Assembly (NCBI RefSeq): GCF_003268655.1
Contig: NZ_CP029642.1
Span: forward strand, 4,030,001-4,094,000
DNA length: 64,000 nt
Source of the DNA: Arthrobacter dokdonellae
GTDB lineage: Bacteria; Actinomycetota; Actinomycetes; Actinomycetales; Micrococcaceae
Reading direction: 5' to 3'
A model generated the notes under the pieces. That model saw nothing but the letters and a program-made list of their open reading frames with translations. It was not told the DNA's origin and did no database searches. The first letter of the stretch is position 1. The number at the start of each line of letters is the position of its first letter. Made by a program: the position numbers and the translations under genes. Shown here piece by piece: positions 1-64,000 of the stretch.

Positions 1-566
1 TCAAAGGAACCGTGCACCGAGTCGCGGCGCAGCAGGCTGGCACGTTTCGAAAGGTCATTGGCGGCCCCGCGGCGGACTACGATGGCGCGCAAGCGCAGGC
101 CATGCCCGCTTCCGGCCTTTTCGATGAGAAGGCGGGCCAAGAGCCGGCCGATCCGCCCGAAACCGTAGAGGACGACGTCGGTTCCGGTTCCGCCGGCACC
201 GTGCCTGCCCACGACGTCGGTGAGTTCGGCTCGGAGGAACTCCTCTAGCGTCACATTGCCTCCCACGTCCTTGAACTTCTCGTTCAGGCGCGCAATGTCG
301 ATCGCGGCCGGGCCGAGGTTCAATTGTGCCAGGGCGTTCAGCAAGGGGGCGGTCTCCTCCAGGAGCAATTCTTCCTTGCTGATCCGGCGCGCGAAGCGGT
401 GCGCCTTGAGGATGTTCATGGTGGACATGTTGGTCAAACTTCGGCCGTGAATGCTCGCCACCACGTTGTTTTCGCGGTACAGCCGGCCGATCACCGGAAT
501 CATGGCCTCGGCCAGGGACTGGCGTTCCATCCACGCCTCGAGACTACGATCTAAGGGTTGTAGCAT
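1..566 (-). CDS. gap: Glyceraldehyde-3-phosphate dehydrogenase, N-terminal part (runs off window)
   Basis: Reading the minus strand from an ATG at 566 gives an open frame of 188 codons that leaves the window without a stop. About 120 residues of helical N-terminal extension (with the stretch IPVIGRLYRENNVV) come before the Rossmann motif GFGRIGR and the segment KRASLLRRDSVHGSF. This matches the long, roughly 480-residue GAPDH type I remember from Arthrobacter and relatives, which oxidises glyceraldehyde 3-phosphate with NAD(P). The catalytic Cys lies outside the window. A GGAAAGG ribosome site lies about 10 bases upstream of the ATG. Placed beside RuMP and glycolytic genes, it probably drains triose phosphate formed from formaldehyde. 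The identification is firm; the cofactor preference is unknown. Confidence 0.9.
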   Translation of the reverse strand, partial: MLQPLDRSLEAWMERQSLAEAMIPVIGRLYRENNVVASIHGRSLTNMSTMNILKAHRFARRISKEELLLEETAPLLNALAQLNLGPAAIDIARLNEKFKDVGGNVTLEEFLRAELTDVVGRHGAGGTGTDVVLYGFGRIGRLLARLLIEKAGSGHGLRLRAIVVRRGAANDLSKRASLLRRDSVHGSF

Positions 567-1126
567 CGGGCTGCCTTTCCAATATTGGTCGGATTTACTT
601 GATCCTTGAATGATCAGGGGCTGCGGGAATCCACCAGCCACTTGCCCAGCCTGCGGCGCCGAACCGCGTGTTGCCGGCTCGGGTGCCGCAGGCCTGACAG
701 GAGGAAGACGGCAGCTTTGCCTGGCCGGCAAACTGACGCTTCATCCTCCAAAAACCGGGCTTGCAGTCCATCGTCCTGCAATTTTCGGGCCATGTAACCT
801 CCAATTCGGAATGGTTGCACCTACCTAATTGTGTAGGCGGGTGCAACAAGTGGAGCGGTAGGCCAGCCTGCTCTGCAGGCGGTTAGTGTCCCCCATAACC
901 ATCCCCTTCCGGGCTGGCATCCTGAGCGGCCCGCCCAAGTCACAAGCCTGGAGCCCGCGGTGCCGTTGCACAGGTTACGGCGCAGCGCCCAAACAGGCCT
1001 GCCTTCGGGACATCTTCGCGGCACGGAAGCAGACAGGGGACGTCATATACGCCACCCAAAACCGCGCCAAAACCGCGAAATCAAGGCCAACTATACATTC
1101 GTCTAGTGAGAAGTTTAAAGAAAGTC
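567..1126. other. Intergenic region without a gene
   Basis: No convincing coding frame is seen between the gap start and the first cupin operon. One hairpin (GTTGCACC at 814-821 pairing with GGTGCAAC at 840-847, with an inner CCTA/TAGG) is the only structure noticed. The divergent promoters for gap and the cupin operon must lie here and just downstream. Confidence 0.5.
814..847. promoter_or_regulatory. Hairpin in the gap/cupin intergenic region
   Basis: Two perfect 8-base arms, GTTGCACC and GGTGCAAC, enclose a second 4-base pairing. There is no T-tract, so it may be a regulator site, a weak terminator or chance. Confidence 0.25.
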
Positions 1127-1163
1127 AACATGAACCATTGACTTGAACAGTTGTTCATGTCAA
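1127..1163 (+). promoter_or_regulatory. Three-half-site TGAAC operator upstream of the cupin/BCCT operon
   Basis: A near-perfect palindrome TTGACTTGAAC-N4-GTTCATGTCAA (1138-1163) is preceded by a third half site, ACATGAAC. The same arrangement, with only a few changes, recurs at 48097-48131 in the same orientation relative to the gene it precedes. A TTTACAC box downstream could be a -10 element. This looks like a true repressor or activator site; the cognate regulator is unknown (the TetR protein at 5480 or one of the GntR proteins are candidates). Confidence 0.65.
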
Positions 1164-1269
1164 AGTCTTCTTTACACGGTGACGCGCATCACGCAGATGC
1201 AATGTCGCTGAGATTCTCCAAGGCATGCGGCACAACAGATGCTCCCCACTAGCGGAACGGTTAAAGATC

Positions 1270-1680
1270 ATGTCCACAACCACTCATCAGACCTCGACGG
1301 CGACGACGGGGGAAGCGATCGATTTCTGGCAAGGCAAGCCTATGGCGGCCCTGGAGGGTGATTGGGGGCGTTTGCGCTGCCGGTTCATAAATTCCCACCC
1401 GACCGGCGCGTGGGATGACTTCATACTTTCAGAGTGGGAGCTTGAGGCCTGCGCGTGGGAGGACTTTCACCCGCACAGCGAGACGGCCTTTGTGCTGGAG
1501 GGCGAACTCCATATCGAGAGCCAGGGTCAGACCGTCGTCCTGAAACCCGGCGATTCGGCTCGTGTCAATCCCGGCGGGGTTGGCCGTTACTGGGCACCCG
1601 TCTATGCCCGGATGGTCACCGTTTACGGGCCCAACCCGCAGGGCCTGGAGTCGCACTCCTTTCGCTACTCCGAACTCTGA
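1270..1680 (+). CDS. Cupin-domain protein (type A, copy 1)
   Basis: A 136-residue single-domain cupin of unknown function. The metal-site signature FHPHSE is followed by LEGELHIESQGQ and a Gly/Pro-rich second motif (KPGDSARVNPGG), typical of a small beta-barrel that binds a divalent metal. The ATG at 1270 is preferred to an upstream frame extension at 1225 because the paralogue at 32221-32640 starts at the equivalent place. Over the last 100 residues or so the two proteins differ at only about 14 positions. It heads a plus-strand run of three cupins and a BCCT transporter behind the TGAAC operator. In this methylated-amine setting it could be a metal enzyme acting on an amine or amine oxide, but nothing in the sequence fixes a substrate. 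Confidence 0.8.
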   Translation: MSTTTHQTSTATTGEAIDFWQGKPMAALEGDWGRLRCRFINSHPTGAWDDFILSEWELEACAWEDFHPHSETAFVLEGELHIESQGQTVVLKPGDSARVNPGGVGRYWAPVYARMVTVYGPNPQGLESHSFRYSEL

Positions 1681-1754
1681 ACCATTCCCAAAACGTCAAA
1701 AACGAACACCCTATCGGCAACAGCGGCTGATAGCTCCCATGAAAGGAAAGATCA

Positions 1755-2117
1755 ATGACTGACAAGACAGCTTCCATTTCGGCCCAGGTCATCCGCGATG
1801 CTGACAACGTAACCGAGTTGGAGGATTGGGGGCCTTGCCCTGAAGCGACTGGACCGCAGATGGACACCCGCGGGATCTACTTGTGGAAGGACGGGAACGG
1901 CGCCGAGTCGGGTATCTGGGAATGCACCGCCGGCCCCTCCCGCTGGATCCTTGAAACCCACGAATTTCTGCACGTTCTTTCCGGTTCGATGACCATCACC
2001 CCCGACGGCGGTGAGCCCGAATTTGTTGGGCCCGGCGACGCGGTATTTGTCCCCCGGGGATGGAGCGGCAACTGGGAGATTCACGAGACACTGCGCAAGG
2101 TTTTCGTGATCTTCTAG
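1755..2117 (+). CDS. Cupin_3 (DUF861)-like protein
   Basis: 120 residues from an ATG with a good AAGGAAAG ribosome site. The second half carries the Cupin_3 pattern: WECTAGPSRWILETHEFLHV, then GDAVFVPRGWSGNWEI and a C-terminal RKVFVIF strand. DUF861 proteins include ureidoglycine aminohydrolase-like and EutQ-like folds, and many have no assigned reaction. There is a single His/Glu pair (THEFLHV) rather than a full HxH metal site. It lies 74 bases behind the type A cupin and 109 bases before the EutQ-like cupin, so co-transcription is likely. I see no second copy of this type in the window, unlike its two neighbours. Confidence 0.75.
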   Translation: MTDKTASISAQVIRDADNVTELEDWGPCPEATGPQMDTRGIYLWKDGNGAESGIWECTAGPSRWILETHEFLHVLSGSMTITPDGGEPEFVGPGDAVFVPRGWSGNWEIHETLRKVFVIF

Positions 2118-2166
2118 CAGCGACGAATGCGGCGCTTCCGGCGCGGCACACCACTAAAGACCATCA

Positions 2167-2186
2167 AAATGAACAATTCTGACAAA
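2167..2186 (+). promoter_or_regulatory. AAATGAACARTTCTGACAAA element upstream of the EutQ-like cupin
   Basis: The 20-base sequence here differs at one base from the complement of 38351-38370 in front of amine oxidase copy 1, and is followed by a partial repeat (CTGGTCAG). It sits in the 109-base spacer before the cupin gene at 2227, so it probably marks an internal promoter or operator shared with the amine oxidase operon. Confidence 0.5.
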
Positions 2187-2226
2187 AACTGGTCAGGCCT
2201 TCACAACACCAATCAAAGGAGAAACC

Positions 2227-2607
2227 ATGGAAACCCTCACAGTAGGAACGCTCACCAAGGCCGGATCGATCCACAAAGTGGAAGGCGGATACAACGGACT
2301 TCCGTCAATGAACGTCCCGGGAGTGGACGCCGCCATCGCTGACTCGCTCACCAACCCGCAAGGTTCGGTCATGAGTTCAGGATTCTTTGAGCTGAAGGCG
2401 TCCGAGCCCCTCGTGTACACCTACATCTGCGACGAGATGAAGGTCGTCATCAAGGGTGAGTTCATCCTCACCGACCGGGTGACAGGGGAAGTGACACGCG
2501 CAAAGGAACGCGATGTCCTGTTTTTCCCTAAGGGTTCAGAAATCACCTTTGAAACCCCTGACTATGGTCTGGGGTTCTTCACCGCCCACGGCTCCATGTC
2601 GTCCTAA
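2227..2607 (+). CDS. EutQ-like cupin (type C, copy 1)
   Basis: 126 residues, ATG with an AAGGAGAAA ribosome site. It resembles the cupin of EutQ-family proteins: YICDEMKVVIKGEF, ERDVLFFPKGSEITFETPD and a C-terminal LGFFTAH. It is a close paralogue of the protein at 39633-40013, with most residues identical and shared segments such as SGFFELKASEPLVYTY in copy 1. EutQ in ethanolamine utilisation has reported acetate kinase activity, but that cannot simply be carried over to these stand-alone cupins. Both copies lie directly upstream of dimethylamine-demethylase genes or their remnants, which suggests a role in methylated amine use. The gene ends before a strong hairpin. Confidence 0.8.
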   Translation: METLTVGTLTKAGSIHKVEGGYNGLPSMNVPGVDAAIADSLTNPQGSVMSSGFFELKASEPLVYTYICDEMKVVIKGEFILTDRVTGEVTRAKERDVLFFPKGSEITFETPDYGLGFFTAHGSMSS

Positions 2608-2622
2608 GGAATACCATCCGAG

Positions 2623-2664
2623 CCGGTTTGTAGCCGCCGCCAATGGGTGGCGGCTACAAACCGG
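2623..2664. terminator. Strong hairpin behind the first EutQ-like cupin
   Basis: A perfect 16-base stem (CCGGTTTGTAGCCGCC paired with GGCGGCTACAAACCGG) with a 10-base loop follows the cupin stop codon by 15 bases. No T-tract follows, so it may terminate transcription incompletely or protect the cupin mRNA. Confidence 0.55.
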
Positions 2665-2834
2665 ATCACAGGTACTGCAGCCTTCCTCCGCCCCGGAAAG
2701 CCAGTACATTCCTGCCCGCCGGTTCAGGCCCGCATCAAAGACGTCATCTGCTTTCAATTCACCATCGGTGGCCGTCTGCAGCTTTCGTTTCCTCCTGGCG
2801 ACTTTGCCCCAGCGGCACCGCCGATACTTTTACT

Positions 2835-2998
2835 GCTTGTTGCGCCAAGGCCAAGCATTTCGGGGAAATGGTCTCTTGCCCGTATATCAGGTCAACCGGC
2901 CCCGTCATCTATATATGAGCGACCAGGAAAAGGCCGCGAACACCACAACGATGTGCTGTCGTCTTACGCAGCCTGGACCAAAAATCGGAGTTGGACCC
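2835..2998 (+). pseudogene. Remnant of a dmmB-type ferredoxin reductase 3' end
   Basis: The DNA before the BCCT start aligns with the 3' end of the ferredoxin reductase gene near 41325-41480. The closing part reads LYMSDQEKAANTTTMCC against LYLNDQEKAENTTMMCC in the intact gene. Further upstream only scattered nucleotide matches with indels remain around the 2Fe-2S cluster segment (CRKGICGEC in the intact copy). The identity continues across the junction into the first codons of the next gene: the BCCT protein begins MTIIDKD and the N-demethylase after the intact reductase begins MSTIITDKD. This is therefore a fossil of a second cupin-dmm operon. Confidence 0.7.
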
Positions 2999-5044
2999 AT
3001 GACTATCATCGACAAAGACCCTGTTTCGGCGCCCGCCGCACTGAGTAAGGACCGCGGGCCCAGCGTGAACTGGCGCGTCTTCATCAGCGCTTCAGTCATC
3101 ATCATAGCCTTCTCACTCTGGGCGATGCTGATGCCCACCAATGCGGAGAACACCATGACTACGGTGACGGGCTGGGTCGCCCAGAACCTCGGCTGGTTTT
3201 ACGTCCTCACCGTCACTGTCGTGATTGGTTTTGTCCTGTGGGTGGCCTTGTCGAAGGTCGGCTCTGTCCGGATGGGCCCGGATCACTCCCGTCCACAATA
3301 CAAGCTCTTCACTTGGGTGGCCCAGCTGTTCGCCGCCGGTGTGGGAATCGACATGCTGTTCTACTCTGTGACCGGACCGATCACCCAGTACATTCATCCC
3401 CCTGAGGGGTCAGGACAAACCGCGGCCGCAGCCCAGGATGCCGTCGTGTGGACCATGTTCCACTATGGGGTGGCCGGCTGGTCCATGTATGCACTCCTCG
3501 GCATGGCAATGGGGTATTTTGCCTACCGATATGGCATGCCGCTGTCGATTCGTTCCGCGCTGTATCCCTTGCTGGGCAAACGCGTCCGCGGCGGCGTCGG
3601 CGACGCGATTGATGTGGTCACCCTGGTGGGCACTGTTTTCGGCGTGGCCACGGCCATGGGGATCGGCGTGGTGCTGCTGGACGTCGGCTTCTCGATTATT
3701 TTTGGTCTGCCATCAGGCCTGGCCCTGCAGATCGCGCTCGTGGTGGTCGCCGTCGTACTGACCATCGCCTCGTGTACCTCCGGCGTCGACAAGGGAATCC
3801 GCTGGATCGCGGAGCTGAACATCTGGGTCGCTGCAGCCCTGCTGCTGTACATCCTCGTGACCGGCCAGACGTCGTTCCTGCTCAATGCCCTGGTGGAGAA
3901 CATCGGCCGCTTTGCAGTCACACTGCCCGGCCGCACGCTGGAAACCTTCGCCTACGTTCCGGGCGGTTCAACCTGGATGGCCGGCTGGACCTTGTTCTTC
4001 TGGGCCTTCTGGCTTGCCTGGGGGCCGTTCGTGGGCCTGTTCCTGGCACGTATCTCCCGTGGGCGGACGCTCCGCGAGTTCGTCATCGCGGCCATCACTG
4101 CCCCCGTGCTGTGCGACTTCCTGGTCGTGAGCATCTTCGGCAACAGTGCCATGCACCAGGTTTTGAGCGGCAACATGAAGTTCGCCGAACTGGCCATCGA
4201 CAGCCCGGAACGCGGCTGGTACGCGCTGCTCGGGATGTTCCCCGGAGCCTCCTTCCTGATCGGCTTGGGTACGCTGTCCGGCATGCTGTTTTATCTCACC
4301 AGCGCCAACTCCGGCGCAATGATGATGTCCAATTTCTCCTCCACCATCAAGGATCCCTCGCAGGACGGGGCCAAATGGCTGCGAATCTTCTGGGCCGTGC
4401 TCACCGCGATGCTGACCATCGCGATGCTGGTGGCAGGCGGGGTGACCACCATGGAGCATGCCACGCTGGTCTTCGCCCTGCCGGTGACCATCATCGCCTG
4501 GCTGGTGATGGCTTCCTTCGCGAAGGCGCTGCGGACGGAACGGGCTCAACGCATGGGCCGGGAACTGCGCCGGCAGGCGAAGGGCATGCACGGCGGCAGC
4601 GGGCCGGAACGCACCTGGCGGCAACGGCTGACGGGGATCCGGTCCTATCCCTCGAAAGAGGATCTTGCCCAGTTCTTGGATCACACCGTGAAGCCGGCCT
4701 TGGCTGAACTGGCGGAGGAATTCACTAAACAGGGACACCAGGCCACCTTGGACGTTGCGCCGAACGAAATCACCGGCATCTCCAGTTACGCACTTGTGGT
4801 TGCCATTCCGGACCATCGGGATTTTCTCTACCGGGTCGAAGCCGTCGAAGCTCCGGTGCCGAGTTTCGGTGGCCGTACCTTCCACGAAATGGAGGTTTAC
4901 TACCGCGCGGAAGTCTTTGACCAGACCGGCTCCGAGGGCTACGACCTCATGGGCCTTGCCCGTCAGCAAGTGATCGACGACGTCCTGGTTCGATACGAGG
5001 GACACCTGAGCTTCCTGAGCTACGTCGGCAGGGAACCTGCCTGA
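2999..5044 (+). CDS. BCCT-family transporter (BetT-like)
   Basis: A 681-residue membrane protein with about 12 hydrophobic segments from residue 22 to about 515, then a soluble C-terminal tail of roughly 150 residues (RQRLTGIRSYPSKEDLAQFL onward) as in BetT choline carriers. The BCCT core is recognisable: GVGIDMLFYSVTGP, MFHYGVAGWSMYALLG, and WTLFFWAFWLAWGPFVGLFLARISRGR. Residues usually reading TEP are TGP here. The start is the ATG at 2999; a longer frame from 2513 runs through the dmmB remnant and is rejected. The likely substrate is a quaternary or tertiary methylated amine (choline, betaine, TMAO or trimethylamine), taken up by proton or sodium symport. Its translation start region appears to derive from an N-demethylase gene. 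Confidence 0.85.
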   Translation: MTIIDKDPVSAPAALSKDRGPSVNWRVFISASVIIIAFSLWAMLMPTNAENTMTTVTGWVAQNLGWFYVLTVTVVIGFVLWVALSKVGSVRMGPDHSRPQYKLFTWVAQLFAAGVGIDMLFYSVTGPITQYIHPPEGSGQTAAAAQDAVVWTMFHYGVAGWSMYALLGMAMGYFAYRYGMPLSIRSALYPLLGKRVRGGVGDAIDVVTLVGTVFGVATAMGIGVVLLDVGFSIIFGLPSGLALQIALVVVAVVLTIASCTSGVDKGIRWIAELNIWVAAALLLYILVTGQTSFLLNALVENIGRFAVTLPGRTLETFAYVPGGSTWMAGWTLFFWAFWLAWGPFVGLFLARISRGRTLREFVIAAITAPVLCDFLVVSIFGNSAMHQVLSGNMKFAELAIDSPERGWYALLGMFPGASFLIGLGTLSGMLFYLTSANSGAMMMSNFSSTIKDPSQDGAKWLRIFWAVLTAMLTIAMLVAGGVTTMEHATLVFALPVTIIAWLVMASFAKALRTERAQRMGRELRRQAKGMHGGSGPERTWRQRLTGIRSYPSKEDLAQFLDHTVKPALAELAEEFTKQGHQATLDVAPNEITGISSYALVVAIPDHRDFLYRVEAVEAPVPSFGGRTFHEMEVYYRAEVFDQTGSEGYDLMGLARQQVIDDVLVRYEGHLSFLSYVGREPA

Positions 5045-5479
5045 CTGCGACCGCGCCGACACCGCCGCTGCCTCCACAACAGGCTCCATCGATTAGACGG
5101 GCCAGGCGGTTGATTGCGACGGTGCGGACCGGGTGCCACGGGCGAAACCTGCCAGGGCTGAGGCAGCAACCCTCCGCCGGATCCAAACGTCAACGCACTC
5201 ATGGATACCCGGAATCCGCAATCCAAAGGCGAACGCATCCAGCTCTCCGCTAAGCGGCCATCCCCGGCAGTAATGGCCTGTTGCCCGGCCGCGAGGCCGG
5301 GCAACAGGCCATTAAGTACACGTAGGCGGACTGCTTAATCTGCAAGCACAGAGAAGACAGCCCCGCGGCAGTGCCCTGAGCGGCGTCCTGCGCCGGGCAC
5401 CACGGCCCAACCAATAGTCTTATTGTATGGAGGTGGCCCGGCCGGGGCCCAAGCCAATGGAAAGACTGGAGTGTGTTTC
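5045..5479. other. Intergenic region between the BCCT and TetR genes
   Basis: Apart from the terminator hairpin at 5272-5313 I see no gene. The tetR promoter must lie between the hairpin and 5479. Confidence 0.4.
5272..5313. terminator. Perfect 19-bp hairpin terminator after the BCCT gene
   Basis: AATGGCCTGTTGCCCGGCC pairs perfectly with the bases at 5295-5313 around a four-base GCGA loop. It follows the BCCT stop by about 230 bases and isolates the tetR gene. Confidence 0.8.
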
Positions 5480-6067
5480 ATGCGGGTATCCGCAGAAGAA
5501 AGAAAAGAACAGCTGATTTCAGCGACAGTTGAAATCATGCGCCGTGAAGGTGTCCAGTCGGTGACCATACGGGCCATAGCCAAAGAGGCCAACGCCCCCT
5601 TGGCCACAGCCCATTATTGCTTTGATAATAAGGAAGAGCTCATGGAGGCGGCAGCCGAGGCCTGGTTTAAGAACCTGCGCCGCTTTTCCAGCGACGCCCC
5701 GGAGCATTTGGGCTTGCGTAAGGCTGTGGAACAGGTCGCCGAAGGCTATTGGCGCGCCCTGGAGGAAGAACCTGCAAGCATACTTGCTGAGATCGAACTC
5801 ATTTTGTGGGCCACACGAAATACCGCTGGCAGCCCCCTGGCCGCGAAGATTTATCCGGCATATGAAGTCGAGCTGGGAAAATTATTCTCCACTGCGGCCG
5901 AAAACAGCGATGAGGACTGCCTCATCGGGTTCGATACCTTGGTGAGGTGCTTTCTTATGGTCTTCGACGGGGCGGCCATTCAATTCATGACCGCCCCGGA
6001 GGCAATTGACCACCGGACCCAGTTCTTCCTGATGGTAGACGCACTTCTCATCAAGGCCGGCGTTTAG
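5480..6067 (+). CDS. TetR-family transcriptional regulator
   Basis: 195 residues from the ATG at 5480 (a longer frame from 5423 lacks a good ribosome site). The N-terminal DNA-binding domain shows VTIRAIAKEANAPLATAHYCFDNKEEL, the usual TetR helix-turn-helix at residues 27-54. It is followed by an all-helical ligand domain with several Trp and Met residues. The ligand cannot be predicted. It lies between the cupin/BCCT operon and the converging fba gene, and is the nearest candidate to read the palindromic operator at 1138-1163, a symmetry expected for a dimeric TetR protein. A divergently oriented target is not visible, so regulation of the upstream operon is inference only. Confidence 0.85.
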   Translation: MRVSAEERKEQLISATVEIMRREGVQSVTIRAIAKEANAPLATAHYCFDNKEELMEAAAEAWFKNLRRFSSDAPEHLGLRKAVEQVAEGYWRALEEEPASILAEIELILWATRNTAGSPLAAKIYPAYEVELGKLFSTAAENSDEDCLIGFDTLVRCFLMVFDGAAIQFMTAPEAIDHRTQFFLMVDALLIKAGV

Positions 6068-6155
6068 GCTCCCCCATCAGCCGTGCTGCCTCACCGCCAG
6101 TCCAGAACGCTGATTCGGAACCCCCCTGGCAGGCGGGCGGAATTTCTCACCTAAT

Positions 6156-7178
6156 TTACTTGATGGTCTTCCCGGCGGAGCCGAGCTGCTGCGCGGCTTC
6201 CACCACGCGGGCGGCCAGGCCCTTTTCGGCCGCGGCCCCCCAGACGCGGGGATCGTAGGTCTTCTTGTTGCCGACGTCGCCATCCACCTTCAGGACGCCG
6301 TCGTAGTTGGCGAACATGTGCCCGGCCACGGGGCGGGTGTACGCGTACTGGGTGTCCGTGTCGATGTTCATCTTGATGACACCGTAGGAAACGGCGTCAG
6401 CGATTTCCTGCGCGGAGGAGCCCGAGCCGCCGTGGAACACGAGGTCGAACGGGTTTTCCTTGCCGATCTTGGCACCGACGGCGGCCTGGATCTCCTTGAG
6501 GATCTTCGGGCGCAGCTTGACATTGCCGGGCTTGTACACGCCGTGCACGTTGCCGAACGTCAGGGCCGTGATGTAGCGGCCGTGCTCGCCGGAGCCCAGC
6601 GCCTCGACCGTGGCCAAGCCATCCGCCACCGTGGAGTAGAGCTTGTCGTTGATGGCGTTCTCCACACCGTCCTCCTCGCCGCCGACGGCGCCGATCTCCA
6701 CTTCGAGGATGATGTGGGCCGCGGAGGTGCGGGCCAGCAGCTCGCGGCCGATCCGCAGGTTCTCCTGAAGGGTCTCGGCGGAGCCGTCCCACATGTGGGA
6801 GTTGAAGATCGGATCGCGGCCGGCCTTGACCTCGGCCTCGGAAGCCGCCAGCAGCGGCAGCACGAAGCCGTCCAGCTTGTCCTGGGGGCAGTGGTCGGTG
6901 TGCAGGGCCACGTTGACGGGGTACTTCTTGGCCACTTCCCGGGCGAACGCGGCGAAGCCCAGGGACCCGGCCACCATGTCCTTCACGCCGGCGCCGGACC
7001 AGTACGCCGCGCCGCCGGTGGATACCTGGATGATGCCGTCGGTGCCGGCATCGGCGAAGCCCTGGAGCGTTGCGTTGAGCGTCTGCGAGGACGTCACGTT
7101 GACCGCGGGGTAGGCAAATCCGCCACCCTTGGCGCGGTCGATCATTTCGGCATACTTCTCCGGCGTTGCAATGGGCAT
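6156..7178 (-). CDS. fba: Class II fructose-1,6-bisphosphate aldolase
   Basis: 340 residues, the usual length for a bacterial class II aldolase. Zn ligands and active-site elements are visible: ALHTDHCPQDK near residue 93, LEVEIGAVGGEEDG, FHGGSGSS and the GVIKMNIDTDTQYA segment. It cleaves fructose 1,6-bisphosphate to triose phosphates. It is the last gene of the minus-strand run tkt-tal-rpe-rpiB-pfk-fba. With pfk it forms the fructose bisphosphate aldolase cleavage branch of the RuMP cycle. A chromosomal housekeeping fba would normally sit near other glycolytic genes, so this copy may be a dedicated methylotrophy paralogue, but only a genome can show that. An ATG with AAGGAGC ribosome site defines the start. 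Confidence 0.95.
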   Translation of the reverse strand: MPIATPEKYAEMIDRAKGGGFAYPAVNVTSSQTLNATLQGFADAGTDGIIQVSTGGAAYWSGAGVKDMVAGSLGFAAFAREVAKKYPVNVALHTDHCPQDKLDGFVLPLLAASEAEVKAGRDPIFNSHMWDGSAETLQENLRIGRELLARTSAAHIILEVEIGAVGGEEDGVENAINDKLYSTVADGLATVEALGSGEHGRYITALTFGNVHGVYKPGNVKLRPKILKEIQAAVGAKIGKENPFDLVFHGGSGSSAQEIADAVSYGVIKMNIDTDTQYAYTRPVAGHMFANYDGVLKVDGDVGNKKTYDPRVWGAAAEKGLAARVVEAAQQLGSAGKTIK

Positions 7179-7254
7179 GAAAAGCTCCTTAGCTTCGGTT
7201 TCGTTTTTGGTTCGTTCCCTGCTGGTCAGGGCAATTTTCGCCCTCCGTTCGGTT

Positions 7255-8283
7255 TTAGCCGAACAGGAACGCTGCTTCGTCGTAGCGTTGGCTGGGGACC
7301 AGCTTTGGCCTGTGGGTGGCTTCCTTGATACTCACCGAGATGATGTCTGTCCCCCGCAGGGCGACCATGGCACCCCAGCGCTCTTGCATTGCCAGGTCGA
7401 CCGCTGCCATGCCCAGGCGGGTGGCCAAGACGCGGTCGTAGGCGCTGGGAACGCCTCCGCGCTGTGCGAATCCAAGCGTTGTGGCGCGGGATTCAATGCC
7501 AGTGTGGGCCTCGATCATCGGTGCGAGAATGTCTGCTATTCCGCCAAGTCGGGGTCGCTCGAATGCGTCGAGCCCTTTATGGGAGTGGGCTTCGGCCATG
7601 CCTTCGAGCACAAATCCTTCCGCGACAACAATGACGGGAGCTCGTCCCCGGTGCCGGACCGAATTGACCCATTCGCATATCTGGGCGATAGAGCGCGACT
7701 GCTCGGGAATCAGGATTGCGTGCGCACCGGCAGCCATGCCGGAATGAAGCGCGATCCAGCCTGCGTTGCGGCCCATGACTTCAACGACCATGCAGCGCTG
7801 GTGGGATTCCGCGGTTGTGCGGATACGGTCCACGGCTTCGGTCGCGATTTCTACGGCGGTATTGAAACCAAATGAATAGTCAGTCGCCGCGAGGTCATTG
7901 TCAATTGTTTTGGGCACACCCACCACGGGCAATCCAGCCTCCGCGAGTCTCCCGGCAGCCGTGAGGGTCCCCTCTCCCCCGACGGCGAGGATCGCGTCGA
8001 TACGGTGCTCTTTGATCACGCGTGAGATATTCTCCGGGCCCCCGCCAGGTCCCTCGAATGGGTTGGTTCGGGATGAACCAAGGATGGTGCCGCCCTGCTT
8101 GGAGAGGCCCCGAACACTTGCACGGTCAAGCTGCATGAGATCGTCGTTGACGAGTCCTCGCCAACCGTACTTAAATCCCACGCACTCGTTGCCTGGGACG
8201 CGGCTGCTCTTGAGTACAGCACCCCGGATAACAGCGTTGAGCCCCGGGCAATCGCCGCCAGAAGTGAGAATTCCAATCTTCAT
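7255..8283 (-). CDS. pfkA: 6-Phosphofructokinase (actinobacterial group III, probably ATP-dependent)
   Basis: 342 residues starting MKIGILTSGGDCPGLNAVIRG, the classic phosphofructokinase N-terminus. The phosphoryl-donor site reads GGEGTLTAA and the substrate site PKTIDNDLAATDYSFGF. In this superfamily Gly at the GGxG position goes with ATP use and Asp with pyrophosphate, while Lys in PKTIDND is shared by pyrophosphate enzymes and actinobacterial ATP enzymes. The combination here matches the ATP-dependent Streptomyces type rather than the Amycolatopsis PPi type. MGRNAGWIALHSG and RATTLGFAQRGG complete the active site. It phosphorylates fructose 6-phosphate made by Phi, feeding the aldolase gene 76 bases downstream. 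Confidence 0.93.
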   Translation of the reverse strand: MKIGILTSGGDCPGLNAVIRGAVLKSSRVPGNECVGFKYGWRGLVNDDLMQLDRASVRGLSKQGGTILGSSRTNPFEGPGGGPENISRVIKEHRIDAILAVGGEGTLTAAGRLAEAGLPVVGVPKTIDNDLAATDYSFGFNTAVEIATEAVDRIRTTAESHQRCMVVEVMGRNAGWIALHSGMAAGAHAILIPEQSRSIAQICEWVNSVRHRGRAPVIVVAEGFVLEGMAEAHSHKGLDAFERPRLGGIADILAPMIEAHTGIESRATTLGFAQRGGVPSAYDRVLATRLGMAAVDLAMQERWGAMVALRGTDIISVSIKEATHRPKLVPSQRYDEAAFLFG

Positions 8284-8399
8284 CTGATTCCTTGCGTCTC
8301 TGGGTGAAGAGAATGGCGGGGGTGGCGCCCTGATCCGCCGGGCCTCAACCCGTTTCCATTTTGACGAATCCTTGCCAAACCATTGAGTGAGCCGCGAGG

Positions 8400-8873
8400 C
8401 TAGTCGGCTACCTTGCCGGTGGCCTCATACGCGGCGATCTTGCCGATCCGGCGCACGTGGCGCTCGGCGTTGCTGAACGGTTCGGCCAGGAACGCCTCGA
8501 TCAACGCCGTGGCCTCCTCGACCGAGTGCTGGCGCCCGCCTACGGCCACCAGGTTGGCGTCGTTGTGCTCGCGGGCCAGCTTGGCGGTGTCCAGGTTCCA
8601 GGCGAGTGCCGCCCGGGCGCCTTTGACCTTGTTCGCGGAGATCTGCTCGCCGTTGCCCGAGCCGCCCAGCACAATGCCCAGCGCGTCCACGCCGGCGGCC
8701 TGGTCGGCCACGACCGCGAGGGCGGCGTTGATGCAGAAGGAGGGGTAGTCGTCCTCGGCGTCGTAGGCGCTGGGTCCGTAGTCCACCATCTCGTAGCCCT
8801 TGGCGGTCAGTGCGGTGATGAGGTGGGAGCTGAGCTCCATGCCGGCGTGGTCGGTTGCGATGTGAACGCGCAT
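8400..8873 (-). CDS. rpiB: Ribose-5-phosphate isomerase B
   Basis: 157 residues, starting MRVHIATDHAGMEL. The LacAB/RpiB signature GGSGNGEQISANKVKGARAAL has Glu where enterobacterial enzymes have the catalytic Cys region, as I recall for mycobacterial RpiB. It interconverts ribose 5-phosphate and ribulose 5-phosphate. Here that regenerates ribulose 5-phosphate, the formaldehyde acceptor. It is 51 bases downstream of rpe and 116 bases upstream of pfk in the same minus-strand run. Confidence 0.94.
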   Translation of the reverse strand: MRVHIATDHAGMELSSHLITALTAKGYEMVDYGPSAYDAEDDYPSFCINAALAVVADQAAGVDALGIVLGGSGNGEQISANKVKGARAALAWNLDTAKLAREHNDANLVAVGGRQHSVEEATALIEAFLAEPFSNAERHVRRIGKIAAYEATGKVAD

Positions 8874-8924
8874 GTGGGGTCCTTCAAACTTGTTGGGGTG
8901 CGGAGTTGCGGGGTGGGTTATGGC

Positions 8925-9602
8925 TCAGCGGAAGGCGAGTTGGCCTTTGGCGCGCAGCGACTCGATGGCGGCCTCGGGCGAGGGCCGGCCGTAGACGGCC
9001 GAGCCGGCAACGAAGACGTTCGCGCCGGCCTCAGCGGCGCGGGTGATGGTTTCCTCCGTGATGCCGCCGTCGACCTGGATGGCCACGTTCGCCCCGGAGC
9101 CCTCCACGGCGGCGCGCGCCCGGCGGATCTTGGGCAGCGTCACATCCAGAAAGGACTGGCCGCCGAAGCCCGGCTCCACCGTCATGATCAGCAGCATGTC
9201 CAGCTCGGTGAGCATGTCCAGGTACGGCTCCACGGGGGTGGCGGGACGAAGCGCCATGCCTGCCCTCGCACCCCGGGCGCGCAGCTCCCTGGCCAGCTTG
9301 ATGGGGGCATTGGCGGCCTCGACGTGGAACGTGACGGAGGCCAGGCCGGCGTCGGCGTACAACGGCGCCCAGCGGTCGGCGTCGGCAATCATCAGGTGCG
9401 CGTCCAACGGCACGGGACTGACCTTTTGAAGCCGCTCGACGACGGGCAGGCCTATCGTCAGGTTGGGCACGAAGTGGTTGTCCATGACGTCCACGTGCAC
9501 GGCGTCGGCGTTGGCGATGCGGGCCAGTTCCACCTCAAGGTTGGCGAAGTCGGCCGAGAGGATGCTGGGATTGATGCAGCACTGCAGGGGTGACGTGGGC
9601 AT
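8925..9602 (-). CDS. rpe: Ribulose-phosphate 3-epimerase
   Basis: 225 residues from the ATG at 9602; a much longer upstream frame (to 9857) has no family support. TIM-barrel epimerase signatures are clear: [45 protein letters not shown] and [11 protein letters not shown]. It converts xylulose 5-phosphate from the transketolase reactions to ribulose 5-phosphate for Hps. Between it and tal upstream lies a 316-base gap with a hairpin at 9742-9780, so it may start a separate transcript or be controlled by readthrough. Confidence 0.95.
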
Positions 9603-9741
9603 GGTATCTGTCTTTCGGTAGTGATCGGGGTTTCTGGACCAGTGCCAGTGGCCTGGTCCTGGAGAAGGCGGGGACCGTCCGTGCCGCACGGGTTGATGCG
9701 GCCATTTCCTTGGCCGGGGCCGCTTCCGGGGCTCAATGCCG

Positions 9742-9780
9742 CCGGGCTGAGGAAGATCATTGGGCTCTTCCTCAGCCCGG
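9742..9780 (-). terminator. 15-bp hairpin between tal and rpe
   Basis: CCGGGCTGAGGAAGA pairs perfectly with TCTTCCTCAGCCCGG across a nine-base loop. It lies within the 316-base tal-rpe spacer, which otherwise shows no gene. It could end the tkt-tal transcript, attenuate it, or set unequal expression within the RuMP genes. Confidence 0.55.
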
Positions 9781-9918
9781 GCTGGTGGCGGACGTGGTGG
9801 CGGGATTACACAGGGCTTGGTCCTCCGCGAAAATCCCGGCGCCATCCCCTGAGGCATTTGCCCTCCAGCTTTTCGAATGCCGGTTCAAAGCATGGGTAGC
9901 CAATGTCGCTGAGAGTGC

Positions 9919-11049
9919 TCAGTGCGTCAGGCTGGCCTTCCGTACGGTGTGGAGAGCGGCCTCGACGTCGGCCAGGAGTTCCTTCCAGCTTGCGACGAAT
10001 TTCTCCAGGCCTTCGGATTCCAGAAGGGCAACGACCTCGTTGTAGGAGACGCCGAGGCCTTCGAGGGCCCTGAGCACTGTACTTGACTGATCGTAGGTGC
10101 CGGTGATGGTGTCACCGATGACGACACCGTGGTCAAAGGTGGCGTCCAGGGTCTTCTCCGGCATCGTGTTGACGACGTCGGCGGCGACAAGCCCTGTGAC
10201 GTAAAGGGTGTCAGGATAGGCGGTGTCCTTGACGCCCGTGGAGGCCCACAGGGGCCGCTGCGGGAGCGCGCCGGCCTCCTTCAGGACTGCCCAGCGTTCG
10301 GTGGAGAAGAGCTCTTCATAGACTTGGTAAGCGAGCCGGGCATTGGCAACGCCTGCCTTGCCTTTAAGCGCCTTGGCTTCCTGAGTGCCGATGGCGTCCA
10401 GGCGCTTGTCGATCTCTGAGTCAACGCGTGAGACGAAGAATGACGCCACCGAGTGGATCTTGGAGAGGTCGTGGCCGTTTTGCTTGGCAATTTTCATACC
10501 AGCTTGGAAGGCGTTGATGACCGCACGGTAGCGTTCCAAGGAGAAGATCAAGGTCACGTTGACGCTGATGCCTTCAGCCAAGGTTGCCGTGATCGCCGCG
10601 AGCCCTTCAAGCGTTGCGGGGATCTTAATAAGGACGTTGTCCTTATTAACCGCCTTATAGAGCTGCTTGGCTTCGGCGATCGTGCCGTCGGTGTCCCATG
10701 CAAGGCGGGGGTCCACCTCGATGGAGACACGGCCATCTACGCCTTTGGTGGCGGCGGCAACGGGAGCGAAAAGGTCACACGCGTCGGCGACGTCGGTGGT
10801 GGTGATCTGGAAGATCGTCTCATCGAGGCCGGCGCCTTGTGCGGCCAGTTCAGCGATCTTTCCGTCGTAGTCCGTGCCGGAGGTGATCGCGGCCTGGAAA
10901 ATGGACGGGTTGGTGGTCACGCCGACGACGTTTTTTTCCTCGATGAGCCTCTGCAGGCTGCCGCTGGAGAGCCGTTCGCGGGAAAGATCGTCCAACCAGA
11001 TGGACACACCGGCGGCCGAAAGGTCTGCGGTGGGAGTTGCGTTGGTCAT
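9919..11049 (-). CDS. tal: Transaldolase
   Basis: 376 residues from the ATG at 11049 (ribosome site GGAAGAAGAAG); the frame continues upstream to 11070 without support. Motifs include [26 protein letters not shown], the Schiff-base lysine segment [23 protein letters not shown], and [19 protein letters not shown]. The length and these motifs match the actinobacterial transaldolase type. It transfers a dihydroxyacetone unit from fructose 6-phosphate to erythrose 4-phosphate, the central carbon rearrangement that recycles RuMP intermediates. It follows tkt at 111 bases. Confidence 0.95.
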
Positions 11050-11160
11050 GGATTCTTCTTCTTCCTTCAAAAAAGTGGATGGTTGGCAGCTTGCAGCCGG
11101 TGCCGCGTGACGTCCGTGGGGGCCTCCGGCGGCGCCGGCTGCAGAGCAGTATTTGTGAGG

Positions 11161-13338
11161 TTAGTTCACGGCTGCCGCGAGGGATTCTTTGGCTGCGGCC
11201 GCGACGGCCTCGGTGGTGATGCCGAATTCCTGGAACAGGCGCTGGTAATCCGCGGACGCGCCGAAGTGCTCCAGCGAGACGGACCGGCCGGCGTCGCCGA
11301 CAAATTCCTTCCAGCCCAGCGCCAGACCGGCCTCGACGGAGACGCGGGCCTTGACGGCTTCGGGGAGCACGGATTCGCGGTATTCGGCGGGCTGGGCGTG
11401 GAACCACTCCACCGACGGCATGGAGACCACGCGGGCGGCAATACCGTCGCCGGCGAGCACCTCGCGGGCCTCCACGGCCAGCTGGACCTCAGAGCCGGTG
11501 GCGACCAGGATGACGTCGGCGGTGACCACGGCGCCATCGCGCACTGCCTCGGCCAGCACGTAGCCGCCCTTGGCAACGCCGGCGGCCGAACCGAACTCGG
11601 TGGCCGTCGCCGCACCGGTGCCGCGGGCAAACGTGGGGACGTTTTGGCGGGTTAGCACGATTCCCGCCGGGTGGTCTGTGGTTTCCAGGATCTTCTTCCA
11701 GGCGGCGGAGACCTCGTTGGCGTCGCCCGGGCGGACCACGTCCAGGCCCGGGATGGCGCGCAGGGTGGCGAGCTGCTCCACGGGCTGGTGGGTGGGGCCG
11801 TCCTCGCCCAGGCCGATGGAGTCGTGGGACCACACGTAGATGGACGGGACGCCCATCAACGCGGAGAGGCGGATGGCAGGGCGCTGGTAGTCGCTGAAGA
11901 TCAGGAAGGTGCCCGAGAACGCCCGGGTGGGCCCGCCCAGGTGGATGCCGTTCACGATCGAGGCCGCGGCGTGCTCGCGGATGCCGAAGTGCAGCACCCG
12001 CCCGTACGGGCCCCCGGACCAGGTGCCGGTCTGCTTGGAGGCCGGGACGAACGAGCCATACCCGTCGATGGTGGTGTTGTTGGACCCGGCGAGGTCGCAG
12101 GAGCCGCCCCAGAGCTCGGGCAGCACCCCGCCGATCCCGTTGAGGACCTTGCCGGAGGCCGCACGGGTGGAGACGTCCTTGCCGGCCTCAAACACCGGGA
12201 GGTTGCTTTCCCAGCCGGCCGGGAGCTTCTTGCTTTCGATGCGCTCGAGCAGGGCGGCGTTCTCCGGGTTGGCGGACTTCCAGGCGTCGAAGCCGGCAGT
12301 CCACTCCTTGCGGGCCGCGGCGCCGCGCTCGGCGACCTTGCGGGCATGGGCCAGGACGGAGGGGTCGACGTCGAAACTCTTCTCGGGGTCAAAGCCGAGC
12401 ACTGTCTTCAGGGCGGCCACCTCGGCGACACCGAGGGCCGAGCCGTGGATGGCGCCGGTGTTCTGCTTCTTCGGCGACGGGTAGCCGATGACGGTGCGCA
12501 GTGAGATGATCGAGGGCTTGGACGTCTCGGCCTTCGCAACAGCCAGGGCGGTGTGGAGTTCCTGTACGTCTTCGACATATTCGCCGGTCTCGGTCCAGTC
12601 CACGCGCTGGACGTGCCAGCCGTAGGCCTCGTAGCGCTTGAGCACATCTTCAGTGAAGGCGATGTCGGTGTCGTCCTCAATGGAGATGTGGTTCTCGTCA
12701 TAGACCACCACGAGGTTGCCCAGTTCCTGGTGGCCGGCCAGCGAGGAGGCCTCGCCGGTCACGCCTTCCTGGATGTCGCCGTCGGAGGCAATGACCCAGA
12801 CGGTGTGGTCAAAGGGGCTGGTGCCGGAGGCGGCGTCGGGGTCCATGAGCCCGCGCATGCGGCGTTGGGAGTAGGCGAAGCCGACCGCGGAGGCCAGACC
12901 CTGGCCCAGCGGGCCCGTGGTGATTTCCACGCCCTTGGTGTGCTTGTATTCCGGGTGGCCCGGTGTCAGCGAGCCCCAGGTGCGCAGGGCTTCCAGGTCG
13001 GTGAGATCCAGGCCGTAGCCGGAGAGGAAGAGCTGGATGTAGAGGGTCAGCGAGCTGTGGCCCGGTGAGAGGATGAACCGGTCGCGGCCGGTCCAGTCGG
13101 GGTTCTTCGGGTCGTGGCGCATGACCTTCTGGAACAGGAGGTACGCTGCCGGGGCCAGGGACATGGCCGTACCCGGGTGCCCGTTGCCCACCTTCTCAAC
13201 GGCGTCCGCAGCCAAAACGCGCGCGGTGTCCACTGCACGCTGGTCCTCGGACGTCCAGGAAAATGTTGCTGACTCAGCACTGAACACTGAATCTGTTGTG
13301 TTGGACAAGATGTCAACTGCATTTGCTGTCGGATTCAC
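11161..13338 (-). CDS. tkt: Transketolase
   Basis: 725 residues from a GTG at 13338 preceded by AAGGGGATC; the frame runs open to 13641 but the upstream part is leader and promoter. Thiamine-diphosphate features are present: [12 protein letters not shown], the [14 protein letters not shown] cofactor loop, [15 protein letters not shown] and the C-terminal [12 protein letters not shown] domain. It moves glycolaldehyde units between ketoses and aldoses in the RuMP regeneration phase. The first codons (VNPTANAVD) and the roughly 135-base leader match those of phi at 21481, so the two operons share a promoter and translation start of common descent. Confidence 0.95.
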
Positions 13339-13468
13339 GGAATGATCCCCTTCGATACGGTCTTCGGCCGGTGGTGGCCGAACGGATGTTTTCTGGTTGA
13401 TATTCATCATCGCGAATCCAACGGGTAGGAGTAACACTGTTTTCTGACGGTTCCGCCTACACTTTAGG
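13339..13468 (-). promoter_or_regulatory. Promoter/leader of tkt, homologous to the phi promoter
   Basis: The 49 bases at 13420-13468 closely match 21562-21610, including CCTAAAGTGTAGG and CAGTGTTAC when read on the minus strand. The match continues, with gaps, through the leader to the GTG start, including a CGGCC-N6-GGCCG hairpin conserved in both. This implies common control of transketolase and the formaldehyde-fixing genes. Confidence 0.7.
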
Positions 13469-13504
13469 GTTGGGTGACGGTTCATGGCCCGGTAGACTGT
13501 GCCT

Positions 13505-14812
13505 ATGAGTGCAGTCACCGACCAGTCCCCGACAGAATCCACAGAGCCTCTTCCGGACCTGCCGTGGCCGCTTTTGCTGACCGTGGCAGCATTGGCCGAT
13601 TCCCCCTTGACACAGATCGCGGAGCTGCTGCGTGATGCCACGCTCCCCTATCTGGCAAGCAGCGCGCTGGTCATCTTCACCGAAGACTGCACGGGGCGGC
13701 CCCAGAAGAAGTCGGGTGAGGAAACGATCATTTCCCGGGTTTCCATCGCCGAGCTTGACACGCTTCGCACTTCCCTTTCGGATGAGGCGCCCTGGTTCGG
13801 GGACGCCGAGCTCGCTGGCCAGCTACGCCCCGTGCTCGCCCTTAAACACGCCTCCAGCCAAGCCATTCTCGTCCTCACGGATCCTCGCCCGACTGTTTCA
13901 GGGCACGACGCCGGGCTGGACTTGGTGAAGTATCTGTGGCGCATTGCTGCCCGGCGGATCCAAGAGAAGGTGGCCGATGCGCCGCCGTCGTACCTGCTGG
14001 AATCGCGGGCGGCCTCTGCTGAACGGATCCGGGTGACGGCGGAACTGACCGACCTGCACTCCACGACCTTGGAGACACTTCTGGCAGCCCTGCGTTCATC
14101 CTCCTTGGAGGATGCAGCAGCCCGCACTACCGTCACGGACCTCGCTGCCAAGGCATTGGTGGGGCTGCGCACGCTCAGCGACCGCACGAGTGACCTGGTG
14201 AAAGAACCCGTCGCCACAGCCTTCGAACGTCTGCGGGAGGACCTGCGGCCGCTGACTCGCTTCAGCGGCATTGAGGTCGAGTTCATCGAACCACCGCTCA
14301 ATGGAAGGGACCTGCCCGGCGAAGTGGCCCACGCGGCACGGGCCATCGTCCGCGGACTGCTGCTGGCCATGATGGAACAACCCAAAGTCAGCAGGGTGCG
14401 GACGCAGTGGGACTGCGACGGCGAAAACCTGCTGATCAACGTGCGCGACGACGGCGGCGGCGCACTCGCCCCCGACGCGCCGAGCATCGGTCGCCTGGAT
14501 CGCCGTGTACAGGCCCTCGCCGGAAACCTGCAGATCGATGTAATGCCAGGCTGGGGGGCGGACGTTTTCGTCACGCTCCCCCTGGACCCGCCGGCACGCC
14601 CGGCCGGGGACGTCGCCGGATGGAAACTTGCCCCCCGAGAACTCGAAGTGCTGCAATATCTTGTCGCCGGGCAACGCAACCGCACCATCGCCTCAACTCT
14701 GGGAATCAGCGAGAATACTGTGAAGTTTCATGTACGGAACCTGTTCAAAAAGCTCGACGTCGGCTCCCGCACCGAGGCCATCGCACTGGCAAACAGCCAC
14801 GGGCTCCGCTGA
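13505..14812 (+). CDS. LuxR/NarL-type regulator with large N-terminal sensor region
   Basis: 435 residues. The C-terminal 65 residues are a LuxR helix-turn-helix: PRELEVLQYLVAGQRNRTIA, then LGISENTVKFHVRNLFKKL. Residues about 150-350 resemble a GAF plus histidine-kinase-like fold: a dimerisation-like helix, then LLINVRDDGGGA and WGADVFVTLPL like an ATP-binding lid, but no clear phospho-acceptor His. I therefore read it as a one-component regulator. An ATG at 13505 is favoured over a GTG six bases earlier. It is divergent from tkt, sharing the promoter region at 13339-13500, and is a candidate regulator of the RuMP genes. Confidence 0.8.
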   Translation: MSAVTDQSPTESTEPLPDLPWPLLLTVAALADSPLTQIAELLRDATLPYLASSALVIFTEDCTGRPQKKSGEETIISRVSIAELDTLRTSLSDEAPWFGDAELAGQLRPVLALKHASSQAILVLTDPRPTVSGHDAGLDLVKYLWRIAARRIQEKVADAPPSYLLESRAASAERIRVTAELTDLHSTTLETLLAALRSSSLEDAAARTTVTDLAAKALVGLRTLSDRTSDLVKEPVATAFERLREDLRPLTRFSGIEVEFIEPPLNGRDLPGEVAHAARAIVRGLLLAMMEQPKVSRVRTQWDCDGENLLINVRDDGGGALAPDAPSIGRLDRRVQALAGNLQIDVMPGWGADVFVTLPLDPPARPAGDVAGWKLAPRELEVLQYLVAGQRNRTIASTLGISENTVKFHVRNLFKKLDVGSRTEAIALANSHGLR

Positions 14813-15297
14813 CGGCGTAACGGCCTGGCGACCCCAAGCGAAGGCCATGAGCCCGCAACCGAAGATAGTCGGCCCCTGAGGGTGGCTGCCGTCCGCTTGT
14901 CAACTTCCTGGGCTGCGCCTAATGTCGGCACGGGGTGTAGCCGGAGTCCATGCCTTTGACGCCGGCCCCGGCCGCTATGCACGGAACGAAACCGGTGTTG
15001 GGTTACCGGCGCATCCAACTGAAGTTAGGTCGGCCCAGTTTTAGGTCAAAGTTGGTGCCCGGATGCCGTGAACGATACCAGGTCATGGCACTTTTGGCAG
15101 CAAGTTCTGCGCAGCGCCTTCAGGGTGGCATGGAGAAAGGTCAAGCACCGCATGATGGTCGCCCTGGGCAAGAATCATCGCGAACACCCTGGACGCAAAC
15201 GCGAGAAAACAGTCAGAAACCCGCCAGACAAGCTCAGGATGGTTCCCGGAAACCCGGAGATGTTCCTGCCCCAACTTGCGTAAACTCACATTAAACG
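14813..15297. other. Intergenic region before the IS481 element
   Basis: Only short frames are present; a 71-codon GTG frame at 15068-15283 is rich in Lys and Arg but has no recognisable family. The last 15 bases are the left target duplication of the insertion sequence. Confidence 0.35.
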
Positions 15298-16892
15298 TGT
15301 GATGTCTCGGCACATCGGTGACAGTTCTGCCTCAGGACAGTGGTGACACTCGATGTCTCATCACATCGGTGACACTTCGCTGGGGTGGGTCTTTTTGCGG
15401 AAGCGGGTGAGGGACCTGCTGATCCCGACGTATCCGGTGTCCTCCGGTGTCCTCCGGTGGCCAGGCGTATACTGCGATAATTTCCCCGTCGGTGTTGGCA
15501 AATACGATGCCGTGGGTGTCCCAGGCAGCGATAACGACGCGTGCGGCCATTCGCTTTGTCAGGGAGAACAGGGTCTTGCCGATCTTGACGACGCCGTTGG
15601 AATAGACCTGCAGCTTCTGGCTTCCGGTATCTGCCGGGTGGGCGATGGTGCCGCTGAGCCTGCCGAATACGCTGGTCTCGAGTGTGATTTCTGATTCAGG
15701 GCCGGTGGCGGTGCCGTGGCCCGGTGCTTCCGTGGCGGGGTCCTTCACGGAGTCGGGAACACTCACCTTCACTGATGCATTGTCGTTGACGTCCGGGAGG
15801 ACCGGGATCGGGCTTGGCCTGGGTTCCTCGGCAACAGCTGTCGCATCCCACGACTGCTGGGGAGTGATGCGTCCGGGTAGTCCCTGGTGCGGGCGTTCGG
15901 TGTTGTAGATCAGGTCGAACCGGTCCACCAGGGCCTGCAGCTCCGCGTGGGATTGGGCCATGGGCTGCTTGTCCAGCCAGCGAAACAAGGTCTGATGAAA
16001 CCGCTCGTTCTTTCCCTGGGTGGTCGGTTTGTACGGCTTGCCGGTGATCGCCTTGACCCCGAGCGAGCTCACGTAGGCGACCAGTTGCCCTTCGACTCCG
16101 CCGCGAGGGATTTAGCGCCGCACCGTTGTCGGTGAGAAGTCTCTGTGGCACCCCGTGGGCCTCGATGCCCTTCTTGACGACCGCTATGGCTGCCTCACTG
16201 GTTTCGCCGGTGGCCACGTGGGAGGCGACAGCGAGGCGCGAATGGTCATCCTGCAGCTGGAAGATCACGCACTTGCGTCCCCCGGCGAGCACGTACTCGG
16301 TCGCGTCCAGCTGCCAGCAGGCATTCGGTGCCGGATAGACGAACCTGCGGTACGAGGCCCGGGGCTTCTTCGCCGGCTCCGACCGGGCCACGTTCTTCTC
16401 CCGAAAGATCCGCGCCAACGAGGCCACGGACGGGGCCCGCATCCCCAAGGACACCATCTTGTCGTGAACGCTGATCGGCCCATGGTCCAACCCGGAGGAT
16501 TCCAGTGCCGCACGAACCTGCAGCGCCTCCTGCTTACGGCCCTCGGTGAGTCTCGTAGGAGAGGTCTTCGGCCGGCGTGAACGCGGTTCCAGGGCCGCAG
16601 CCTGGCCCTCCTCCCGTGCCCTGGCCCGGATCGCGTAGAACGTCTTACGGGTGATTTCATGCTCACTGCAAAACGTGGTGACAGCACCGCGCGGTGCATC
16701 ATCGGGCCACTGGGCGATGGCGAGGCGGACACGGGCATTGACAGGCTCATTCTTCTTCACCCGTCATTCTTTGCCACCGCCTGGGAATGGCCAAAACCCT
16801 GCTAACGCCACCGGGAAGTGTCACCAGCAAAACCCGCCGAACTGTCACCGATGTGTTGAGGCAGAACTGTCACCGATGTCCTGCGACATAAC
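15298..16892 (-). mobile_element. IS481-family insertion sequence with 15-bp target duplication
   Basis: The ends are inverted repeats of about 37 bases: left TGTGATGTCTCGGCACATCG, right (complement) TGTTATGTCGCAGGACATCG, both continuing GTGACAGTTCTGCCTCA. The element is flanked by direct repeats AACTCACATTAAACG at 15283-15297 and 16893-16907. The right repeat overlaps the opcA stop codon, so the insertion landed exactly at the end of opcA. Intact ends and target repeats point to a recent insertion. Confidence 0.85.
15332..16760 (-). pseudogene. IS481 transposase, frameshifted
   Basis: The N-terminal part (from 16760) carries helix-turn-helix and DDE-domain segments: CWQLDATEYVLAGGRKCVIF, DDHSRLAVASHV and LLTDNGAALNPS. 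Shortly after LTDNG, near 16095-16115, the frame is lost, and the rest (KPTTQGKNERFHQTLFRWLD, then NTERPHQGLPGRITPQQSW) continues in another frame to 15332. The catalytic D, D and E are all present, split over two frames. A one- or two-base slip is the likely cause; programmed frameshifting is unusual for this family, so I call it inactivated. Confidence 0.8.
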
Positions 16893-16900
16893 AACTCACA

Positions 16901-17896
16901 TTAAACGGCGATCAGTGCCAAATTATCCCAATCCCGTCGTGGCTCCACACCACGAGCAACTGTCACGTGGCCTTTCTGGTGTTCCTCAAAAGTACAAAGT
17001 CCACGAACCGTTTCGCCGAAGACTTCGTCGGGGTCGAGCCGGCGCAGTTCCTCGGCCAGGCAGTCCTGGAGGGTGCGCCGCGGCAGGGAGAGCTGCTGGT
17101 CGGGCTGGCCGGGTTGGGTCAGCACGGCGTCGATGGAGCCGGGACGGTGGAGTTCGACGTTGCCGCCGGCGCGTTCCAGCACCACGCGGCGGATGCCGGT
17201 GCCGCGGGGGTCTTCCGTCACGGTGATGGGCACTTGGAGGGCACGGTGCAGCCATGCCGCGAGCAGGAGCGTGCTGGGGGAGTCGCTGGCACCTTCCACC
17301 TGCAGCCCCGTGATCGGGCCGGTCGAATCCAGCTGGTCCAGGACCGCCGCGAGCTGGATGCGCCAGTTCGTCAGCCGCGTCCAGGCGAGGTCGGTGTCGC
17401 CCGCGGCGTAGGTGGCGCCAATGTGCTCCAGCGCCGCGCGCGGCTCCGCCTGCGAGGCCGAGTCGGTGATGCGGCGGTGCGCGATGCGCCCCACCGGGCT
17501 CTTGCTCGCGGAATCGGGGGCGTTGTTGGGCCACCAGGCCACGATGGGGGCGTCCGGCAGCAGCAGCGCGGAGACCACGGACTCGCTTTCGGCGGCGAGT
17601 TCGCCAAAACCGCGCAGCACGATCACCTCGGAGGCCCCCGCGTCCCCGCCCACGCGGATTTCCCCGTCCAGGCGGGTGGGTTCCTCCGGCGAGCCGGCGG
17701 CCAGCACGATGATGCGGCAGGGATGCTCGCGGCTGGCCAGGTTGGCCGCCGCAATGGCTTCCTCCTCCTGCCCGTTTTGGGTGATGACCACCAGGGTCAG
17801 GACCCGGCCCAGGGTGACAACGCCGCCCTGTTCGCGCATCTTGACGATCCTTTTGGTGATCTTCGAGGTGGTGGTGTTGGGTAGGTCAACGATCAC
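16901..17896 (-). CDS. opcA: Glucose-6-phosphate dehydrogenase assembly protein OpcA
   Basis: 331 residues starting at a GTG (17896) that overlaps the zwf stop as GTGA; a start 12 bases upstream is possible, but MIVDLPNTTT is the usual family N-terminus. OpcA-family segments include GRVLTLVVI, PDAPIVAWWPNNAP, AHRRITDSA and LAWTRLTNWRIQLAAVLDQ. OpcA is an allosteric or assembly partner of Zwf in actinobacteria and cyanobacteria. The C-terminus (WDNLALIAV) ends at a TAA that lies within the target duplication of the IS481 element, which has separated opcA from whatever followed. Confidence 0.93.
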   Translation of the reverse strand: MIVDLPNTTTSKITKRIVKMREQGGVVTLGRVLTLVVITQNGQEEEAIAAANLASREHPCRIIVLAAGSPEEPTRLDGEIRVGGDAGASEVIVLRGFGELAAESESVVSALLLPDAPIVAWWPNNAPDSASKSPVGRIAHRRITDSASQAEPRAALEHIGATYAAGDTDLAWTRLTNWRIQLAAVLDQLDSTGPITGLQVEGASDSPSTLLLAAWLHRALQVPITVTEDPRGTGIRRVVLERAGGNVELHRPGSIDAVLTQPGQPDQQLSLPRRTLQDCLAEELRRLDPDEVFGETVRGLCTFEEHQKGHVTVARGVEPRRDWDNLALIAV

Positions 17897-19449
17897 GGTC
17901 GCCGCCACGTCCTTCCGTCTCGCTTCAACAGGTCATCGGCCGAGCCCGGCCCCCAGCTGCCGGGCTCGTAGGCCTCGGGCTGGATGTTTTCAGCCGCCCA
18001 GAATTCCTCGAACGGGTCCAGGATCTTCCAGGACAGCTCCACCTCCTGGTGCCTCGGGAACAGCGGCGGCTCGCCCAGCAGGACGTCCAGGATCAGCCGC
18101 TCATAGGCCTCGGGGCTGGATTCGGTGAACGCGTGCCCGTAGCCAAAGTCCATCGTCACGTCGCGCACCTCCATCTGCGTCCCGGGGACCTTGGAGCCAA
18201 AGCGGATCGTGACGCCCTCGTCGGGCTGGACACGGATCACCACGGCGTTCTGGCCAAAGTCGTCCTCGGCGTGGTCGGTGAACAGCAGGTTGGGGGCCCG
18301 CTTGAAGACCACCGCGATCTCCGTCACGCGCCGGCCCAGCCGCTTGCCGGCCCGCAGGTAGAACGGCACCCCCGACCAGCGCCGGGTGTTGATGTCCAGC
18401 CGCACCGCCGCGTACGTCTCCGTCGTGGAGTCCGCCGGGATCCCGTCCTCCTGAAGGTAGCCGAGCACCTGCTCCCCGCCCTGCCACCCGCCGGCGAACT
18501 GGCCGCGCGCGGAATGGCCGGACAGATCCGCCGGCAGCTTCACGGCCGCGAGGACCTTTTCCTTCTCCGCGCGCAGGTCCTCGGCGTTGAAGGAGATGGG
18601 CTCCTCCATGGCCGTGAGCGCCAGCAGCTGCAGGAGATGGTTTTGGATGACGTCGCGGGCCGCGCCCACGCCGTCATAGTAACCGGCACGGCCCCCGGTG
18701 CCAATGTCCTCGGCCATGGTGATCTGCACATGGTCCACATAGTTCGCGTTCCACAACGGCTCAAAGAACTGGTTGGCGAAGCGCAGGGCCAGGATGTTCT
18801 GGACGGTTTCCTTGCCCAGGTAATGATCGATCCGGAACACCGCGTCCGGCGGGAACACCGATTCAACAATGTCATTGAGCGCCCTGGCCGAGGCGAGGTC
18901 GTGGCCAAACGGCTTCTCAATCACCACCCGGCGCCACTCGTCCGCCCCGCCCTGCGCCAGGCCGTGCCCGGAGAGCTGGCGGCACACCTGTTCAAAGGCC
19001 TTCGGCGGGATCGAGAGGTAGAACGCGTGGTTGCCCTGCGTGCCGCGCTGCTCATCGAGCTCGGCGAGCGTGGCCTTGAGCCGTTCAAACGCGGCATCGT
19101 CGTCGAAGGTGCCCTGCACGAAGCGGATGCCCTCGCTCAGCTGGCTCCAGACGGCCTCGTCAAACGGGGTGCGGCTGTGCGCCTGGACGGAGGCCCGGAC
19201 CTCCGCGGCGAAGTCCTCACGGTCCCAGTCGCGCCGGGCAAAGCCCACCAGCGCGAAGCTCGGCGGCAGCAGCCCCCGGTTGGCCAGGTCGTACACGGCC
19301 GGCATGAGCTTCTTGCGCGCCAGGTCCCCGGTCACCCCGAAGAGCACCAGCGACGACGGGCCCGCCACCCGGGACAGCCTGCGGTCGCGGCTGTCCCGAA
19401 GCGGATTCTGTCTGGCCTTCACGCGCGAATCAACGTATGTAACAGACAT
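17893..19449 (-). CDS. zwf: Glucose-6-phosphate dehydrogenase
   Basis: 518 residues. The coenzyme site LVLFGVTGDLARKKLMPAVY lies near residue 35, and the substrate and catalytic motif RIDHYLGKETVQNILALRF near residue 205, as in bacterial Zwf. It oxidises glucose 6-phosphate to 6-phosphogluconolactone with NAD(P). In a RuMP organism it opens the dissimilatory cycle, in which fructose 6-phosphate from formaldehyde is oxidised back to ribulose 5-phosphate with release of CO2. The partner gnd is not in the window. It is translationally coupled to opcA and lies 57 bases behind the 71-residue ORF. Confidence 0.96.
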   Translation of the reverse strand: MSVTYVDSRVKARQNPLRDSRDRRLSRVAGPSSLVLFGVTGDLARKKLMPAVYDLANRGLLPPSFALVGFARRDWDREDFAAEVRASVQAHSRTPFDEAVWSQLSEGIRFVQGTFDDDAAFERLKATLAELDEQRGTQGNHAFYLSIPPKAFEQVCRQLSGHGLAQGGADEWRRVVIEKPFGHDLASARALNDIVESVFPPDAVFRIDHYLGKETVQNILALRFANQFFEPLWNANYVDHVQITMAEDIGTGGRAGYYDGVGAARDVIQNHLLQLLALTAMEEPISFNAEDLRAEKEKVLAAVKLPADLSGHSARGQFAGGWQGGEQVLGYLQEDGIPADSTTETYAAVRLDINTRRWSGVPFYLRAGKRLGRRVTEIAVVFKRAPNLLFTDHAEDDFGQNAVVIRVQPDEGVTIRFGSKVPGTQMEVRDVTMDFGYGHAFTESSPEAYERLILDVLLGEPPLFPRHQEVELSWKILDPFEEFWAAENIQPEAYEPGSWGPGSADDLLKRDGRTWRRP

Positions 19450-19506
19450 TTTTGCCTTCTGTTGTTCGACTGCTGTCTGTCAGGCAGTGCGGCCCTAGAG
19501 CGACGG

Positions 19507-19722
19507 TCACGAGAGAGTCCGCTCCCAGGTCTCCCCAAAGGGAACCGTTTCGCTGAGTACGAGCGAGTACCGGGATGGATCATGGCGCGTGGCCAGGATG
19601 CCTTCGCACCGTTCAACCATGGCGATCTGCCGGAGCTTGGCCTCTGCATGGTCGAGCAACTCATTAAGTTGACCCGGCTTGGTATTGAGGACTTCCAAAC
19701 GATCGATGGTCTGACTACGCAT
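19507..19722 (-). CDS. Conserved 71-residue protein, copy 1
   Basis: A short ORF with start ATG at 19722. I do not recognise the family. It is believable because a second copy of exactly the same length lies at 47835-48050 with about 50 of 71 residues identical, strongest in AEAKLRQIAM and LSETVPFGETWE. The protein is acidic with one Cys in an RCEGIL segment; no signal peptide or membrane segment is seen. Both copies occur in the methylotrophy region, this one between orf81 and zwf in the phi-hps operon. It may be a small regulator or accessory factor of formaldehyde metabolism, which is inference from place alone. Confidence 0.7.
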   Translation of the reverse strand: MRSQTIDRLEVLNTKPGQLNELLDHAEAKLRQIAMVERCEGILATRHDPSRYSLVLSETVPFGETWERTLS

Positions 19723-19793
19723 GATGAACAGCTTCTTTCACGGGGAATTGCCCCCAAACGCGCCAACCCCCTTATCGCTGGCGTGCGGTGTTT

Positions 19794-20039
19794 CTAGATG
19801 GAATAGAGTGTGACAGGATCCCCTCGGACCAGCAGATGGCGACTACCCATGCCGTCCTCGACGACCCATATGAGTGTGCCGTCGTCGGCGAGGTCATCAA
19901 CATAAGCCAGGTAGCGGAACGAATCCGTGGACCAAACTTCAACATAGTCCCCGTGCTGAAGCGTAGTCCAAACCCTTACCGGCTCACGTTCGGGGAATAC
20001 GCACCTTCCCCTCGGTTTTTCCGGTGCTTGTTGGCTCAT
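19794..20039 (-). CDS. Small hypothetical protein in the hps operon
   Basis: 81 residues from the ATG at 20039 (the frame is open further upstream). The sequence has many aromatic and charged residues and looks like a small beta domain: TTLQHGDYVEVWSTDSFRYL, then YVDDLADDGTLIWVVEDGMG. This suggests an SH3-like or Tudor-like barrel, but I cannot assign a family. It lies between hps and the 71-residue ORF, with a hairpin separating it from hps. No second copy was found in the window. Coding status is supported by orientation, length and protein-like composition. Confidence 0.55.
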   Translation of the reverse strand: MSQQAPEKPRGRCVFPEREPVRVWTTLQHGDYVEVWSTDSFRYLAYVDDLADDGTLIWVVEDGMGSRHLLVRGDPVTLYSI

Positions 20040-20153
20040 GTTTTGCGTCCTTCCAACGAACCTGCACTTTCTGCGGTGGCAACGCTCCACCGCGGCCATG
20101 CAAGTAATTCCGTGATTGCAAGCCCACGACTTTTAGGGGCCTTGAGCCCGGAA

Positions 20154-20188
20154 GTGGCGCCCCGCAGCTTAAGTGTGCGGGACGCCAC
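20154..20188 (-). terminator. Hairpin downstream of hps
   Basis: GTGGCG-C-CCCGCA pairs with TGCGGG-A-CGCCAC around a nine-base loop. It begins 14 bases after the hps stop codon. It may end most phi-hps transcripts and reduce expression of the small ORFs, zwf and opcA. Confidence 0.6.
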
Positions 20189-20202
20189 CGTCAAACGGAG
20201 GA

Positions 20203-20826
20203 CTAGCTGATGGCGGCGCGGAGCTGCTTGGCTGCCAGAGCGGGGTCTGCTGCGCCGTAGATGGCACCGCCGGCGACGGCGACATCGGCGCCGGCACTCT
20301 GGACGGCTTCGATGGTGCTGATGCTCACGCCACCGGCCACGGAGAACGGAACGCGGGCTTCTGCGCCGGCCTTGAGCAAACCGGTCAGGTCGAACCCGGG
20401 CTTGGCCTGCTCGTCCAGGCCAGCGTGCATCTCGACAAATTTCGCACCCAGCGCGCGAACTTCCTTGGCACGGGAGACCTTGTCTTCCACGCCGATGAGG
20501 TCCACGACGATGCCCTTGTTGTGTGCCTTCGCCGCCTTGACAGCGCCAGCGATGGTGGAGTCGTCCGCGCTGCCGAGCACGGTGACCAGGTCGGCGCCGG
20601 CCTTGAAGGCGATGTCGGCCTCAAGTTCTCCGGCGTCCATGGTCTTCATGTCAGCGAAGACGATCTTGTCCGGGTGCGCCTTCTTCACGGCTGTGACAGC
20701 GGAGAGGCCGGCTGCCTTGATCAGGGGGGTGCCGAGCTCGATGATGTCGACGTATTCGGCGACCTGGCCGGCCAGCTCGAGGGCAGCTTCAGTCGTGAGC
20801 AGGTCCATGGCTACTTGGAGTTTCAT
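20203..20826 (-). CDS. hps: 3-Hexulose-6-phosphate synthase
   Basis: 207 residues from the ATG at 20826, starting MKLQVAMDLLTTEAALELAG. The orotidine-decarboxylase-type barrel motifs are VDIIELGTPLI, FADMKTMDAGELEADIA (the DxKxxD catalytic triad) and VAGGVSISTI. It condenses formaldehyde with ribulose 5-phosphate to 3-hexulose 6-phosphate, the key assimilation and detoxification step of the RuMP pathway. It is 55 bases downstream of phi under the shared tkt-type promoter. This is the defining gene that makes the neighbouring sugar-phosphate genes a methylotrophy set. Confidence 0.95.
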   Translation of the reverse strand: MKLQVAMDLLTTEAALELAGQVAEYVDIIELGTPLIKAAGLSAVTAVKKAHPDKIVFADMKTMDAGELEADIAFKAGADLVTVLGSADDSTIAGAVKAAKAHNKGIVVDLIGVEDKVSRAKEVRALGAKFVEMHAGLDEQAKPGFDLTGLLKAGAEARVPFSVAGGVSISTIEAVQSAGADVAVAGGAIYGAADPALAAKQLRAAIS

Positions 20827-20881
20827 GATATTTGTACTTTCTGATAGGGAACTACAGTGGGTGTGGAAAATCGGGCCTCGG

Positions 20882-21481
20882 TTATTCGAGGTTGGCGTGC
20901 CTGAGCCAGAGCTCTTCAGCCGGTACATCGGTGCCGTCCCACAGGGACTGGAAAATTGCCTCAGTGGCGAGGAACAGGACCTGTTCGAAGAGGGACCCGG
21001 AGTACTGGCGCGAAACGCTGGAGCCGTGGTCGGTCTTTTGCGCCGCAGGAATGATCACCAGCGCGTCGGCGAGCCGGGCGAGCGGTGAGTCAGGGTTGGT
21101 GGTGAACGCGGCAATGCGCGCCCCAGCCTTCGCCGCGGTTTCCGCCGACTTGACCACACCGGAGGTCGTTCCCGATCCGGAGGCGACCAAAAGCAGGTCT
21201 CCGGAGCTGATTGCAGGAGTGGTTGTGTCACCGGCGACGTGAACCGTCATGCCTAGGTGCATCAGCCGCATGGCGGCCATGCGCAGAACCAGTCCGCTCC
21301 GGCCGGCCCCGGCGACGAACACCCGGCCTGTCTGGCTAAGGTGGCCTGCCAAGCCGGCCATCTCCCGTTCGTCGATTTTGCTCGCCGTTACCGTGATCTC
21401 GTCCCTGACAAGGGACAGATTACGGTCGATGTCACCTGCAGTTGTACGCACGGTACGCGTCGCTGTTGTTGTTGGATTCAC
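20882..21481 (-). CDS. phi: 6-Phospho-3-hexuloisomerase
   Basis: 199 residues from a GTG at 21481 with a GAAGGGACA ribosome site; the frame is open to 21562 but that DNA is leader. The SIS fold is evident: GRVFVAGAGRSGLVLRMAAM, MTVHVAGDTTTPAI and LLLVASGSGTTSGVV. It isomerises 3-hexulose 6-phosphate to fructose 6-phosphate. The N-terminal VNPTTTATR and the whole leader match those of tkt. Together with hps directly downstream it completes formaldehyde fixation. Confidence 0.95.
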   Translation of the reverse strand: MNPTTTATRTVRTTAGDIDRNLSLVRDEITVTASKIDEREMAGLAGHLSQTGRVFVAGAGRSGLVLRMAAMRLMHLGMTVHVAGDTTTPAISSGDLLLVASGSGTTSGVVKSAETAAKAGARIAAFTTNPDSPLARLADALVIIPAAQKTDHGSSVSRQYSGSLFEQVLFLATEAIFQSLWDGTDVPAEELWLRHANLE

Positions 21482-21610
21482 GATTTGTCCCTTCGATTCG
21501 GTCGTCGGCCTGTAGGGGCCGAGTGGATTGCTTTGTGGTTGGTATCCATCTTCTCGAAGCAAACGGGCAGGGGTAACACTGTTTTTTGACGGTTCTACCT
21601 ACACTTTAGG
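21482..21610 (-). promoter_or_regulatory. Promoter/leader of phi-hps, homologous to the tkt promoter
   Basis: Matches 13339-13468 base for base at many positions; the strongest block is 21562-21610. Both contain the imperfect palindrome CCTAAAGTGTAGG and a leader hairpin CGGCC-N6-GGCCG. The IS21 element begins about 155 bases upstream, leaving the conserved block intact. Confidence 0.7.
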
Positions 21611-21983
21611 ACTGGTCGCACGCATACTCGATTCAGCCGCTGACACCCCCATAGTGCATAACCCCAAGGCGCCTCTGGCGCACCTCTCTCAGTAATGGCG
21701 ATCTACGCCCGTCCCAAGCCAGGTCCAGGGCAGTGCCTGCATGCGTGTTAGCTGCAACTTTAAACTGACCATAGACGGCATTTTTGATTGACCGTTCGCG
21801 GCAGTGGTTTTGACCAGTGGCTGCAAGTGTTTTGACCAGTAGTTCGCCGCCGTCCGGTGGCTGGGTGTGCTGGGATTCCCTTGTCCATCCCCGTGTCTTT
21901 ACGGGGAGAGCCCCTTCCTTCGGGGTGAAATGACGATGCCAATCGTTTCAATTTCACCCTTTGCGGGAAGGAAGGGGCTTATT

Positions 21984-23564
21984 TTGAAGTCTCCAGGAGA
22001 GTTCATGGAAATTTTAGCTGCTTATGACATGACCCAGTCGTATCGAGGTGCCGCGGTGGTTTGCGGTGTCTCACACAACACTGTCCGTTCGTATGTGAAA
22101 GCACGGGCTGCCGGTGCGCAAGCGCCGATCGCCCGCAAGCGTGGCAGGATCACTGACCCGTACCTGCCGGCGATGACACAGCTGGTGGAGCAGTCCCGCG
22201 GAAAGATCCGCGGCGACGTTGTTCACGACAAGCTCGTTGATCTGGGATACGCCGGTTCGATCCGCACGACCCGCTATGTGCTGGCCGGGTTGAAATCGAA
22301 GTACCGGGCCCAGAACGCCAGGGTTCACCGGCCCTGGACTGTGGCCCCAGGGCTGTGGCTCCAGTGGGACTACGGAGACGGTCCTGTCGTTGACGGCGCC
22401 AAGACCGTGTTGTTCGTCGCGTGGATGGCGTACTCACGCTTCCGTATCGTCATTCCCTTGCGGGATAAGACGATGCCGAGCGTATTCGCGGCCCTTGACA
22501 GGTCATTCAGGCTGATTAATGGTGTACCAACGTATGTATTGACCGACAATGAGAAAACAGTCACGGTCGAGCATGTCGCCGGCGTTCCGGTCCGCAACCC
22601 GCAGATCGTTGCGTTCGCCCGGCACTACTCCACCGCCGTGCACACGTGCATGCCGGCAGACCCTGCCTCCAAGGGCGGGGTGGAAAACGCGGTGAAGATC
22701 GCTAAAGCCGACCTCGTGCCCAAAGACACCAACCTGCGTCCGGAGTACGGCTCCTTCGCCGAGCTGGAGCAGGCCTGTGAGGCGTTTATGGAGGATGTGA
22801 ATTCCTCCGTGCACCGCGCCACGCTGGAGATCCCCAAGGACATGCTCCGGTTGGTGGAACAGCCTAAGCTTCACCCGGTTCCGGCGGTGCCGGTCACGGC
22901 GAGTTTCGGTCAGGTCCGCCAGGTCCCGCCGAACACGCCCATGGTTACGTATGAGCATTCGCGCTATTCCGTCCCGCACACCCTGATGGGGCAACGGGTG
23001 TGGGTGCGTGGTACCGACACCCACGTCATCATCGTGCACGTTGACAAGGCCGGGCCGGTGGAAGTCGCTCGCCATAAGCTCACCCGCCCCGGCGTACCAG
23101 CGGTCATTGACGCGCATTTCCCACCAGCCTCTGCTGGCGCCCTGGAACGGGTCATCCGCCCCAGCAACAGGGCCGAAGAGGAATTCCTGGCCCTGGGCGC
23201 CGGGGCAGCACTCTGGCTCAAGGAGGCCGCGGCAGCCGGCACGAACAAGATCCGCCACAAAATGGAACGGGCTGCCACGCTCGCCAAGGTCATGGGCAAC
23301 GATGTCGTCGACCAGGGCCTGGGAGCTGCCGCGGTGCACCACCGTTTCACCCATGAGGACCTGGTTTCCATCATCACCAACACCGCTACCGGCGAACCAT
23401 CCAGCACCATCAACAACACCCGGCATGCCGTGACCGATCAAAGCCAATGGCTGTCCCAAGGCACCAGCGGTTGGGCGAACTTCGGCACCACCAACCCGAC
23501 CACCACGCCCGGCGAGGAGACCATTCCCGCCGATATCACCGATCTTGAAGGAGCAGCAGAATGA
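21984..23564 (+). CDS. istA: IS21 transposase IstA
   Basis: 526 residues if started at the TTG at 21984, which has a strong GGAAGGAAGGGG site; the frame opens at 21867 and an ATG at 22005 is also possible. An N-terminal helix-turn-helix (YRGAAVVCGVSHNTVRSYV) is followed by the DDE core: LQWDYGDGPVV, VLTDNEKTV and KGGVENAVKIAKADLV. The Glu in GGVENAV is the third catalytic residue. The C-terminal part binds DNA ends. The gene looks intact and overlaps istB by four bases (ATGA). Confidence 0.88.
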   Translation: MKSPGEFMEILAAYDMTQSYRGAAVVCGVSHNTVRSYVKARAAGAQAPIARKRGRITDPYLPAMTQLVEQSRGKIRGDVVHDKLVDLGYAGSIRTTRYVLAGLKSKYRAQNARVHRPWTVAPGLWLQWDYGDGPVVDGAKTVLFVAWMAYSRFRIVIPLRDKTMPSVFAALDRSFRLINGVPTYVLTDNEKTVTVEHVAGVPVRNPQIVAFARHYSTAVHTCMPADPASKGGVENAVKIAKADLVPKDTNLRPEYGSFAELEQACEAFMEDVNSSVHRATLEIPKDMLRLVEQPKLHPVPAVPVTASFGQVRQVPPNTPMVTYEHSRYSVPHTLMGQRVWVRGTDTHVIIVHVDKAGPVEVARHKLTRPGVPAVIDAHFPPASAGALERVIRPSNRAEEEFLALGAGAALWLKEAAAAGTNKIRHKMERAATLAKVMGNDVVDQGLGAAAVHHRFTHEDLVSIITNTATGEPSSTINNTRHAVTDQSQWLSQGTSGWANFGTTNPTTTPGEETIPADITDLEGAAE

Positions 23565-24352
23565 GCGCCGCAACCCTGGCTCCGGCGCCGCTGGCAGACG
23601 TGGCAGTAGAACAGGTGATTGCGCTGATGCGCACCACCCGGATGCCCCACGCCCGCGCCGTTGTCGCCGACGTCCTGGCCACCGCGAAAGCCCAGCGTTG
23701 GGACCCCACCGAGGTCGTCAGGGTCCTGCTCGAGGCCGAAGCGACCGGGCGGAACCGGTCCATGCTCACCACCCGGCGCAAACGTGCGGGGTTCCCGACC
23801 GGGAAAACCTTCGATGTGTGGGAGGAATCCCTCTCCACCCTGCCCGTGGCGACGACCTCGTTCCTGCGAACTCTGGAATGGGTGCGGCGGCGGGAGAACC
23901 TGATCGCTTGCGGCCCCTCCGGCACCGGTAAGACCCTGCTGCTGGAATCGTTGGGCCAGCAGGCCATCGATGAAGGCCTCTCCGTGTCTTGGCTGAGCCT
24001 GGAGGACCTCGGCGCGCTCGTACGCCGGCACCGCATCGATGACAGCGTCAACAAAGCCATCACCCGCGTCACCAATGTCGATCTGATTTGCATTGACGAT
24101 ATTGGCCTTTTGCCTGTCTCCGGCGACGCCGCCGAAGGCTTCTACCGCGTCGTGGACGCCTCCTACGAGAAACGCTCCCTCGCGATCAGCTCCAACATCC
24201 ACCCCTCCGGGTTCGATGAGCTCATGCCAAAAACCATCGCCACCGCGACCGTGGACCGGCTCATGCACCACGCGCACCTCTGCCAAACCAGCGGTGAGTC
24301 CGTGCGCCTCATGCAAGCCCAAAACGGGAAAGGAACCCACCCGATGAACTAA
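23561..24352 (+). CDS. istB: IS21 ATP-binding helper protein IstB
   Basis: 263 residues of a DnaA-like AAA+ ATPase: Walker A CGPSGTGKTLLLESLG near residue 126, Walker B LICIDDIGLLP near residue 173, and sensor ISSNIHPSGFDELMP. It assists IstA in target capture. It is translationally coupled to istA. Its intactness suggests that the element can still move. Confidence 0.9.
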   Translation: MSAATLAPAPLADVAVEQVIALMRTTRMPHARAVVADVLATAKAQRWDPTEVVRVLLEAEATGRNRSMLTTRRKRAGFPTGKTFDVWEESLSTLPVATTSFLRTLEWVRRRENLIACGPSGTGKTLLLESLGQQAIDEGLSVSWLSLEDLGALVRRHRIDDSVNKAITRVTNVDLICIDDIGLLPVSGDAAEGFYRVVDASYEKRSLAISSNIHPSGFDELMPKTIATATVDRLMHHAHLCQTSGESVRLMQAQNGKGTHPMN

Positions 24353-24479
24353 CCGCGCACCATGGTCAGGCGCCGCAACCCCAGCACACCCCCGGCGCCT
24401 GGCCACTGGTCAAAAGTACTTGCCGCCCATGGTCAACCGACTGCCGCCACTGGTCAAAACAAACTGCCGCCAGTGGTCA

Positions 24480-24830
24480 GTTCTAAGTTGCAGTTGACAC
24501 GTGCGATCGCGCGGCACGAAAGACTGTTTCGCAAGAGCGGAGTGTCTTTATCCGTCGCGCCATCAAAACGGCGAGCGATGATGGGACTAATCACCCGGCG
24601 GGTCAGATTGCCGGCCGTCAGGAACCGCTCATGATCAGGGACCCAGCCTGCGTCAAGGCGGGGCGACCCTGGTGTGTCATTCACAGGGAGACTGCGGCTG
24701 GCTCGGCTGAAAACGAAGGAAATGAAGGATTTATCTGTATAGACTTATAAGTGCGTTCAAAGACCCACAAGCACAGTTCGGACTTCTAAGAATTGACCGG
24801 ACTCACAACCCATTTTCGGAGCACAGAATT
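24480..24830. other. Intergenic region between IS21 and the FadR-type gene
   Basis: No gene is seen. The segment just before 24831 is A/T richer than its surroundings and probably holds the promoter of the regulator; GGAG at 24817 is its ribosome site. Confidence 0.35.
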
Positions 24831-25592
24831 TTGGCCTCGCCGACGTCATTCGAGCCGCAGATTTATCGCCCCTTGCCCGAAATCGAGAGGGCCGATGCGA
24901 TTGTCGGCAGAATCACCAAGGCCATCGCAGTCGGGCTGCTCAAGGTAGGCGAACGTCTGCCCCCCGAAGCGGCCCTATCAGACATGTTTGGCGTGGGCGG
25001 TGCGACCCTTCGCGAAGCTTTGGGAGAACTGCGCGAGCGGGGAGTCGTTGAGACCCGGAGAGGCCGGAGCGGGGGAACCTTTGTCGTCAATCAGCCTCAA
25101 CCTCAAGCCGCCACCATCCGTGAGTGGTTCCTCTCAACGTCAATCTCGGAAATTCGCGACATCGGCGACGAACATTCGGCAATATCGGCCACGACCGTCC
25201 GCCTGGCCTGTGAGCGCGCGGAAGCACACGACTTCGACCGGCTGCAGGAACTTGCCCGAGCATTGGTTCTGACCACGACCCCCGCAGAGCGTGCACCAGC
25301 TGACAGCCGCTTCCACATCGAGTTGGCAGTATCGGCGCAGTCGCCCAGACTTACCGATGCCGAAATCCGGCTTCAAAACGAAACAGTTCAGCAGCTGTGG
25401 ACGCCCTTGGCGGTGGCGTTTGATCCCGAATTGGCGACTGCGGAACACCTCGAATTGGTCCGGGCAGTGGCCCAAGACCAACCCGATAAAGCACAGAAGC
25501 TGGTGCTTGAGCACATCAGGAGAAACATCTTCCACCTCATTGACTCGAAACTCAGCTTCGGTTACACCCAATCAGTTCAAGAAGACTCATGA
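24831..25592 (+). CDS. FadR/GntR-family regulator (FCD type)
   Basis: 253 residues from a TTG at 24831. A winged helix (residues 20-90) shows LLKVGERLPPEAALSDMFGV, then TLREALGELRERGVVETRRG and GGTFVV. A helical FCD ligand domain follows (DSRFHIELAVSAQ, ELVRAVAQDQPDKAQKLVLEHIRRN). It resembles the first half of the 482-residue fusion regulator at 48720. The second half of that fusion resembles the separate Cache-like protein 800 bases downstream, so this pair is probably a split version of the same sensor-regulator. The ligand is unknown; its place next to hps/phi and amine genes suggests a C1 signal. Confidence 0.85.
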   Translation: MASPTSFEPQIYRPLPEIERADAIVGRITKAIAVGLLKVGERLPPEAALSDMFGVGGATLREALGELRERGVVETRRGRSGGTFVVNQPQPQAATIREWFLSTSISEIRDIGDEHSAISATTVRLACERAEAHDFDRLQELARALVLTTTPAERAPADSRFHIELAVSAQSPRLTDAEIRLQNETVQQLWTPLAVAFDPELATAEHLELVRAVAQDQPDKAQKLVLEHIRRNIFHLIDSKLSFGYTQSVQEDS

Positions 25593-26358
25593 GGCGCTTC
25601 GCATTTATAGTGATTACCCCACCCTGGGATGAATTCAGGCCGCCGTCCGAGCCACCCTTCTCGGTGACGGTTGCTGGCAGGCATGGGGCATGCGGAAACT
25701 TTTTGAGGTTGTTGTTCATGATGATTGCCGCCTTGACGATCGGGGTGGTGAGCCGTGCGGTCAGCAGTCGTAGGCTCTCCGTCCACTGTTCGTTCTAACC
25801 CGCGTTCAACTTGTCCGTTTCCGGCATGATGGCGAACACCACCGATTTAGCTTGCCGGCAGGAGTCATTGGGCGCACCCCTGCCTTTCGTCGCAGCACCG
25901 CTGGCGGAACTTACGGCGCCCCTGAGTATCACTAAAACCTTGGCCACGGACCGCACGCACGGTGACGCCCGTACTGGCAATTTTTACAAGGATTCCCGGG
26001 CACGGGTCTCGCCACCGCCACAGAAGAGCCCGCGCTCGGACCAAGAAGGCCTTACATACCCGAAGGCAAGAACCTCACGACCACCTGGAATCAGCACAGA
26101 TGCCCAAGGAGGCGAATACACCACACCACAGCTGTGGCAAGCACTGGGTAAGGCCAAGATGGCAGCGGTGACGACACATACCGGCGCTGAGGTCATAAAA
26201 AGCAGATTTGACACACCGATCGGGCGAATTGAAGAGTATCGTATCTCCAAACGGGCACGAGTCCGTAAGCTGGATCAGAGCTCGCGGCCGCTAATCAGAG
26301 AAGAATTCTGTGGAATTCTCCATCTCAACGTGGCCACGAGCAACTTTCCGGCTACGGC
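25593..26358. other. Intergenic region without a convincing gene
   Basis: A plus-strand frame at 25811-26362 exists, but its predicted protein shows no family features and looks random. The segment may be decayed DNA between the FadR-type gene and the Cache-like gene. Confidence 0.4.
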
Positions 26359-27135
26359 ATGACCCCCGATCTACCACCCAACCGGGAAGTTCCGTCAATG
26401 AACACCATCACTGAAGTCGTGCATCCAATGATTCTCAGCACCGAAGTCGCACATGCTGCCAACGCTCTCACGTCTTGGATTGGCAACGTTTCGACAGAGA
26501 TCGAAACACTCTCCACCCGCGTTGCCACCCGGCTTGAGGAAAGTCTCGTCGGCACGTCCAAGATCACTAAGACGGCCCGGGTCGGTTTGGGCGAATTCTC
26601 GCAGGAGTTTCTGACGAAGAACACTTATGCTGTCGGCGCTGGGGCGTTCTTCGCCGCGGAATCCGTAAAGGACGGCAGCCGAGCCGTGGAATGGTGGACG
26701 CGCAAGGAATCCGGTGTCTTGGGCCGGCTCGATTTTGACCTGACTCCAGGCAGCCATCGGTACTACGACTACGAAAAGCTGCCGTTCTTCTCGACTGCGG
26801 CGGCCACAGGTGTGCGGACGCTATGGGGACCGTATGTGGACTACCTCGGCTTCGAAGAATATATTCTTACGTTCGCGGCGCCGCTTTCCGTCCATGGAAA
26901 CTTTGCGGGGGTGGCAGGGTGCGACATTCGGATCAAGGATTTGGAACCTCTCCTCATGCCAAGTCTACGAGGCATCCCAGGCGATGCCGCCCTCGTCAAC
27001 GCCAGCAACCGCGTCATTCTCGGTAACTCCGGGATGTACTTGGTTGGTGAGCGGGTCAAATCAAGGACTCCGGAACTGCAGCGCATCGCTCTGGATGTTC
27101 CACACCTTGGGCTCTCATTGATCTACGCCAGCTAG
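26359..27135 (+). CDS. Stand-alone Cache/PDC-like sensor protein
   Basis: 258 residues from the ATG at 26359, or 245 from the ATG at 26398. After a helical N-terminus comes a PDC/Cache-like domain: VLGRLDFDLTPGSHRYYDYE, a conserved aromatic stretch, GPYVDYLGFEEYILTFAAPL and FAGVAGCDIRIKDLEPLLMP. There is no transmembrane segment, so it should be cytoplasmic. The same domain order (helical part, then aromatic/Asp-rich sensor) forms the C-terminal half of the regulator at 48720-50168. It probably senses a small ligand and acts with the FadR-type protein encoded upstream. The family assignment is by pattern only. Confidence 0.65.
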   Translation: MTPDLPPNREVPSMNTITEVVHPMILSTEVAHAANALTSWIGNVSTEIETLSTRVATRLEESLVGTSKITKTARVGLGEFSQEFLTKNTYAVGAGAFFAAESVKDGSRAVEWWTRKESGVLGRLDFDLTPGSHRYYDYEKLPFFSTAAATGVRTLWGPYVDYLGFEEYILTFAAPLSVHGNFAGVAGCDIRIKDLEPLLMPSLRGIPGDAALVNASNRVILGNSGMYLVGERVKSRTPELQRIALDVPHLGLSLIYAS

Positions 27136-27579
27136 CTTCAGCGCGGCCGAAGTAAGCAGGGCCAAGATTCGCATGCGTATGGACCCCACCATCAAGGCAT
27201 GCGTCCAGCGCCGCACTCAATGTCGATGGACATTTCCTTCGCGTTTCTGGACGCCGTTCCGATGGTCGGGGCTAGTTGGATCATCTCGAAACTGAGGCAG
27301 CGGCTTGCTTCGATCGATTCGTCGTCTTGCTCGGACAGTTCGACGCCGACCAGGCGGATCAGGGAGGTCTGTTGTTAAAGGTGCTCACGCCGGCAGTGCA
27401 CGGGAGGTTCTCCCGACATAGGCCTACGTCCAGTCTCTGCGATCAGGCTCAGGGGTCCCAAAGCTATACTGGAGACATACGAATCATGAGATGAAGCTAC
27501 TTGAGCGGCCATCAAATCCCATTAGAGGTCTGATTCGTGAACCCGTGATCATGAATAGTGAGTTGAAGGGGCAAGAACT
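27136..27579. other. Intergenic region with a transposase relic
   Basis: Apart from the IS256-like fragment annotated separately, nothing coding is seen. Confidence 0.35.
27200..27395 (-). pseudogene. C-terminal fragment of an IS256-family transposase
   Basis: Read on the minus strand the DNA encodes LIRLVGVELSEQDDESIEAS, which resembles the conserved C-terminus of IS256 (Mutator-type) transposases (LIRLVGAVLxEQ, then DEW). No catalytic part remains. It is a relic indicating repeated insertion in this region. Confidence 0.5.
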
Positions 27580-27981
27580 TTGAAAGCTGATGATCGGATG
27601 AGGGACCGCTGGAGGCCACGGGTTGGAGACCCTGCCGCTGCGACGCTCATACGCTGCATGCATGCAAGCCTTACACAACTCGCAGCCGTCGTGATTCTTC
27701 TGGTAGCTAGCGTTCTGGTTGTTTTGACCCCGACATGGCCCAATTTTCAGCCCGGATTCCGGGGTGCCATTGCCGTCTTGATGTTGATCCTCATTGTCGT
27801 CGGCATGGCCATACCGGGCCAACTTCGCATCAAATTGAAAAAGCAGGCATGCCTGGATGCTTTAAGTTACCTTAGAGGTACGCGGCACCCGACGTTGACC
27901 GGCATACCGTATCCCGCAATGCGCAGTACGAAGGCTTTCGACAAGTTCATTGAATCCATCACACCAAAACGTCCCGTTTGA
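27580..27981 (+). CDS. Hypothetical small membrane protein
   Basis: 133 codons from a TTG or ATG near 27580-27598. Two hydrophobic segments are clear: LAAVVILLVASVLVVLTP near residue 36 and AIAVLMLILIVVGMAIPG near residue 64. A basic C-terminal tail follows. No family is recognised. The gene lies alone among transposase relics and may itself be a remnant; the two membrane helices make it more credible than neighbouring frames. Confidence 0.4.
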   Translation: MKADDRMRDRWRPRVGDPAAATLIRCMHASLTQLAAVVILLVASVLVVLTPTWPNFQPGFRGAIAVLMLILIVVGMAIPGQLRIKLKKQACLDALSYLRGTRHPTLTGIPYPAMRSTKAFDKFIESITPKRPV

Positions 27982-28414
27982 TAGCCCGATCGCCAATTTT
28001 TGACGAATCGCTCCCGTAATGCGGGTTCGGTCAGACCTCTCTCACCGCGAAGTGCGCGTGCTCGCTTACTCAATACGCGTGGCGTGAAGGACAGATTATT
28101 TCTCGTTGAGCTGGGACGATGAGTTGCGCTACGCCGCCATCCGAGCCCACGGCGATCGCCGAGGACACTCGTTGTTGGTCCATAAGCAGAACCTAGCCGA
28201 AAGAAAGTACCCAACTGCCTCTTGTTGCGCGTCTCAGTTAATCACCGGCAAATTCGGCTTCGTGGTACGGGCAGTTCGGGCACCTCTAAACGAGCGGTGC
28301 CAAGTACCCGGACAAGGCGTACCATCATCCCGTATGTGAACACTCGCTTCTTTGTTTCCACCCGCGCTCATGACATTGCTTACACCGCACTCACGACTTC
28401 CTTTACACACGGTG
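27982..28414. other. Intergenic region without a gene
   Basis: Only short, non-credible frames are present. I see no repeat or RNA gene. Confidence 0.35.
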
Positions 28415-28747
28415 TCAGGACATCGCCGACACCGCGTGCATACAATCAGGCCGACCGGCCGCCGGCTCCTGATGGTAATGCTGCTTTTCGTACTCGATCC
28501 GCTTAAGGACCCACGCCGGTCTCGGTTCGCGGATACGGGCCCCTTGGACCTGCCACAGCGGCATCAACCGCATGCTTGAGGCAACGCGCACGGACAGCAG
28601 TGGGAAGTAGAGGCTTTCTTCCCCGTCGAGCGTGCTGAACATGGTGAATACTGTCGCGTTGGTGACCAGCTGGTGCTCGCCCACCAGGTGGGTGGGCACC
28701 TTGAAGATCCGGCCGCGGTAATAGATCTGCGGGCTGGTCCGGTTCAC
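28415..28747 (-). CDS. Hypothetical protein, possibly truncated
   Basis: 110 codons from a GTG at 28747 with a GGAGG ribosome site. The first 80 residues look like a real protein (PQIYYRGRIFKVPTHLVGEH, then VTNATVFTMFSTLDGEESLY), while the last part is low in hydrophobic residues and may be frame drift. No family is recognised. It lies immediately upstream of the region holding the large transposase and could be the disrupted end of an older gene. Confidence 0.4.
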   Translation of the reverse strand: MNRTSPQIYYRGRIFKVPTHLVGEHQLVTNATVFTMFSTLDGEESLYFPLLSVRVASSMRLMPLWQVQGARIREPRPAWVLKRIEYEKQHYHQEPAAGRPDCMHAVSAMS

Positions 28748-28797
28748 TTACCAGGTCCTCCGGTTGGTCCCGCAGCTTCCCGGTCTCAGGGCTCTGG

Positions 28798-31062
28798 TCA
28801 TGGTGAGGTAATTGCTGTGGGTTGTTGGCTGTGATTGTTGATTTTGTAGCGCAGTATGAGCTGGGTGCCGGGGTAGCGGGTTTCGGTGCTGGTGAGGTGG
28901 GCGCAGAGTTCTTTGATGGCTGCGGTTTTTGCCTTCGTTGGCAGCGGGTTCAGGGTGATGGTGAGGTAGCCGGGGTCTGTGGTGTCGATGTCGCCGGTTT
29001 GGTTGAGGGCCTGGCGCATGAGGGCGTGGGCTTCCTGGTCGGCGCGTTTGTATCCGGTGTTGGTGCGGATCTCTCTCGCGATCGTTACCGCGGTGTTGTA
29101 GGCGGCCATCCGGATGCCGTGATGGATCAGTTTCGTCTCGGTGTCCAGGACTTGCTGGCCGGGGTTCAGGTCCCCGAGCCGGACCTTCGCCGGAATGCTC
29201 TTATGCACCTTCTCGGCAGTTGCCAGGGCGTTTTCGGCTTCCCAGACCGGTGCCATGACCTGGTTGTGCATGGCACTGGTCACCGTGACCTCACCGGCAC
29301 CTTCTGCCGGGGTTTTCAGTGCCAGCAGGTTCGCATCCGCGATCGCGGCGGCCTCGGCGTGGGCATTCCTGGCGGCAACAACTTTTTGGTAGGCCTTCTT
29401 CTTGGCCGGTTCCGGCACCATCCGGTCCTCATTGTCATCGGTGCTGGCGTAGGAGTCGTGGGAGTCCAGCTCGAAGCGCAGGCGGGCGTACCGGAACTGG
29501 TTTTCCTGGCGCCAGCGTGATCCCATCCGATACACGACCTCCCCGGCACCCATGGTGAGGTCGGTGGTGAGGATGTGGATTTGCCGGGTGCCGCCACCGG
29601 TCGCTGCAACGATGCGGCTGAGCTGGCGGATGTTCAGGACTTCCCCGGTTTTCTTCGTGGCAGCGAGGGGCAGGTCAACCACCGTGTCAGCGACCGACCA
29701 CTTCCGTGTCTGCCCGTGCTCGTCAATATGGGTGACCTCCGCAAACAACTTCTCTTCCACGTTTTTGCTGGCGCCCTTGCGCCAGGTCAGCACATCAAAG
29801 CCGCGTTCTGCCATGTGTTTGAACAAATCCGGGGACCAGCCGCCCCGGTCAAAGCCGACCAGTACGCGCCGGTCGTCCCCGACGGCTGTGCGCAGCTCTG
29901 GCAGGAGGTCGCGCAGCTCGGTGGCCAGGGACGCGCCCGGTTCTGCCATGACAACGAAGATGGGGGAACCGTGGGCGTCGGTGACCCAGGTTTCCTCCGT
30001 GGCCGGGACGGGGAACTTGAGCCGGGTGGAGTAGATCTTTCCAATCTTCTTGGTGCCCTGGTAGGCGCGCACATGCCCGTCAACATAAAGCACCGCGGCC
30101 AGGTCCTCGCCCTCGGGGCCCGTTGCTGTGAGGTGGTGTTTGGCCAGGGCGGCGATCAGCTCCTGCGCCTTGCCGTCCTGCACGAGTTGGCTGATGCGGC
30201 GGCGGATCGTTTTGACTTCCGGGGCCCGGTCCAGCCCCAACACCCTCCCGAGTTCCACCGGGTCGAAGCGGGTGGCGCCCTCGGCCCTGGCTTCCCCGGC
30301 CAACGCCCGCAGCACGGCATCAATCAGGATCGTTTCCAGCCCGTAAAACCCGTCCGGCAAAGAACCGTACACTTCCTTCGCGCAGGCCAGCAGCCCGGTG
30401 GTTTCCAGCGCCGGCAACGCCAGGAACAGCCCGGCATGGCGAATGCGGGCGGCGGGGGCAAACACCGGTTCCGCGCACTCAAGGAGCCCGGACCGTGCCG
30501 CGGCCCGCTCGGCCGTGCGGGGCACCGGTTCCGGCAGTATCGGCAGCTGTGGCTGCGGGCCCGCTGCCATGCCCTCCAAGTCAGTGGCTGCCGGCGCTGC
30601 CTCTGTCGAGACGGTCATGGCCATGGCGCGCCGGACCGTGTCCGTGGAAACCCCGGTCGCTTCGGCGGTGGCCCGCAGGCTCGCCCCGCCGGCACGAACA
30701 CGCTGGATTTCTGCTGCTTTCTCCCCGGTCAGCAGGGACGGGCGTTTGGGGCCCTTCTTTACCGGCGCCAACCCCACCAGGCCCGCGCCCTGAAGGGACT
30801 TGCGCCAGCGCCGCAACGATTCCGTGTTGATACCGAATGCTGCGGCGACCTCGTTGACCTGGGCGGCGCCAGTATCGACCAGCTGTGAGGCCGCCAAGCG
30901 GCGCAACCCGTCCTGACCGGGACCCCACACGTAGGCCAGCTGCCCGTTGATGAAGACCTTCCCGCCCGTGGAGTTCTCCAGCAGGGCCGCACGCTCGCCC
31001 ATGAGCACGGCGCCGAGGCCTGGCAGCACGGGAAAGGCGGTTTGGGTGGTCATTGAAACCAT
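28798..31062 (-). CDS. Large putative transposase, family not identified
   Basis: About 754 residues from the ATG at 31062. The N-terminal 150 residues contain two helix-turn-helix-like segments: AAQVNEVAAAFGINTESLRR and AGGASLRATAEATGVSTDTV. The middle has DDE-like Asp residues in LAAVLYVDGHVRAYQG and VLVGFDRGGWSPDL, followed by YRMGSRWRQENQFRYARLRF, where the Glu may complete the triad. The size is far above IS481 or IS3 enzymes. I know similar proteins labelled only putative transposase in Arthrobacter genomes. No clear terminal repeats were found by eye. It lies in a cluster of insertion-sequence relics. Confidence 0.65.
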   Translation of the reverse strand: MVSMTTQTAFPVLPGLGAVLMGERAALLENSTGGKVFINGQLAYVWGPGQDGLRRLAASQLVDTGAAQVNEVAAAFGINTESLRRWRKSLQGAGLVGLAPVKKGPKRPSLLTGEKAAEIQRVRAGGASLRATAEATGVSTDTVRRAMAMTVSTEAAPAATDLEGMAAGPQPQLPILPEPVPRTAERAAARSGLLECAEPVFAPAARIRHAGLFLALPALETTGLLACAKEVYGSLPDGFYGLETILIDAVLRALAGEARAEGATRFDPVELGRVLGLDRAPEVKTIRRRISQLVQDGKAQELIAALAKHHLTATGPEGEDLAAVLYVDGHVRAYQGTKKIGKIYSTRLKFPVPATEETWVTDAHGSPIFVVMAEPGASLATELRDLLPELRTAVGDDRRVLVGFDRGGWSPDLFKHMAERGFDVLTWRKGASKNVEEKLFAEVTHIDEHGQTRKWSVADTVVDLPLAATKKTGEVLNIRQLSRIVAATGGGTRQIHILTTDLTMGAGEVVYRMGSRWRQENQFRYARLRFELDSHDSYASTDDNEDRMVPEPAKKKAYQKVVAARNAHAEAAAIADANLLALKTPAEGAGEVTVTSAMHNQVMAPVWEAENALATAEKVHKSIPAKVRLGDLNPGQQVLDTETKLIHHGIRMAAYNTAVTIAREIRTNTGYKRADQEAHALMRQALNQTGDIDTTDPGYLTITLNPLPTKAKTAAIKELCAHLTSTETRYPGTQLILRYKINNHSQQPTAITSP

Positions 31063-31139
31063 TGTTTCACCCACCCACACAGAAAATCATCACGCCCTTA
31101 TTATCTCACAAGCCGGGTGCGATTAATAGCCTTTCCAGA

Positions 31140-31790
31140 AGAAGATTCGCCGCAAATTCAACGAACTACCGTCACCCCACCGCTACCGTGTCCAGAGCCC
31201 TGGGTCTGGGCGGGGAGGGCTTCCTGGGACTGCTGCTGCCTGGCCAGGAGCGCGCCGCCGCGGTCGCCAGATGGCTCAGCCGCCCTGTGGGCAAGCTGCT
31301 TATCGCGATACGCGGCGTGGGTGGCATGCAGCTGGGCAATATCGATCGGGGTGCCATCGGAACCGCGGTGTTCCCCGGCTTCCCACGCCTGGGCGGGGGT
31401 GAGGTGGGTGCTTCCGACCTTCAGGGACTGATGGCGTCGCCGGTGGTTGTAGTGCTCCCTGAAGCGGACCAGGAGCATGGCGAGTTGCTCAAGGTTCTTC
31501 GGGGCATGAGCATCAAGAAACCGGGTCAGGGTTTGGTGACTGCGTTGCCTTGGCCATACGCTGGCGGATCCGCAGCACGAGTTCCTTGGTCTGGTCCCCG
31601 TAGATTCTCACCGCCGTCTTCGGGGCCCTGGAGTGCGGGTTCAGCGCCTTGTTGCCTTCGGCGATGTAGCTCTAGACTTTGTAATAGGAGGGGCGGCTGA
31701 CGCCCAATTGCATGCAGAGCTACGAGATACTGGCAGAGTCTGGCAGGCCCGGGTCGAACTCAATGATTTGACGGCGAATCGAAGCCGATA
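31140..31790 (-). pseudogene. Decayed IS481/IS3-type transposase
   Basis: The C-terminal integrase-core segment is readable at 31158-31478 (FREHYNHRRRHQSLKVGSTH, then LTPAQAW). Farther upstream on the minus strand lie pieces of an N-terminal helix-turn-helix (QLGVSRPSYYKV) and ALNPHSRAPKTAVRIYGDQ in different frames, and the catalytic core between them is missing. It is an inactive remnant. Confidence 0.6.
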
Positions 31791-32220
31791 ATGTATTTGA
31801 CACTCCTCATTATCGGAAAGCCTGTAGTCAAACCCGGGTCTGCCACGCATCTGATACCTGTAAGCGATGTCATGAGAGATCTTGTATGCGATGTCCTGAG
31901 TGATGCTGTAAACGAAGTCCCGAGAGATCACATACCACCATCCCGTATTCGCCAATCACCAGGAGTAGTCGCGTTATGCCTTCCTTCCGCGGTTCCTAGG
32001 TTGGTCCTGGACGTTCTCCATGGGCGGCGTCAGGCTGACGTCAGCCCCTGTTTTTAGGTTTCGGAGTGAGGACATAAAGAACGAATGACCCGGTGCTGGT
32101 TAACGCAAACGTCGATCTGAGGTTTGTCAAGGGTTCGAACGAGTCAGGGACACCCCTATCCGCCGAAACTTTTATCCGACCGGGAATTCCATCTCAAAAG
32201 TCACTACTCGTGGAATCGGA

Positions 32221-32640
32221 TCATATTTCCTCGTATCGAAATGAATGCGACTCCAACCCTTCCGGATTGGGGCCGTAGATGGTGACCATCCGGGAGTAGA
32301 CGGGGGCCCAGTATCGACCTACTCCGCCAGGATTGACGCGCGCAGCATCGCCCGGCTTCAGGATCACAGTCTGGCCTTGGCTCTCGATATGGAGTTCGCC
32401 TTCCACCACGAAATTGGTCTCGCTATGCGGGTGAAAGTCTTCCCAGGCACAGGCCTCCAACTCCCACTCCGAGAGTATGAAGTCATCCCATGGGCCGATG
32501 GGGCGGGAATTTACGAACCGGCAGCGTAAACGTGGTCCCGCGATCTCCATCGGAGCCATACGCTCTCCTGGCCAGAAATCGATTGCCTTGCAGGTCGTCG
32601 GTGTCGGGCGGGACTGCTTCTGAGTGGTACTCGTGTTCAT
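32221..32640 (-). CDS. Cupin-domain protein (type A, copy 2)
   Basis: 139 residues from the ATG at 32640. Nearly the same C-terminal 100 residues as the protein at 1270-1680: FHPHSETNFVVEGELHIESQ, then KPGDAARVNPGG and a terminal RMVTIYGPNPEGLESHSF. The N-terminal 35 residues differ, as expected for an older duplication. It lies 246 bases downstream of the trimethylamine monooxygenase gene on the same strand, so it could be expressed with it. Retention of one copy beside tmm and another beside the BCCT transporter argues for a role in tertiary amine or amine-oxide metabolism rather than a general function. Confidence 0.8.
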   Translation of the reverse strand: MNTSTTQKQSRPTPTTCKAIDFWPGERMAPMEIAGPRLRCRFVNSRPIGPWDDFILSEWELEACAWEDFHPHSETNFVVEGELHIESQGQTVILKPGDAARVNPGGVGRYWAPVYSRMVTIYGPNPEGLESHSFRYEEI

Positions 32641-32886
32641 GGTTCCAACCGTTTCTTGAAAGACTGCGGAATAATGTCGGGCCGGGAGATTCTCTGGGGA
32701 GAACCGAAACCAGACGCCTTGGGCGACTGTTGTAGTGATGCGCGTAACTACGTGCAAGAATCAATGCACGATTTCTGCGATTATTTTGGAGTGAAAATCA
32801 ACAAGGTTCTTGCGTTGTGCGGATCCTCATTAACTCCAAGATTGTCGGCTGCATGGCCGACCAACCGTGGCCGATCTCACACACAC

Positions 32887-34278
32887 TTAGACATCTACGG
32901 CGACAGCGGCGGGCGTGCCGGTATCTACGTCCTGCGAAGAGCCGTGCAGGTAGCGTTCCAGGGAGTCATCCATGGCGTTGAGCCAACGCGTGTGGTGCTT
33001 GGTGGACACGGTGCCGGTGACGACCGAGCGGTGGACGGCGTCGCGGTAGCCGAGGATGTCCGTGTGCTTGTTGTGCATCCAGTCCTTGAATAACTGGGAA
33101 ACGGCATCCAGATCAAAAGCCGGGTAGTCGGTGGCGTTGATGAGCTCGCGTAAGTAGTCGGACTGGTAGTCGGCCTCGGAGTCGTGGTCCAACAGGGCGG
33201 CCAGGCGTTCGAGCCAGAGCTGGACGTCCGCATCGCGCTCGGCCAGGGATGGCAGGGCAATTTTGCCGGTCATGACGTCGCGCGCAAACCAGGCCTGCGC
33301 GTCAAACATGTTGAAGGTGTAGTACTGGTCCTGCGCCCCTAGGTAGAACAGATTCGTGTTCTGCTGCCACACCACGCCCTTGTAGAGGTTCGCAGGGTAC
33401 AGCACGTTCGGCGACCTAAGCGAGAGCTCGCTGGGCAGGAACGGGTACTTGTGCTGATATCCGGTGCACAGCACGACGACGTCAAACTCACCTTGGGTGC
33501 CGTCGCTAAAGTGCGCAATGCCGCCGTCAAAATGTGTGACGAGCGGGCGCTCCACCGTGTTCCAAGGCCAGTGATAGCCCATAGGTGCCGTGCGGTAGCT
33601 AAGGGTGATGGACGCGGCACCCATCTTGTGGGCCTGCATGCCAATGTCCTCGGCCGAATAGCTGCTGCCGATCATAAGCAGCCGCTTGCCGGCAAAGCGC
33701 TCAGCACCCCGGAAATCGTGGGCATGCAGCACCTCGCCCGGGAAGGTTTTAATGCCTTTGAACTCGGGGACTGCAGGGACGGAGAAATGGCCTGTGGCGA
33801 CAACGAGCTTGTCGAACACGTGCGTCTCAGTGAAGTTGGTTTTGAGGTTCTCAACCGTCACTGTGAATTCCTGCGTTTCCTCGTTGTAGCTGGTGTGGCG
33901 TGCCACGGTGTTGAAACGGACGTATTTTCGGACGTCCGACTTTTCCACGCGGCCCTTGATGTAGTCAAAGAGGACTTCGCGAGGCGGGAAAGAGGAGATG
34001 GGCCGGCCAAAGTGCTCGTCAAAGGAGTAATCCGAGAACTCCAGGCATTCCTTGGGCCCATTGGACCACAGATGCCGGTACATGCTGGAGTGGACGGGTT
34101 CGCCGTGGTTATCGAGGCCGATGCGCCAGGTGTTGTTCCATTGGCCGCCCCAGTCGTCCTGTTTTTCAAAACAGAGGATTTTGGGGATCGCGGCGCCTTT
34201 TTGGCGTGCCGATTCAAACGCCCGCAGTTGTGCCATGCCGCTAGGGCCTGCACCAATGATTCCGACTCGTAGGACCAT
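32887..34278 (-). CDS. tmm: Trimethylamine monooxygenase (flavin-containing monooxygenase)
   Basis: 463 residues from the ATG at 34278 (ribosome site AAAGGAGA); the frame is open farther to 34488. FAD site GIIGAGPSGMAQLRAFESA at the N-terminus, then DWGGQWNNTWR and PVHSSMYRHLWSNGPKECLE, FMO motif ATGHFSVPAVPEFKG, NADPH site MIGSSYSAEDIG, and FNMFDAQAWFARDV. These segments match the Methylophaga/marine Tmm sequence I remember much more closely than general FMOs. It oxidises trimethylamine to the N-oxide with NADPH and O2. It is downstream of the amine oxidase and permease genes, behind a hairpin. Substrate specificity is inferred from sequence resemblance. Confidence 0.88.
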   Translation of the reverse strand: MVLRVGIIGAGPSGMAQLRAFESARQKGAAIPKILCFEKQDDWGGQWNNTWRIGLDNHGEPVHSSMYRHLWSNGPKECLEFSDYSFDEHFGRPISSFPPREVLFDYIKGRVEKSDVRKYVRFNTVARHTSYNEETQEFTVTVENLKTNFTETHVFDKLVVATGHFSVPAVPEFKGIKTFPGEVLHAHDFRGAERFAGKRLLMIGSSYSAEDIGMQAHKMGAASITLSYRTAPMGYHWPWNTVERPLVTHFDGGIAHFSDGTQGEFDVVVLCTGYQHKYPFLPSELSLRSPNVLYPANLYKGVVWQQNTNLFYLGAQDQYYTFNMFDAQAWFARDVMTGKIALPSLAERDADVQLWLERLAALLDHDSEADYQSDYLRELINATDYPAFDLDAVSQLFKDWMHNKHTDILGYRDAVHRSVVTGTVSTKHHTRWLNAMDDSLERYLHGSSQDVDTGTPAAVAVDV

Positions 34279-34560
34279 GGTTCTCTCCTTTTGCATTGAA
34301 TCTTTTGAGGTTGTTATTGTGCAACGTTCTGGGTGAGCATCATTGGCCACGCCGGCAGCCTCCGTTGATGCCTTTTGCAATTGCGGCTGATGCCTTGGTA
34401 TTCGCCCCTGTCTGCCAGGAACAAAATGGCCCGCTGCGTGGGAAAAAGCGTTGTGCTGAACTTCCGCACCAAAAACCCGCACACACATTCACATTTGCTC
34501 GGGCCCCACAATGCTCACGGTGGAACTGGAACGGGCAGGGCGGGTGCGTGGACTCAATGT

Positions 34561-34599
34561 CAGGAGGGCAGACAGTTTCTCGCTCGGTCTGCCCTCCTG
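34561..34599 (-). terminator. 13-bp hairpin between the permease and tmm genes
   Basis: CAGGAGGGCAGAC pairs perfectly with GTCTGCCCTCCTG over a 13-base loop, 12 bases after the permease stop. No T-tract follows on the minus strand. It probably separates the amine oxidase-permease transcript from tmm. Confidence 0.65.
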
Positions 34600-34610
34600 T
34601 GATTGCGAGA

Positions 34611-36188
34611 TTAGCTCATTGCAGGGACGCCTTGCTCGTCTTCTTCAGCATCCGCCAAGATGTCCAAATCAACTGTGGAATGTTCCTTCAGCACACCCGT
34701 GTGGTGCCTGATACGCAGCCGGTAGAGCAAGATACCGACGACTACGACGAAGACGACGAAGATAACCCCGCCCCACTGCAGGTACCACTCGAACGGGGCC
34801 ACTGAGTTGTAGATCGCCTGACGAGGCCAGATCAGGTTGACGGTCATTGCCGCTCCCCACACGACAGCAATGAGATTGACGATGAAGCCCCACTTACCCA
34901 GGCTGAACCCTGTCTCCGTCTCATCGTCAACCAGTGGCCACCTCTTCCGGAACCTACTAAGGAGCATCGGAAAGGTAACCAGCAAATAGGCCATGTAGAT
35001 CAGGACGATTCCAATGGTGGAAACAATCGTAAAGATGGCGGGCTGGCCGATATTGACCAGCAGCGGAATGAGGGCGAGAACGCCAATGGTGATGGCAGCC
35101 ACCGTGGGGGTCTTGCGAACCGGGTGCACTCTCGCAAGCTGGCGGCTAAACGGCAAGTTGTTGTCCCGCGCCATGGCGAACATCATGCGGATGGCCGCAG
35201 CATGGATGGCGAGTGCGCAGACAGTGATTGCAATCACGACGCAGACCAGGAAGGCCTTGCCAAAGGGTCCGCCAAGAATCGACAGGACGAGGTACTGCAT
35301 GCCTCCGTCTGCTTGCCCGAGCTTGGGGTCGGACAGGTTCGGGGCAGCCATGAGAGCAGTGAGGAGCACTGCCCCACCCAGGATGAAGGATGCCGTTACG
35401 GCCCTAATGATTGCCCTCGGCGCGGTTTTCTTCGGGTTCATGGTTTCTTCACCGAGGGAACTGGCGGTGTCGAAACCGTACATGGCATAACCAGAAGCCA
35501 TGGATGCGACAAGGAACGCGCCGAAGTATCCAAGGGCTTGGCCATGACCCGTTCCAAGGGTGTTGAAAACAACCCCGGGCCCACGGTGCGCGTGGAATGC
35601 CAGAGCAAGTACCAGGAACACAGCCGCGAAGAGTTCCACAAACACGCCGATGCTGTTGATCTTCGTCAATAGCTTGACACCAAACGCATTCACGAGAGTG
35701 GTAAATATGATCAGGAGTGTTGCAAGCACGACACCGTTGAGCGCGAAATCGTAGGTGCCGGTTCCGTCACCTACCATCTGGAAGCCGGTCCAGATCTGCG
35801 GCAGCGTAATCTGAAGAGACAATGCGACAGCACCGACTGTCACGATCGAGGCGACCAACAGCAGCCAACCTGCCATCCATGACGACGTTTTCGAGGCAAG
35901 CTGCTTGGCCCAGTTGTATACAGCGCCAGCGACCGGATACCGGCCCGCGAGCTCGGCAAAACAGAGCGCGACCATCAATTGACCGACGAATACCAGGACC
36001 CAGGTCCACCAATAGGCTGGCCCTCCGGTACCGAAGCCAAAGTAGAAAAGCTGAAAAACACTCGTGAGGATGGAAATATAGCTGACGCCGGCCGCGAAGC
36101 TCGCGAATTTACCGATACTCCGGTCAAGCGACTGCGTGTAGCCAAAGTGGTCAAGCCCGCTTGTGTCGTGTTTTGGTGGGTGTGACAT
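34611..36188 (-). CDS. APC-superfamily amine/amino-acid permease
   Basis: 525 residues from the ATG at 36188, with about 12-13 hydrophobic segments. APC landmarks: FAAGVSYISILTSVFQLFYF in TM1, AELAGRYPVAGAVYNWAKQL, YAMYGFDTASSLGEETMNPK in TM6, and PRAIIRAVTASFILGG. It resembles the GABA/choline/amine permease branch (Uga4/Hnm1-like). It lies 44 bases downstream of amine oxidase copy 1, so the pair forms an operon, and the natural inference is uptake of methylamine or another primary amine oxidised by that enzyme. The substrate is not visible in the sequence. Confidence 0.85.
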   Translation of the reverse strand: MSHPPKHDTSGLDHFGYTQSLDRSIGKFASFAAGVSYISILTSVFQLFYFGFGTGGPAYWWTWVLVFVGQLMVALCFAELAGRYPVAGAVYNWAKQLASKTSSWMAGWLLLVASIVTVGAVALSLQITLPQIWTGFQMVGDGTGTYDFALNGVVLATLLIIFTTLVNAFGVKLLTKINSIGVFVELFAAVFLVLALAFHAHRGPGVVFNTLGTGHGQALGYFGAFLVASMASGYAMYGFDTASSLGEETMNPKKTAPRAIIRAVTASFILGGAVLLTALMAAPNLSDPKLGQADGGMQYLVLSILGGPFGKAFLVCVVIAITVCALAIHAAAIRMMFAMARDNNLPFSRQLARVHPVRKTPTVAAITIGVLALIPLLVNIGQPAIFTIVSTIGIVLIYMAYLLVTFPMLLSRFRKRWPLVDDETETGFSLGKWGFIVNLIAVVWGAAMTVNLIWPRQAIYNSVAPFEWYLQWGGVIFVVFVVVVGILLYRLRIRHHTGVLKEHSTVDLDILADAEEDEQGVPAMS

Positions 36189-36232
36189 GTGAGAGTCCTT
36201 CTCTTTTGTTTTCCCTGGGGTGCTGGGCCGGT

Positions 36233-38170
36233 TCATTGTTCGTGCCCGTTGCAGCAGTGTGTGGTGGTGGTGGTTTGCTGTGTGGGGAGGTTGAGGGTGG
36301 GGTTTTGGTTGAAGAAGCCGTGGGGTTCGAGCGTGAAGCCGATGTTTTGGCGGGGCATGACGGGCCAGTCTTCGAGGCGGACGACGTGGTGCATGCCGAA
36401 GGTGTACCAGACCACGAGGTCTTTATCGACGATGTTCCGGTCGGCTTGGGTCCAGGCGGGCAGGCCGTCGTCGGCGCCGGTGCTTTGGTTGGGGAATTCC
36501 CCGGCGGCGAAGCGTTCGGTGCGGTCGTAGGCGGTGACCCAGAGGTTGTTGCGGGCGAACTGGGCGCGCTGGCTGACGTAGGACTGGTCGCCGGCGGCCA
36601 GGGTGATGGCGTTGGTGGGGATGAGGCGGTACGCTACGGGTTCGTCCACGATGTTCGTGCTGTCGTGGTTGACGATCTTCCAGAAGCGGTGCTTGGATGC
36701 GTCGGCCTTGCGGATGGCTGCTTGTTCGGTTTCCAGGAGCCGGTCCACGGCCTTGAAGGCGGTGTGGGTGGGGTTGTTCTCGGGGATTTCCATGTCGACT
36801 TCGTAGACGGCGTTGCGTGGCCCGTCGATTTCAAAGTCCATGCGGACGTTGAACATGTGCTGGTGGATGGGTCCGTAGAGTCCGTCGTTGTTTAGGGCCT
36901 GCCCGTACGGGGTCTTCTCGCCGGGGTGCTGGGCGGCGGTGGAGAGGATGCCGGTGGCCTTGACGAGGAACTCGATGCTCCCGTCGAGGTAGAGGTGCCA
37001 GTAGAAGGCGTATTCGTAGTTGGCGACGGTGGCGATGAAGGAGATCACGAGCTTGCGGGAGCGTCGGACTTCGGCGGTGCCTTCGCGGAAGTCGAAGTGC
37101 TTCCACATGATGCTGTCGTCTTCTTCATGCATGCAGATGGCGTTTTCGATGGTCATCGGGTTGCCGTGGCTGTCGGTGGTGATGCCGTCGAAGTACTTGA
37201 TCTCGCCCAGGCAGTCGCAGCCGAGCTTGAGGGAGTTGGCCATGTTGCCGATGTTGTATTCACCGGAGTCGAAGGCGTTCTTCTTTGCCTGCACCGGTGC
37301 GGGGTCGCCGTAGGGGACGACCATTTCCGAGAGGGAGGCCCTGTTGATCACGGGCCGTTCCACGCCCTGGTCGCGGAACCGCAGCTGGTGAAGGACGAGG
37401 CCTTCGCGGGGGGTGAAGCCGACACGGAAGGACCAGTCGGCCCACTGGACGTGGTTGCCGGTGACCTTGAAGGAAGCGCCTTCGGGCTGGGTGATGGAAA
37501 TGGGTTTGAGGTCCGTGCGGGCCGGGCCGACGTACTCGGGCAGGTAGTTCCCGCTGGCACGCGGCACGGGGATGGACTCGTTGTCCTCGACCTTGACAAC
37601 CTCCCCGGAGCTGAGGTCGTAGAAGACAACGAAGTTCTCGATCGGGTGTGCGTAGGGGCTGTCGGTGGGATTCTCGCGGACGAAGACCAGGGCGCGCATC
37701 AGGCGCCGGCCCTGGGCGTCTTCGCCGAAGTAGCCCACGGACCACGGCTCAAAGCAGACCAGACCCAGATTGGTCAGGCCCCGGGCGGCCAGGGCCGCGA
37801 TGACGTCCCGGTCCTTCCGACAGGCTTCCTCGCACTCGGCAAACTCATCCAGCATAAAGGGCGGCTGAACGCCTGAAGCCAGCTGCGTCCACCCCGACAC
37901 GATGCCGGAGTCAAGGTCGACCACGGCCGCGTATGCATTTCCCGTGCCCCGGTCCACCAGGACGGCGTCGGCCTCACGGACCGTTGCACTGCCGGCCCGC
38001 AACAATTCCTTGGCCGGCTCACGCAACTCAACGCTGATGAAACGGAACGACTCCGCCGCGGCCTGGCCCTCCTTCAAGATCGAAACCGCCCGGGAAATCT
38101 CAGCCCGCGACAACGGATCCAGGGGGTGCGAAACGCCTACTACGGTGTGGGCTTCAGTACTGACAGACAT
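36233..38170 (-). CDS. maox: Copper/TPQ primary amine oxidase, copy 1 (methylamine oxidase)
   Basis: 645 residues. The catalytic base segment NAFDSGEYNIGNMANSLKLG, the cofactor Tyr in VANYEYAFYWHLYLDG (Tyr 385, modified to topaquinone), the copper His pair in IHQHMFNVRMD and the third copper region WYTFGMHHVVRLEDWPVMP are all present. It oxidises a primary amine with O2 to aldehyde, ammonia and H2O2; in this context methylamine to formaldehyde is expected. Copy 2 at 42587 is almost identical apart from a different C-terminal tail (CCNGHEQ here). Arthrobacter P1 is known to carry two such genes, maoxI and maoxII. No signal peptide is seen, so it is cytoplasmic. Confidence 0.95.
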   Translation of the reverse strand: MSVSTEAHTVVGVSHPLDPLSRAEISRAVSILKEGQAAAESFRFISVELREPAKELLRAGSATVREADAVLVDRGTGNAYAAVVDLDSGIVSGWTQLASGVQPPFMLDEFAECEEACRKDRDVIAALAARGLTNLGLVCFEPWSVGYFGEDAQGRRLMRALVFVRENPTDSPYAHPIENFVVFYDLSSGEVVKVEDNESIPVPRASGNYLPEYVGPARTDLKPISITQPEGASFKVTGNHVQWADWSFRVGFTPREGLVLHQLRFRDQGVERPVINRASLSEMVVPYGDPAPVQAKKNAFDSGEYNIGNMANSLKLGCDCLGEIKYFDGITTDSHGNPMTIENAICMHEEDDSIMWKHFDFREGTAEVRRSRKLVISFIATVANYEYAFYWHLYLDGSIEFLVKATGILSTAAQHPGEKTPYGQALNNDGLYGPIHQHMFNVRMDFEIDGPRNAVYEVDMEIPENNPTHTAFKAVDRLLETEQAAIRKADASKHRFWKIVNHDSTNIVDEPVAYRLIPTNAITLAAGDQSYVSQRAQFARNNLWVTAYDRTERFAAGEFPNQSTGADDGLPAWTQADRNIVDKDLVVWYTFGMHHVVRLEDWPVMPRQNIGFTLEPHGFFNQNPTLNLPTQQTTTTTHCCNGHEQ

Positions 38171-38215
38171 GCTATTCTCCTTGATTCTTAATACAGGACG
38201 ATTCTGGGATCAAAC
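38171..38215 (-). repeat. Duplicated leader of the amine oxidase genes
   Basis: About 30 bases before the start codon, ending AATCAAGGAGAATAGC, are identical to 42555-42586 before copy 2. The duplication boundary lies at CGTCCTGTATTAAG; upstream of it the sequences are unrelated, so the two copies have different promoters. Confidence 0.7.
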
Positions 38216-38333
38216 CGGGAGCTACCTGACCCTGCATCCGGGGTCGGCCTCCCAGTAGCCAACCGACAGGGCCCTGGTCTACCGGCAGTGAACCAGCATC
38301 TCGACGTGGTTCCCACGTCAAAGATCCTTGGAT

Positions 38334-38370
38334 TGTCAGAACTGTTCGTCTTTGTCAGAACTGTTCATTT
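38334..38370 (-). promoter_or_regulatory. Tandem TGTCAGAACTGTTC elements upstream of amine oxidase copy 1
   Basis: TGTCAGAACTGTTC occurs twice on the plus strand, at 38334 and 38353, 19 bases apart (about two helical turns). The complement of the second is 19/20 identical to 2167-2186 ahead of the EutQ-like cupin. This is a likely activator or repressor binding array for the methylamine operon. Confidence 0.6.
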
Positions 38371-39632
38371 TTGGGTGGATGTATGGCCGCGCCGACAAAC
38401 CCGACGTCCTCTATTTGTGAAAGGCCAACCGGGCTCCGCGCCGGTACTGCTGACGTGATGCCGGTCACCTACGTTCTATCCCCACAGCAAAAGTACGCTT
38501 CAAAATCTAGTTAGTCGATATGTTTAAGGAATAAATCTTTCCAGAAGGCGGTTAAACTTCCCCAGGCAGCTTGAACCTCCCGCAACAGGGGTAGGCAGCC
38601 ACTACGGTCCCGGGCGTCGGTTCACGACTTCCTACTACCCAGTAGTGCGTGCGCCGCCCACTACGTTCCTTGCTTCCCAGGGATCCGCTGGTTCTGCACA
38701 TAGGCGACCGGGACGCCCCAATGATCCCTGAAATTCAAGCGCCATTACCGGTCCGGGACACGCTGCCTCTGGGGTAGGGACACGCGGCCTCTGCGGTCCG
38801 CGCGCGAATGCTTTGACCGAGAGCCTCGGCCAAGTCCCGGCCCCACGCAGCCCTTCTTCAAAGTCTTTTGGCCAGGCACTACAGAGGCGGCGTGTCTTCC
38901 CGGATCCTGAATGAACCTCAGACTTCGGAGATTCCCTTCTTTTGTATTCATCCCAAGTTCCGCGGGGCTTGGCGGCGAGAAGCAGGGTCCGACTGGCAAT
39001 ACTTGGTCGTCGACAGCCGAGGTCACTCGTGCCGAGAGTCTTCGGCTTTGCATCGGGTACTGGGCCCTAGTCCGGGCACGGCTGACACCTGATTTCCTCG
39101 GCGAAGATGCTCGCAACGATCATGATCGATTCCCGAGGTGATGGCGCCGAGTGCGGACCTCAGGGCCCGATCGCAGGACATTTACACGTCGTCGTCAAGC
39201 CCTTTCGGCGCTGTCCCCGACACCAGAAGAAGGACCGGGGCGCGCTGGCTAGGCAGCGCACCTGACAAAAACGATGGCTCACAACATGAAGAGACCGGGA
39301 AGGCACCACCCGGTGTCAACACACGCGATTGTGGCCAAGTTTCCGACGGGCAGGCGCCCCGCCTGCGAGCTTACCGTAACGAACCCATCGCCAGGGCGGC
39401 ACCGGAAACAACCGAAGAGACGAAAATATTCAATGCTAAAAAGGACTGGACTAGATGAATTAAGAGGCGTAGCTTTACATTCAGGAAGGAACTAACGTGA
39501 TCGGCATCACGCCCGTGGAGTTCGGAGCAGATCTTCGCTGACCCTCCATCCAATGGAGGACGTCTGGTTTGCAAGCGGTCCCTTTCTGAGCCCCGACCGG
39601 GGTACTACCAACACTATCCATAGGAGAAAACC
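38371..39632. other. 1.26-kb intergenic region between divergent amine operons
   Basis: No credible gene is seen on either strand. It contains small palindromes (CTACTACCCAGTAG near 38632 and GTGAT-CGGC-ATCAC near 39498) and the divergent promoters for amine oxidase copy 1 and the cupin-dmm operon. Confidence 0.45.
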
Positions 39633-40013
39633 ATGGAAACCACCACAATCGGAACTCTGATCAAGGCCGGGTCCATTCACAAGGTTGAAGGCGGATATCT
39701 TGGGCTGCCCTCGATGAACGAGACGGGAGTTGAAGCCGCCATCGGCGACTCCCTGCACAACCCGGAGGGCTCGGTCATGAGCGCCGGTTTCTTCGAACTG
39801 AAGGCCTCCGAGCCCCTGGTCTACACATACACGTACGACGAAATGAAGGTCGTTGTCCAAGGCGAATTCATCCTCACCGACCAAGACACAGGGGAAACCA
39901 CGCACGCCAAGGAACGCGATGTGCTGTTCTTCCCCAAGGGAACAACAGTGAAGTTCGAAACCCCCGACTACGCACTCGGGTTCTTCACCGGCCACCGCTC
40001 CTTCGCACCCTAA
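39633..40013 (+). CDS. EutQ-like cupin (type C, copy 2)
   Basis: 126 residues, ATG with a TAGGAGAAAA ribosome site. Same length as, and most residues identical to, the protein at 2227-2607; shared segments include GSIHKVEGGY, EMKVVVQGEF (EMKVVIKGEF in copy 1) and KERDVLFFPKGTT. It is the first gene of the plus-strand run cupin-dmmA-like-dmmB-N-demethylase-amine oxidase, only eight bases before the dmmA-like ORF. That tight linkage, and the presence of a dmmB fossil after copy 1, shows that the cupin and the dimethylamine demethylase travel together. It may be an accessory subunit, a metal or cofactor chaperone, or a catalytic partner. Confidence 0.82.
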   Translation: METTTIGTLIKAGSIHKVEGGYLGLPSMNETGVEAAIGDSLHNPEGSVMSAGFFELKASEPLVYTYTYDEMKVVVQGEFILTDQDTGETTHAKERDVLFFPKGTTVKFETPDYALGFFTGHRSFAP

Positions 40014-40021
40014 GACGCACC

Positions 40022-40510
40022 ATGCATTCCGTATCCATGACTGCGATGGAACGCGCATACTGTGATCCAGGTTTCCGTGGACTCATCTGCGTGTCGTTTG
40101 GTAAAGCTGACTCCCTCACTGCGGACTACTACAACGGTGGCCAGCGTCGGCATGTCATTCACTTCGACGATGCAAACACGGAAACCCTTTCGCATCTGAG
40201 GTCCACAATCGAGCTGGCCTGCGTGGGCGTCCGTCTCGTCCTCATAGGGCCACTGGTCGACATTCAGGCGGCTGCCGCCGTGGCTGCGGAATGCGGCCTG
40301 GTCGAAGAGGAAGTGACGCTCGTGGGGGACCGATCCGACCATCTTAGGGTCTTCTGCGCACATTGTCGCGCCGTGACAAGGACCGTTGAGCCGATCGGTT
40401 CTGAATTCGAGTGTCAAGGATGCACCACTGTCCTGTCGATCTCTAACCATTTTTCCCGGCGCATCGCTGCATACCTGGGATTCTCCGCACATGCCGAGGA
40501 GGCAGCATGA
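40022..40510 (+). CDS. DmmA-like small subunit of the dimethylamine oxidative demethylase
   Basis: 162 residues. The C-terminal part has two Cys pairs, FCAHC and FECQGC, 18 residues apart, looking like a zinc ribbon or a cluster site. The N-terminal 110 residues form an alpha/beta domain with LVLIGPLVDIQAAAAVAAEC and a conserved HFDDAN. Position between the cupin and the ferredoxin reductase, with a four-base ATGA overlap to the latter, fits the small subunit of the dimethylamine monooxygenase (Dmm/HODM) complex. I use the name DmmA from memory of family labels and am unsure of the exact subunit letter. It should be cytoplasmic. Confidence 0.65.
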   Translation: MHSVSMTAMERAYCDPGFRGLICVSFGKADSLTADYYNGGQRRHVIHFDDANTETLSHLRSTIELACVGVRLVLIGPLVDIQAAAAVAAECGLVEEEVTLVGDRSDHLRVFCAHCRAVTRTVEPIGSEFECQGCTTVLSISNHFSRRIAAYLGFSAHAEEAA

Positions 40511-41484
40511 CAGCGACAGCAGTCCAGGCCAAGGTCCACCCTGCGGTCAAGGGCGGACTTGAGCTTGAGGTCACGGGCGTCAGTCCCCAGACGGACGCGA
40601 TTACCAGCATTACTTTTGTTGATCCATCGGGGGCCGCACTGCCTTCCTACGTGCCGGGGAGCCACCTTGTGGTCCAATGCGGGACTGGCGCCAACGCGTA
40701 CTCACTCACCGGATCGGGCACCGCCCCGTCCGAATACACCATCTCGGTTCTTCAGGTCGAAGACGGTGCTGGCGGCTCAAGGGCCATGCACCGGCTCAGC
40801 GTCGGAGACCGCGTGCATGCGGCCCGTCCTCGCAGCGCCTTTGCACCCACCTCCAATGCCACCCATTTTCTCCTGGTTGCGGCAGGGATCGGCATCACCC
40901 CGGTGCTTTCACACGCCCGGTCCGCTGCCGAATGGGGCACGGCAGCGGACCTGATCTACGTGCACCGGCCGGGGGCGGGGGCCCACGTTGCCGAAGCACG
41001 GGAATTGCTCGGACCCGCCTTGACCGAATGCGGCGACCGGGCCAGTTTCCAGAAGGTCTTGGCCGAAAAGCTCACGACCCAGCCACTGGGCACCCATCTC
41101 TACGTCTGCGGGCCGCTGGCCTTCATGGATGCAGTCCTGGACCAGGCCCGGGAGCAGGGATGGTCGACGGCCCGGCTGCATTCAGAAGCGTTTGGCGCCG
41201 CCGAGCTGGACGCGGGCGAACCCTTCACCGTGACCCTGGCCCGCAGCGGCACCCGCTTGGACGTGCCGGCCGGCGTTTCCCTGCTGGAAACCCTAGAAAG
41301 CGCGGGCAAAAGCATTCCCAACATGTGCCGCAAGGGCATCTGCGGGGAATGCGCCATCCCGGTCCTTCGCGGGACACCCCAGCACCGGGACCTCTACCTG
41401 AACGATCAGGAAAAGGCCGAGAACACCACCATGATGTGCTGCGTTTCACGCAGCCAGGATGAAGAATTGGAGTTGGACCTTTGA
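40507..41484 (+). CDS. dmmB: Ferredoxin-reductase subunit of the dimethylamine oxidative demethylase
   Basis: 325 residues with a phthalate-dioxygenase-reductase-type order: flavin domain (SYVPGSHLVVQ, NAYSLTG), NAD(P)H domain (LLVAAGIGITPVLSHAR, YVCGPLAFMD), then a C-terminal plant-type 2Fe-2S ferredoxin (MCRKGICGECAIPVLRG and TTMMCC). It passes electrons from NAD(P)H to the heme subunit. Its stop codon overlaps the TTG start of the next gene (TTGA), so the two are translationally coupled. The 3' end of this gene is also found, decayed, at 2835-2998 in front of the BCCT gene. Confidence 0.88.
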   Translation: MTATAVQAKVHPAVKGGLELEVTGVSPQTDAITSITFVDPSGAALPSYVPGSHLVVQCGTGANAYSLTGSGTAPSEYTISVLQVEDGAGGSRAMHRLSVGDRVHAARPRSAFAPTSNATHFLLVAAGIGITPVLSHARSAAEWGTAADLIYVHRPGAGAHVAEARELLGPALTECGDRASFQKVLAEKLTTQPLGTHLYVCGPLAFMDAVLDQAREQGWSTARLHSEAFGAAELDAGEPFTVTLARSGTRLDVPAGVSLLETLESAGKSIPNMCRKGICGECAIPVLRGTPQHRDLYLNDQEKAENTTMMCCVSRSQDEELELDL

Positions 41485-42482
41485 GCACCATCATCACCGA
41501 CAAAGACCTGGACACCGCCGTCCTGCCGGAACGGATCCGACGCTTCCCCTTCCCCTTTTCCGCTGACAGCTACCGCTACAGCGCCAATGTGGAACCCGCC
41601 CATAAAACAGTCCCGACCGAGGTCGGCTCCTGGGGATCCTTCCTGATCGACATCGACGAACACTACCTCTCCGAGCTCCAGGAACGAGAGGAAATCCTGA
41701 ACAAGGACCCCTCACGCACAGCAGTCCTGCCCCACATGCGATCCGCCGTCTGGGACGCCATCACCACCCTGCTGCCCATCATGGCCGAAGAATACCCGCA
41801 CGCGATGTCCTACCACCGAGAGGGCAACGCCTGCCGCTGGACAAACACCCTTCAGAACCTGGAACTGGAATTCACCATCGGCGACGACGATTCCCTCCCC
41901 ATGGGGCCCCTACGCTTCCTCGGCAGTCAAATCCAGGACGACCTCGTTTTCCTCGACCCCCGTGAAGACACCCTGTGGCTGGACGCAGGCCTTGTCACCT
42001 TCGCCGCCGACTGGTCCTTCGGATTCGACGTGGGCATGAAGTTCATGGAAGTGCACACCCCCGTTCCCCGTGTCCAAACAGAACCCGTCATCAACCGGGC
42101 CCATCAATTCCTCCTCCGGCTACAACCCGGGGAAGAATTCCGCCGGACCAACTGGACAATGACCATAGGCCAGCGCCTGGACACCTCCACCGAAACCTAC
42201 CCGCAATGGGGACCAGACCGCGGCACCATCGCCGACGACCCAGACCTGCCAAGCAAGCTCCACCTGCGAGTGGAAGTACAACACATGCTCTGCCTCCCAC
42301 ACTCCGGAGCCGTCCTTTTCCTCATCCGGTCCTACCTGCTCCCCCTAACCGACATCGCCCAAGTACCCCCCTGGCGCGAACGCCTCGGCCACGTCCTCGC
42401 CGAACTCCCCGAAGACATGGCCGACTACAAAGGCATCACCCGCTACCGCAACGCCGCATCAAACTGGCTGCTAAACGTCTAA
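41481..42482 (+). CDS. Heme-dependent oxidative N-demethylase subunit (DUF3445)
   Basis: 333 residues from the TTG at 41481. Typical DUF3445/HODM alpha-subunit segments: FPFPFSADSYRYSANVEP, DPSRTAVLPHMRSAVWDAIT, WLDAGLVTFAADWSFGFDVG, PVINRAHQFLLRLQPGEEFR and HLRVEVQHMLCLPHSGAVLF. The family is a PAS-like heme enzyme that demethylates dimethylamine to methylamine and formaldehyde using O2 and electrons from the reductase. It is followed at 104 bases by amine oxidase copy 2, which would take the methylamine. The first codons resemble those of the BCCT gene, discussed with the fossil junction. Confidence 0.88.
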   Translation: MSTIITDKDLDTAVLPERIRRFPFPFSADSYRYSANVEPAHKTVPTEVGSWGSFLIDIDEHYLSELQEREEILNKDPSRTAVLPHMRSAVWDAITTLLPIMAEEYPHAMSYHREGNACRWTNTLQNLELEFTIGDDDSLPMGPLRFLGSQIQDDLVFLDPREDTLWLDAGLVTFAADWSFGFDVGMKFMEVHTPVPRVQTEPVINRAHQFLLRLQPGEEFRRTNWTMTIGQRLDTSTETYPQWGPDRGTIADDPDLPSKLHLRVEVQHMLCLPHSGAVLFLIRSYLLPLTDIAQVPPWRERLGHVLAELPEDMADYKGITRYRNAASNWLLNV

Positions 42483-42586
42483 TAGTCGGCGAAGTCACCC
42501 GTCTCCCGTTCCACTCGTCACACGTAACACCTCATTTTCAAAACCACATGGTCCCTCGTCCTGTATTAAGAATCAAGGAGAATAGC

Positions 42587-44518
42587 ATGTCTGTCAGTAC
42601 TGAAGCCCACACCGTTGTAGGCGTTTCGCACCCTTTGGATCCGTTGTCGCGGGCTGAGATTTCCCGGGCGGTGTCGATCTTGAAGGATGGCCAGGCCGCG
42701 GCGGAGTCGTTCCGTTTCATCAGCGTTGAGTTGCGTGAGCCGGCGAAGGAATTGTTGCGGGCCGGCAGTGCAACGGTCCGTGAGGCCGACGCCGTCCTGG
42801 TTGACCGTGGCACGGGAAATGCATACGCGGCCGTGGTCGACCTTGACTCCGGCATCGTGTCGGGGTGGACGCAGCTGGCTTCAGGCGTTCAGCCGCCCTT
42901 TATGCTGGATGAGTTTGCCGAGTGCGAGGAAGCCTGTCGGAAGGACCGGGACGTCATCGCGGCCCTGGCCGCCCGGGGCCTGACCAATCTGGGTCTGGTC
43001 TGCTTTGAGCCGTGGTCCGTGGGCTACTTCGGCGAAGACGCCCAGGGCCGGCGCCTGATGCGCGCCCTGGTCTTCGTCCGCGAGAATCCCACCGACAGCC
43101 CCTATGCGCACCCGATCGAGAACTTCGTTGTCTTCTACGACCTCAGCTCCGGGGAGGTTGTCAAGGTCGAGGACAACGAGTCCATCCCCGTGCCGCGTGC
43201 CAGCGGGAACTACCTGCCCGAGTACGTCGGCCCGGCCCGCACGGACCTCAAACCCATTTCCATCACCCAGCCCGAAGGCGCTTCCTTCAAGGTCACCGGC
43301 AACCACGTCCAGTGGGCCGACTGGTCCTTCCGTGTCGGCTTCACCCCCCGCGAAGGCCTCGTCCTTCACCAGCTGCGGTTCCGCGACCAGGGCGTGGAAC
43401 GGCCCGTGATCAACAGGGCCTCCCTCTCGGAAATGGTCGTCCCCTACGGCGACCCCGCACCGGTGCAGGCAAAGAAGAACGCCTTCGACTCCGGTGAATA
43501 CAACATCGGCAACATGGCCAACTCCCTCAAGCTCGGCTGCGACTGCCTGGGCGAGATCAAGTACTTCGACGGCATCACCACCGACAGCCACGGCAACCCG
43601 ATGACCATCGAAAACGCCATCTGCATGCATGAAGAAGACGACAGCATCATGTGGAAGCACTTCGACTTCCGCGAAGGCACCGCCGAAGTCCGACGCTCCC
43701 GCAAGCTCGTGATCTCCTTCATCGCCACCGTCGCCAACTACGAATACGCCTTCTACTGGCACCTCTACCTCGACGGGAGCATCGAGTTCCTCGTCAAGGC
43801 CACCGGCATCCTCTCCACCGCCGCCCAGCACCCCGGCGAGAAGACCCCGTACGGGCAGGCCCTAAACAACGACGGACTCTACGGACCCATCCACCAGCAC
43901 ATGTTCAACGTCCGCATGGACTTTGAAATCGACGGGCCACGCAACGCCGTCTACGAAGTCGACATGGAAATCCCCGAGAACAACCCCACCCACACCGCCT
44001 TCAAGGCCGTGGACCGGCTCCTGGAAACCGAACAAGCAGCTATCCGCAAGGCCGACGCATCCAAGCACCGCTTCTGGAAGATCGTCAACCACGACAGCAC
44101 GAACATCGTGGACGAACCCGTAGCGTACCGCCTCATCCCCACCAACGCCATCACCCTGGCCGCCGGCGACCAGTCCTACGTCAGCCAGCGCGCCCAGTTC
44201 GCCCGCAACAACCTCTGGGTCACCGCCTACGACCGCACCGAACGCTTCGCCGCCGGGGAATTCCCCAACCAAAGCACCGGCGCCGACGACGGCCTGCCCG
44301 CCTGGACCCAAGCCGACCGGAACATCGTCGATAAAGACCTCGTGGTCTGGTACACCTTCGGCATGCACCACGTCGTCCGCCTCGAAGACTGGCCCGTCAT
44401 GCCCCGCCAAAACATCGGCTTCACGCTCGAACCCCACGGCTTCTTCAACCAAAACCCCACCCTCAACCTCCCCACACAGCAAACCACCACCACCACGCAC
44501 TGCTGCAACGAGAACTAA
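42587..44518 (+). CDS. maox: Copper/TPQ primary amine oxidase, copy 2 (methylamine oxidase)
   Basis: 643 residues with the same active site as copy 1: FDSGEY base, topaquinone Tyr 385 in VANYEYAF, HQH copper pair and third copper region MHHVVRLEDWP. The C-terminus is CCNEN instead of CCNGHEQ. In a hand comparison of the first 600 coding bases, differences fall in the first 240 (about eight) and near base 520 (two). One further change was noted near base 1,450, and the rest I checked is identical, suggesting gene conversion. It is the last enzyme of the plus-strand dimethylamine operon, giving formaldehyde, ammonia and H2O2. No catalase gene is present nearby. Confidence 0.95.
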   Translation: MSVSTEAHTVVGVSHPLDPLSRAEISRAVSILKDGQAAAESFRFISVELREPAKELLRAGSATVREADAVLVDRGTGNAYAAVVDLDSGIVSGWTQLASGVQPPFMLDEFAECEEACRKDRDVIAALAARGLTNLGLVCFEPWSVGYFGEDAQGRRLMRALVFVRENPTDSPYAHPIENFVVFYDLSSGEVVKVEDNESIPVPRASGNYLPEYVGPARTDLKPISITQPEGASFKVTGNHVQWADWSFRVGFTPREGLVLHQLRFRDQGVERPVINRASLSEMVVPYGDPAPVQAKKNAFDSGEYNIGNMANSLKLGCDCLGEIKYFDGITTDSHGNPMTIENAICMHEEDDSIMWKHFDFREGTAEVRRSRKLVISFIATVANYEYAFYWHLYLDGSIEFLVKATGILSTAAQHPGEKTPYGQALNNDGLYGPIHQHMFNVRMDFEIDGPRNAVYEVDMEIPENNPTHTAFKAVDRLLETEQAAIRKADASKHRFWKIVNHDSTNIVDEPVAYRLIPTNAITLAAGDQSYVSQRAQFARNNLWVTAYDRTERFAAGEFPNQSTGADDGLPAWTQADRNIVDKDLVVWYTFGMHHVVRLEDWPVMPRQNIGFTLEPHGFFNQNPTLNLPTQQTTTTTHCCNEN

Positions 44519-44737
44519 CACACGTCGCAGGACTAACGAAAGACGCCGACAATTCCACTCCCCCGGGCGCTACTCGAAGCGCCCGGCGGACGCGAACCGG
44601 AGGACGCCTTTAACGAACTGAACTGGGGCTTGAGAAGAACCAGCCCCAAACAGGCGGTCCCCGATGCTGCTGTCAACAGCAGCTTCGGGGACAGCACCCG
44701 TACCTAACCCCAACCCAGTAGTGGGAGTGTAATCCGC

Positions 44738-45424
44738 GTGTTCAATATCCCTGCAATTACCTGGCCCCTCACGGCCGTCCTGCTGCTGAGCGGATGCAAC
44801 CACCTCCTGCAGGCGGCAAGGTCGCGCCAGCGCACGGAGCAGGTCAACAACACCCTCCACGCCCTCATGCACGTGCTGATGGCGGCCATGTTGTGGAACC
44901 TCGCACCGTCGACCATGCTGGCCCAGATCGCAGTCCTTACCGGCGCGGCTCTGTGGTTTATTATTCAGGCAGTCGCCCGGCCGGAATTCAAAACACTCTG
45001 CGCGGACGGCCACGGTCGGCTCAAATGCGTTTACCACAGCCTCACCATGGCCGGCGCCGCCCTCATGATCGCAATGATGGCCCCCCAGACCACCACCAGC
45101 CACCAAACCGCTCCCCCAAACGCAATGGACGCAATGGCCGGCATGGGCAGGATGACCATGTCGCACAACCACCACGCAATGGCAGCCCCTCTCAACACCA
45201 CGGCTGGAGTATCAATGGACCACTCCCCCGCCCTGGCCATCCTGCTCACAGCCATCTTCACAGCAGCAGCCATCACATTCATCATCCTTCTCCTGCGTGC
45301 CCGGGCCACGAAAAACACCCACTACCCCAGATCAGCCCACAGACTACCCCCCCAGGCAGAACACGGGCTCGAAGCACTCGGCGCCGCCGCCATGGCCCTC
45401 ATGTTCGCCACCATGACAACATGA
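44738..45424 (+). CDS. DUF5134-like membrane protein with His/Met-rich loop
   Basis: 228 residues from a GTG at 44738 with a GGGAG site. About five hydrophobic segments; TM regions contain His and Met (NTLHALMHVLMAAMLWNL), and a central loop is very rich in Met and His (MDAMAGMGRMTMSHNHHAMA). This composition is typical of copper-handling membrane proteins. Placed 219 bases behind a copper amine oxidase gene, it probably takes part in copper supply or tolerance for that enzyme. DUF5134 has no established function; the copper link is inference from residues and context. Confidence 0.7.
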   Translation: MFNIPAITWPLTAVLLLSGCNHLLQAARSRQRTEQVNNTLHALMHVLMAAMLWNLAPSTMLAQIAVLTGAALWFIIQAVARPEFKTLCADGHGRLKCVYHSLTMAGAALMIAMMAPQTTTSHQTAPPNAMDAMAGMGRMTMSHNHHAMAAPLNTTAGVSMDHSPALAILLTAIFTAAAITFIILLLRARATKNTHYPRSAHRLPPQAEHGLEALGAAAMALMFATMTT

Positions 45425-45619
45425 ACGGATACGCGGCTTCGCTATGGTGCATCCCTTGGCCGGCGTTCACCGTATCAATTCTTCAATCAACGAAATTGGT
45501 CTCCCCACTCCGAAAATCAAACAGCTGCTCCCAATCAGGAGCTTGAACGCTTCCTGTTCATCTCATTTTCCAGAGAACAGCTCAATGTCCGAATATCGAA
45601 AAGGAAAGTAGCCGCATCC

Positions 45620-46378
45620 ATGACGCCCACCGATGTCCACACCATTCTTACCTCCGATTCTAAAACCGCCGAGACGAGCAGGTCCCTGAGAGCCGTGGTT
45701 GGTCAGACGTTTGACGCTGTCCTATTCGACATGGACGGCACGCTCATTGACTCAACCCCTGCGGTGCGTCGGTCTTGGCTCGCGTGGGCGGCTGAACGTG
45801 GACTCGATGCCTCATTCCTTGACGCCCGCCACGGACACCCCGCCCGGGATATTGTGGCTTCATTGGTACCGCTCGAGGAGTTCGACGCAGCCTTTGAGCG
45901 CATTCAACAGATTGAGATCGCCGACACCGACGATATCATCATCCTTCCAGGCGCCAGTGAAGCGCTCACTGCCATCGGTGAATACCGCAAAGCCATTGTC
46001 ACCTCCTGTACGCGGCCCCTTGCAGCGGCACGAATCATGGCTACTGGGCTGTTCCCACCTAGAGTGGTGGTGACTGTCGATGACGTCTTGCACGGAAAAC
46101 CGGATCCCGAACCATTCGCGCTCGGCGCCCGATGGCTGGGCTTCGAACCTGGGCGCTGCCTCGTAGTTGAGGATGCGCCGTCCGGACTGCGTTCCGCACA
46201 TGCTGCCGGGTGCACAACTCTGGCCGTGGCGGGCACTCACGCAGCGGCGGACCTGAGGGCTGACCTCGTGATTACCAGCCTGTTAGAGGTCCAATTCCTC
46301 TCAACTGCAAGCGGCATCCTCATCGCACCGCGGGAGTCCATGCGGCGTTCCAACCCTCAAGACCATTCTTATGGTTAA
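45620..46378 (+). CDS. HAD-superfamily phosphatase (subfamily IA)
   Basis: 252 residues; the first 30 precede the core and the true start may be internal. HAD motifs: FDMDGTLIDSTPAVRRSW (I), IVTSCTRPLAAARI (II), GKPDPEPFALGARWLGFEP (III/IV) and VVEDAPSGLRSAHAAG. It resembles glycerol-3-phosphatase and sugar-phosphatase members (GPP/YfbT type). A sugar-phosphate phosphatase next to C1 genes could limit toxic hexulose or pentulose phosphates, but the substrate is unproved. Confidence 0.85.
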   Translation: MTPTDVHTILTSDSKTAETSRSLRAVVGQTFDAVLFDMDGTLIDSTPAVRRSWLAWAAERGLDASFLDARHGHPARDIVASLVPLEEFDAAFERIQQIEIADTDDIIILPGASEALTAIGEYRKAIVTSCTRPLAAARIMATGLFPPRVVVTVDDVLHGKPDPEPFALGARWLGFEPGRCLVVEDAPSGLRSAHAAGCTTLAVAGTHAAADLRADLVITSLLEVQFLSTASGILIAPRESMRRSNPQDHSYG

Positions 46379-46443
46379 ATCACGGTTGACCGCGGAGCCG
46401 ACACGTTCCGATAGAACCCCAAAAGCGCTTCAAGGAGACAAAT

Positions 46444-46770
46444 ATGGACCAGATCATACAAATCGGCGGATCTGTGCTGGTCCTTATCGCTTTTGGCCTG
46501 GCCCAGCTGGGAATGCTGGATCACAAGTCCCGCCGTTACCTCCTTTTGAACACGGTCGGATCCGGTGTCCTGGCCGTTGACGCCCTATTCGGGGCGCAAT
46601 GGGGCTTTCTCTTGCTGGAGGGCGTCTGGTCCATTATTTCTGCGATCAGCCTGGTGGGCGTGCTGCTTCGAGGACGTCCGGGCTCAGACGCCGATAGCGG
46701 CATGACACCGGGACATGACGAGAACGCGCCATCCGGCGAATGGGAAGCTGGCATCACACCTACGCGGTGA
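46444..46770 (+). CDS. CBU_0592-like small membrane protein
   Basis: 108 residues with an AAGGAGA ribosome site. Three hydrophobic helices: IQIGGSVLVLIAFGLAQLGM, YLLLNTVGSGVLAVDALFGA and LLLEGVWSIISAISLVGVLL, followed by a polar tail. This pattern matches the small CBU_0592-type membrane family found widely without known function. The tail overlaps a transposase relic starting near 46757, so the original C-terminus may have been replaced. Confidence 0.65.
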   Translation: MDQIIQIGGSVLVLIAFGLAQLGMLDHKSRRYLLLNTVGSGVLAVDALFGAQWGFLLLEGVWSIISAISLVGVLLRGRPGSDADSGMTPGHDENAPSGEWEAGITPTR

Positions 46771-46830
46771 CCGATATCTTCTACCGCTACGTGGTCGGAT
46801 GGCGCGTCGAACGTATCGCGGGCGTCCGCT
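46757..46830 (+). pseudogene. Transposase core fragment
   Basis: In the frame from 46740 the DNA encodes TYAVTDIFYRYVVGWRVER, which resembles the DDE integrase core of IS3/IS481 transposases (VTDIFSRYVVGW). No more of the gene is recognisable. Confidence 0.45.
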
Positions 46831-47834
46831 CGGCGCCTACCTGCGAGGGAGGTCGTTGCGGAGACCGGCGGCCGCCCGCCCGGATGCCTACACGCTGGCG
46901 ACGCGTACCACCGCGACGTCCGTGCCGGTGATTGTGCCAAGTACCAGTCAGCGTGCCATCACCGAGATATCTACGCCGGCTTCGCGGGTAACGGGGACGT
47001 GAGAGGTCCCTGCCGCCGGCACCTCGTCTGAACGGCGCAGCCCTTTGAGTTCGACGACGGGCAGTCCAGTTTGGACGGTGAGTAGCGGTAGCGCGTGGTC
47101 GCGTTCGGGCCCTGAAACCATGCCGACACGGGACCTGCCAAATCCGGAAGGAATGGCGAGAACATCGCCGAGTCCAACCAGCCCGTCTCGAACCCCTCGC
47201 CATATTTGCCAGCGCGGCAACGATCGACACAATCGGCCTCCCTGCCGCGGGAAGCGGCGCCGCGGGGGCTTCTACAGGGCGGTGAATGCTGCCTGCGAGA
47301 TTATGCCGACGAGTTCAGGCCACTGCCTGCACATGACCACCACAAAAGTGCCCACGTAGGCCAGGACCCGGCACAGTCACGAGCTCGGCATGATCGCCGT
47401 TATTCGAATTCGGAATAACGGCGTGGCCAGGTTCAAGTCACTGAGGCTCGCCCCCCATGATCCCCGAACGCTTCGGCCCCTGCCCGACGGGAAAGACAAC
47501 CCACCAGCAGCCGCCCAACTCCCACCGGCCCCATTACCCTTGCCTGACTCCGGGCGGGGAAACCTCAGGCCGGTTTGGCGGGACCACGGAGACCAAGCCG
47601 GTTGACGCACTGCTTCGGAGACTCCACGGTCATTCACGCGGCAGCGGCGGGGAACCGGGCTGGTGTTCAGGGCCGGTGGCCCTCGTGGCCAGGATAGCCG
47701 GGATCAAAACACGATGCGCCTAGCCCCGGAGGACCTGTTGTGTCGACAATCTCGTGTGTGTCGACAATGTCGTGAAGGGACATCGCTGAAGTAAGTCCAC
47801 GGAACTATCGCGGCTTTGCGATCCCTACCGGCTG
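46831..47834. other. 1-kb region without a convincing gene
   Basis: Several overlapping frames exist; a minus-strand frame at 46948-47232 has some protein-like character but no family. I regard the region as decayed DNA following an insertion event. No RNA gene or repeat was recognised. Confidence 0.35.
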
Positions 47835-48050
47835 TTAAGCGAGCGTCTGCTCCCAGGTTTCCCCAAAAGGAACCGTTTCGCTGAGAGTGAGCGAGAACCG
47901 AACTGGATTATGGCGGGTGACCAGGATGCCGCCACACCTGTGGGCCATTGCTATCTGCCGGAGCTTGGCCTCTGCGTCCTCGAGCAGTTCGTGACGTTGG
48001 CCGGGGGTGGCGACGATGACTTCCAATGGCTCGAGGGTTTGGCTTCGCAT
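47835..48050 (-). CDS. Conserved 71-residue protein, copy 2
   Basis: Same length as the protein at 19507-19722, with about 50 of 71 residues identical, starting MRSQTLEPLEVI and ending FGETWEQTLA. The longer frame from 48116 is rejected because the paralogue starts at the equivalent Met. It stands alone behind a promoter with the three-half-site TGAAC operator (48097-48131) and a TACAAT -10 box on the minus strand. Its operator is shared with the cupin/BCCT operon, which ties this unknown protein to methylated amine regulation. The function is not known to me. Confidence 0.72.
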   Translation of the reverse strand: MRSQTLEPLEVIVATPGQRHELLEDAEAKLRQIAMAHRCGGILVTRHNPVRFSLTLSETVPFGETWEQTLA

Positions 48051-48082
48051 GGCGTTCGGCTTTCTGTGATGTGTAACACAAT

Positions 48083-48131
48083 ATTGTAAAATAGTCTGAC
48101 ATGAACAAGCGTTCAAGTCAATCGTTCATGA
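48083..48131 (-). promoter_or_regulatory. Promoter and TGAAC operator of the 71-residue protein, copy 2
   Basis: Read on the minus strand: CATGAAC, three bases, TGACTTGAAC-N4-GTTCATGTCA, then a -10-like TACAAT at 48088-48083. The arrangement matches 1127-1163, including the third half site and the following TTTACA stretch. Position over the -35 region suggests repression. Confidence 0.65.
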
Positions 48132-48655
48132 TGAAATAATTTGATCCTTTTTCATGACCGCCGCAGAGCACTCGTCAAGATTGGTTCCCAGGGCAGTTGG
48201 CGATGGGGGTCAGGACCCGTCGGTGGATAGATGGCAGCCACAGCCACATACGCTGCAGAGCTCGTGCCTCGCGTGGTAACAAGCGCCCGTAACAGGCGGG
48301 AAGAAGGTCATGGACGGCAAGGAGGCCCCGGTTGAGGGACCGGCGATGTCCAGGGCGGCCCCCGGGCCTCGGCCATTGGTCTTGCGAAGGGACATGGGGG
48401 GCACGTTTAGGACGTCTCGAGTTCCAAGCCCGCCGCGGTTCACCGATTGCCGTGGACCGCCGTGAGGAAGCACACGTGTCGGCATTGGATAAGCGGCATG
48501 AGCAGTGGGCGGGGATAGGTGCCCGAAGGGGACCACAGCCGTGCTTTCCATCATGACGATCAACTCCTTGCCTAACGATCCAAACGGTCCAGGGCTTCTG
48601 CCCCCACTCATTTTTTGATACTCTTGACTCTAGACCTTTAATGTCACATGTCAAG
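48132..48655. other. Intergenic region
   Basis: No gene recognised; frames on both strands lack family features. The region near 48600-48680 becomes A/T-rich and holds the promoter of the regulator at 48720. Confidence 0.35.
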
Positions 48656-48675
48656 AGACATTTAGGGTTAAATGT
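48656..48675. promoter_or_regulatory. Inverted repeat before the GntR-Cache gene
   Basis: GACATTT-AGGGTT-AAATGTC is a perfect 7-base inverted repeat, with a further ATGTCACATGTC just upstream (48640-48652). It lies 45-65 bases before the start of a GntR-type gene, a typical place for an autoregulatory operator. Confidence 0.5.
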
Positions 48676-48719
48676 CATCTTTCCTGTCACACCACCCCAT
48701 AGCTTCAGGAGCGTCATTC

Positions 48720-50168
48720 ATGGCCAGCTGGAAAGAGCAACTCGCGTTCGCCCCCTTGGAGACCTTGGAGCGTGGCGAAGAGATCGGGCGCCGGCTTCGC
48801 CATGCCATTGAGCTGGGGGTGCTCGAAGAGGGAGACCAGCTCCCCAGCGAGAGCGATCTCGCCGCAAGAATGCGAGTCTCCACCCTGACGCTGCGTTCAG
48901 CCCTCGCCGAGCTCCGTCATCTCGGACTTCTGGAAACACGACGAGGCAAAGGCGGCGGCAGCTTCGTGAAGGCGAACATTGGAGGCATTGCCAAGGCTCA
49001 GCTGGACGCCCTCGCCGCCTATTCCCTTGAGGAATTGCTCGACATCCGCGAATACCGCGCCTTTCTCGCGGGGTCAGCGGCCACGGCAACGGCAGACCGG
49101 TCCCAGCAGGTCTCCGTTGCACGCCTCGCTTCGATGGCGGCCCAGATCGAGTCGGTACGCACACCCTCCGAAATGACGAGAGCGGACAGCCGGTTCCACA
49201 TCGAGCTTGCTGCCGCATCGGGCTCCACGCTGTTAACCCGCCAGGAGATGGCCATGCAGGCTGAAGTCGGGGCGCTGGTGTGGGCCGGCGACTCTGACCG
49301 TCGGCGCGCGGCGGGGGTAGAACACGCCCTGATAGTCAGCGCCATTCAATCCGGGGACACACACTTGGCACGAGCCCTCGCCGAAGACCATGTGCGCCGG
49401 GACATGAACCGCCTCATCGACCTGCGGATGTCCATGGAACCTCCGCCACAAGGCACGCGGCCCCGAAACGAAGACATTGATCGCACCGTTTCGGCAATTG
49501 AATTGTTCACGTCGAGTCTCCAAGGGAGCGTGGCCGCGTCAATCATGGCTGTCGAACGGGCCGTTCAAGGCGACCTTGACCGCACAAAAAACGGAAAGCT
49601 GGCCGAGTTGCCCAACGTCTACGACGCAGCGCGCAGGACACTGGACGGGACAGTGCCAGCGCTCTATGGAACGGGCTTCGCAGCCGATCCCTCCTACTTC
49701 GGCGAAATGGGCTTCATCTGGTGCTACATCCCCTCGGATCCAAAAGCACCACAAAGGATGGAGCTGGACCTGGAATTCTATGACTACACGACAGCTGCAT
49801 GGTGGCCCAAGAAAGACAGTGATGACACGGTCCACGCCAGCCACGCGTACGTGGACGCTTTCGGAGCGAACGAATACCTCGTCACCTTCACCAAACGAGT
49901 CCTACGAGAGGGCAGGATGGCTGGCGTTGCTGCCGTTGACGTCCTCGTCACAGGCCTCCAAATTGCACTCCAGCCGTTCCTCCGGCACCTACCGGCAAGC
50001 ACCTGCATTGTGGATCAAAACGAAGTCGTTCTCGCTACCAACACGGCCAACCTGCTTGGCGGGACCCTCCCCCCAACCCCTCAGATGGATCGGAGAATCA
50101 CGCTCCCCTCAGTCCCCTGGATGCTCTGCATCGGAGTAAGTAAAGAAACCGTCGCCAAAAAGGGATGA
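48720..50168 (+). CDS. GntR-FCD regulator fused to a Cache/PDC-like sensor domain
   Basis: 482 residues from the ATG at 48720 (AGGAG site; a 16-residue longer frame is rejected). Residues 12-85: winged helix with LEEGDQLPSESDLAARMRVS, then LRSALAELRHLGLLETRRGK. Residues 95-235: FCD-like helical domain (DSRFHIELAAASGSTLLTRQ). Residues 265-480: a domain like the protein at 26359, with FIWCYIPSD, LDLEFYDYTTAAWWPKKDSD, AYVDAFGANEYLVTFTKRVL and AGVAAVDVLVTGLQIALQPF. No membrane helix, so sensing is intracellular. The fusion is unusual: Cache domains are mostly extracytoplasmic. It is probably a regulator of methylated-amine genes nearby. Confidence 0.8.
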   Translation: MASWKEQLAFAPLETLERGEEIGRRLRHAIELGVLEEGDQLPSESDLAARMRVSTLTLRSALAELRHLGLLETRRGKGGGSFVKANIGGIAKAQLDALAAYSLEELLDIREYRAFLAGSAATATADRSQQVSVARLASMAAQIESVRTPSEMTRADSRFHIELAAASGSTLLTRQEMAMQAEVGALVWAGDSDRRRAAGVEHALIVSAIQSGDTHLARALAEDHVRRDMNRLIDLRMSMEPPPQGTRPRNEDIDRTVSAIELFTSSLQGSVAASIMAVERAVQGDLDRTKNGKLAELPNVYDAARRTLDGTVPALYGTGFAADPSYFGEMGFIWCYIPSDPKAPQRMELDLEFYDYTTAAWWPKKDSDDTVHASHAYVDAFGANEYLVTFTKRVLREGRMAGVAAVDVLVTGLQIALQPFLRHLPASTCIVDQNEVVLATNTANLLGGTLPPTPQMDRRITLPSVPWMLCIGVSKETVAKKG

Positions 50169-50730
50169 TCCCACGCGACCGTGGTGGCTTAAAGCTTCGA
50201 AATTCGCCGGTCCTAACTTCGCGCTTGATCCGGCCATGGCTCGGCCGGCATATACCTGTCCCACCCGACCCCAGTCAAGGGCCCGCGCGAAGTCACTCTG
50301 GACGCGCGGCAGCGACTTGGTTTGCGACGGCCATGTGCTGCTCTAAACGATCGACATCGGCTGCACCCGGATGAAGAGCACAGCAGCAGGTTCTCGAAGA
50401 ACTCGGCCTCTGCCTTGCCCACGACGAAGCCGCAGACGGCCTTCGCGGCCTCGGCGGCGTCCCCAACACGCGGCGAAACCATGACCGATTCCGGATACCT
50501 TGCCATTCCCGACGACTACGGCGTCCTCAAGGCCCTGCGCAGCGGCCGCCGTCGAACACGGCTGGTGGTCCAGCCGGTGCGGCACCGAAAAGTACCTGCT
50601 CATCGACGGCGTCGAAGAACCCTCCGAGCGCCCGCGGCTGAGGTGTGTCCGATCTTGGCAATATGCCGCTTGCGGACTGTGGCGGGGCGGGACCCGAATC
50701 AGGGCCACCCCGCCACAGTCCCCACTCAGG
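50169..50730. other. Intergenic region, possibly with decayed coding DNA
   Basis: Short frames such as one after 50340 look protein-like in places but cannot be assigned. The DNA just before 50731 has an inverted repeat (CCGCCACAGTCC near 50667-50720: GGCGGGGCG and its partner) that could terminate the minus-strand ycnI gene. Confidence 0.35.
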
Positions 50731-51441
50731 CTATTTGACTGCGGAGGCCCTGCGACGGCCGGTGAGGACCAATCCCAGCGCCGTGCCGCCCAGGACCAAG
50801 CCGACGGCGCCGAGCACGATCCCCCAGACGCCGACGGCGTTGTTGCTGGTCGGGTCCATGTTCATCGGGGCGGCCGCCGGGGCGGCGCCGTCTTCGGCTG
50901 TCGTGACAAACGACGGTGCCGGGTGCTCGGGCTCGGGCTGGCCGTCAACTGTCTTTTGATCCCAGTTCACCACGCTGCCGTCCGTGTAGGTCTGGGCTGC
51001 AGGCAGCATCACGGTGGTGCCCGCGGCAGGCAGCTTGCCCAGGGACAGCGAGAACGACTGGTACTGGTTCGGGCCCAGTTCGTGGGCGGCGTCGGCCGTC
51101 CACTCCACCGATGTGGCCGCCTTGGTCACCTCGCTTCCGCCGACGGTGACGGGCTTGGGCAGGTCAGTGGTGATGATCTTCGCCGTCCAGCCGTCCAGCG
51201 GCTGCACGGACACCGAGGTGAAGGGCGCATCGGTGGGCAGCTTGACCACGAGCTTGCTGGTCTTGGCGGTGGCCGATTCATTCGGCACGGTGAACTTCAC
51301 GTGCGTGTAGCCGTTGGCGCCGGTGTCATCGGCGACGGCGTGCACGTGGGCGGAGGCTGCGGCGGCACCGGCGGCCAGGAACGCGGCTGCGAGGGCACCG
51401 GCGGTGACGGTCTTGAGGGTGCGGCGTGCTGTGCTTTTCAT
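50731..51441 (-). CDS. ycnI: YcnI-family (DUF1775) copper-associated exported protein
   Basis: 236 residues. A signal peptide (RRTLKTVTAGALAAAFLAAG, then ASAH) puts the mature N-terminal His at the cleavage site, as in YcnI proteins, where His 1 and a Trp bind Cu(II). The beta-rich DUF1775 domain follows (HVKFTVPNES, VSVQPLDGWTAKI, YQSFSLSLGKLP), then a C-terminal membrane anchor (GVWGIVLGAVGLVLGGTALG). It acts on the outer face of the membrane in copper acquisition or buffering. It pairs with the membrane protein encoded upstream on the same strand. A copper amine oxidase needs copper, so this is a sensible neighbour. Confidence 0.88.
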   Translation of the reverse strand: MKSTARRTLKTVTAGALAAAFLAAGAAAASAHVHAVADDTGANGYTHVKFTVPNESATAKTSKLVVKLPTDAPFTSVSVQPLDGWTAKIITTDLPKPVTVGGSEVTKAATSVEWTADAAHELGPNQYQSFSLSLGKLPAAGTTVMLPAAQTYTDGSVVNWDQKTVDGQPEPEHPAPSFVTTAEDGAAPAAAPMNMDPTSNNAVGVWGIVLGAVGLVLGGTALGLVLTGRRRASAVK

Positions 51442-51602
51442 GCTGGGCCTTTCAGTGGCTCTGGGTCATTGAGAGTGGGCACGGCAAAGGGCCCGGGCGC
51501 GAGGATGGCCCGGAACCACTGGTGTATTGCCGTATTGGCCGAGATGACGGCCGGTTGGACGCTGCACGTGCGTGCACCAGGACCACACTGTGTGGGACGG
51601 GC

Positions 51603-52220
51603 TTACGCTGCAGCACCCGGAAGCGGCGGGCCCCGGTGGTGGCGGACCGGCAGGGGGACGTCCAGCGCGGTCAGGGCCGGCAGCCAAGGTTCCGGCGCGG
51701 CGTCGATGCGCGACGGGGCGGCAATCGGGACAATGGCCAGTCCCATGACGGCGGCGATTTCCAGGCGCAGCACATGGAGCAGGCGCACCGCACTGGATTC
51801 GCCGTAGCGCAGGAACCCAATGGTCAGGCCTGCTGCGGCGGCGTGGCTGAACCACATGCCGGCGTCATGGCCGGCCATGCGACCCATGGTAGCGAGGGCG
51901 GGGGAGGCGCCCGCCATGTCCATCCCGGCATGCTGCCCCACGCCCAGGGCCGATGCACGCACCGAGCTAGAAGCGGAGGTGGTGCTGAAGAGCAGATGGA
52001 ACAGCCCTTCACTGACCACGACCGCGGCCACCAGGTGTTTGAAGGAAAGCACACGCCCGGCCAGCGCAACGCACACGAGGGCGGAGATGGCCAGGGAAAG
52101 GAGCACCAGCAGCGGGTGCGGGACGTCGCCGCCACCCAGAACGTGGGAGAATGCGGCAGCCGAGGTGGCAAAGGCCGCAGCGGTCCAGCCGCGGGCCAGG
52201 CGTGCGCCACGATCAGTCAT
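51603..52220 (-). CDS. Copper-associated membrane protein, probable YcnI partner
   Basis: 205 residues from the ATG at 52220. About five hydrophobic segments; a loop with His and Met (QHAGMDMAGAS, GRMAGHDAGMWFSHAAAA) points to metal handling. It has the size and look of the small membrane proteins encoded next to ycnI in Arthrobacter. It lies upstream of ycnI on the same strand with a 161-base gap. The function is inferred; no catalytic motif is seen. Confidence 0.65.
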   Translation of the reverse strand: MTDRGARLARGWTAAAFATSAAAFSHVLGGGDVPHPLLVLLSLAISALVCVALAGRVLSFKHLVAAVVVSEGLFHLLFSTTSASSSVRASALGVGQHAGMDMAGASPALATMGRMAGHDAGMWFSHAAAAGLTIGFLRYGESSAVRLLHVLRLEIAAVMGLAIVPIAAPSRIDAAPEPWLPALTALDVPLPVRHHRGPPLPGAAA

Positions 52221-52255
52221 TGATTCTCCCTGCCCCTTCGTGGGCGCATCCATAG

Positions 52256-52486
52256 TCAGATCCGATCATAAGCGTTCCACGACGGGCCCGATGGCATGTG
52301 ACGCAACATCGGATCGCCCTGATAGTCGGCTTTGCCTTCGGCGTGGCAGTTCTGGACGTAGTCGCAGATTTCAGAGTCTTGGGTTATCAAGCAGCGCCCG
52401 GCCGGTGCCTCCGCGCAAGCGCGGAATTCTGCCACGGAAAACCAGGACTGCGACCACGTCACTGGCGACCGGCCCACGGCTCGCAC
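52256..52486 (-). CDS. Small hypothetical ORF with clustered cysteines
   Basis: 76 codons on the minus strand; three Cys in CLITQDSEICDYVQNCH. It overlaps no other gene and lies between the copper genes and the relaxase relic. No family is recognised and it may not be coding. Confidence 0.25.
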   Translation of the reverse strand: MRAVGRSPVTWSQSWFSVAEFRACAEAPAGRCLITQDSEICDYVQNCHAEGKADYQGDPMLRHMPSGPSWNAYDRI

Positions 52487-52591
52487 AAATAGTTCACGAA
52501 ACGGTGCAGTCGAATCGACGCCCCCGAATCGAGTTTAGAGATGAGAATACCTCCATGACCGTGCACCGCATCGGCTACGTCGAGCGACCTT

Positions 52592-53656
52592 GCCGCCAGG
52601 TGGAGGCTCCGCGCCCAACAGCTTGGCTTCGAACCGGCCACGGTCATCCGCCAGACCATCAACCGCTCCCACGAATGCCCCGTCACCGCCGCCGACCTCA
52701 CCGAGCCATGGGTCGCCGCAGCAGCTGCCGCCGCACGCGAGGAGGTAGCAGGGCGCCGCGCCACCTGGAACCGGCGGAACCTCCTCGCAGGGGCGGAGCG
52801 CGTCTGCGCCGAAATCCGCTGCGCCTCCCCCGCTGACCGCCGCCACATGATCGACGCCGTCGCCACGGCGGCCGAGTCCCAGTGCCTCGCGCTCAATCCC
52901 TACCGCTACACGGTCCCCGTGGACGCCGGCAGCGACGTCGCCTTCGCAGGTCGCGCCGTGTTCGAGTTCCCCGGCGCCCGCCTCTACACGGACGCCGGCA
53001 TCCTCGCGAACGAGCAGTTGGTCATGAACACCAGGAACGACGACGGCGGCCCCGCCGTCGCGCCCCACCTCGCCGACATTTTCCTCGCCAACGCGGGGCA
53101 GGCTCCGGAGCGCCCGGCGCTGGCGCCAGATCAACTCGCCGCGGTGGATGAAGTGCTGTCCAGCGGCAGGTTCCTCGACGCCGTCGTCGGTCCGGCCGGT
53201 TCGGGGAAGACGACCACGATGGCGGCCGTCCGCGACGGGTGGGAACAGGCTTACGGTGCGGGAAGCGTCGTCGGGCTGGCCCCGGCGGCGGCGAGCGCTG
53301 ACGTGCTGGGCCGGAAGCTGGGGCTGGTGGCGGAGAATGTGTCCAAGTGGCTGTTCGAGTCCGTCGGGCGGGGAGCGGCGGGGCGGGCAGAGCGGTTTCG
53401 GGACCTTGAAGCATCCCGTCCGGGTACATTCTGGCAGCGGCTGCGACGGTCGCAGCGGATGGCCGACTTGGCGATGCGGCAGGAGCAGTGGAGTTTTCGG
53501 CGCAACCAGCTGGTGATTGTGGATGAGGCGTCGATGGTGTCCACGGTGCAGCTGGCGGCGCTGGTGCATCAGGCACGTGATGCCGGGGCCAAGATTGTGA
53601 TGGTGGGTGACCCTGCCCAGTTGGATGCGATCGACGCCGGAGGGATCCTGGGGTGG
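52592..53656 (+). pseudogene. MobF/TraA-type relaxase-helicase remnant
   Basis: An open frame without a proper start encodes the helicase part of a conjugative relaxase: RRATWNRRNLLAGAERV, SQCLALNPYRYTVP, Walker A DAVVGPAGSGKTTTMAAV, NQLVIVDEASMVSTVQLAAL (Walker B) and MVGDPAQLDAIDAGG. The N-terminal relaxase domain is missing, and after ILGWL the frame runs directly into an excisionase gene. The piece is therefore truncated on both sides. It shows that a plasmid or conjugative element contributed to this region. Confidence 0.8.
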
Positions 53657-53818
53657 TTGTCCCCACGGGACTTTTGCAACATCCTGCACATCCCGGAACA
53701 GACCTTCTACCAATGGCGGGTCAACCACCAAGGCCCCCGGGCCCACAAAGTCGGCAGGCACGTGCGCATCATTCGCAGCGACTTCGAGACCTGGGTGTCC
53801 GAGCATTTGGAGGCATGA
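53657..53818 (+). CDS. xis: Excisionase (helix-turn-helix Xis)
   Basis: 53 residues if started at the TTG at 53657 (GGAGGG twelve bases upstream). The sequence SPRDFCNILHIPEQTFYQWR and KVGRHVRIIRSDFETWVSEH is the MerR-like excisionase/HTH_17 pattern common before actinobacterial integrases. It shares its frame with the relaxase remnant, giving an apparent fusion, but the join falls where relaxase similarity ends, so separate translation is more likely. The stop overlaps the integrase start (ATGATG). Confidence 0.7.
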   Translation: MSPRDFCNILHIPEQTFYQWRVNHQGPRAHKVGRHVRIIRSDFETWVSEHLEA

Positions 53819-54981
53819 TGCCGCCCCGGCCACCGCTGCCCCTGGGTACATGGGGGAAAGTCAATCGCAAGAAGTATGCGAATGGGCGATGGCGTGCGAC
53901 TGCACGGTTTCGGCACACCGACGGCATAACTCGGACTACCGAAGCATGGGGTAACACGGGAGCCGCTGCCGAACGCGCTTTATTGACGCAGATGAAGGAC
54001 AGCCAAGCCCCATCACAGTCAGAAGTGACGCCGCGAATGCGGCTCTCCGAGTTGGGTTCCCTGTGGTTCGACGAAATCGAAAACAACGGCCGTGCAGGAC
54101 GGCGCACCATCGACGGATATAGGGACACCTACGACCGTGTCATCGCACCTGCACTCGCCGGGCTTCGGCTCAATGAAATCAGCACCGGTCGGTTAGACCG
54201 GTTCCTGAAAGATGTGGCCGCGGACCATCCAGCAACGGCGCGCCATTCAAAGATAGTACTCACTGGAATCTTGGGCCTGGCCGTGCGCCACGATGCATTG
54301 CACAGCAATCCCATTCGTGATGTCGGGGCGATCAAGATCGCCTCAAAAGATGTTCGGGCGTTGTCTACCAAGGACGTCAAGAAACTCAGGGTGGCTATTC
54401 GAAAATGGCAGGATGCCCCTGATCATCAAGGCCGGCCTCGGGCATCGGACCTCATCGACGTGCTTGACATCTTCCTGGCGACCGGGGCAAGGATTGGCGA
54501 AGTTCTCGCCATTCGCTGGCAAGATGTTGACTTGGAAGTGTCGCCTCCTACAATCACCGTTTCAGGGACTGTGATCATGGAAAAGGGACGCGGCACCTAC
54601 CGCCAAGACCACCCGAAGACCAAGGCCGGCTTCCGGACAGTCAAGCTCCCACCATTTGCACTGAAAACTCTCCTCCGAAAACAAGCCTCGGAGCATTCCG
54701 GACCGGAGGATATGTTGTTTCCTTCGTCAACCGGGACGGTGCGCAGCCCCCATAATTTTCGCAGGCAGTGGCGGGATGCTCGCTCAGGTTCAGGCTTTGA
54801 ATGGGTCACGCCTCACGTCTTCCGGAAATCCGTCGCAACTCTGATCGACCACGAGTACAGTTCCAAGCAGGCCGCTGCCCAACTTGGCCACTCGGGCACA
54901 GCCATTACCGAAAAGCACTACATCGCCAAAGCTGCCGATTCCCCAGACGTTACCGACGCGCTGGAGCAATTTGGCGAGTAG
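53815..54981 (+). CDS. int: Tyrosine recombinase integrase
   Basis: 388 residues from the ATG at 53815, overlapping xis by four bases; a longer frame from 53653 is spurious. An N-terminal arm-binding domain (KKYANGRWRATARFRHTDGI) is followed by a SAM-like core-binding domain and the catalytic domain. Its Arg lies in ATGARIGEVLAIRW, the His-x-x-Arg in TPHVFRKSVATLI, His in QLGHSG and the nucleophile Tyr in KHYIAKA. It reads toward a tRNA-Ala 3' fragment 240 bases downstream, the usual arrangement at the end of an integrated element. All catalytic residues are present, so it may be active. Confidence 0.9.
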   Translation: MMPPRPPLPLGTWGKVNRKKYANGRWRATARFRHTDGITRTTEAWGNTGAAAERALLTQMKDSQAPSQSEVTPRMRLSELGSLWFDEIENNGRAGRRTIDGYRDTYDRVIAPALAGLRLNEISTGRLDRFLKDVAADHPATARHSKIVLTGILGLAVRHDALHSNPIRDVGAIKIASKDVRALSTKDVKKLRVAIRKWQDAPDHQGRPRASDLIDVLDIFLATGARIGEVLAIRWQDVDLEVSPPTITVSGTVIMEKGRGTYRQDHPKTKAGFRTVKLPPFALKTLLRKQASEHSGPEDMLFPSSTGTVRSPHNFRRQWRDARSGSGFEWVTPHVFRKSVATLIDHEYSSKQAAAQLGHSGTAITEKHYIAKAADSPDVTDALEQFGE

Positions 54982-55179
54982 CCAGCTTCCCATTCCGAAA
55001 TTGTCAGGCCGCGCACACGGGGCGGCCTGACTATTGTTTCGCCTCCCACGCCCCGTTGGCCACTTCTTCAGGCAGTCACACGCGCGCCGAACGAAGCCCA
55101 AGATACTCGACGCATTTGGTTGAATGTTCTTCAAAGCGTGTGGTTTCCGTGTGGTAAGCCCCATTTCAGGCAAACAAAG

Positions 55180-55216
55180 AGCCCTCCGACCTAACGTTTC
55201 CGCAGGTCAGAGGGCT
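55180..55216. terminator. Hairpin terminator next to the tRNA fragment
   Basis: AGCCCTCCGACCT pairs with AGGTCAGAGGGCT (one mismatch pair) around an 11-base loop, with AAA before and TTT after. It can act in both directions and separates the element from the flank. Confidence 0.75.
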
Positions 55217-55221
55217 TTCGG

Positions 55222-55258
55222 GGTGGAGCTAAGGAGATTCGAACTCCTGACCTCCTCT
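55222..55258 (-). other. tRNA-Ala 3' fragment, presumed attachment site (attL/attR)
   Basis: On the minus strand the 37 bases contain a T arm AGGAG-TTCGAAT-CTCCT, variable bases AGGTC and an acceptor end TAGCTCCA followed by CC, as in actinobacterial tRNA-Ala. Upstream of this the anticodon arm is absent, so it is only the 3' end of a tRNA gene. Such fragments are left when an element integrates into a tRNA gene. The intact gene should be at the other end of the element, outside the window. Confidence 0.75.
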
Positions 55259-55571
55259 CAGGGGAGAACACTTTTGGGCAGTTGCGGTTGGCTGCCAATT
55301 CCTTGAGATTCCGCGGATTTTTGGGCATATCGAGGCCAACCGCAGACTGCGATATGTGGTCATTTTCGATCGTTTCCGTGGGGTAAACGTGGGGTGGTTG
55401 GCTTCTGACCCTGATCCGTGAGTTGTCGCTTTTTGAGGCTGAATTTTTGGCGTGGGCGTGGGTGCCGGGGATTTCCGGCCGGAGGGCATGAACGTGGTCC
55501 GGTGGTCGTGCCGGCTGGGCGGAGGTCTTACGCCCCAGGCGGGGAACGTATCAATTCCCCAAACCAAGGAA

Positions 55572-56228
55572 TTACTGAACAGAGACTTTGGCCTTGAGGG
55601 CGTTGATGATTCGTGGAACACTGTTGTGCCAATTGTCCTCCAGCGCCGCAATCGCACCAGGGAGATCTTTGGCCAAGAGCGCCTCGGCAATAGCTTCGTG
55701 TTCGGCCGCTGCACGTTCCATCAGATCGGCGTTTCCAACATACAGGCGCTCGTAGCGCCGCAGGGCTAATTTGTAAGACGCAATGGTCTCGGCCAGGCGT
55801 TTGTTCGGGCTGCCTGACGTGAGCAGCGCATGGAATGCATCATCGTGTTCGTGAATGTCCCCGGCAGAGCCGACGGAGTCGGTGAAAGCGTGAGCTTGTT
55901 CAGCCAATTGCCGCCCGATGCTAGTCAACCGGGGCGCCGGCGTGAGCCGAAGGGCCAATCCTTCCAAGGCCGCAATTATCTGCACAGCTTCCGTAAAGTC
56001 ACTGTCCCCAATGGGGGCCCATCGGAATCCCTTGCCCGAGACCCTGGTGATGACGCCCTGTTGGGAGAGGGAGATGAGCGCCTCCCGCAGCGGCGTTCGG
56101 CTGACGCCAAGTTCTTCGGACAGGGACACCTCGTTGATGTTCTCGCCCATGCGGAATTCACCGGCACCCACGCGATTCATGATTTCAGTTTCAATCTGCT
56201 CACGCAGGGTTTGGCGCTGAATGGACAC
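55572..56228 (-). CDS. GntR-family regulator (FCD type)
   Basis: 218 residues from a GTG at 56228 with an AAGGAGG site; the frame opens at 56297. Winged helix: REQIETEIMNRVGAGEFRMG, LSEELGVSRTPLREALISLS and GVITRVSGKGFRWAP. The FCD domain includes DIHEHDDAFHALLTSGSPNK and AAAEHEAIAEALLAKDLPGA, with the His/Asp pattern that binds a metal and carboxylate ligand. It is divergent from the NAD-kinase-like gene, and the intervening palindromes (56302-56318) are its likely operator. The ligand is presumably a sugar acid or a related intermediate of the locus. Confidence 0.9.
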   Translation of the reverse strand: MSIQRQTLREQIETEIMNRVGAGEFRMGENINEVSLSEELGVSRTPLREALISLSQQGVITRVSGKGFRWAPIGDSDFTEAVQIIAALEGLALRLTPAPRLTSIGRQLAEQAHAFTDSVGSAGDIHEHDDAFHALLTSGSPNKRLAETIASYKLALRRYERLYVGNADLMERAAAEHEAIAEALLAKDLPGAIAALEDNWHNSVPRIINALKAKVSVQ

Positions 56229-56301
56229 TTTGTTCCTCCTTGCACTGCAGTCTAACGACGTGAAGTGATCGAGCGGTAGATCTAGCACTTCATCCATGAT
56301 T

Positions 56302-56318
56302 CAGTATACTGTATACAG
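56302..56318. promoter_or_regulatory. Overlapping palindromes AGTATACT / CTGTATACAG (GntR operator)
   Basis: Two perfect palindromes overlap in CAGTATACTGTATACAG, 19 bases before the start of the NAD-kinase-like gene and 74 bases from the gntR start. The form (TGTATACA core) suits FCD-type GntR regulators. Confidence 0.65.
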
Positions 56319-56336
56319 AAATGGAGGTGTACTTGT

Positions 56337-57527
56337 ATGGATATTGTCAGTGTAGGGCTCATCGTCAATCCGATCGCCGGCCTCGGCGGCCCGTCCGGGC
56401 ACAAAGGCAGTGATGCAGCGGATATCCGCGAGATTGCGCGCAGTTCCGGCTATGCGTTGACCTCCCCTACTCGCGCAAGGCGCGCCATCGCTCAGCTCAC
56501 CACCCTCCTGGAACACACGGGCCGCCGCCTCCACCTGTACACGGGCCCTGGAATGCTGGGCGACGACTCGACCCAAGGACTTTGCACCAAAACGGTGCTG
56601 GGCCTCGGAACGGGCGGCACCGCTGTCGGTGACACCGGCAATGCCAGCGACACCCGACTGCTGGCTCGTCTTTTGGTGGACGTCGGCGTGGACGTGATTC
56701 TCTTTGCCGGCGGGGACGGAACGGCCCGAGACGTTCTCGACGCAGTTGGCGGGACGATCCCCGTCCTCGGAATTCCGACCGGTGTCAAGATTTACTCCGC
56801 AGTATTTGCCCTCACCCCGACAGCCGCCGGGTCGCTGGCCGCTGCGTGGCTGGCGGGAGACGACAGAGCCGTTGCCGACCGCGAGGTTGTGGATATCGAC
56901 GAGGACCTGCTGCGCGCCGGGCTGGCCTCCCCCGCCCTTTACGGAACGCTCAGCGTGCCCGTCGACCCAAGCCGGTTGCAGGCACGAAAGGCGGCCACCC
57001 CGGCGTCGGACGCCAATGCGGTGCGAGCCCTCGCGCGTGCCTTCGTCCGCGGCATGGACCCGGACCGCACCTATATTTTGGGGCCCGGCGGAACCACCAA
57101 CGCCATCGGCGCCGAGCTTGGCTTGGACACGACCCGGCTGGGCGTCGATGTTGTTCGTGACGGAGCGCTGGTAGTTGCAGACGCCGACGCTCACGCACTG
57201 GATTCCATGCTGAACGCCGGTTTCAACAGCAGCTCGGCAACCGTGGTGTTAACTCCTTTGGGCGGTCAGGGATTCGTAGTGGGCCGAGGCAACCAGCAAG
57301 TCACCGCTCGAATACTCTCCCGCGTGCCCCTGCAGATCGTCGCCACGGATGGCAAACTCGCGTCGCTGGCCGGAAGGCCGCTATGGGTGGACTCCGGTGA
57401 CGACGACGTCGACGCCAGGTTAAGCGGCTACGCGAAAGTTTTTACGGGTGCAGGCACCCACACGGTCTACCCGGTACGCCGGGTGATTGAAGAAACCAAA
57501 GGCACCACCACAACCAAGGAGTACTAA
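56337..57527 (+). CDS. ATP-NAD/AcoX kinase-like protein
   Basis: 396 residues; GGAGG ribosome site 14 bases before the ATG. The N-terminus VGLIVNPIAGLGGPSGHKGS and the motif ILFAGGDGTARDVLDAVGG are those of the NAD kinase/diacylglycerol kinase superfamily, in the AcoX-like branch (about 370-400 residues) rather than housekeeping NadK. IPTGVKIYSAVFALTP and ILGPGGTTNAIGAELG also fit that branch. The substrate may be a small polyol or keto compound rather than NAD. It is followed directly by an SDR dehydrogenase gene (stop TAA, then ATG), so the two proteins probably act on the same molecule. Confidence 0.82.
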   Translation: MDIVSVGLIVNPIAGLGGPSGHKGSDAADIREIARSSGYALTSPTRARRAIAQLTTLLEHTGRRLHLYTGPGMLGDDSTQGLCTKTVLGLGTGGTAVGDTGNASDTRLLARLLVDVGVDVILFAGGDGTARDVLDAVGGTIPVLGIPTGVKIYSAVFALTPTAAGSLAAAWLAGDDRAVADREVVDIDEDLLRAGLASPALYGTLSVPVDPSRLQARKAATPASDANAVRALARAFVRGMDPDRTYILGPGGTTNAIGAELGLDTTRLGVDVVRDGALVVADADAHALDSMLNAGFNSSSATVVLTPLGGQGFVVGRGNQQVTARILSRVPLQIVATDGKLASLAGRPLWVDSGDDDVDARLSGYAKVFTGAGTHTVYPVRRVIEETKGTTTTKEY

Positions 57528-58286
57528 ATGCGATTGCAGGACAAAAATGCCATCATCACTGGCGGCGGTTCCGGCATCGGCCGCGCCACGGCGCTGGCGA
57601 TGGCCGCCGAAGGCGCCAATGTGGCCATCTTCGACATCAATGAGGCAGCCGCCAAAGCAGTTGCCGACGAAGCCGCGGCACTGGGCGTGAACGCCATCGG
57701 CGTAGCCGTGAACGTGGCCGACGACGAGCAGGTCCAGGCCGGCGTGGCCCAGGTAGTGGACTCCTTCGGTGGCGTGAACGTGCTGTTCAACAACGCCGGC
57801 ATCATCCGCCGCGCCAACGTACTGGAAACCTCCGTCGAGGACTGGGATCGCGTCATGGCTGTCAACGTCCGTGGACCATTCCTTATGAGCAAGCACGTTG
57901 TGCCCCTGATGCAGGCAGCCGGCGGCGGCTCCATCGTCAACACAGGCTCCGGCTGGGGCCTGAAGGGCGGCGGCAACGCCATCTCCTACTGCACATCCAA
58001 AGCTGCCGTCGTCAACATGACCCGCGCCCTGGCTATCGACCATGGGCCAGACAACATCCGCGTTAACTCGGTCAACCCGGGCGACACCAACACCCCGATG
58101 CTCCGTGAGGAGGCCCGCCAGCTCTCCCAGGAAGAGCAGAGCTTCCTGTCCGAGTCGAACGACCGTCCGCTCAAGCGGATGGGCACGCCGGAGGAAATCG
58201 CGGAGGCCGTCGTCTGGCTGGCCAGCGATGCCAGCTCCTACGTCACCGGGTCTGCCCTGGTGGTCGACGGCGGCGGCATCGCCTAA
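57528..58286 (+). CDS. Short-chain dehydrogenase/reductase
   Basis: 252 residues of a classical SDR: cofactor site ITGGGSGIGRATALAMAAEG, NNAGIIRRANVLE, catalytic Ser in IVNTGSGWG, Tyr-x-x-x-Lys in SYCTSKAA, and the C-terminal GSALVVDGGGIA. The Asp at the end of beta 2 (VAIFDINEAA) indicates NAD(H). It starts directly after the kinase-like gene and is followed by a strong terminator. The substrate is unknown. Confidence 0.93.
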   Translation: MRLQDKNAIITGGGSGIGRATALAMAAEGANVAIFDINEAAAKAVADEAAALGVNAIGVAVNVADDEQVQAGVAQVVDSFGGVNVLFNNAGIIRRANVLETSVEDWDRVMAVNVRGPFLMSKHVVPLMQAAGGGSIVNTGSGWGLKGGGNAISYCTSKAAVVNMTRALAIDHGPDNIRVNSVNPGDTNTPMLREEARQLSQEEQSFLSESNDRPLKRMGTPEEIAEAVVWLASDASSYVTGSALVVDGGGIA

Positions 58287-58299
58287 ATCGCCAAACACA

Positions 58300-58343
58300 G
58301 CAAAGAGGCCCGCCCCGGAGTGATCCGGGGCGGGCCTCTTTGC
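58300..58343. terminator. Perfect 19-bp bidirectional terminator
   Basis: GCAAAGAGGCCCGCCCCGG pairs with its complement at 58325-58343 around an AGTGAT loop, between the convergent SDR and glycosidase genes. Confidence 0.9.
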
Positions 58344-58365
58344 TACAGGTGAATCTTGGAAACGC

Positions 58366-60117
58366 TTAGTTGTCGGCTACCTGGTTGTCGTTCGCCGCCA
58401 GCCAGACGGCCAGGTCCAGGAACAACGCCGCGGACCAGCCAAAACCGGTCGTGGCTCCGGCCGCACGGGCACCCGTCAGCGGGTTCCAGTACTCGTGGAT
58501 TCCACCGCTCTCACGCACCATGCTGACGGTCCGCTCGGCCAGATCCGCGGCTTCGGAATCGAGGCCGCTGCGCAGCAGGCCCTGAATTACCAGCCAGTTC
58601 ACGTTCAGCCATACGGGGCCGCGCCACATCCTGTCGGCGTTGAACTCTGGCGCGCCCAGCGCCACAGTGGGCAGCGGATGGGCCGCGCCCAAGGAATCGG
58701 GCGCACTGAGGGCTTCCCGCAAGGACTCCAGCACGGGACCGGTCAGCCGGCCGGTTAGCAGTGGCATCAAGGCAAACGGGGTGATCGTCTTGCGCGTGCC
58801 GGCCGGGGTCAGCGCCACAAATTGGCCTAGGTCCACGTCGTAGCGCTTGCCAAGCAGCCGTTCCGCAGTGTCCTCGGCCAAGGACCGCTGCGCCGCCGCC
58901 TCCGCGGCATCCTCGCCGTCGTCGGCCAGGTCTGCCATGGCGTCAAGGGACATGACCAGGTAGCTGGGCAGATCGGGTGCGAATACAGGGCCGCCGTCGT
59001 CAAACAACGGCGAGTCGTCCAGACCCGAGGAATAGACATGCTCATAGCCGGGCAGGCCGTCCGGGGAGGGGCGGTCAAACCACCAGCGGTGGAGCCGGTC
59101 CAGCCCGTCCTTGAGCTCCGCCTGAACGGACGTGCCGGCCACTTGGTCGAGGGCGCGGGCCGCCCACGCCGCCAGCGGCGGTTTCGTAATCGGCATGTCG
59201 GCCTCGGTGACCATGGGCGAGTCGGGCCCGTGGATCCGGGCCAAAGCGGCCAGGTCGCCAGGCGGCATGTCTGCCACGCAGGCCAGCGTGCCGCCGTCAT
59301 GGACCACATCCGGCAAGCCTCCATCGGGCGCCTGCTCGGAGAAGAACAGCCGCAGCTGGTCCGCCGCAAGCTCCGGATCGCCGTGGCGTAGACCGAAACT
59401 GATGAAGTAGGAGTCCCACTGCCACACGGCAACATAGCCTTGCTTGGACGGGACCACGGCCTCAATGTCGGGATGCGTCGCCAACCGGACAATGTTGCTG
59501 GCCAGCAGCCACCAGGCGTAGCGGACCATTTCGAGATCCGCGTCCCGGACGGCCGGAAGCCTGCCGAACCACTCCTGCCAGCGGTAGGAGGCGTCCGCGA
59601 GGTACTTCGCATGGCTGCCCGGTTCCGGCGTCTGCCGGACGGTGCCGCCCATCCGCACGCTCACGCTGCCGCTGGCGGGAATCACAATGCTGAGATCATC
59701 CAAGGCGTCGGTCTCTTCCGTACTGCTCCAGCGGATCGGCGTGCGGTCCACCTCGGAGGCGGGCCGGCCGTCGTCGCCGGTCCCAAACGCTTCAAGCAGC
59801 ACGGTGGCGGGCGGCCCGTCGGCCGCGACGCCAACGCTCAAGGTTTCCGCGTCAACGAACGTCAGGGACGCAGCCCCGCGGGCAAAGGTGATTCCTTCAG
59901 GCCCGACGTCGGTGACCGGCAGTTGCTCGCCGTCGGCACCCAGAACGGCGAGCCGGCGCAGGTGCGTGCAACGGTCCGCGTCGCGTTCGTAGACCGCCCC
60001 GGCCACCCGCAGGCCGCCGTCGGGGCGCGCGAAGATGAGCAGCCGCGATCCCCTGTCTGTCAACGGCACGGCGTCGAGGTCGATGAAGGCGCCGGCGCCG
60101 GGCCAGGACCGCATCAT
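58366..60117 (-). CDS. GH63-like glycoside hydrolase
   Basis: 583 residues. An N-terminal beta domain of about 150 residues comes before an (alpha/alpha)6 barrel. Barrel motifs are VAVWQWDSYFISFGLRHGDP, SEQAPDGGLPDVV, YEHVYSSGLDDSPLFDDGGP, FNADRMWRGPVWLNVNWLV and GGIHEYWNPLTGARAAG. This is the pattern of GH63/MGH1 enzymes such as YgjK and mycobacterial glucosylglycerate hydrolase. The Glu of HEYWNP and an Asp of the GLDDSP segment are probable catalytic residues. The start overlaps the permease stop (ATGA), so it belongs to the ABC operon, and no signal peptide is seen; it hydrolyses a small imported glycoside inside the cell. Confidence 0.8.
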   Translation of the reverse strand: MMRSWPGAGAFIDLDAVPLTDRGSRLLIFARPDGGLRVAGAVYERDADRCTHLRRLAVLGADGEQLPVTDVGPEGITFARGAASLTFVDAETLSVGVAADGPPATVLLEAFGTGDDGRPASEVDRTPIRWSSTEETDALDDLSIVIPASGSVSVRMGGTVRQTPEPGSHAKYLADASYRWQEWFGRLPAVRDADLEMVRYAWWLLASNIVRLATHPDIEAVVPSKQGYVAVWQWDSYFISFGLRHGDPELAADQLRLFFSEQAPDGGLPDVVHDGGTLACVADMPPGDLAALARIHGPDSPMVTEADMPITKPPLAAWAARALDQVAGTSVQAELKDGLDRLHRWWFDRPSPDGLPGYEHVYSSGLDDSPLFDDGGPVFAPDLPSYLVMSLDAMADLADDGEDAAEAAAQRSLAEDTAERLLGKRYDVDLGQFVALTPAGTRKTITPFALMPLLTGRLTGPVLESLREALSAPDSLGAAHPLPTVALGAPEFNADRMWRGPVWLNVNWLVIQGLLRSGLDSEAADLAERTVSMVRESGGIHEYWNPLTGARAAGATTGFGWSAALFLDLAVWLAANDNQVADN

Positions 60118-61013
60118 GAGCCGCCCATTCCTGACATGGCCATCGAGTTCAGGATCCGGCGGTTGCCGATCAGGAACGCAATCAGCATCGGAACGATTGA
60201 GATGGCCGACGCCGCCATGATCACTGAGTAATTGACGCCACCGTATTGGCCGGTGAATTGTGAGAGCAGCAGAGGAACCGTGAACTGGTTTTCGCTGTTC
60301 AGCACGATCAGGGGCAGGAAGAAGTTGTTCCAGGCGCCCAGTGCCACCACGATGGACAGGGCAGCGAGGCCGGGCTTGATGTTCGGCATGACAATGCTGA
60401 ACAGGATCCGCCAGCGGCCGGCGCCGTCCAGCCGGGCGGCTTCTTCAAGCTCCACGGGCAACGATCGAATGAACTGGCGGACCAGGAACACCGCGAAAGG
60501 GTTGCACAGCACGGCCGGGATGATGAGCGCCAAGTGGGTGTCAACCCAGCCGAGCTTCGAGAAGATCATGTAGAGGGGGACGATCGTGACCTGCTGCGGG
60601 ACCATCTGGGTTGCCAGGAACAGGACAAACAGGAATTTGCTGCCCTTGAACTCGATGCGTGCGAACGCGTAGGCCGCCATGGACGCTGTCACGATGGTTC
60701 CCGCGACTGTCAGCACGCAGATGTAAATGCTGTTCCAGTAGGCTAGCCCGAACGGGGCCGCGTTCCATGCGTCCGCGTAGTTGTTGAAATTCCAGGGATT
60801 GGGGAACAGGCCCAGAGGGTTGCTCAGGATCTGTGGCAGTGACTTGAAGGACGTCAGCATCATCCACAGAAATGGCGCCACCATCAGGAAGCCGCCCACC
60901 GCGAGGAGAAGATGCAGCATGATCGTGGAGAGCCTGACGCTGCTCTTCGGGCGCTTGCGGCCGCCCAGGGCAGGAAGGGCGCGCTCGGGTGATTTTTGAA
61001 GTGTGGTTGTCAC
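60114..61013 (-). CDS. Carbohydrate ABC transporter permease (MalG type)
   Basis: 299 residues from a GTG at 61013, five bases behind the MalF-type gene. Six membrane helices; the coupling loop EEAARLDGAGRWRILFSIVM with the EAA signature is present, and FIRSLPVELEEAA is typical of CUT1 permeases. It forms a heterodimer with the MalF-type protein. The ATPase subunit is not in the window and may be a shared MsiK-like protein. Confidence 0.92.
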   Translation of the reverse strand: MTTTLQKSPERALPALGGRKRPKSSVRLSTIMLHLLLAVGGFLMVAPFLWMMLTSFKSLPQILSNPLGLFPNPWNFNNYADAWNAAPFGLAYWNSIYICVLTVAGTIVTASMAAYAFARIEFKGSKFLFVLFLATQMVPQQVTIVPLYMIFSKLGWVDTHLALIIPAVLCNPFAVFLVRQFIRSLPVELEEAARLDGAGRWRILFSIVMPNIKPGLAALSIVVALGAWNNFFLPLIVLNSENQFTVPLLLSQFTGQYGGVNYSVIMAASAISIVPMLIAFLIGNRRILNSMAMSGMGGS

Positions 61014-61017
61014 GGTC

Positions 61018-61956
61018 TCAGCTTTCGTAATGCACGAACCGGCGCTGCAAGCCAAGCTGCACGGCGGTGACGACCAAGGTCAGGACGAGAAGGATGATGG
61101 AGGCCGCACTGGCCATTCCGAACTGGAAATGCCTGAAGCCTTCGTCGTAGATCTGATAGACGATTGTCCGGGCCGAATTCTCCGGACCACCGTTCTTCGT
61201 GAGGACAAAGACCACGTCAAAGGTCTGGAAGGAGCTGATCACGGCCACCACGGTGGAGAAGAACACGACGGGTGAGAGCAGGGGCAGCCGGATCGCCATC
61301 ATGGTACGAAGGGAGCCTGCACCGTCCACGCGGGCCGCTTCAAGGACATTCGAATTAATTCCCTGCAGGCCGGCCAGGAAAATGATGACGTTCAGGCCCA
61401 GCGAAGACCAAATGGTCACTATGGATACGGCCAGCAGGACAAAGTGCGGGTCCCCCAGCCAGTCTGGGCCGGGGATGCCGAACACCCTGAAAAATGCCTG
61501 GTTCAGAGGTCCGTCGGCGCGGAGGATCTGCTGCCACACGAGTGAGATGGCGATGGAGCTGGTCATGACCGGGGCAAAGTAAAGCAGCAGGTAGCCGGTG
61601 CGCCCGCGAAGCCGGTCCAGTGCGACCGCGATCAGCAGCGAAAGGGCCAGGCCCACCGGGACCGTGATCAGGGCCAGGCCAAGCGTGTTCAGGATGGAGC
61701 GCAGGAAGACCGGGTCGGCAAGTTGGGCCTGGAAGTTGGCCAGCCCCACCCAGGTGATTTCGGTCAGCCCGTCCCATTGGGCAAAGGCCAGGACCAGCCC
61801 GACGGCGAACGGCAGGAGCACGAAGGCGCACATGCCGGCCAGCTGCGGGCTGACGAAGACCAGGCCCCACCAGCGGTCGCGTTTGCGCCATGCGGCCTCC
61901 GCGCGCTCCACAACGGGGGCACCTGGCAGACCGGTTTTCGCTAGGACGGCGGTCAC
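61018..61956 (-). CDS. Carbohydrate ABC transporter permease (MalF type)
   Basis: 312 residues from a GTG at 61956, four bases behind the binding-protein gene. Six helices after a short basic N-terminus; EAA loop LEAARVDGAGSLRTMMAIRL; AFAQWDGLTEITWVGLANFQ is a standard CUT1 segment. It is the partner of the MalG-type permease downstream. Confidence 0.92.
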   Translation of the reverse strand: MTAVLAKTGLPGAPVVERAEAAWRKRDRWWGLVFVSPQLAGMCAFVLLPFAVGLVLAFAQWDGLTEITWVGLANFQAQLADPVFLRSILNTLGLALITVPVGLALSLLIAVALDRLRGRTGYLLLYFAPVMTSSIAISLVWQQILRADGPLNQAFFRVFGIPGPDWLGDPHFVLLAVSIVTIWSSLGLNVIIFLAGLQGINSNVLEAARVDGAGSLRTMMAIRLPLLSPVVFFSTVVAVISSFQTFDVVFVLTKNGGPENSARTIVYQIYDEGFRHFQFGMASAASIILLVLTLVVTAVQLGLQRRFVHYES

Positions 61957-61960
61957 CCCG

Positions 61961-63250
61961 TCAAACCGCCTTTTCCATTAGCTTGGCCACGGCGGCGATA
62001 GTGTCGCTCGCGCTGGTTTTCCCCTGGTACATGGTGAGCATGGCAGTACTGACATCGGAGGACAGGCCAGGCATTTTGGCTTCCGTCGCAAAGTCTTCAA
62101 AACCTGTGTTGGTCATCTCCAGGAAGGACTTGGCGTGTGCCGGGTAGTTGCCTTCCAGGACCACTGAGTCGGCCCCCTTGACGGACGGGACGGCGTTGCC
62201 GCCATCGGCCAAGCGGAGGGTCTGGCCCTTGGCGCAGAGGAACTCGCCAACAAAGGTCTTTGCCGCTGCGGGCGCCTTCGTCTTGGCGTTGATCACAAGG
62301 TAGGACGCGGCGACGCCACTGCTGCCTGGCTTGCCGGAAACGGTGGGCCAGGGGGCGATGTCGTAGTCATCCTTGGTGCCTGACTGCTCGGCCGTGGCGA
62401 TGCCGTAACGCCCCTGGACGTAGAAGCCCGCCTTATGGGAGACGAAGAGACTGTCCGCGCCGGAACCGTCCGGCAGGGTGTCGGCCACGGTGAAGGACTT
62501 GTTGGTGAAGGCGTCGGCCAGCGAATGGAGCGCGGCGACACTCTTGGGGTCCTCCGGGAGCACAAACTTTCCAGCGGCGTTGAACACCTGGCCGCCGTTG
62601 GCCGCGACCCAGCTCCAGTGCGTGGACCAGTAGTTCCAGAACATGGCCCCCGTCAGGCCCTTGGCGGCGAGCTTGGCGCACATGGCAAGGAATGTTTCGA
62701 TGGTCCAGTTGCCGGCCGCGGCCAGCTCTGCGGGGTTCTCGGTGATGCCGGCCGCGGCAAGTGCTTTCTTGTCGAACCAGAAAACGTCCGGGTTGCAGTC
62801 GTTGGGCAGTGCGAAGATGCCCGTGTCTGTCCTGCCCGCACCAAAGAGGGCCGGGTTGAAGTCGTCAAGCTTGACCTTGGCGTCCGCGCCTTCCACCACG
62901 GGAGTCAGGTCCATGAGCACGCCGGCAGAGACGAACTTGCCGATGTAGTCGTCACCAACATAGAAAACGTCGGGCGCGGTGCCGGAGGTGAGCTGGGTCA
63001 GCAGCTTGGAGTGGTAGTCCGAGTAGGACGGGACCATCTGCAAGGTCGCCGCGATAGTGGGATTGTCCGCCTTGAAATGGGAGTTGAACTTCTTGAAGCG
63101 CTGCCCCTCTTCCGGGGTGCCCCAGGTGGACCAGGTGATTTTGGATGTGGCATTGCCGCCGGTTGATCCGCAGGCGGTGGTGGTCAGCAGCGCGCCGACG
63201 CCCAAGGCGCCTGTGAAGAAATTCCGACGGCTTAGGGTGAAACTGTTCAC
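61961..63250 (-). CDS. Sugar-binding lipoprotein of the ABC transporter
   Basis: 429 residues from a GTG at 63250 (AGGAG site); the frame is open to 63316. A twin-arginine-like signal (TLSRRNFFTGALGVGALL) ends in the lipobox TTACGS, so the mature protein is anchored by Cys. The rest is a family 1 extracellular solute-binding protein (ITWSTWGTPEEGQRFKKFNS, LTSGTAPDVFYVGDDYIGKF, FWNYWSTHWSWVAANGGQVF). The ligand is probably an oligosaccharide or a glycoside, given the GH63-like enzyme in the operon. Confidence 0.92.
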   Translation of the reverse strand: MNSFTLSRRNFFTGALGVGALLTTTACGSTGGNATSKITWSTWGTPEEGQRFKKFNSHFKADNPTIAATLQMVPSYSDYHSKLLTQLTSGTAPDVFYVGDDYIGKFVSAGVLMDLTPVVEGADAKVKLDDFNPALFGAGRTDTGIFALPNDCNPDVFWFDKKALAAAGITENPAELAAAGNWTIETFLAMCAKLAAKGLTGAMFWNYWSTHWSWVAANGGQVFNAAGKFVLPEDPKSVAALHSLADAFTNKSFTVADTLPDGSGADSLFVSHKAGFYVQGRYGIATAEQSGTKDDYDIAPWPTVSGKPGSSGVAASYLVINAKTKAPAAAKTFVGEFLCAKGQTLRLADGGNAVPSVKGADSVVLEGNYPAHAKSFLEMTNTGFEDFATEAKMPGLSSDVSTAMLTMYQGKTSASDTIAAVAKLMEKAV

Positions 63251-63336
63251 GAGGTACTCCTGGTTCGTTGGTGCGCGATGGGGTGGGACCGTCCGGCGGC
63301 CACACCTGTTGTGCATGCCGCCGGACGTTTAATGCG

Positions 63337-64000
63337 TTAGTTACTCAGGTGCTTTTTCTGGTACGCGCGCCAAGTAATGGCCCAGCGCGCCGGGTCGTCC
63401 AGGTCATCGTGGTGGATGTGGTGCACGGTTTGGTTGTGGGGCGCTGTGCGCACGATCTCCGGGTTTGTGCGGGCCTCCCCAGCGACGTGCGCCAGCACAG
63501 CCACGTACTCGTCGATCTCGGTCTTGGAGTAGGACTCCGTGGGCTCGAGCGTGAACGGCTGCGGCACAAGATACGGGTGGTGGCTGGTCCAGTAGTGCAT
63601 GCCAAAATCGGACATCCGGATTCCGATCTCCTCGCTGCTTACCCCCGTTTCTTCGAATAGCTCCTGCCAGGAGTAGCGAACCTGCTCAATGCGCCGCTTG
63701 CCCTCCGCGTACGGCGCGGAGGCGCCGGGGATTTCAAGTACCTTGGCCAGCAGGTAGTTGTTGTTGAGCACGGCGATCTCGGCAACCTGTCGTAATCCGT
63801 CGGCGCCGAGAGCCATGATCCAGGCATACGCACGCACCACGTTGGGTGCCACGCCGAAGAAGGGGGCGACGGTCCCGACCGACTGGGGGTGGTCACGGTT
63901 GACTGTAAATGTCTCCCCCACCTTGTCGATCGTTGGCCCGGGCAGGAAGGGGACCAATTTCTCCGACACGCAGCTGGCGCCGGCGCCGGGGCCGCCGCTG
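63337..64000 (-). CDS. GcvPB-like PLP enzyme (glycine dehydrogenase C-terminal subunit type), partial
   Basis: The frame is open through the window edge; the first visible codons read GGPGAG, then VSEKLVPFLPGP. It corresponds to the C-terminal 220 residues of the glycine decarboxylase beta-type subunit: RAYAWIMALGADGLRQVAEI, ILNNNYLLAK-like AVLNNNYLLAKVLE, FGMHYWTSHHPYLVPQPFTL and EPTESYSKTEIDEYVAVLAH. The PLP-binding Lys lies outside. In glycine cleavage it works with GcvPA, GcvT and GcvH, none of which is seen here. It is 86 bases upstream of the sugar-binding protein gene on the same strand, an odd neighbour. It may instead act on another amino acid or amino sugar. Confidence 0.85.
   Translation of the reverse strand, partial: SGGPGAGASCVSEKLVPFLPGPTIDKVGETFTVNRDHPQSVGTVAPFFGVAPNVVRAYAWIMALGADGLRQVAEIAVLNNNYLLAKVLEIPGASAPYAEGKRRIEQVRYSWQELFEETGVSSEEIGIRMSDFGMHYWTSHHPYLVPQPFTLEPTESYSKTEIDEYVAVLAHVAGEARTNPEIVRTAPHNQTVHHIHHDDLDDPARWAITWRAYQKKHLSN

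What the first reader, a model, noticed from the sequence alone, without database searches (positions are those of the whole stretch)
32221..44518. Trimethylamine-to-formaldehyde route with the TMAO demethylation step missing
Tmm, a Dmm/HODM-type dimethylamine demethylase and two methylamine oxidases are all present, and the formaldehyde sink (hps, phi) lies in the same window. No Tdm-like (DUF1989 plus GcvT domain) TMAO demethylase is visible. Five small cupins of two duplicated types plus one single type lie inside these operons, without a known reaction. One of them may provide the missing metal-dependent TMAO step.
Basis: partly seen in the sequence, partly recalled or inferred. Interest (0 to 1): 0.75.

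Follow-up and report, generated by a model that had tools for sequence, protein, structure and literature searches.

The report
Methylamine island without known TMAO demethylase
This soil actinobacterium has genes to break down tri-, di- and monomethylamine but lacks the known enzyme for one step in between; of its small cupin proteins one type belongs with the dimethylamine enzyme instead, and another is an unproven candidate for the missing step.

Summary
In detail: Tmm, an HODM-type DmmABC, two near-identical copper amine oxidases, hps/phi and five small cupins (A twice, B twice, C once; three of them at 1225-2607, outside the stated range). Tdm is absent from the complete genome: no DUF1989 match; the Tdm model finds only GcvT halves there but passes in 5 of 34 genomes.

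The gap and the cupins were published in 2015 (PMC5023230), with a ferredoxin/flavodoxin gene proposed as the demethylase. By gene order that gene is DmmB, part of the dimethylamine enzyme (inference), so the gap is open again.

CupA tracks dmmABC, not tmm. Of 80 tmm+ genomes, all 17 with cupA have HODM, and none of the 56 without HODM has cupA. CupA-dmmABC occurs in eight genomes without Tmm and beside a true Tdm genome-wide in G428. CupA has no conserved His and usually holds the place of dmmD; most likely it is a Dmm accessory.

CupB has an invariant HxHxE site and sits beside tmm in 12 of 13 island relatives. It is the one tmm-side cupin left as candidate for the TMAO step, unproven (0.17).

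The parts
32221..32757 (-). CupB, tmm-side cupin; start likely at 32640 (139 aa)
   Evidence: Cupin_2/Cupin_3 over cut-off; HxHxE invariant in 31 rows
32887..34488 (-). Tmm, trimethylamine monooxygenase; start likely at 34278
   Evidence: NF058570 733 bits, cut-off 675; solved Tmm 6kbw at 1.6e-194
34611..36236 (-). APC-type permease
   Evidence: PF13520 155 bits
36233..38170 (-). copper amine oxidase, copy 1
   Evidence: PF01179; NF008559 918 bits, cut-off 651
39633..40013 (+). CupA, EutQ-like cupin leading the dmm operon
   Evidence: PF06249 38 bits, cut-off 21; 12 bp before dmmA match
40022..40510 (+). DmmA-like subunit
   Evidence: PF22289, NF041259
40507..41484 (+). DmmB-like reductase subunit
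   Evidence: PF22290, Fer2
41481..42482 (+). DmmC, HODM haem subunit
   Evidence: PF11927 220 bits; 5lte
42587..44518 (+). copper amine oxidase, copy 2
   Evidence: 99.8% identical to copy 1
1225..1680 (+). CupB', second copy
   Evidence: 81% identity over residues 57-178 of the CupB frame
1755..2117 (+). CupC, single cupin
   Evidence: PF05899 75 bits
2227..2607 (+). CupA', second copy
   Evidence: 78% identity to CupA
2916..3020 (+). remnant of the dmmB end / dmmC start
   Evidence: 80% identity to 41399-41508, E 3e-23
2981..5044 (+). BetT-type BCCT transporter (open frame from 2513)
   Evidence: NF007399 767 bits, cut-off 695
5423..6067 (+). TetR regulator, kin of the one beside cupB/tmm elsewhere
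   Evidence: PF00440; cluster of 34 members in 33 loci
6156..19449 (-). sugar-phosphate genes: fba, pfk, rpiB, rpe, tal, tkt, opcA, zwf, with a transposase between
20203..21562 (-). hps and phi, formaldehyde fixation
   Evidence: TIGR03128 and TIGR03127 over cut-off

Best explanation
The window is an actinobacterial methylated-amine island shaped by operon duplication and deletion, in a genome without Tdm. Tmm should turn TMA into TMAO, DmmABC (HODM) DMA into MMA and formaldehyde, copper amine oxidase MMA into formaldehyde, and hps/phi fix it (inferred from family membership). The cupins are different things. CupA is a dmm-operon gene that mostly holds the place of dmmD (GcvT, tetrahydrofolate) in other bacteria; most likely it is a histidine-free accessory of the HODM demethylase, for formaldehyde or carbinolamine hand-over or for assembly (role inferred), not the TMAO demethylase. 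Its copies beside tmm and betT go back to duplicated cupA-dmmABC operons that lost dmm genes (remnants shown). CupB is a separate tmm-side cupin with a possible metal site and unknown reaction. The TMAO step has no assigned gene.
For: Tdm absent: PF09347 none; NF053776 only over the GcvT half, 237 bits against 1100, while 5 of 34 genomes pass. CupA with dmm: 17 of 17 cupA+ genomes among 80 tmm+ have HODM over cut-off, 0 of 56 without it have cupA; 19 of 21 cupA+ genomes have it within 1 kb of dmm genes on the same strand; 6 of 22 class-wide dmm neighbourhoods have cupA, and five of those six genomes lack Tmm; cupA at 51% identity before dmmABC on a Mycobacterium plasmid. dmmD place: G443, G519, G954; dmmD and cupA rows lie on opposite sides of a 100/100 branch. 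Remnants.
Against: 15 of 22 class-wide dmm neighbourhoods have neither cupA nor dmmD (3 of them cut by contig ends), so CupA is not essential to HODM as such. Only three dmmD operons were seen. In G603, G582 and G613 cupA follows dmmC, so the dmmD place is not constant. The tmm-side cupA copies are under the same purifying selection as the dmm-side ones (median dN/dS 0.097 and 0.098), so they may also serve Tmm; gene conversion could mask this. No activity was tested.
Confidence: 0.62

Rival explanations
1. CupB is the missing enzyme: a small metal cupin that cleaves TMAO to DMA and formaldehyde at a metal held by H70, H72 and E74, unrelated to Tdm.
Against: Three genomes carry strong cupB matches not beside tmm, in ABC transporter/aldehyde dehydrogenase/aminotransferase clusters; distant kin lie in ordinary contexts; G603 and G639 have tmm-cupA but neither cupB nor Tdm.
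Confidence: 0.17
2. The TMAO step is done by something else: an unlinked unrecognised gene, Dmm itself acting on TMAO or TMA, or iron- and thiol-driven breakdown in the cell.
For: No gene conserved beside tmm other than cupins, TetR and permeases was seen in the island loci; the dmm and tmm genes stand in one string in G492. Iron-driven TMAO breakdown is recalled chemistry, not from a call.
Against: Known pathway genes elsewhere lie together (PMC4543880, passages); in proteobacteria dmm mutants accumulate DMA from TMAO, so Dmm is not needed for that step there (PMC5520151, passages).
Confidence: 0.38
3. There is no TMAO step: TMAO is stored or excreted, and the island feeds on DMA and MMA only.
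For: In 35 of 38 tmm neighbourhoods fetched in the family, chosen mostly from cupA-negative genomes, none of the island genes stands within five genes of tmm. Myroides profundi stores TMAO made from TMA (PMC11708041, passages).
Against: Here tmm shares an island with dmm, mao and RuMP genes, and cupA-dmm-tmm-cupB occurs as one string in G492.
Confidence: 0.18
4. CupA is the TMAO demethylase or an obligate partner of Tmm.
For: cupA lies directly before tmm in many islands and in G603 and G639; tmm-side copies are under purifying selection.
Against: Absent from 63 of 80 tmm+ genomes; bound to HODM; in eight genomes without Tmm; coexists with Tdm in G428; no conserved His.
Confidence: 0.05

Closest known systems
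Methylotrophy islands of Arthrobacter 31Y, 35W, MA-N2 and Mycobacterium 141, 155 (PMC5023230; sections 3.1, 3.3.1, 3.4 and passages read)
   Same: Tmo, two near-identical Mao, EutQ cupins beside Tmo and Mao, RuMP genes, no Tdm near Tmo
   Different: They name a ferredoxin/flavodoxin gene as Tmd and take Tmo to act on DMA too; here that gene is DmmB of an HODM enzyme by gene order, and the cupins are split into CupA (dmm) and CupB (tmm)
Proteobacterial TMA pathway tmm-tdm-dmmDABC (PMC4543880, PMC5520151; passages read)
   Same: Tmm, DmmABC
   Different: No Tdm, no dmmD in the operon; CupA mostly in the dmmD place; amine oxidase and RuMP instead of N-methylglutamate and folate routes
EutQ (2pyt, 4axo)
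   Same: CupA and CupB profiles match its cupin domain
   Different: CupA covers profile positions 67-139 of 152 only and stands in amine operons
Small metal cupin lyases (hydroxynitrile lyase 4bif, DMSP lyase DddK 6a55)
   Different: 14% identity; many other cupins tie; metal and reaction of CupB untested

Membership tests
TMAO demethylase Tdm | DUF1989 domain plus GcvT domain in one protein (NF053776) | tested here: not met
   No DUF1989 in the genome; NF053776 237 bits over the GcvT half, cut-off 1100
TMAO demethylase Tdm | cleaves TMAO to DMA and formaldehyde | not testable with these tools
   needs an assay of the cupins
HODM dimethylamine monooxygenase | haem PAS alpha subunit | tested here: met
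   PF11927; 5lte over residues 15-330
HODM dimethylamine monooxygenase | reductase and DmmA-like subunits in the operon | tested here: met
HODM dimethylamine monooxygenase | GcvT subunit DmmD in the operon (proteobacterial form) | tested here: not met
   Operon read in full; GCV_T genome hits all lie outside the window
Trimethylamine monooxygenase | NF058570 equivalog score | tested here: met
   733 bits, cut-off 675
EutQ (CupA) | EutQ cupin domain | tested here: met
   PF06249 38 bits, cut-off 21
EutQ (CupA) | ethanolamine operon context | tested here: not met
   CupA stands in dmm, tmm and betT contexts
Metal cupin enzyme (CupB) | conserved metal-ligand residues | tested here: met
   H70, H72, E74 invariant; that they bind metal is inferred
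Metal cupin enzyme (CupA) | conserved histidine ligands | tested here: not met
   no His among positions conserved in 93% or more of 30 rows

The most novel reading that the evidence does not exclude
CupB is a second, unrelated TMAO demethylase: a 139-aa metal cupin lyase in place of the roughly 800-aa Tdm in RuMP actinobacteria, while CupA stands in for the GcvT subunit DmmD of the haem N-demethylase. Two small cupins would then replace the two GcvT-containing proteins of the proteobacterial pathway.
Probability: 0.12. Interest if true: 0.82.

Novelty: new variant of a known kind. Interest (0 to 1): 0.52.

Why it matters
TMA and TMAO turnover is tracked through tmm and tdm, and bacteria with this island would be misread. 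The 2015 candidate for their TMAO demethylase looks like the reductase of the dimethylamine enzyme, so a step thought to have a candidate has none. Splitting the cupins gives two testable proteins: CupA as a partner of the haem demethylase, mostly in the dmmD place, and CupB as the tmm-side cupin with a possible metal site.

Tried and rejected
Rejected: Tdm hidden elsewhere in the genome. L001 is gcvT by its equivalog model; the 868-aa frame L002 has a GcvT half behind an oxidase half; L003 was not scanned with NCBIfam (GCV_T match in a 1024-aa frame). Disfavoured: CupA as TMAO demethylase (see rivals). Not supported: the BCCT gene as TMA or TMAO importer; it is BetT-like, solved choline transporter 549 bits, TmaT 320 bits. 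Considered: a 283-341-aa protein beside cupA in G603, G639 and G582; no Pfam match for the G639 copy, no match in the window below E 0.4.

Led nowhere: the phylum-wide NF058570 search gave mostly distant FMOs, 3 of 396 over cut-off. Fold comparisons show ordinary cupin folds with many ties. The CupA model is middling (pLDDT 76.7; CupB 84.7). Foldseek against PDB could not be run on its own.

Caveats: genomes of one family are not independent, and the Fisher values (3.4e-12 for cupA with HODM, 1.8e-12 for cupB with Tmm of 87% or more) ignore that. In one search the label 'none' for L229 is an artefact of an insertion between cupA and dmmC. Of the 15 class-wide dmm neighbourhoods with neither gene, L331, L333 and L341 end at contig ends, and L331 and L333 group with the dmmD rows. 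Statements on what is not in print rest in an open-licence library; besides PMC5023230, one search listed two papers seen as listing only.
Full report
What is there. The window is G000:C1:4030001-4094000 of a 4.53-Mb genome in 2 contigs, completeness 100. Family scans confirm Tmm, an APC permease and a first copper amine oxidase on the minus strand; CupA, DmmA, DmmB, DmmC and a second copper amine oxidase on the plus strand; hps, phi and RuMP sugar-phosphate genes; and at the left end CupB', CupC, CupA' and a BetT-type transporter. The oxidases are 99.8% identical; CupA and CupA' 78%, CupB and CupB' 81%.

The missing step is real. DUF1989 has no match in the genome while 2 of 14 control genomes ring. 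GCV_T has five matches, the best being gcvT by its equivalog model. The Tdm equivalog NF053776, met by scanning a Tdm found here, was searched in 34 chosen genomes: 5 pass (G428, G454, G496, G513, G954); the own genome reaches 237 bits over the GcvT half. The 13 relatives with Tmm of at least 87% identity do not pass either.

Prior art. PMC5023230 (2015; sections 3.1, 3.3.1 and 3.4 read, passages) describes the same in Arthrobacter and Mycobacterium: Tmo, near-identical Mao copies, EutQ cupins near both, no demethylase near Tmo. It offers a ferredoxin/flavodoxin gene as Tmd and supposes that Tmo also oxidises dimethylamine. For strain 35W its table gives EutQ 3581, Tmd 3579, Mao 3577. Genome G625, two of whose contig lengths equal those of 35W, reads cupA-dmmA-dmmB-dmmC-mao. 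So that Tmd is by gene order DmmB, reductase of an HODM-type enzyme (inference).

CupA goes with dmm. Of 395 genomes drawn from the family 82 have Tmm at E<=1e-100. 80 of these were tested (handle limit; G000 and G720 left out): DUF1989 in 18, of which four have a 796-799-aa Tdm frame and the rest are not Tdm or were not scored with NF053776; cupA in 17, G658 only as fragments at or near contig ends; HODM over cut-off in 24. All 17 fall in the 24. In the same 395 genomes 21 have cupA, and 4 of these are not among the 82: G582 holds a broken tmm, G449, G759 and G780 none. In 19 of the 21 a cupA copy lies within 1 kb of dmm genes on the same strand; exceptions are G450 (only remnants, dmmC at a contig end) and G639 (cupA before tmm, dmmC about 9 kb away). 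In 384 genomes of the class 40 have HODM. 32 neighbourhoods were fetched (own genome and 7 others not): 22 hold dmmB and dmmC, 6 with cupA, 1 with dmmD, 15 with neither, none with both. Five of the six cupA genomes have no Tmm-level match, best 58 bits. A plasmid of Candidatus Mycobacterium methanotrophicum has cupA (51%) then dmmABC.

CupA and the dmmD place. In marine proteobacteria dmmD, a GcvT protein, is co-located with dmmABC and thought to capture formaldehyde (PMC4543880, PMC5520151, passages). G443, G519 and G954 here have dmmD before dmmABC and no cupA there. In a tree of 55 dmmC rows the three dmmD rows lie on one side of a branch with 100/100 support and all rows labelled cupA on the other. 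With three dmmD operons and many with neither, exclusion is a hint, not a proof. Over 30 divergent rows CupA has no conserved histidine; E55, Y64, K72 and G77 are invariant.

How the copies arose. G492 has cupA-dmmA-(insertion)-dmmB-dmmC-tmm-cupB (L229). Other loci keep dmm scraps between cupA and tmm (L279, L202) or before betT (L262, L268, L269, L272, L273, L274, L288), as does this window at 2916-3020, where the transporter's first residues align with the start of dmmC. The copies are not decaying: median dN/dS 0.097 beside tmm (10 sequences), 0.098 beside dmm (11), 0.118 beside betT (6). Copies inside one genome can score alike (G625, G657), so gene conversion may blur this.

CupB. H70, H72, E74 and Y110 are invariant in 31 relatives and in 50 rows. 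CupB is in 18 of the 80 genomes, two weakly: the 13 with Tmm of at least 87%, beside tmm in 12 (G658 is the exception), and G499, G545, G550, where it lies around an ABC transporter, aldehyde dehydrogenase and aminotransferase. A scan of genome contigs gave 67 loci, 25 with tmm; these were found through cupB and do not prove linkage. Distant kin lie in ordinary contexts. G603 and G639 have tmm-cupA but neither cupB nor Tdm, which speaks against CupB as a general solution.

Plasmid control. In 72,556 plasmid records Tmm matches 139 (E<=1e-80), Tdm covers at least 80% of the query in 127, cupA matches 1 and cupB 1. Most Tmm records are Rhizobium and Acinetobacter, so not independent. Which records hold both Tmm and Tdm was not counted.

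Verdict. Shown: the parts, the absence of Tdm, CupA's partnership with dmm, the remnants. Inferred: the reactions, CupA's accessory role, the identity of the published Tmd with DmmB. Open: which protein, if any, turns TMAO into DMA.

Noticed in passing
window 36237-38201 and 42556-44520: The two amine oxidase genes form a 1965-bp inverted repeat at 99.2% identity; recombination between them would invert the cupA-dmmABC segment.
   Followed up: no
window 15332-16760, 21867-24352, 28798-31080, 53653-54981: Transposase, IstA/IstB-like and integrase genes lie between the amine and RuMP blocks, in line with a mobile or rebuilt island.
   Followed up: no
window 24831-27135 and 48672-50168: A GntR/FCD regulator followed by a Cache-domain protein, and a second locus where both domains are in one frame; a similar pair stands beside a cupB relative on Gordonia plasmid pGKT2.
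   Followed up: partly
L169:11264-12289, L170:10951-11802, L259:8605-9185: Protein of about 283 aa without Pfam match beside cupA-tmm in three genomes of one genus; split in L259.
   Followed up: partly
L258, L324, L334, L344: Two dmmABC sets in tandem behind one cupA, in genomes without Tmm; in three of them gmaS/mgs-like genes stand nearby in the stretch compared (L324, L334; a partial gmaS in L344).
   Followed up: no
L163-L201 (tmm loci): In many Micrococcaceae relatives tmm stands without any amine-island gene within five genes (35 of 38 loci looked at), so what Tmm does there is open.
   Followed up: no
window 63337-63969: A frame matching only the C-terminal domain of glycine dehydrogenase (GcvP2_C); it runs near the window's end and was not extended.
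   Followed up: no
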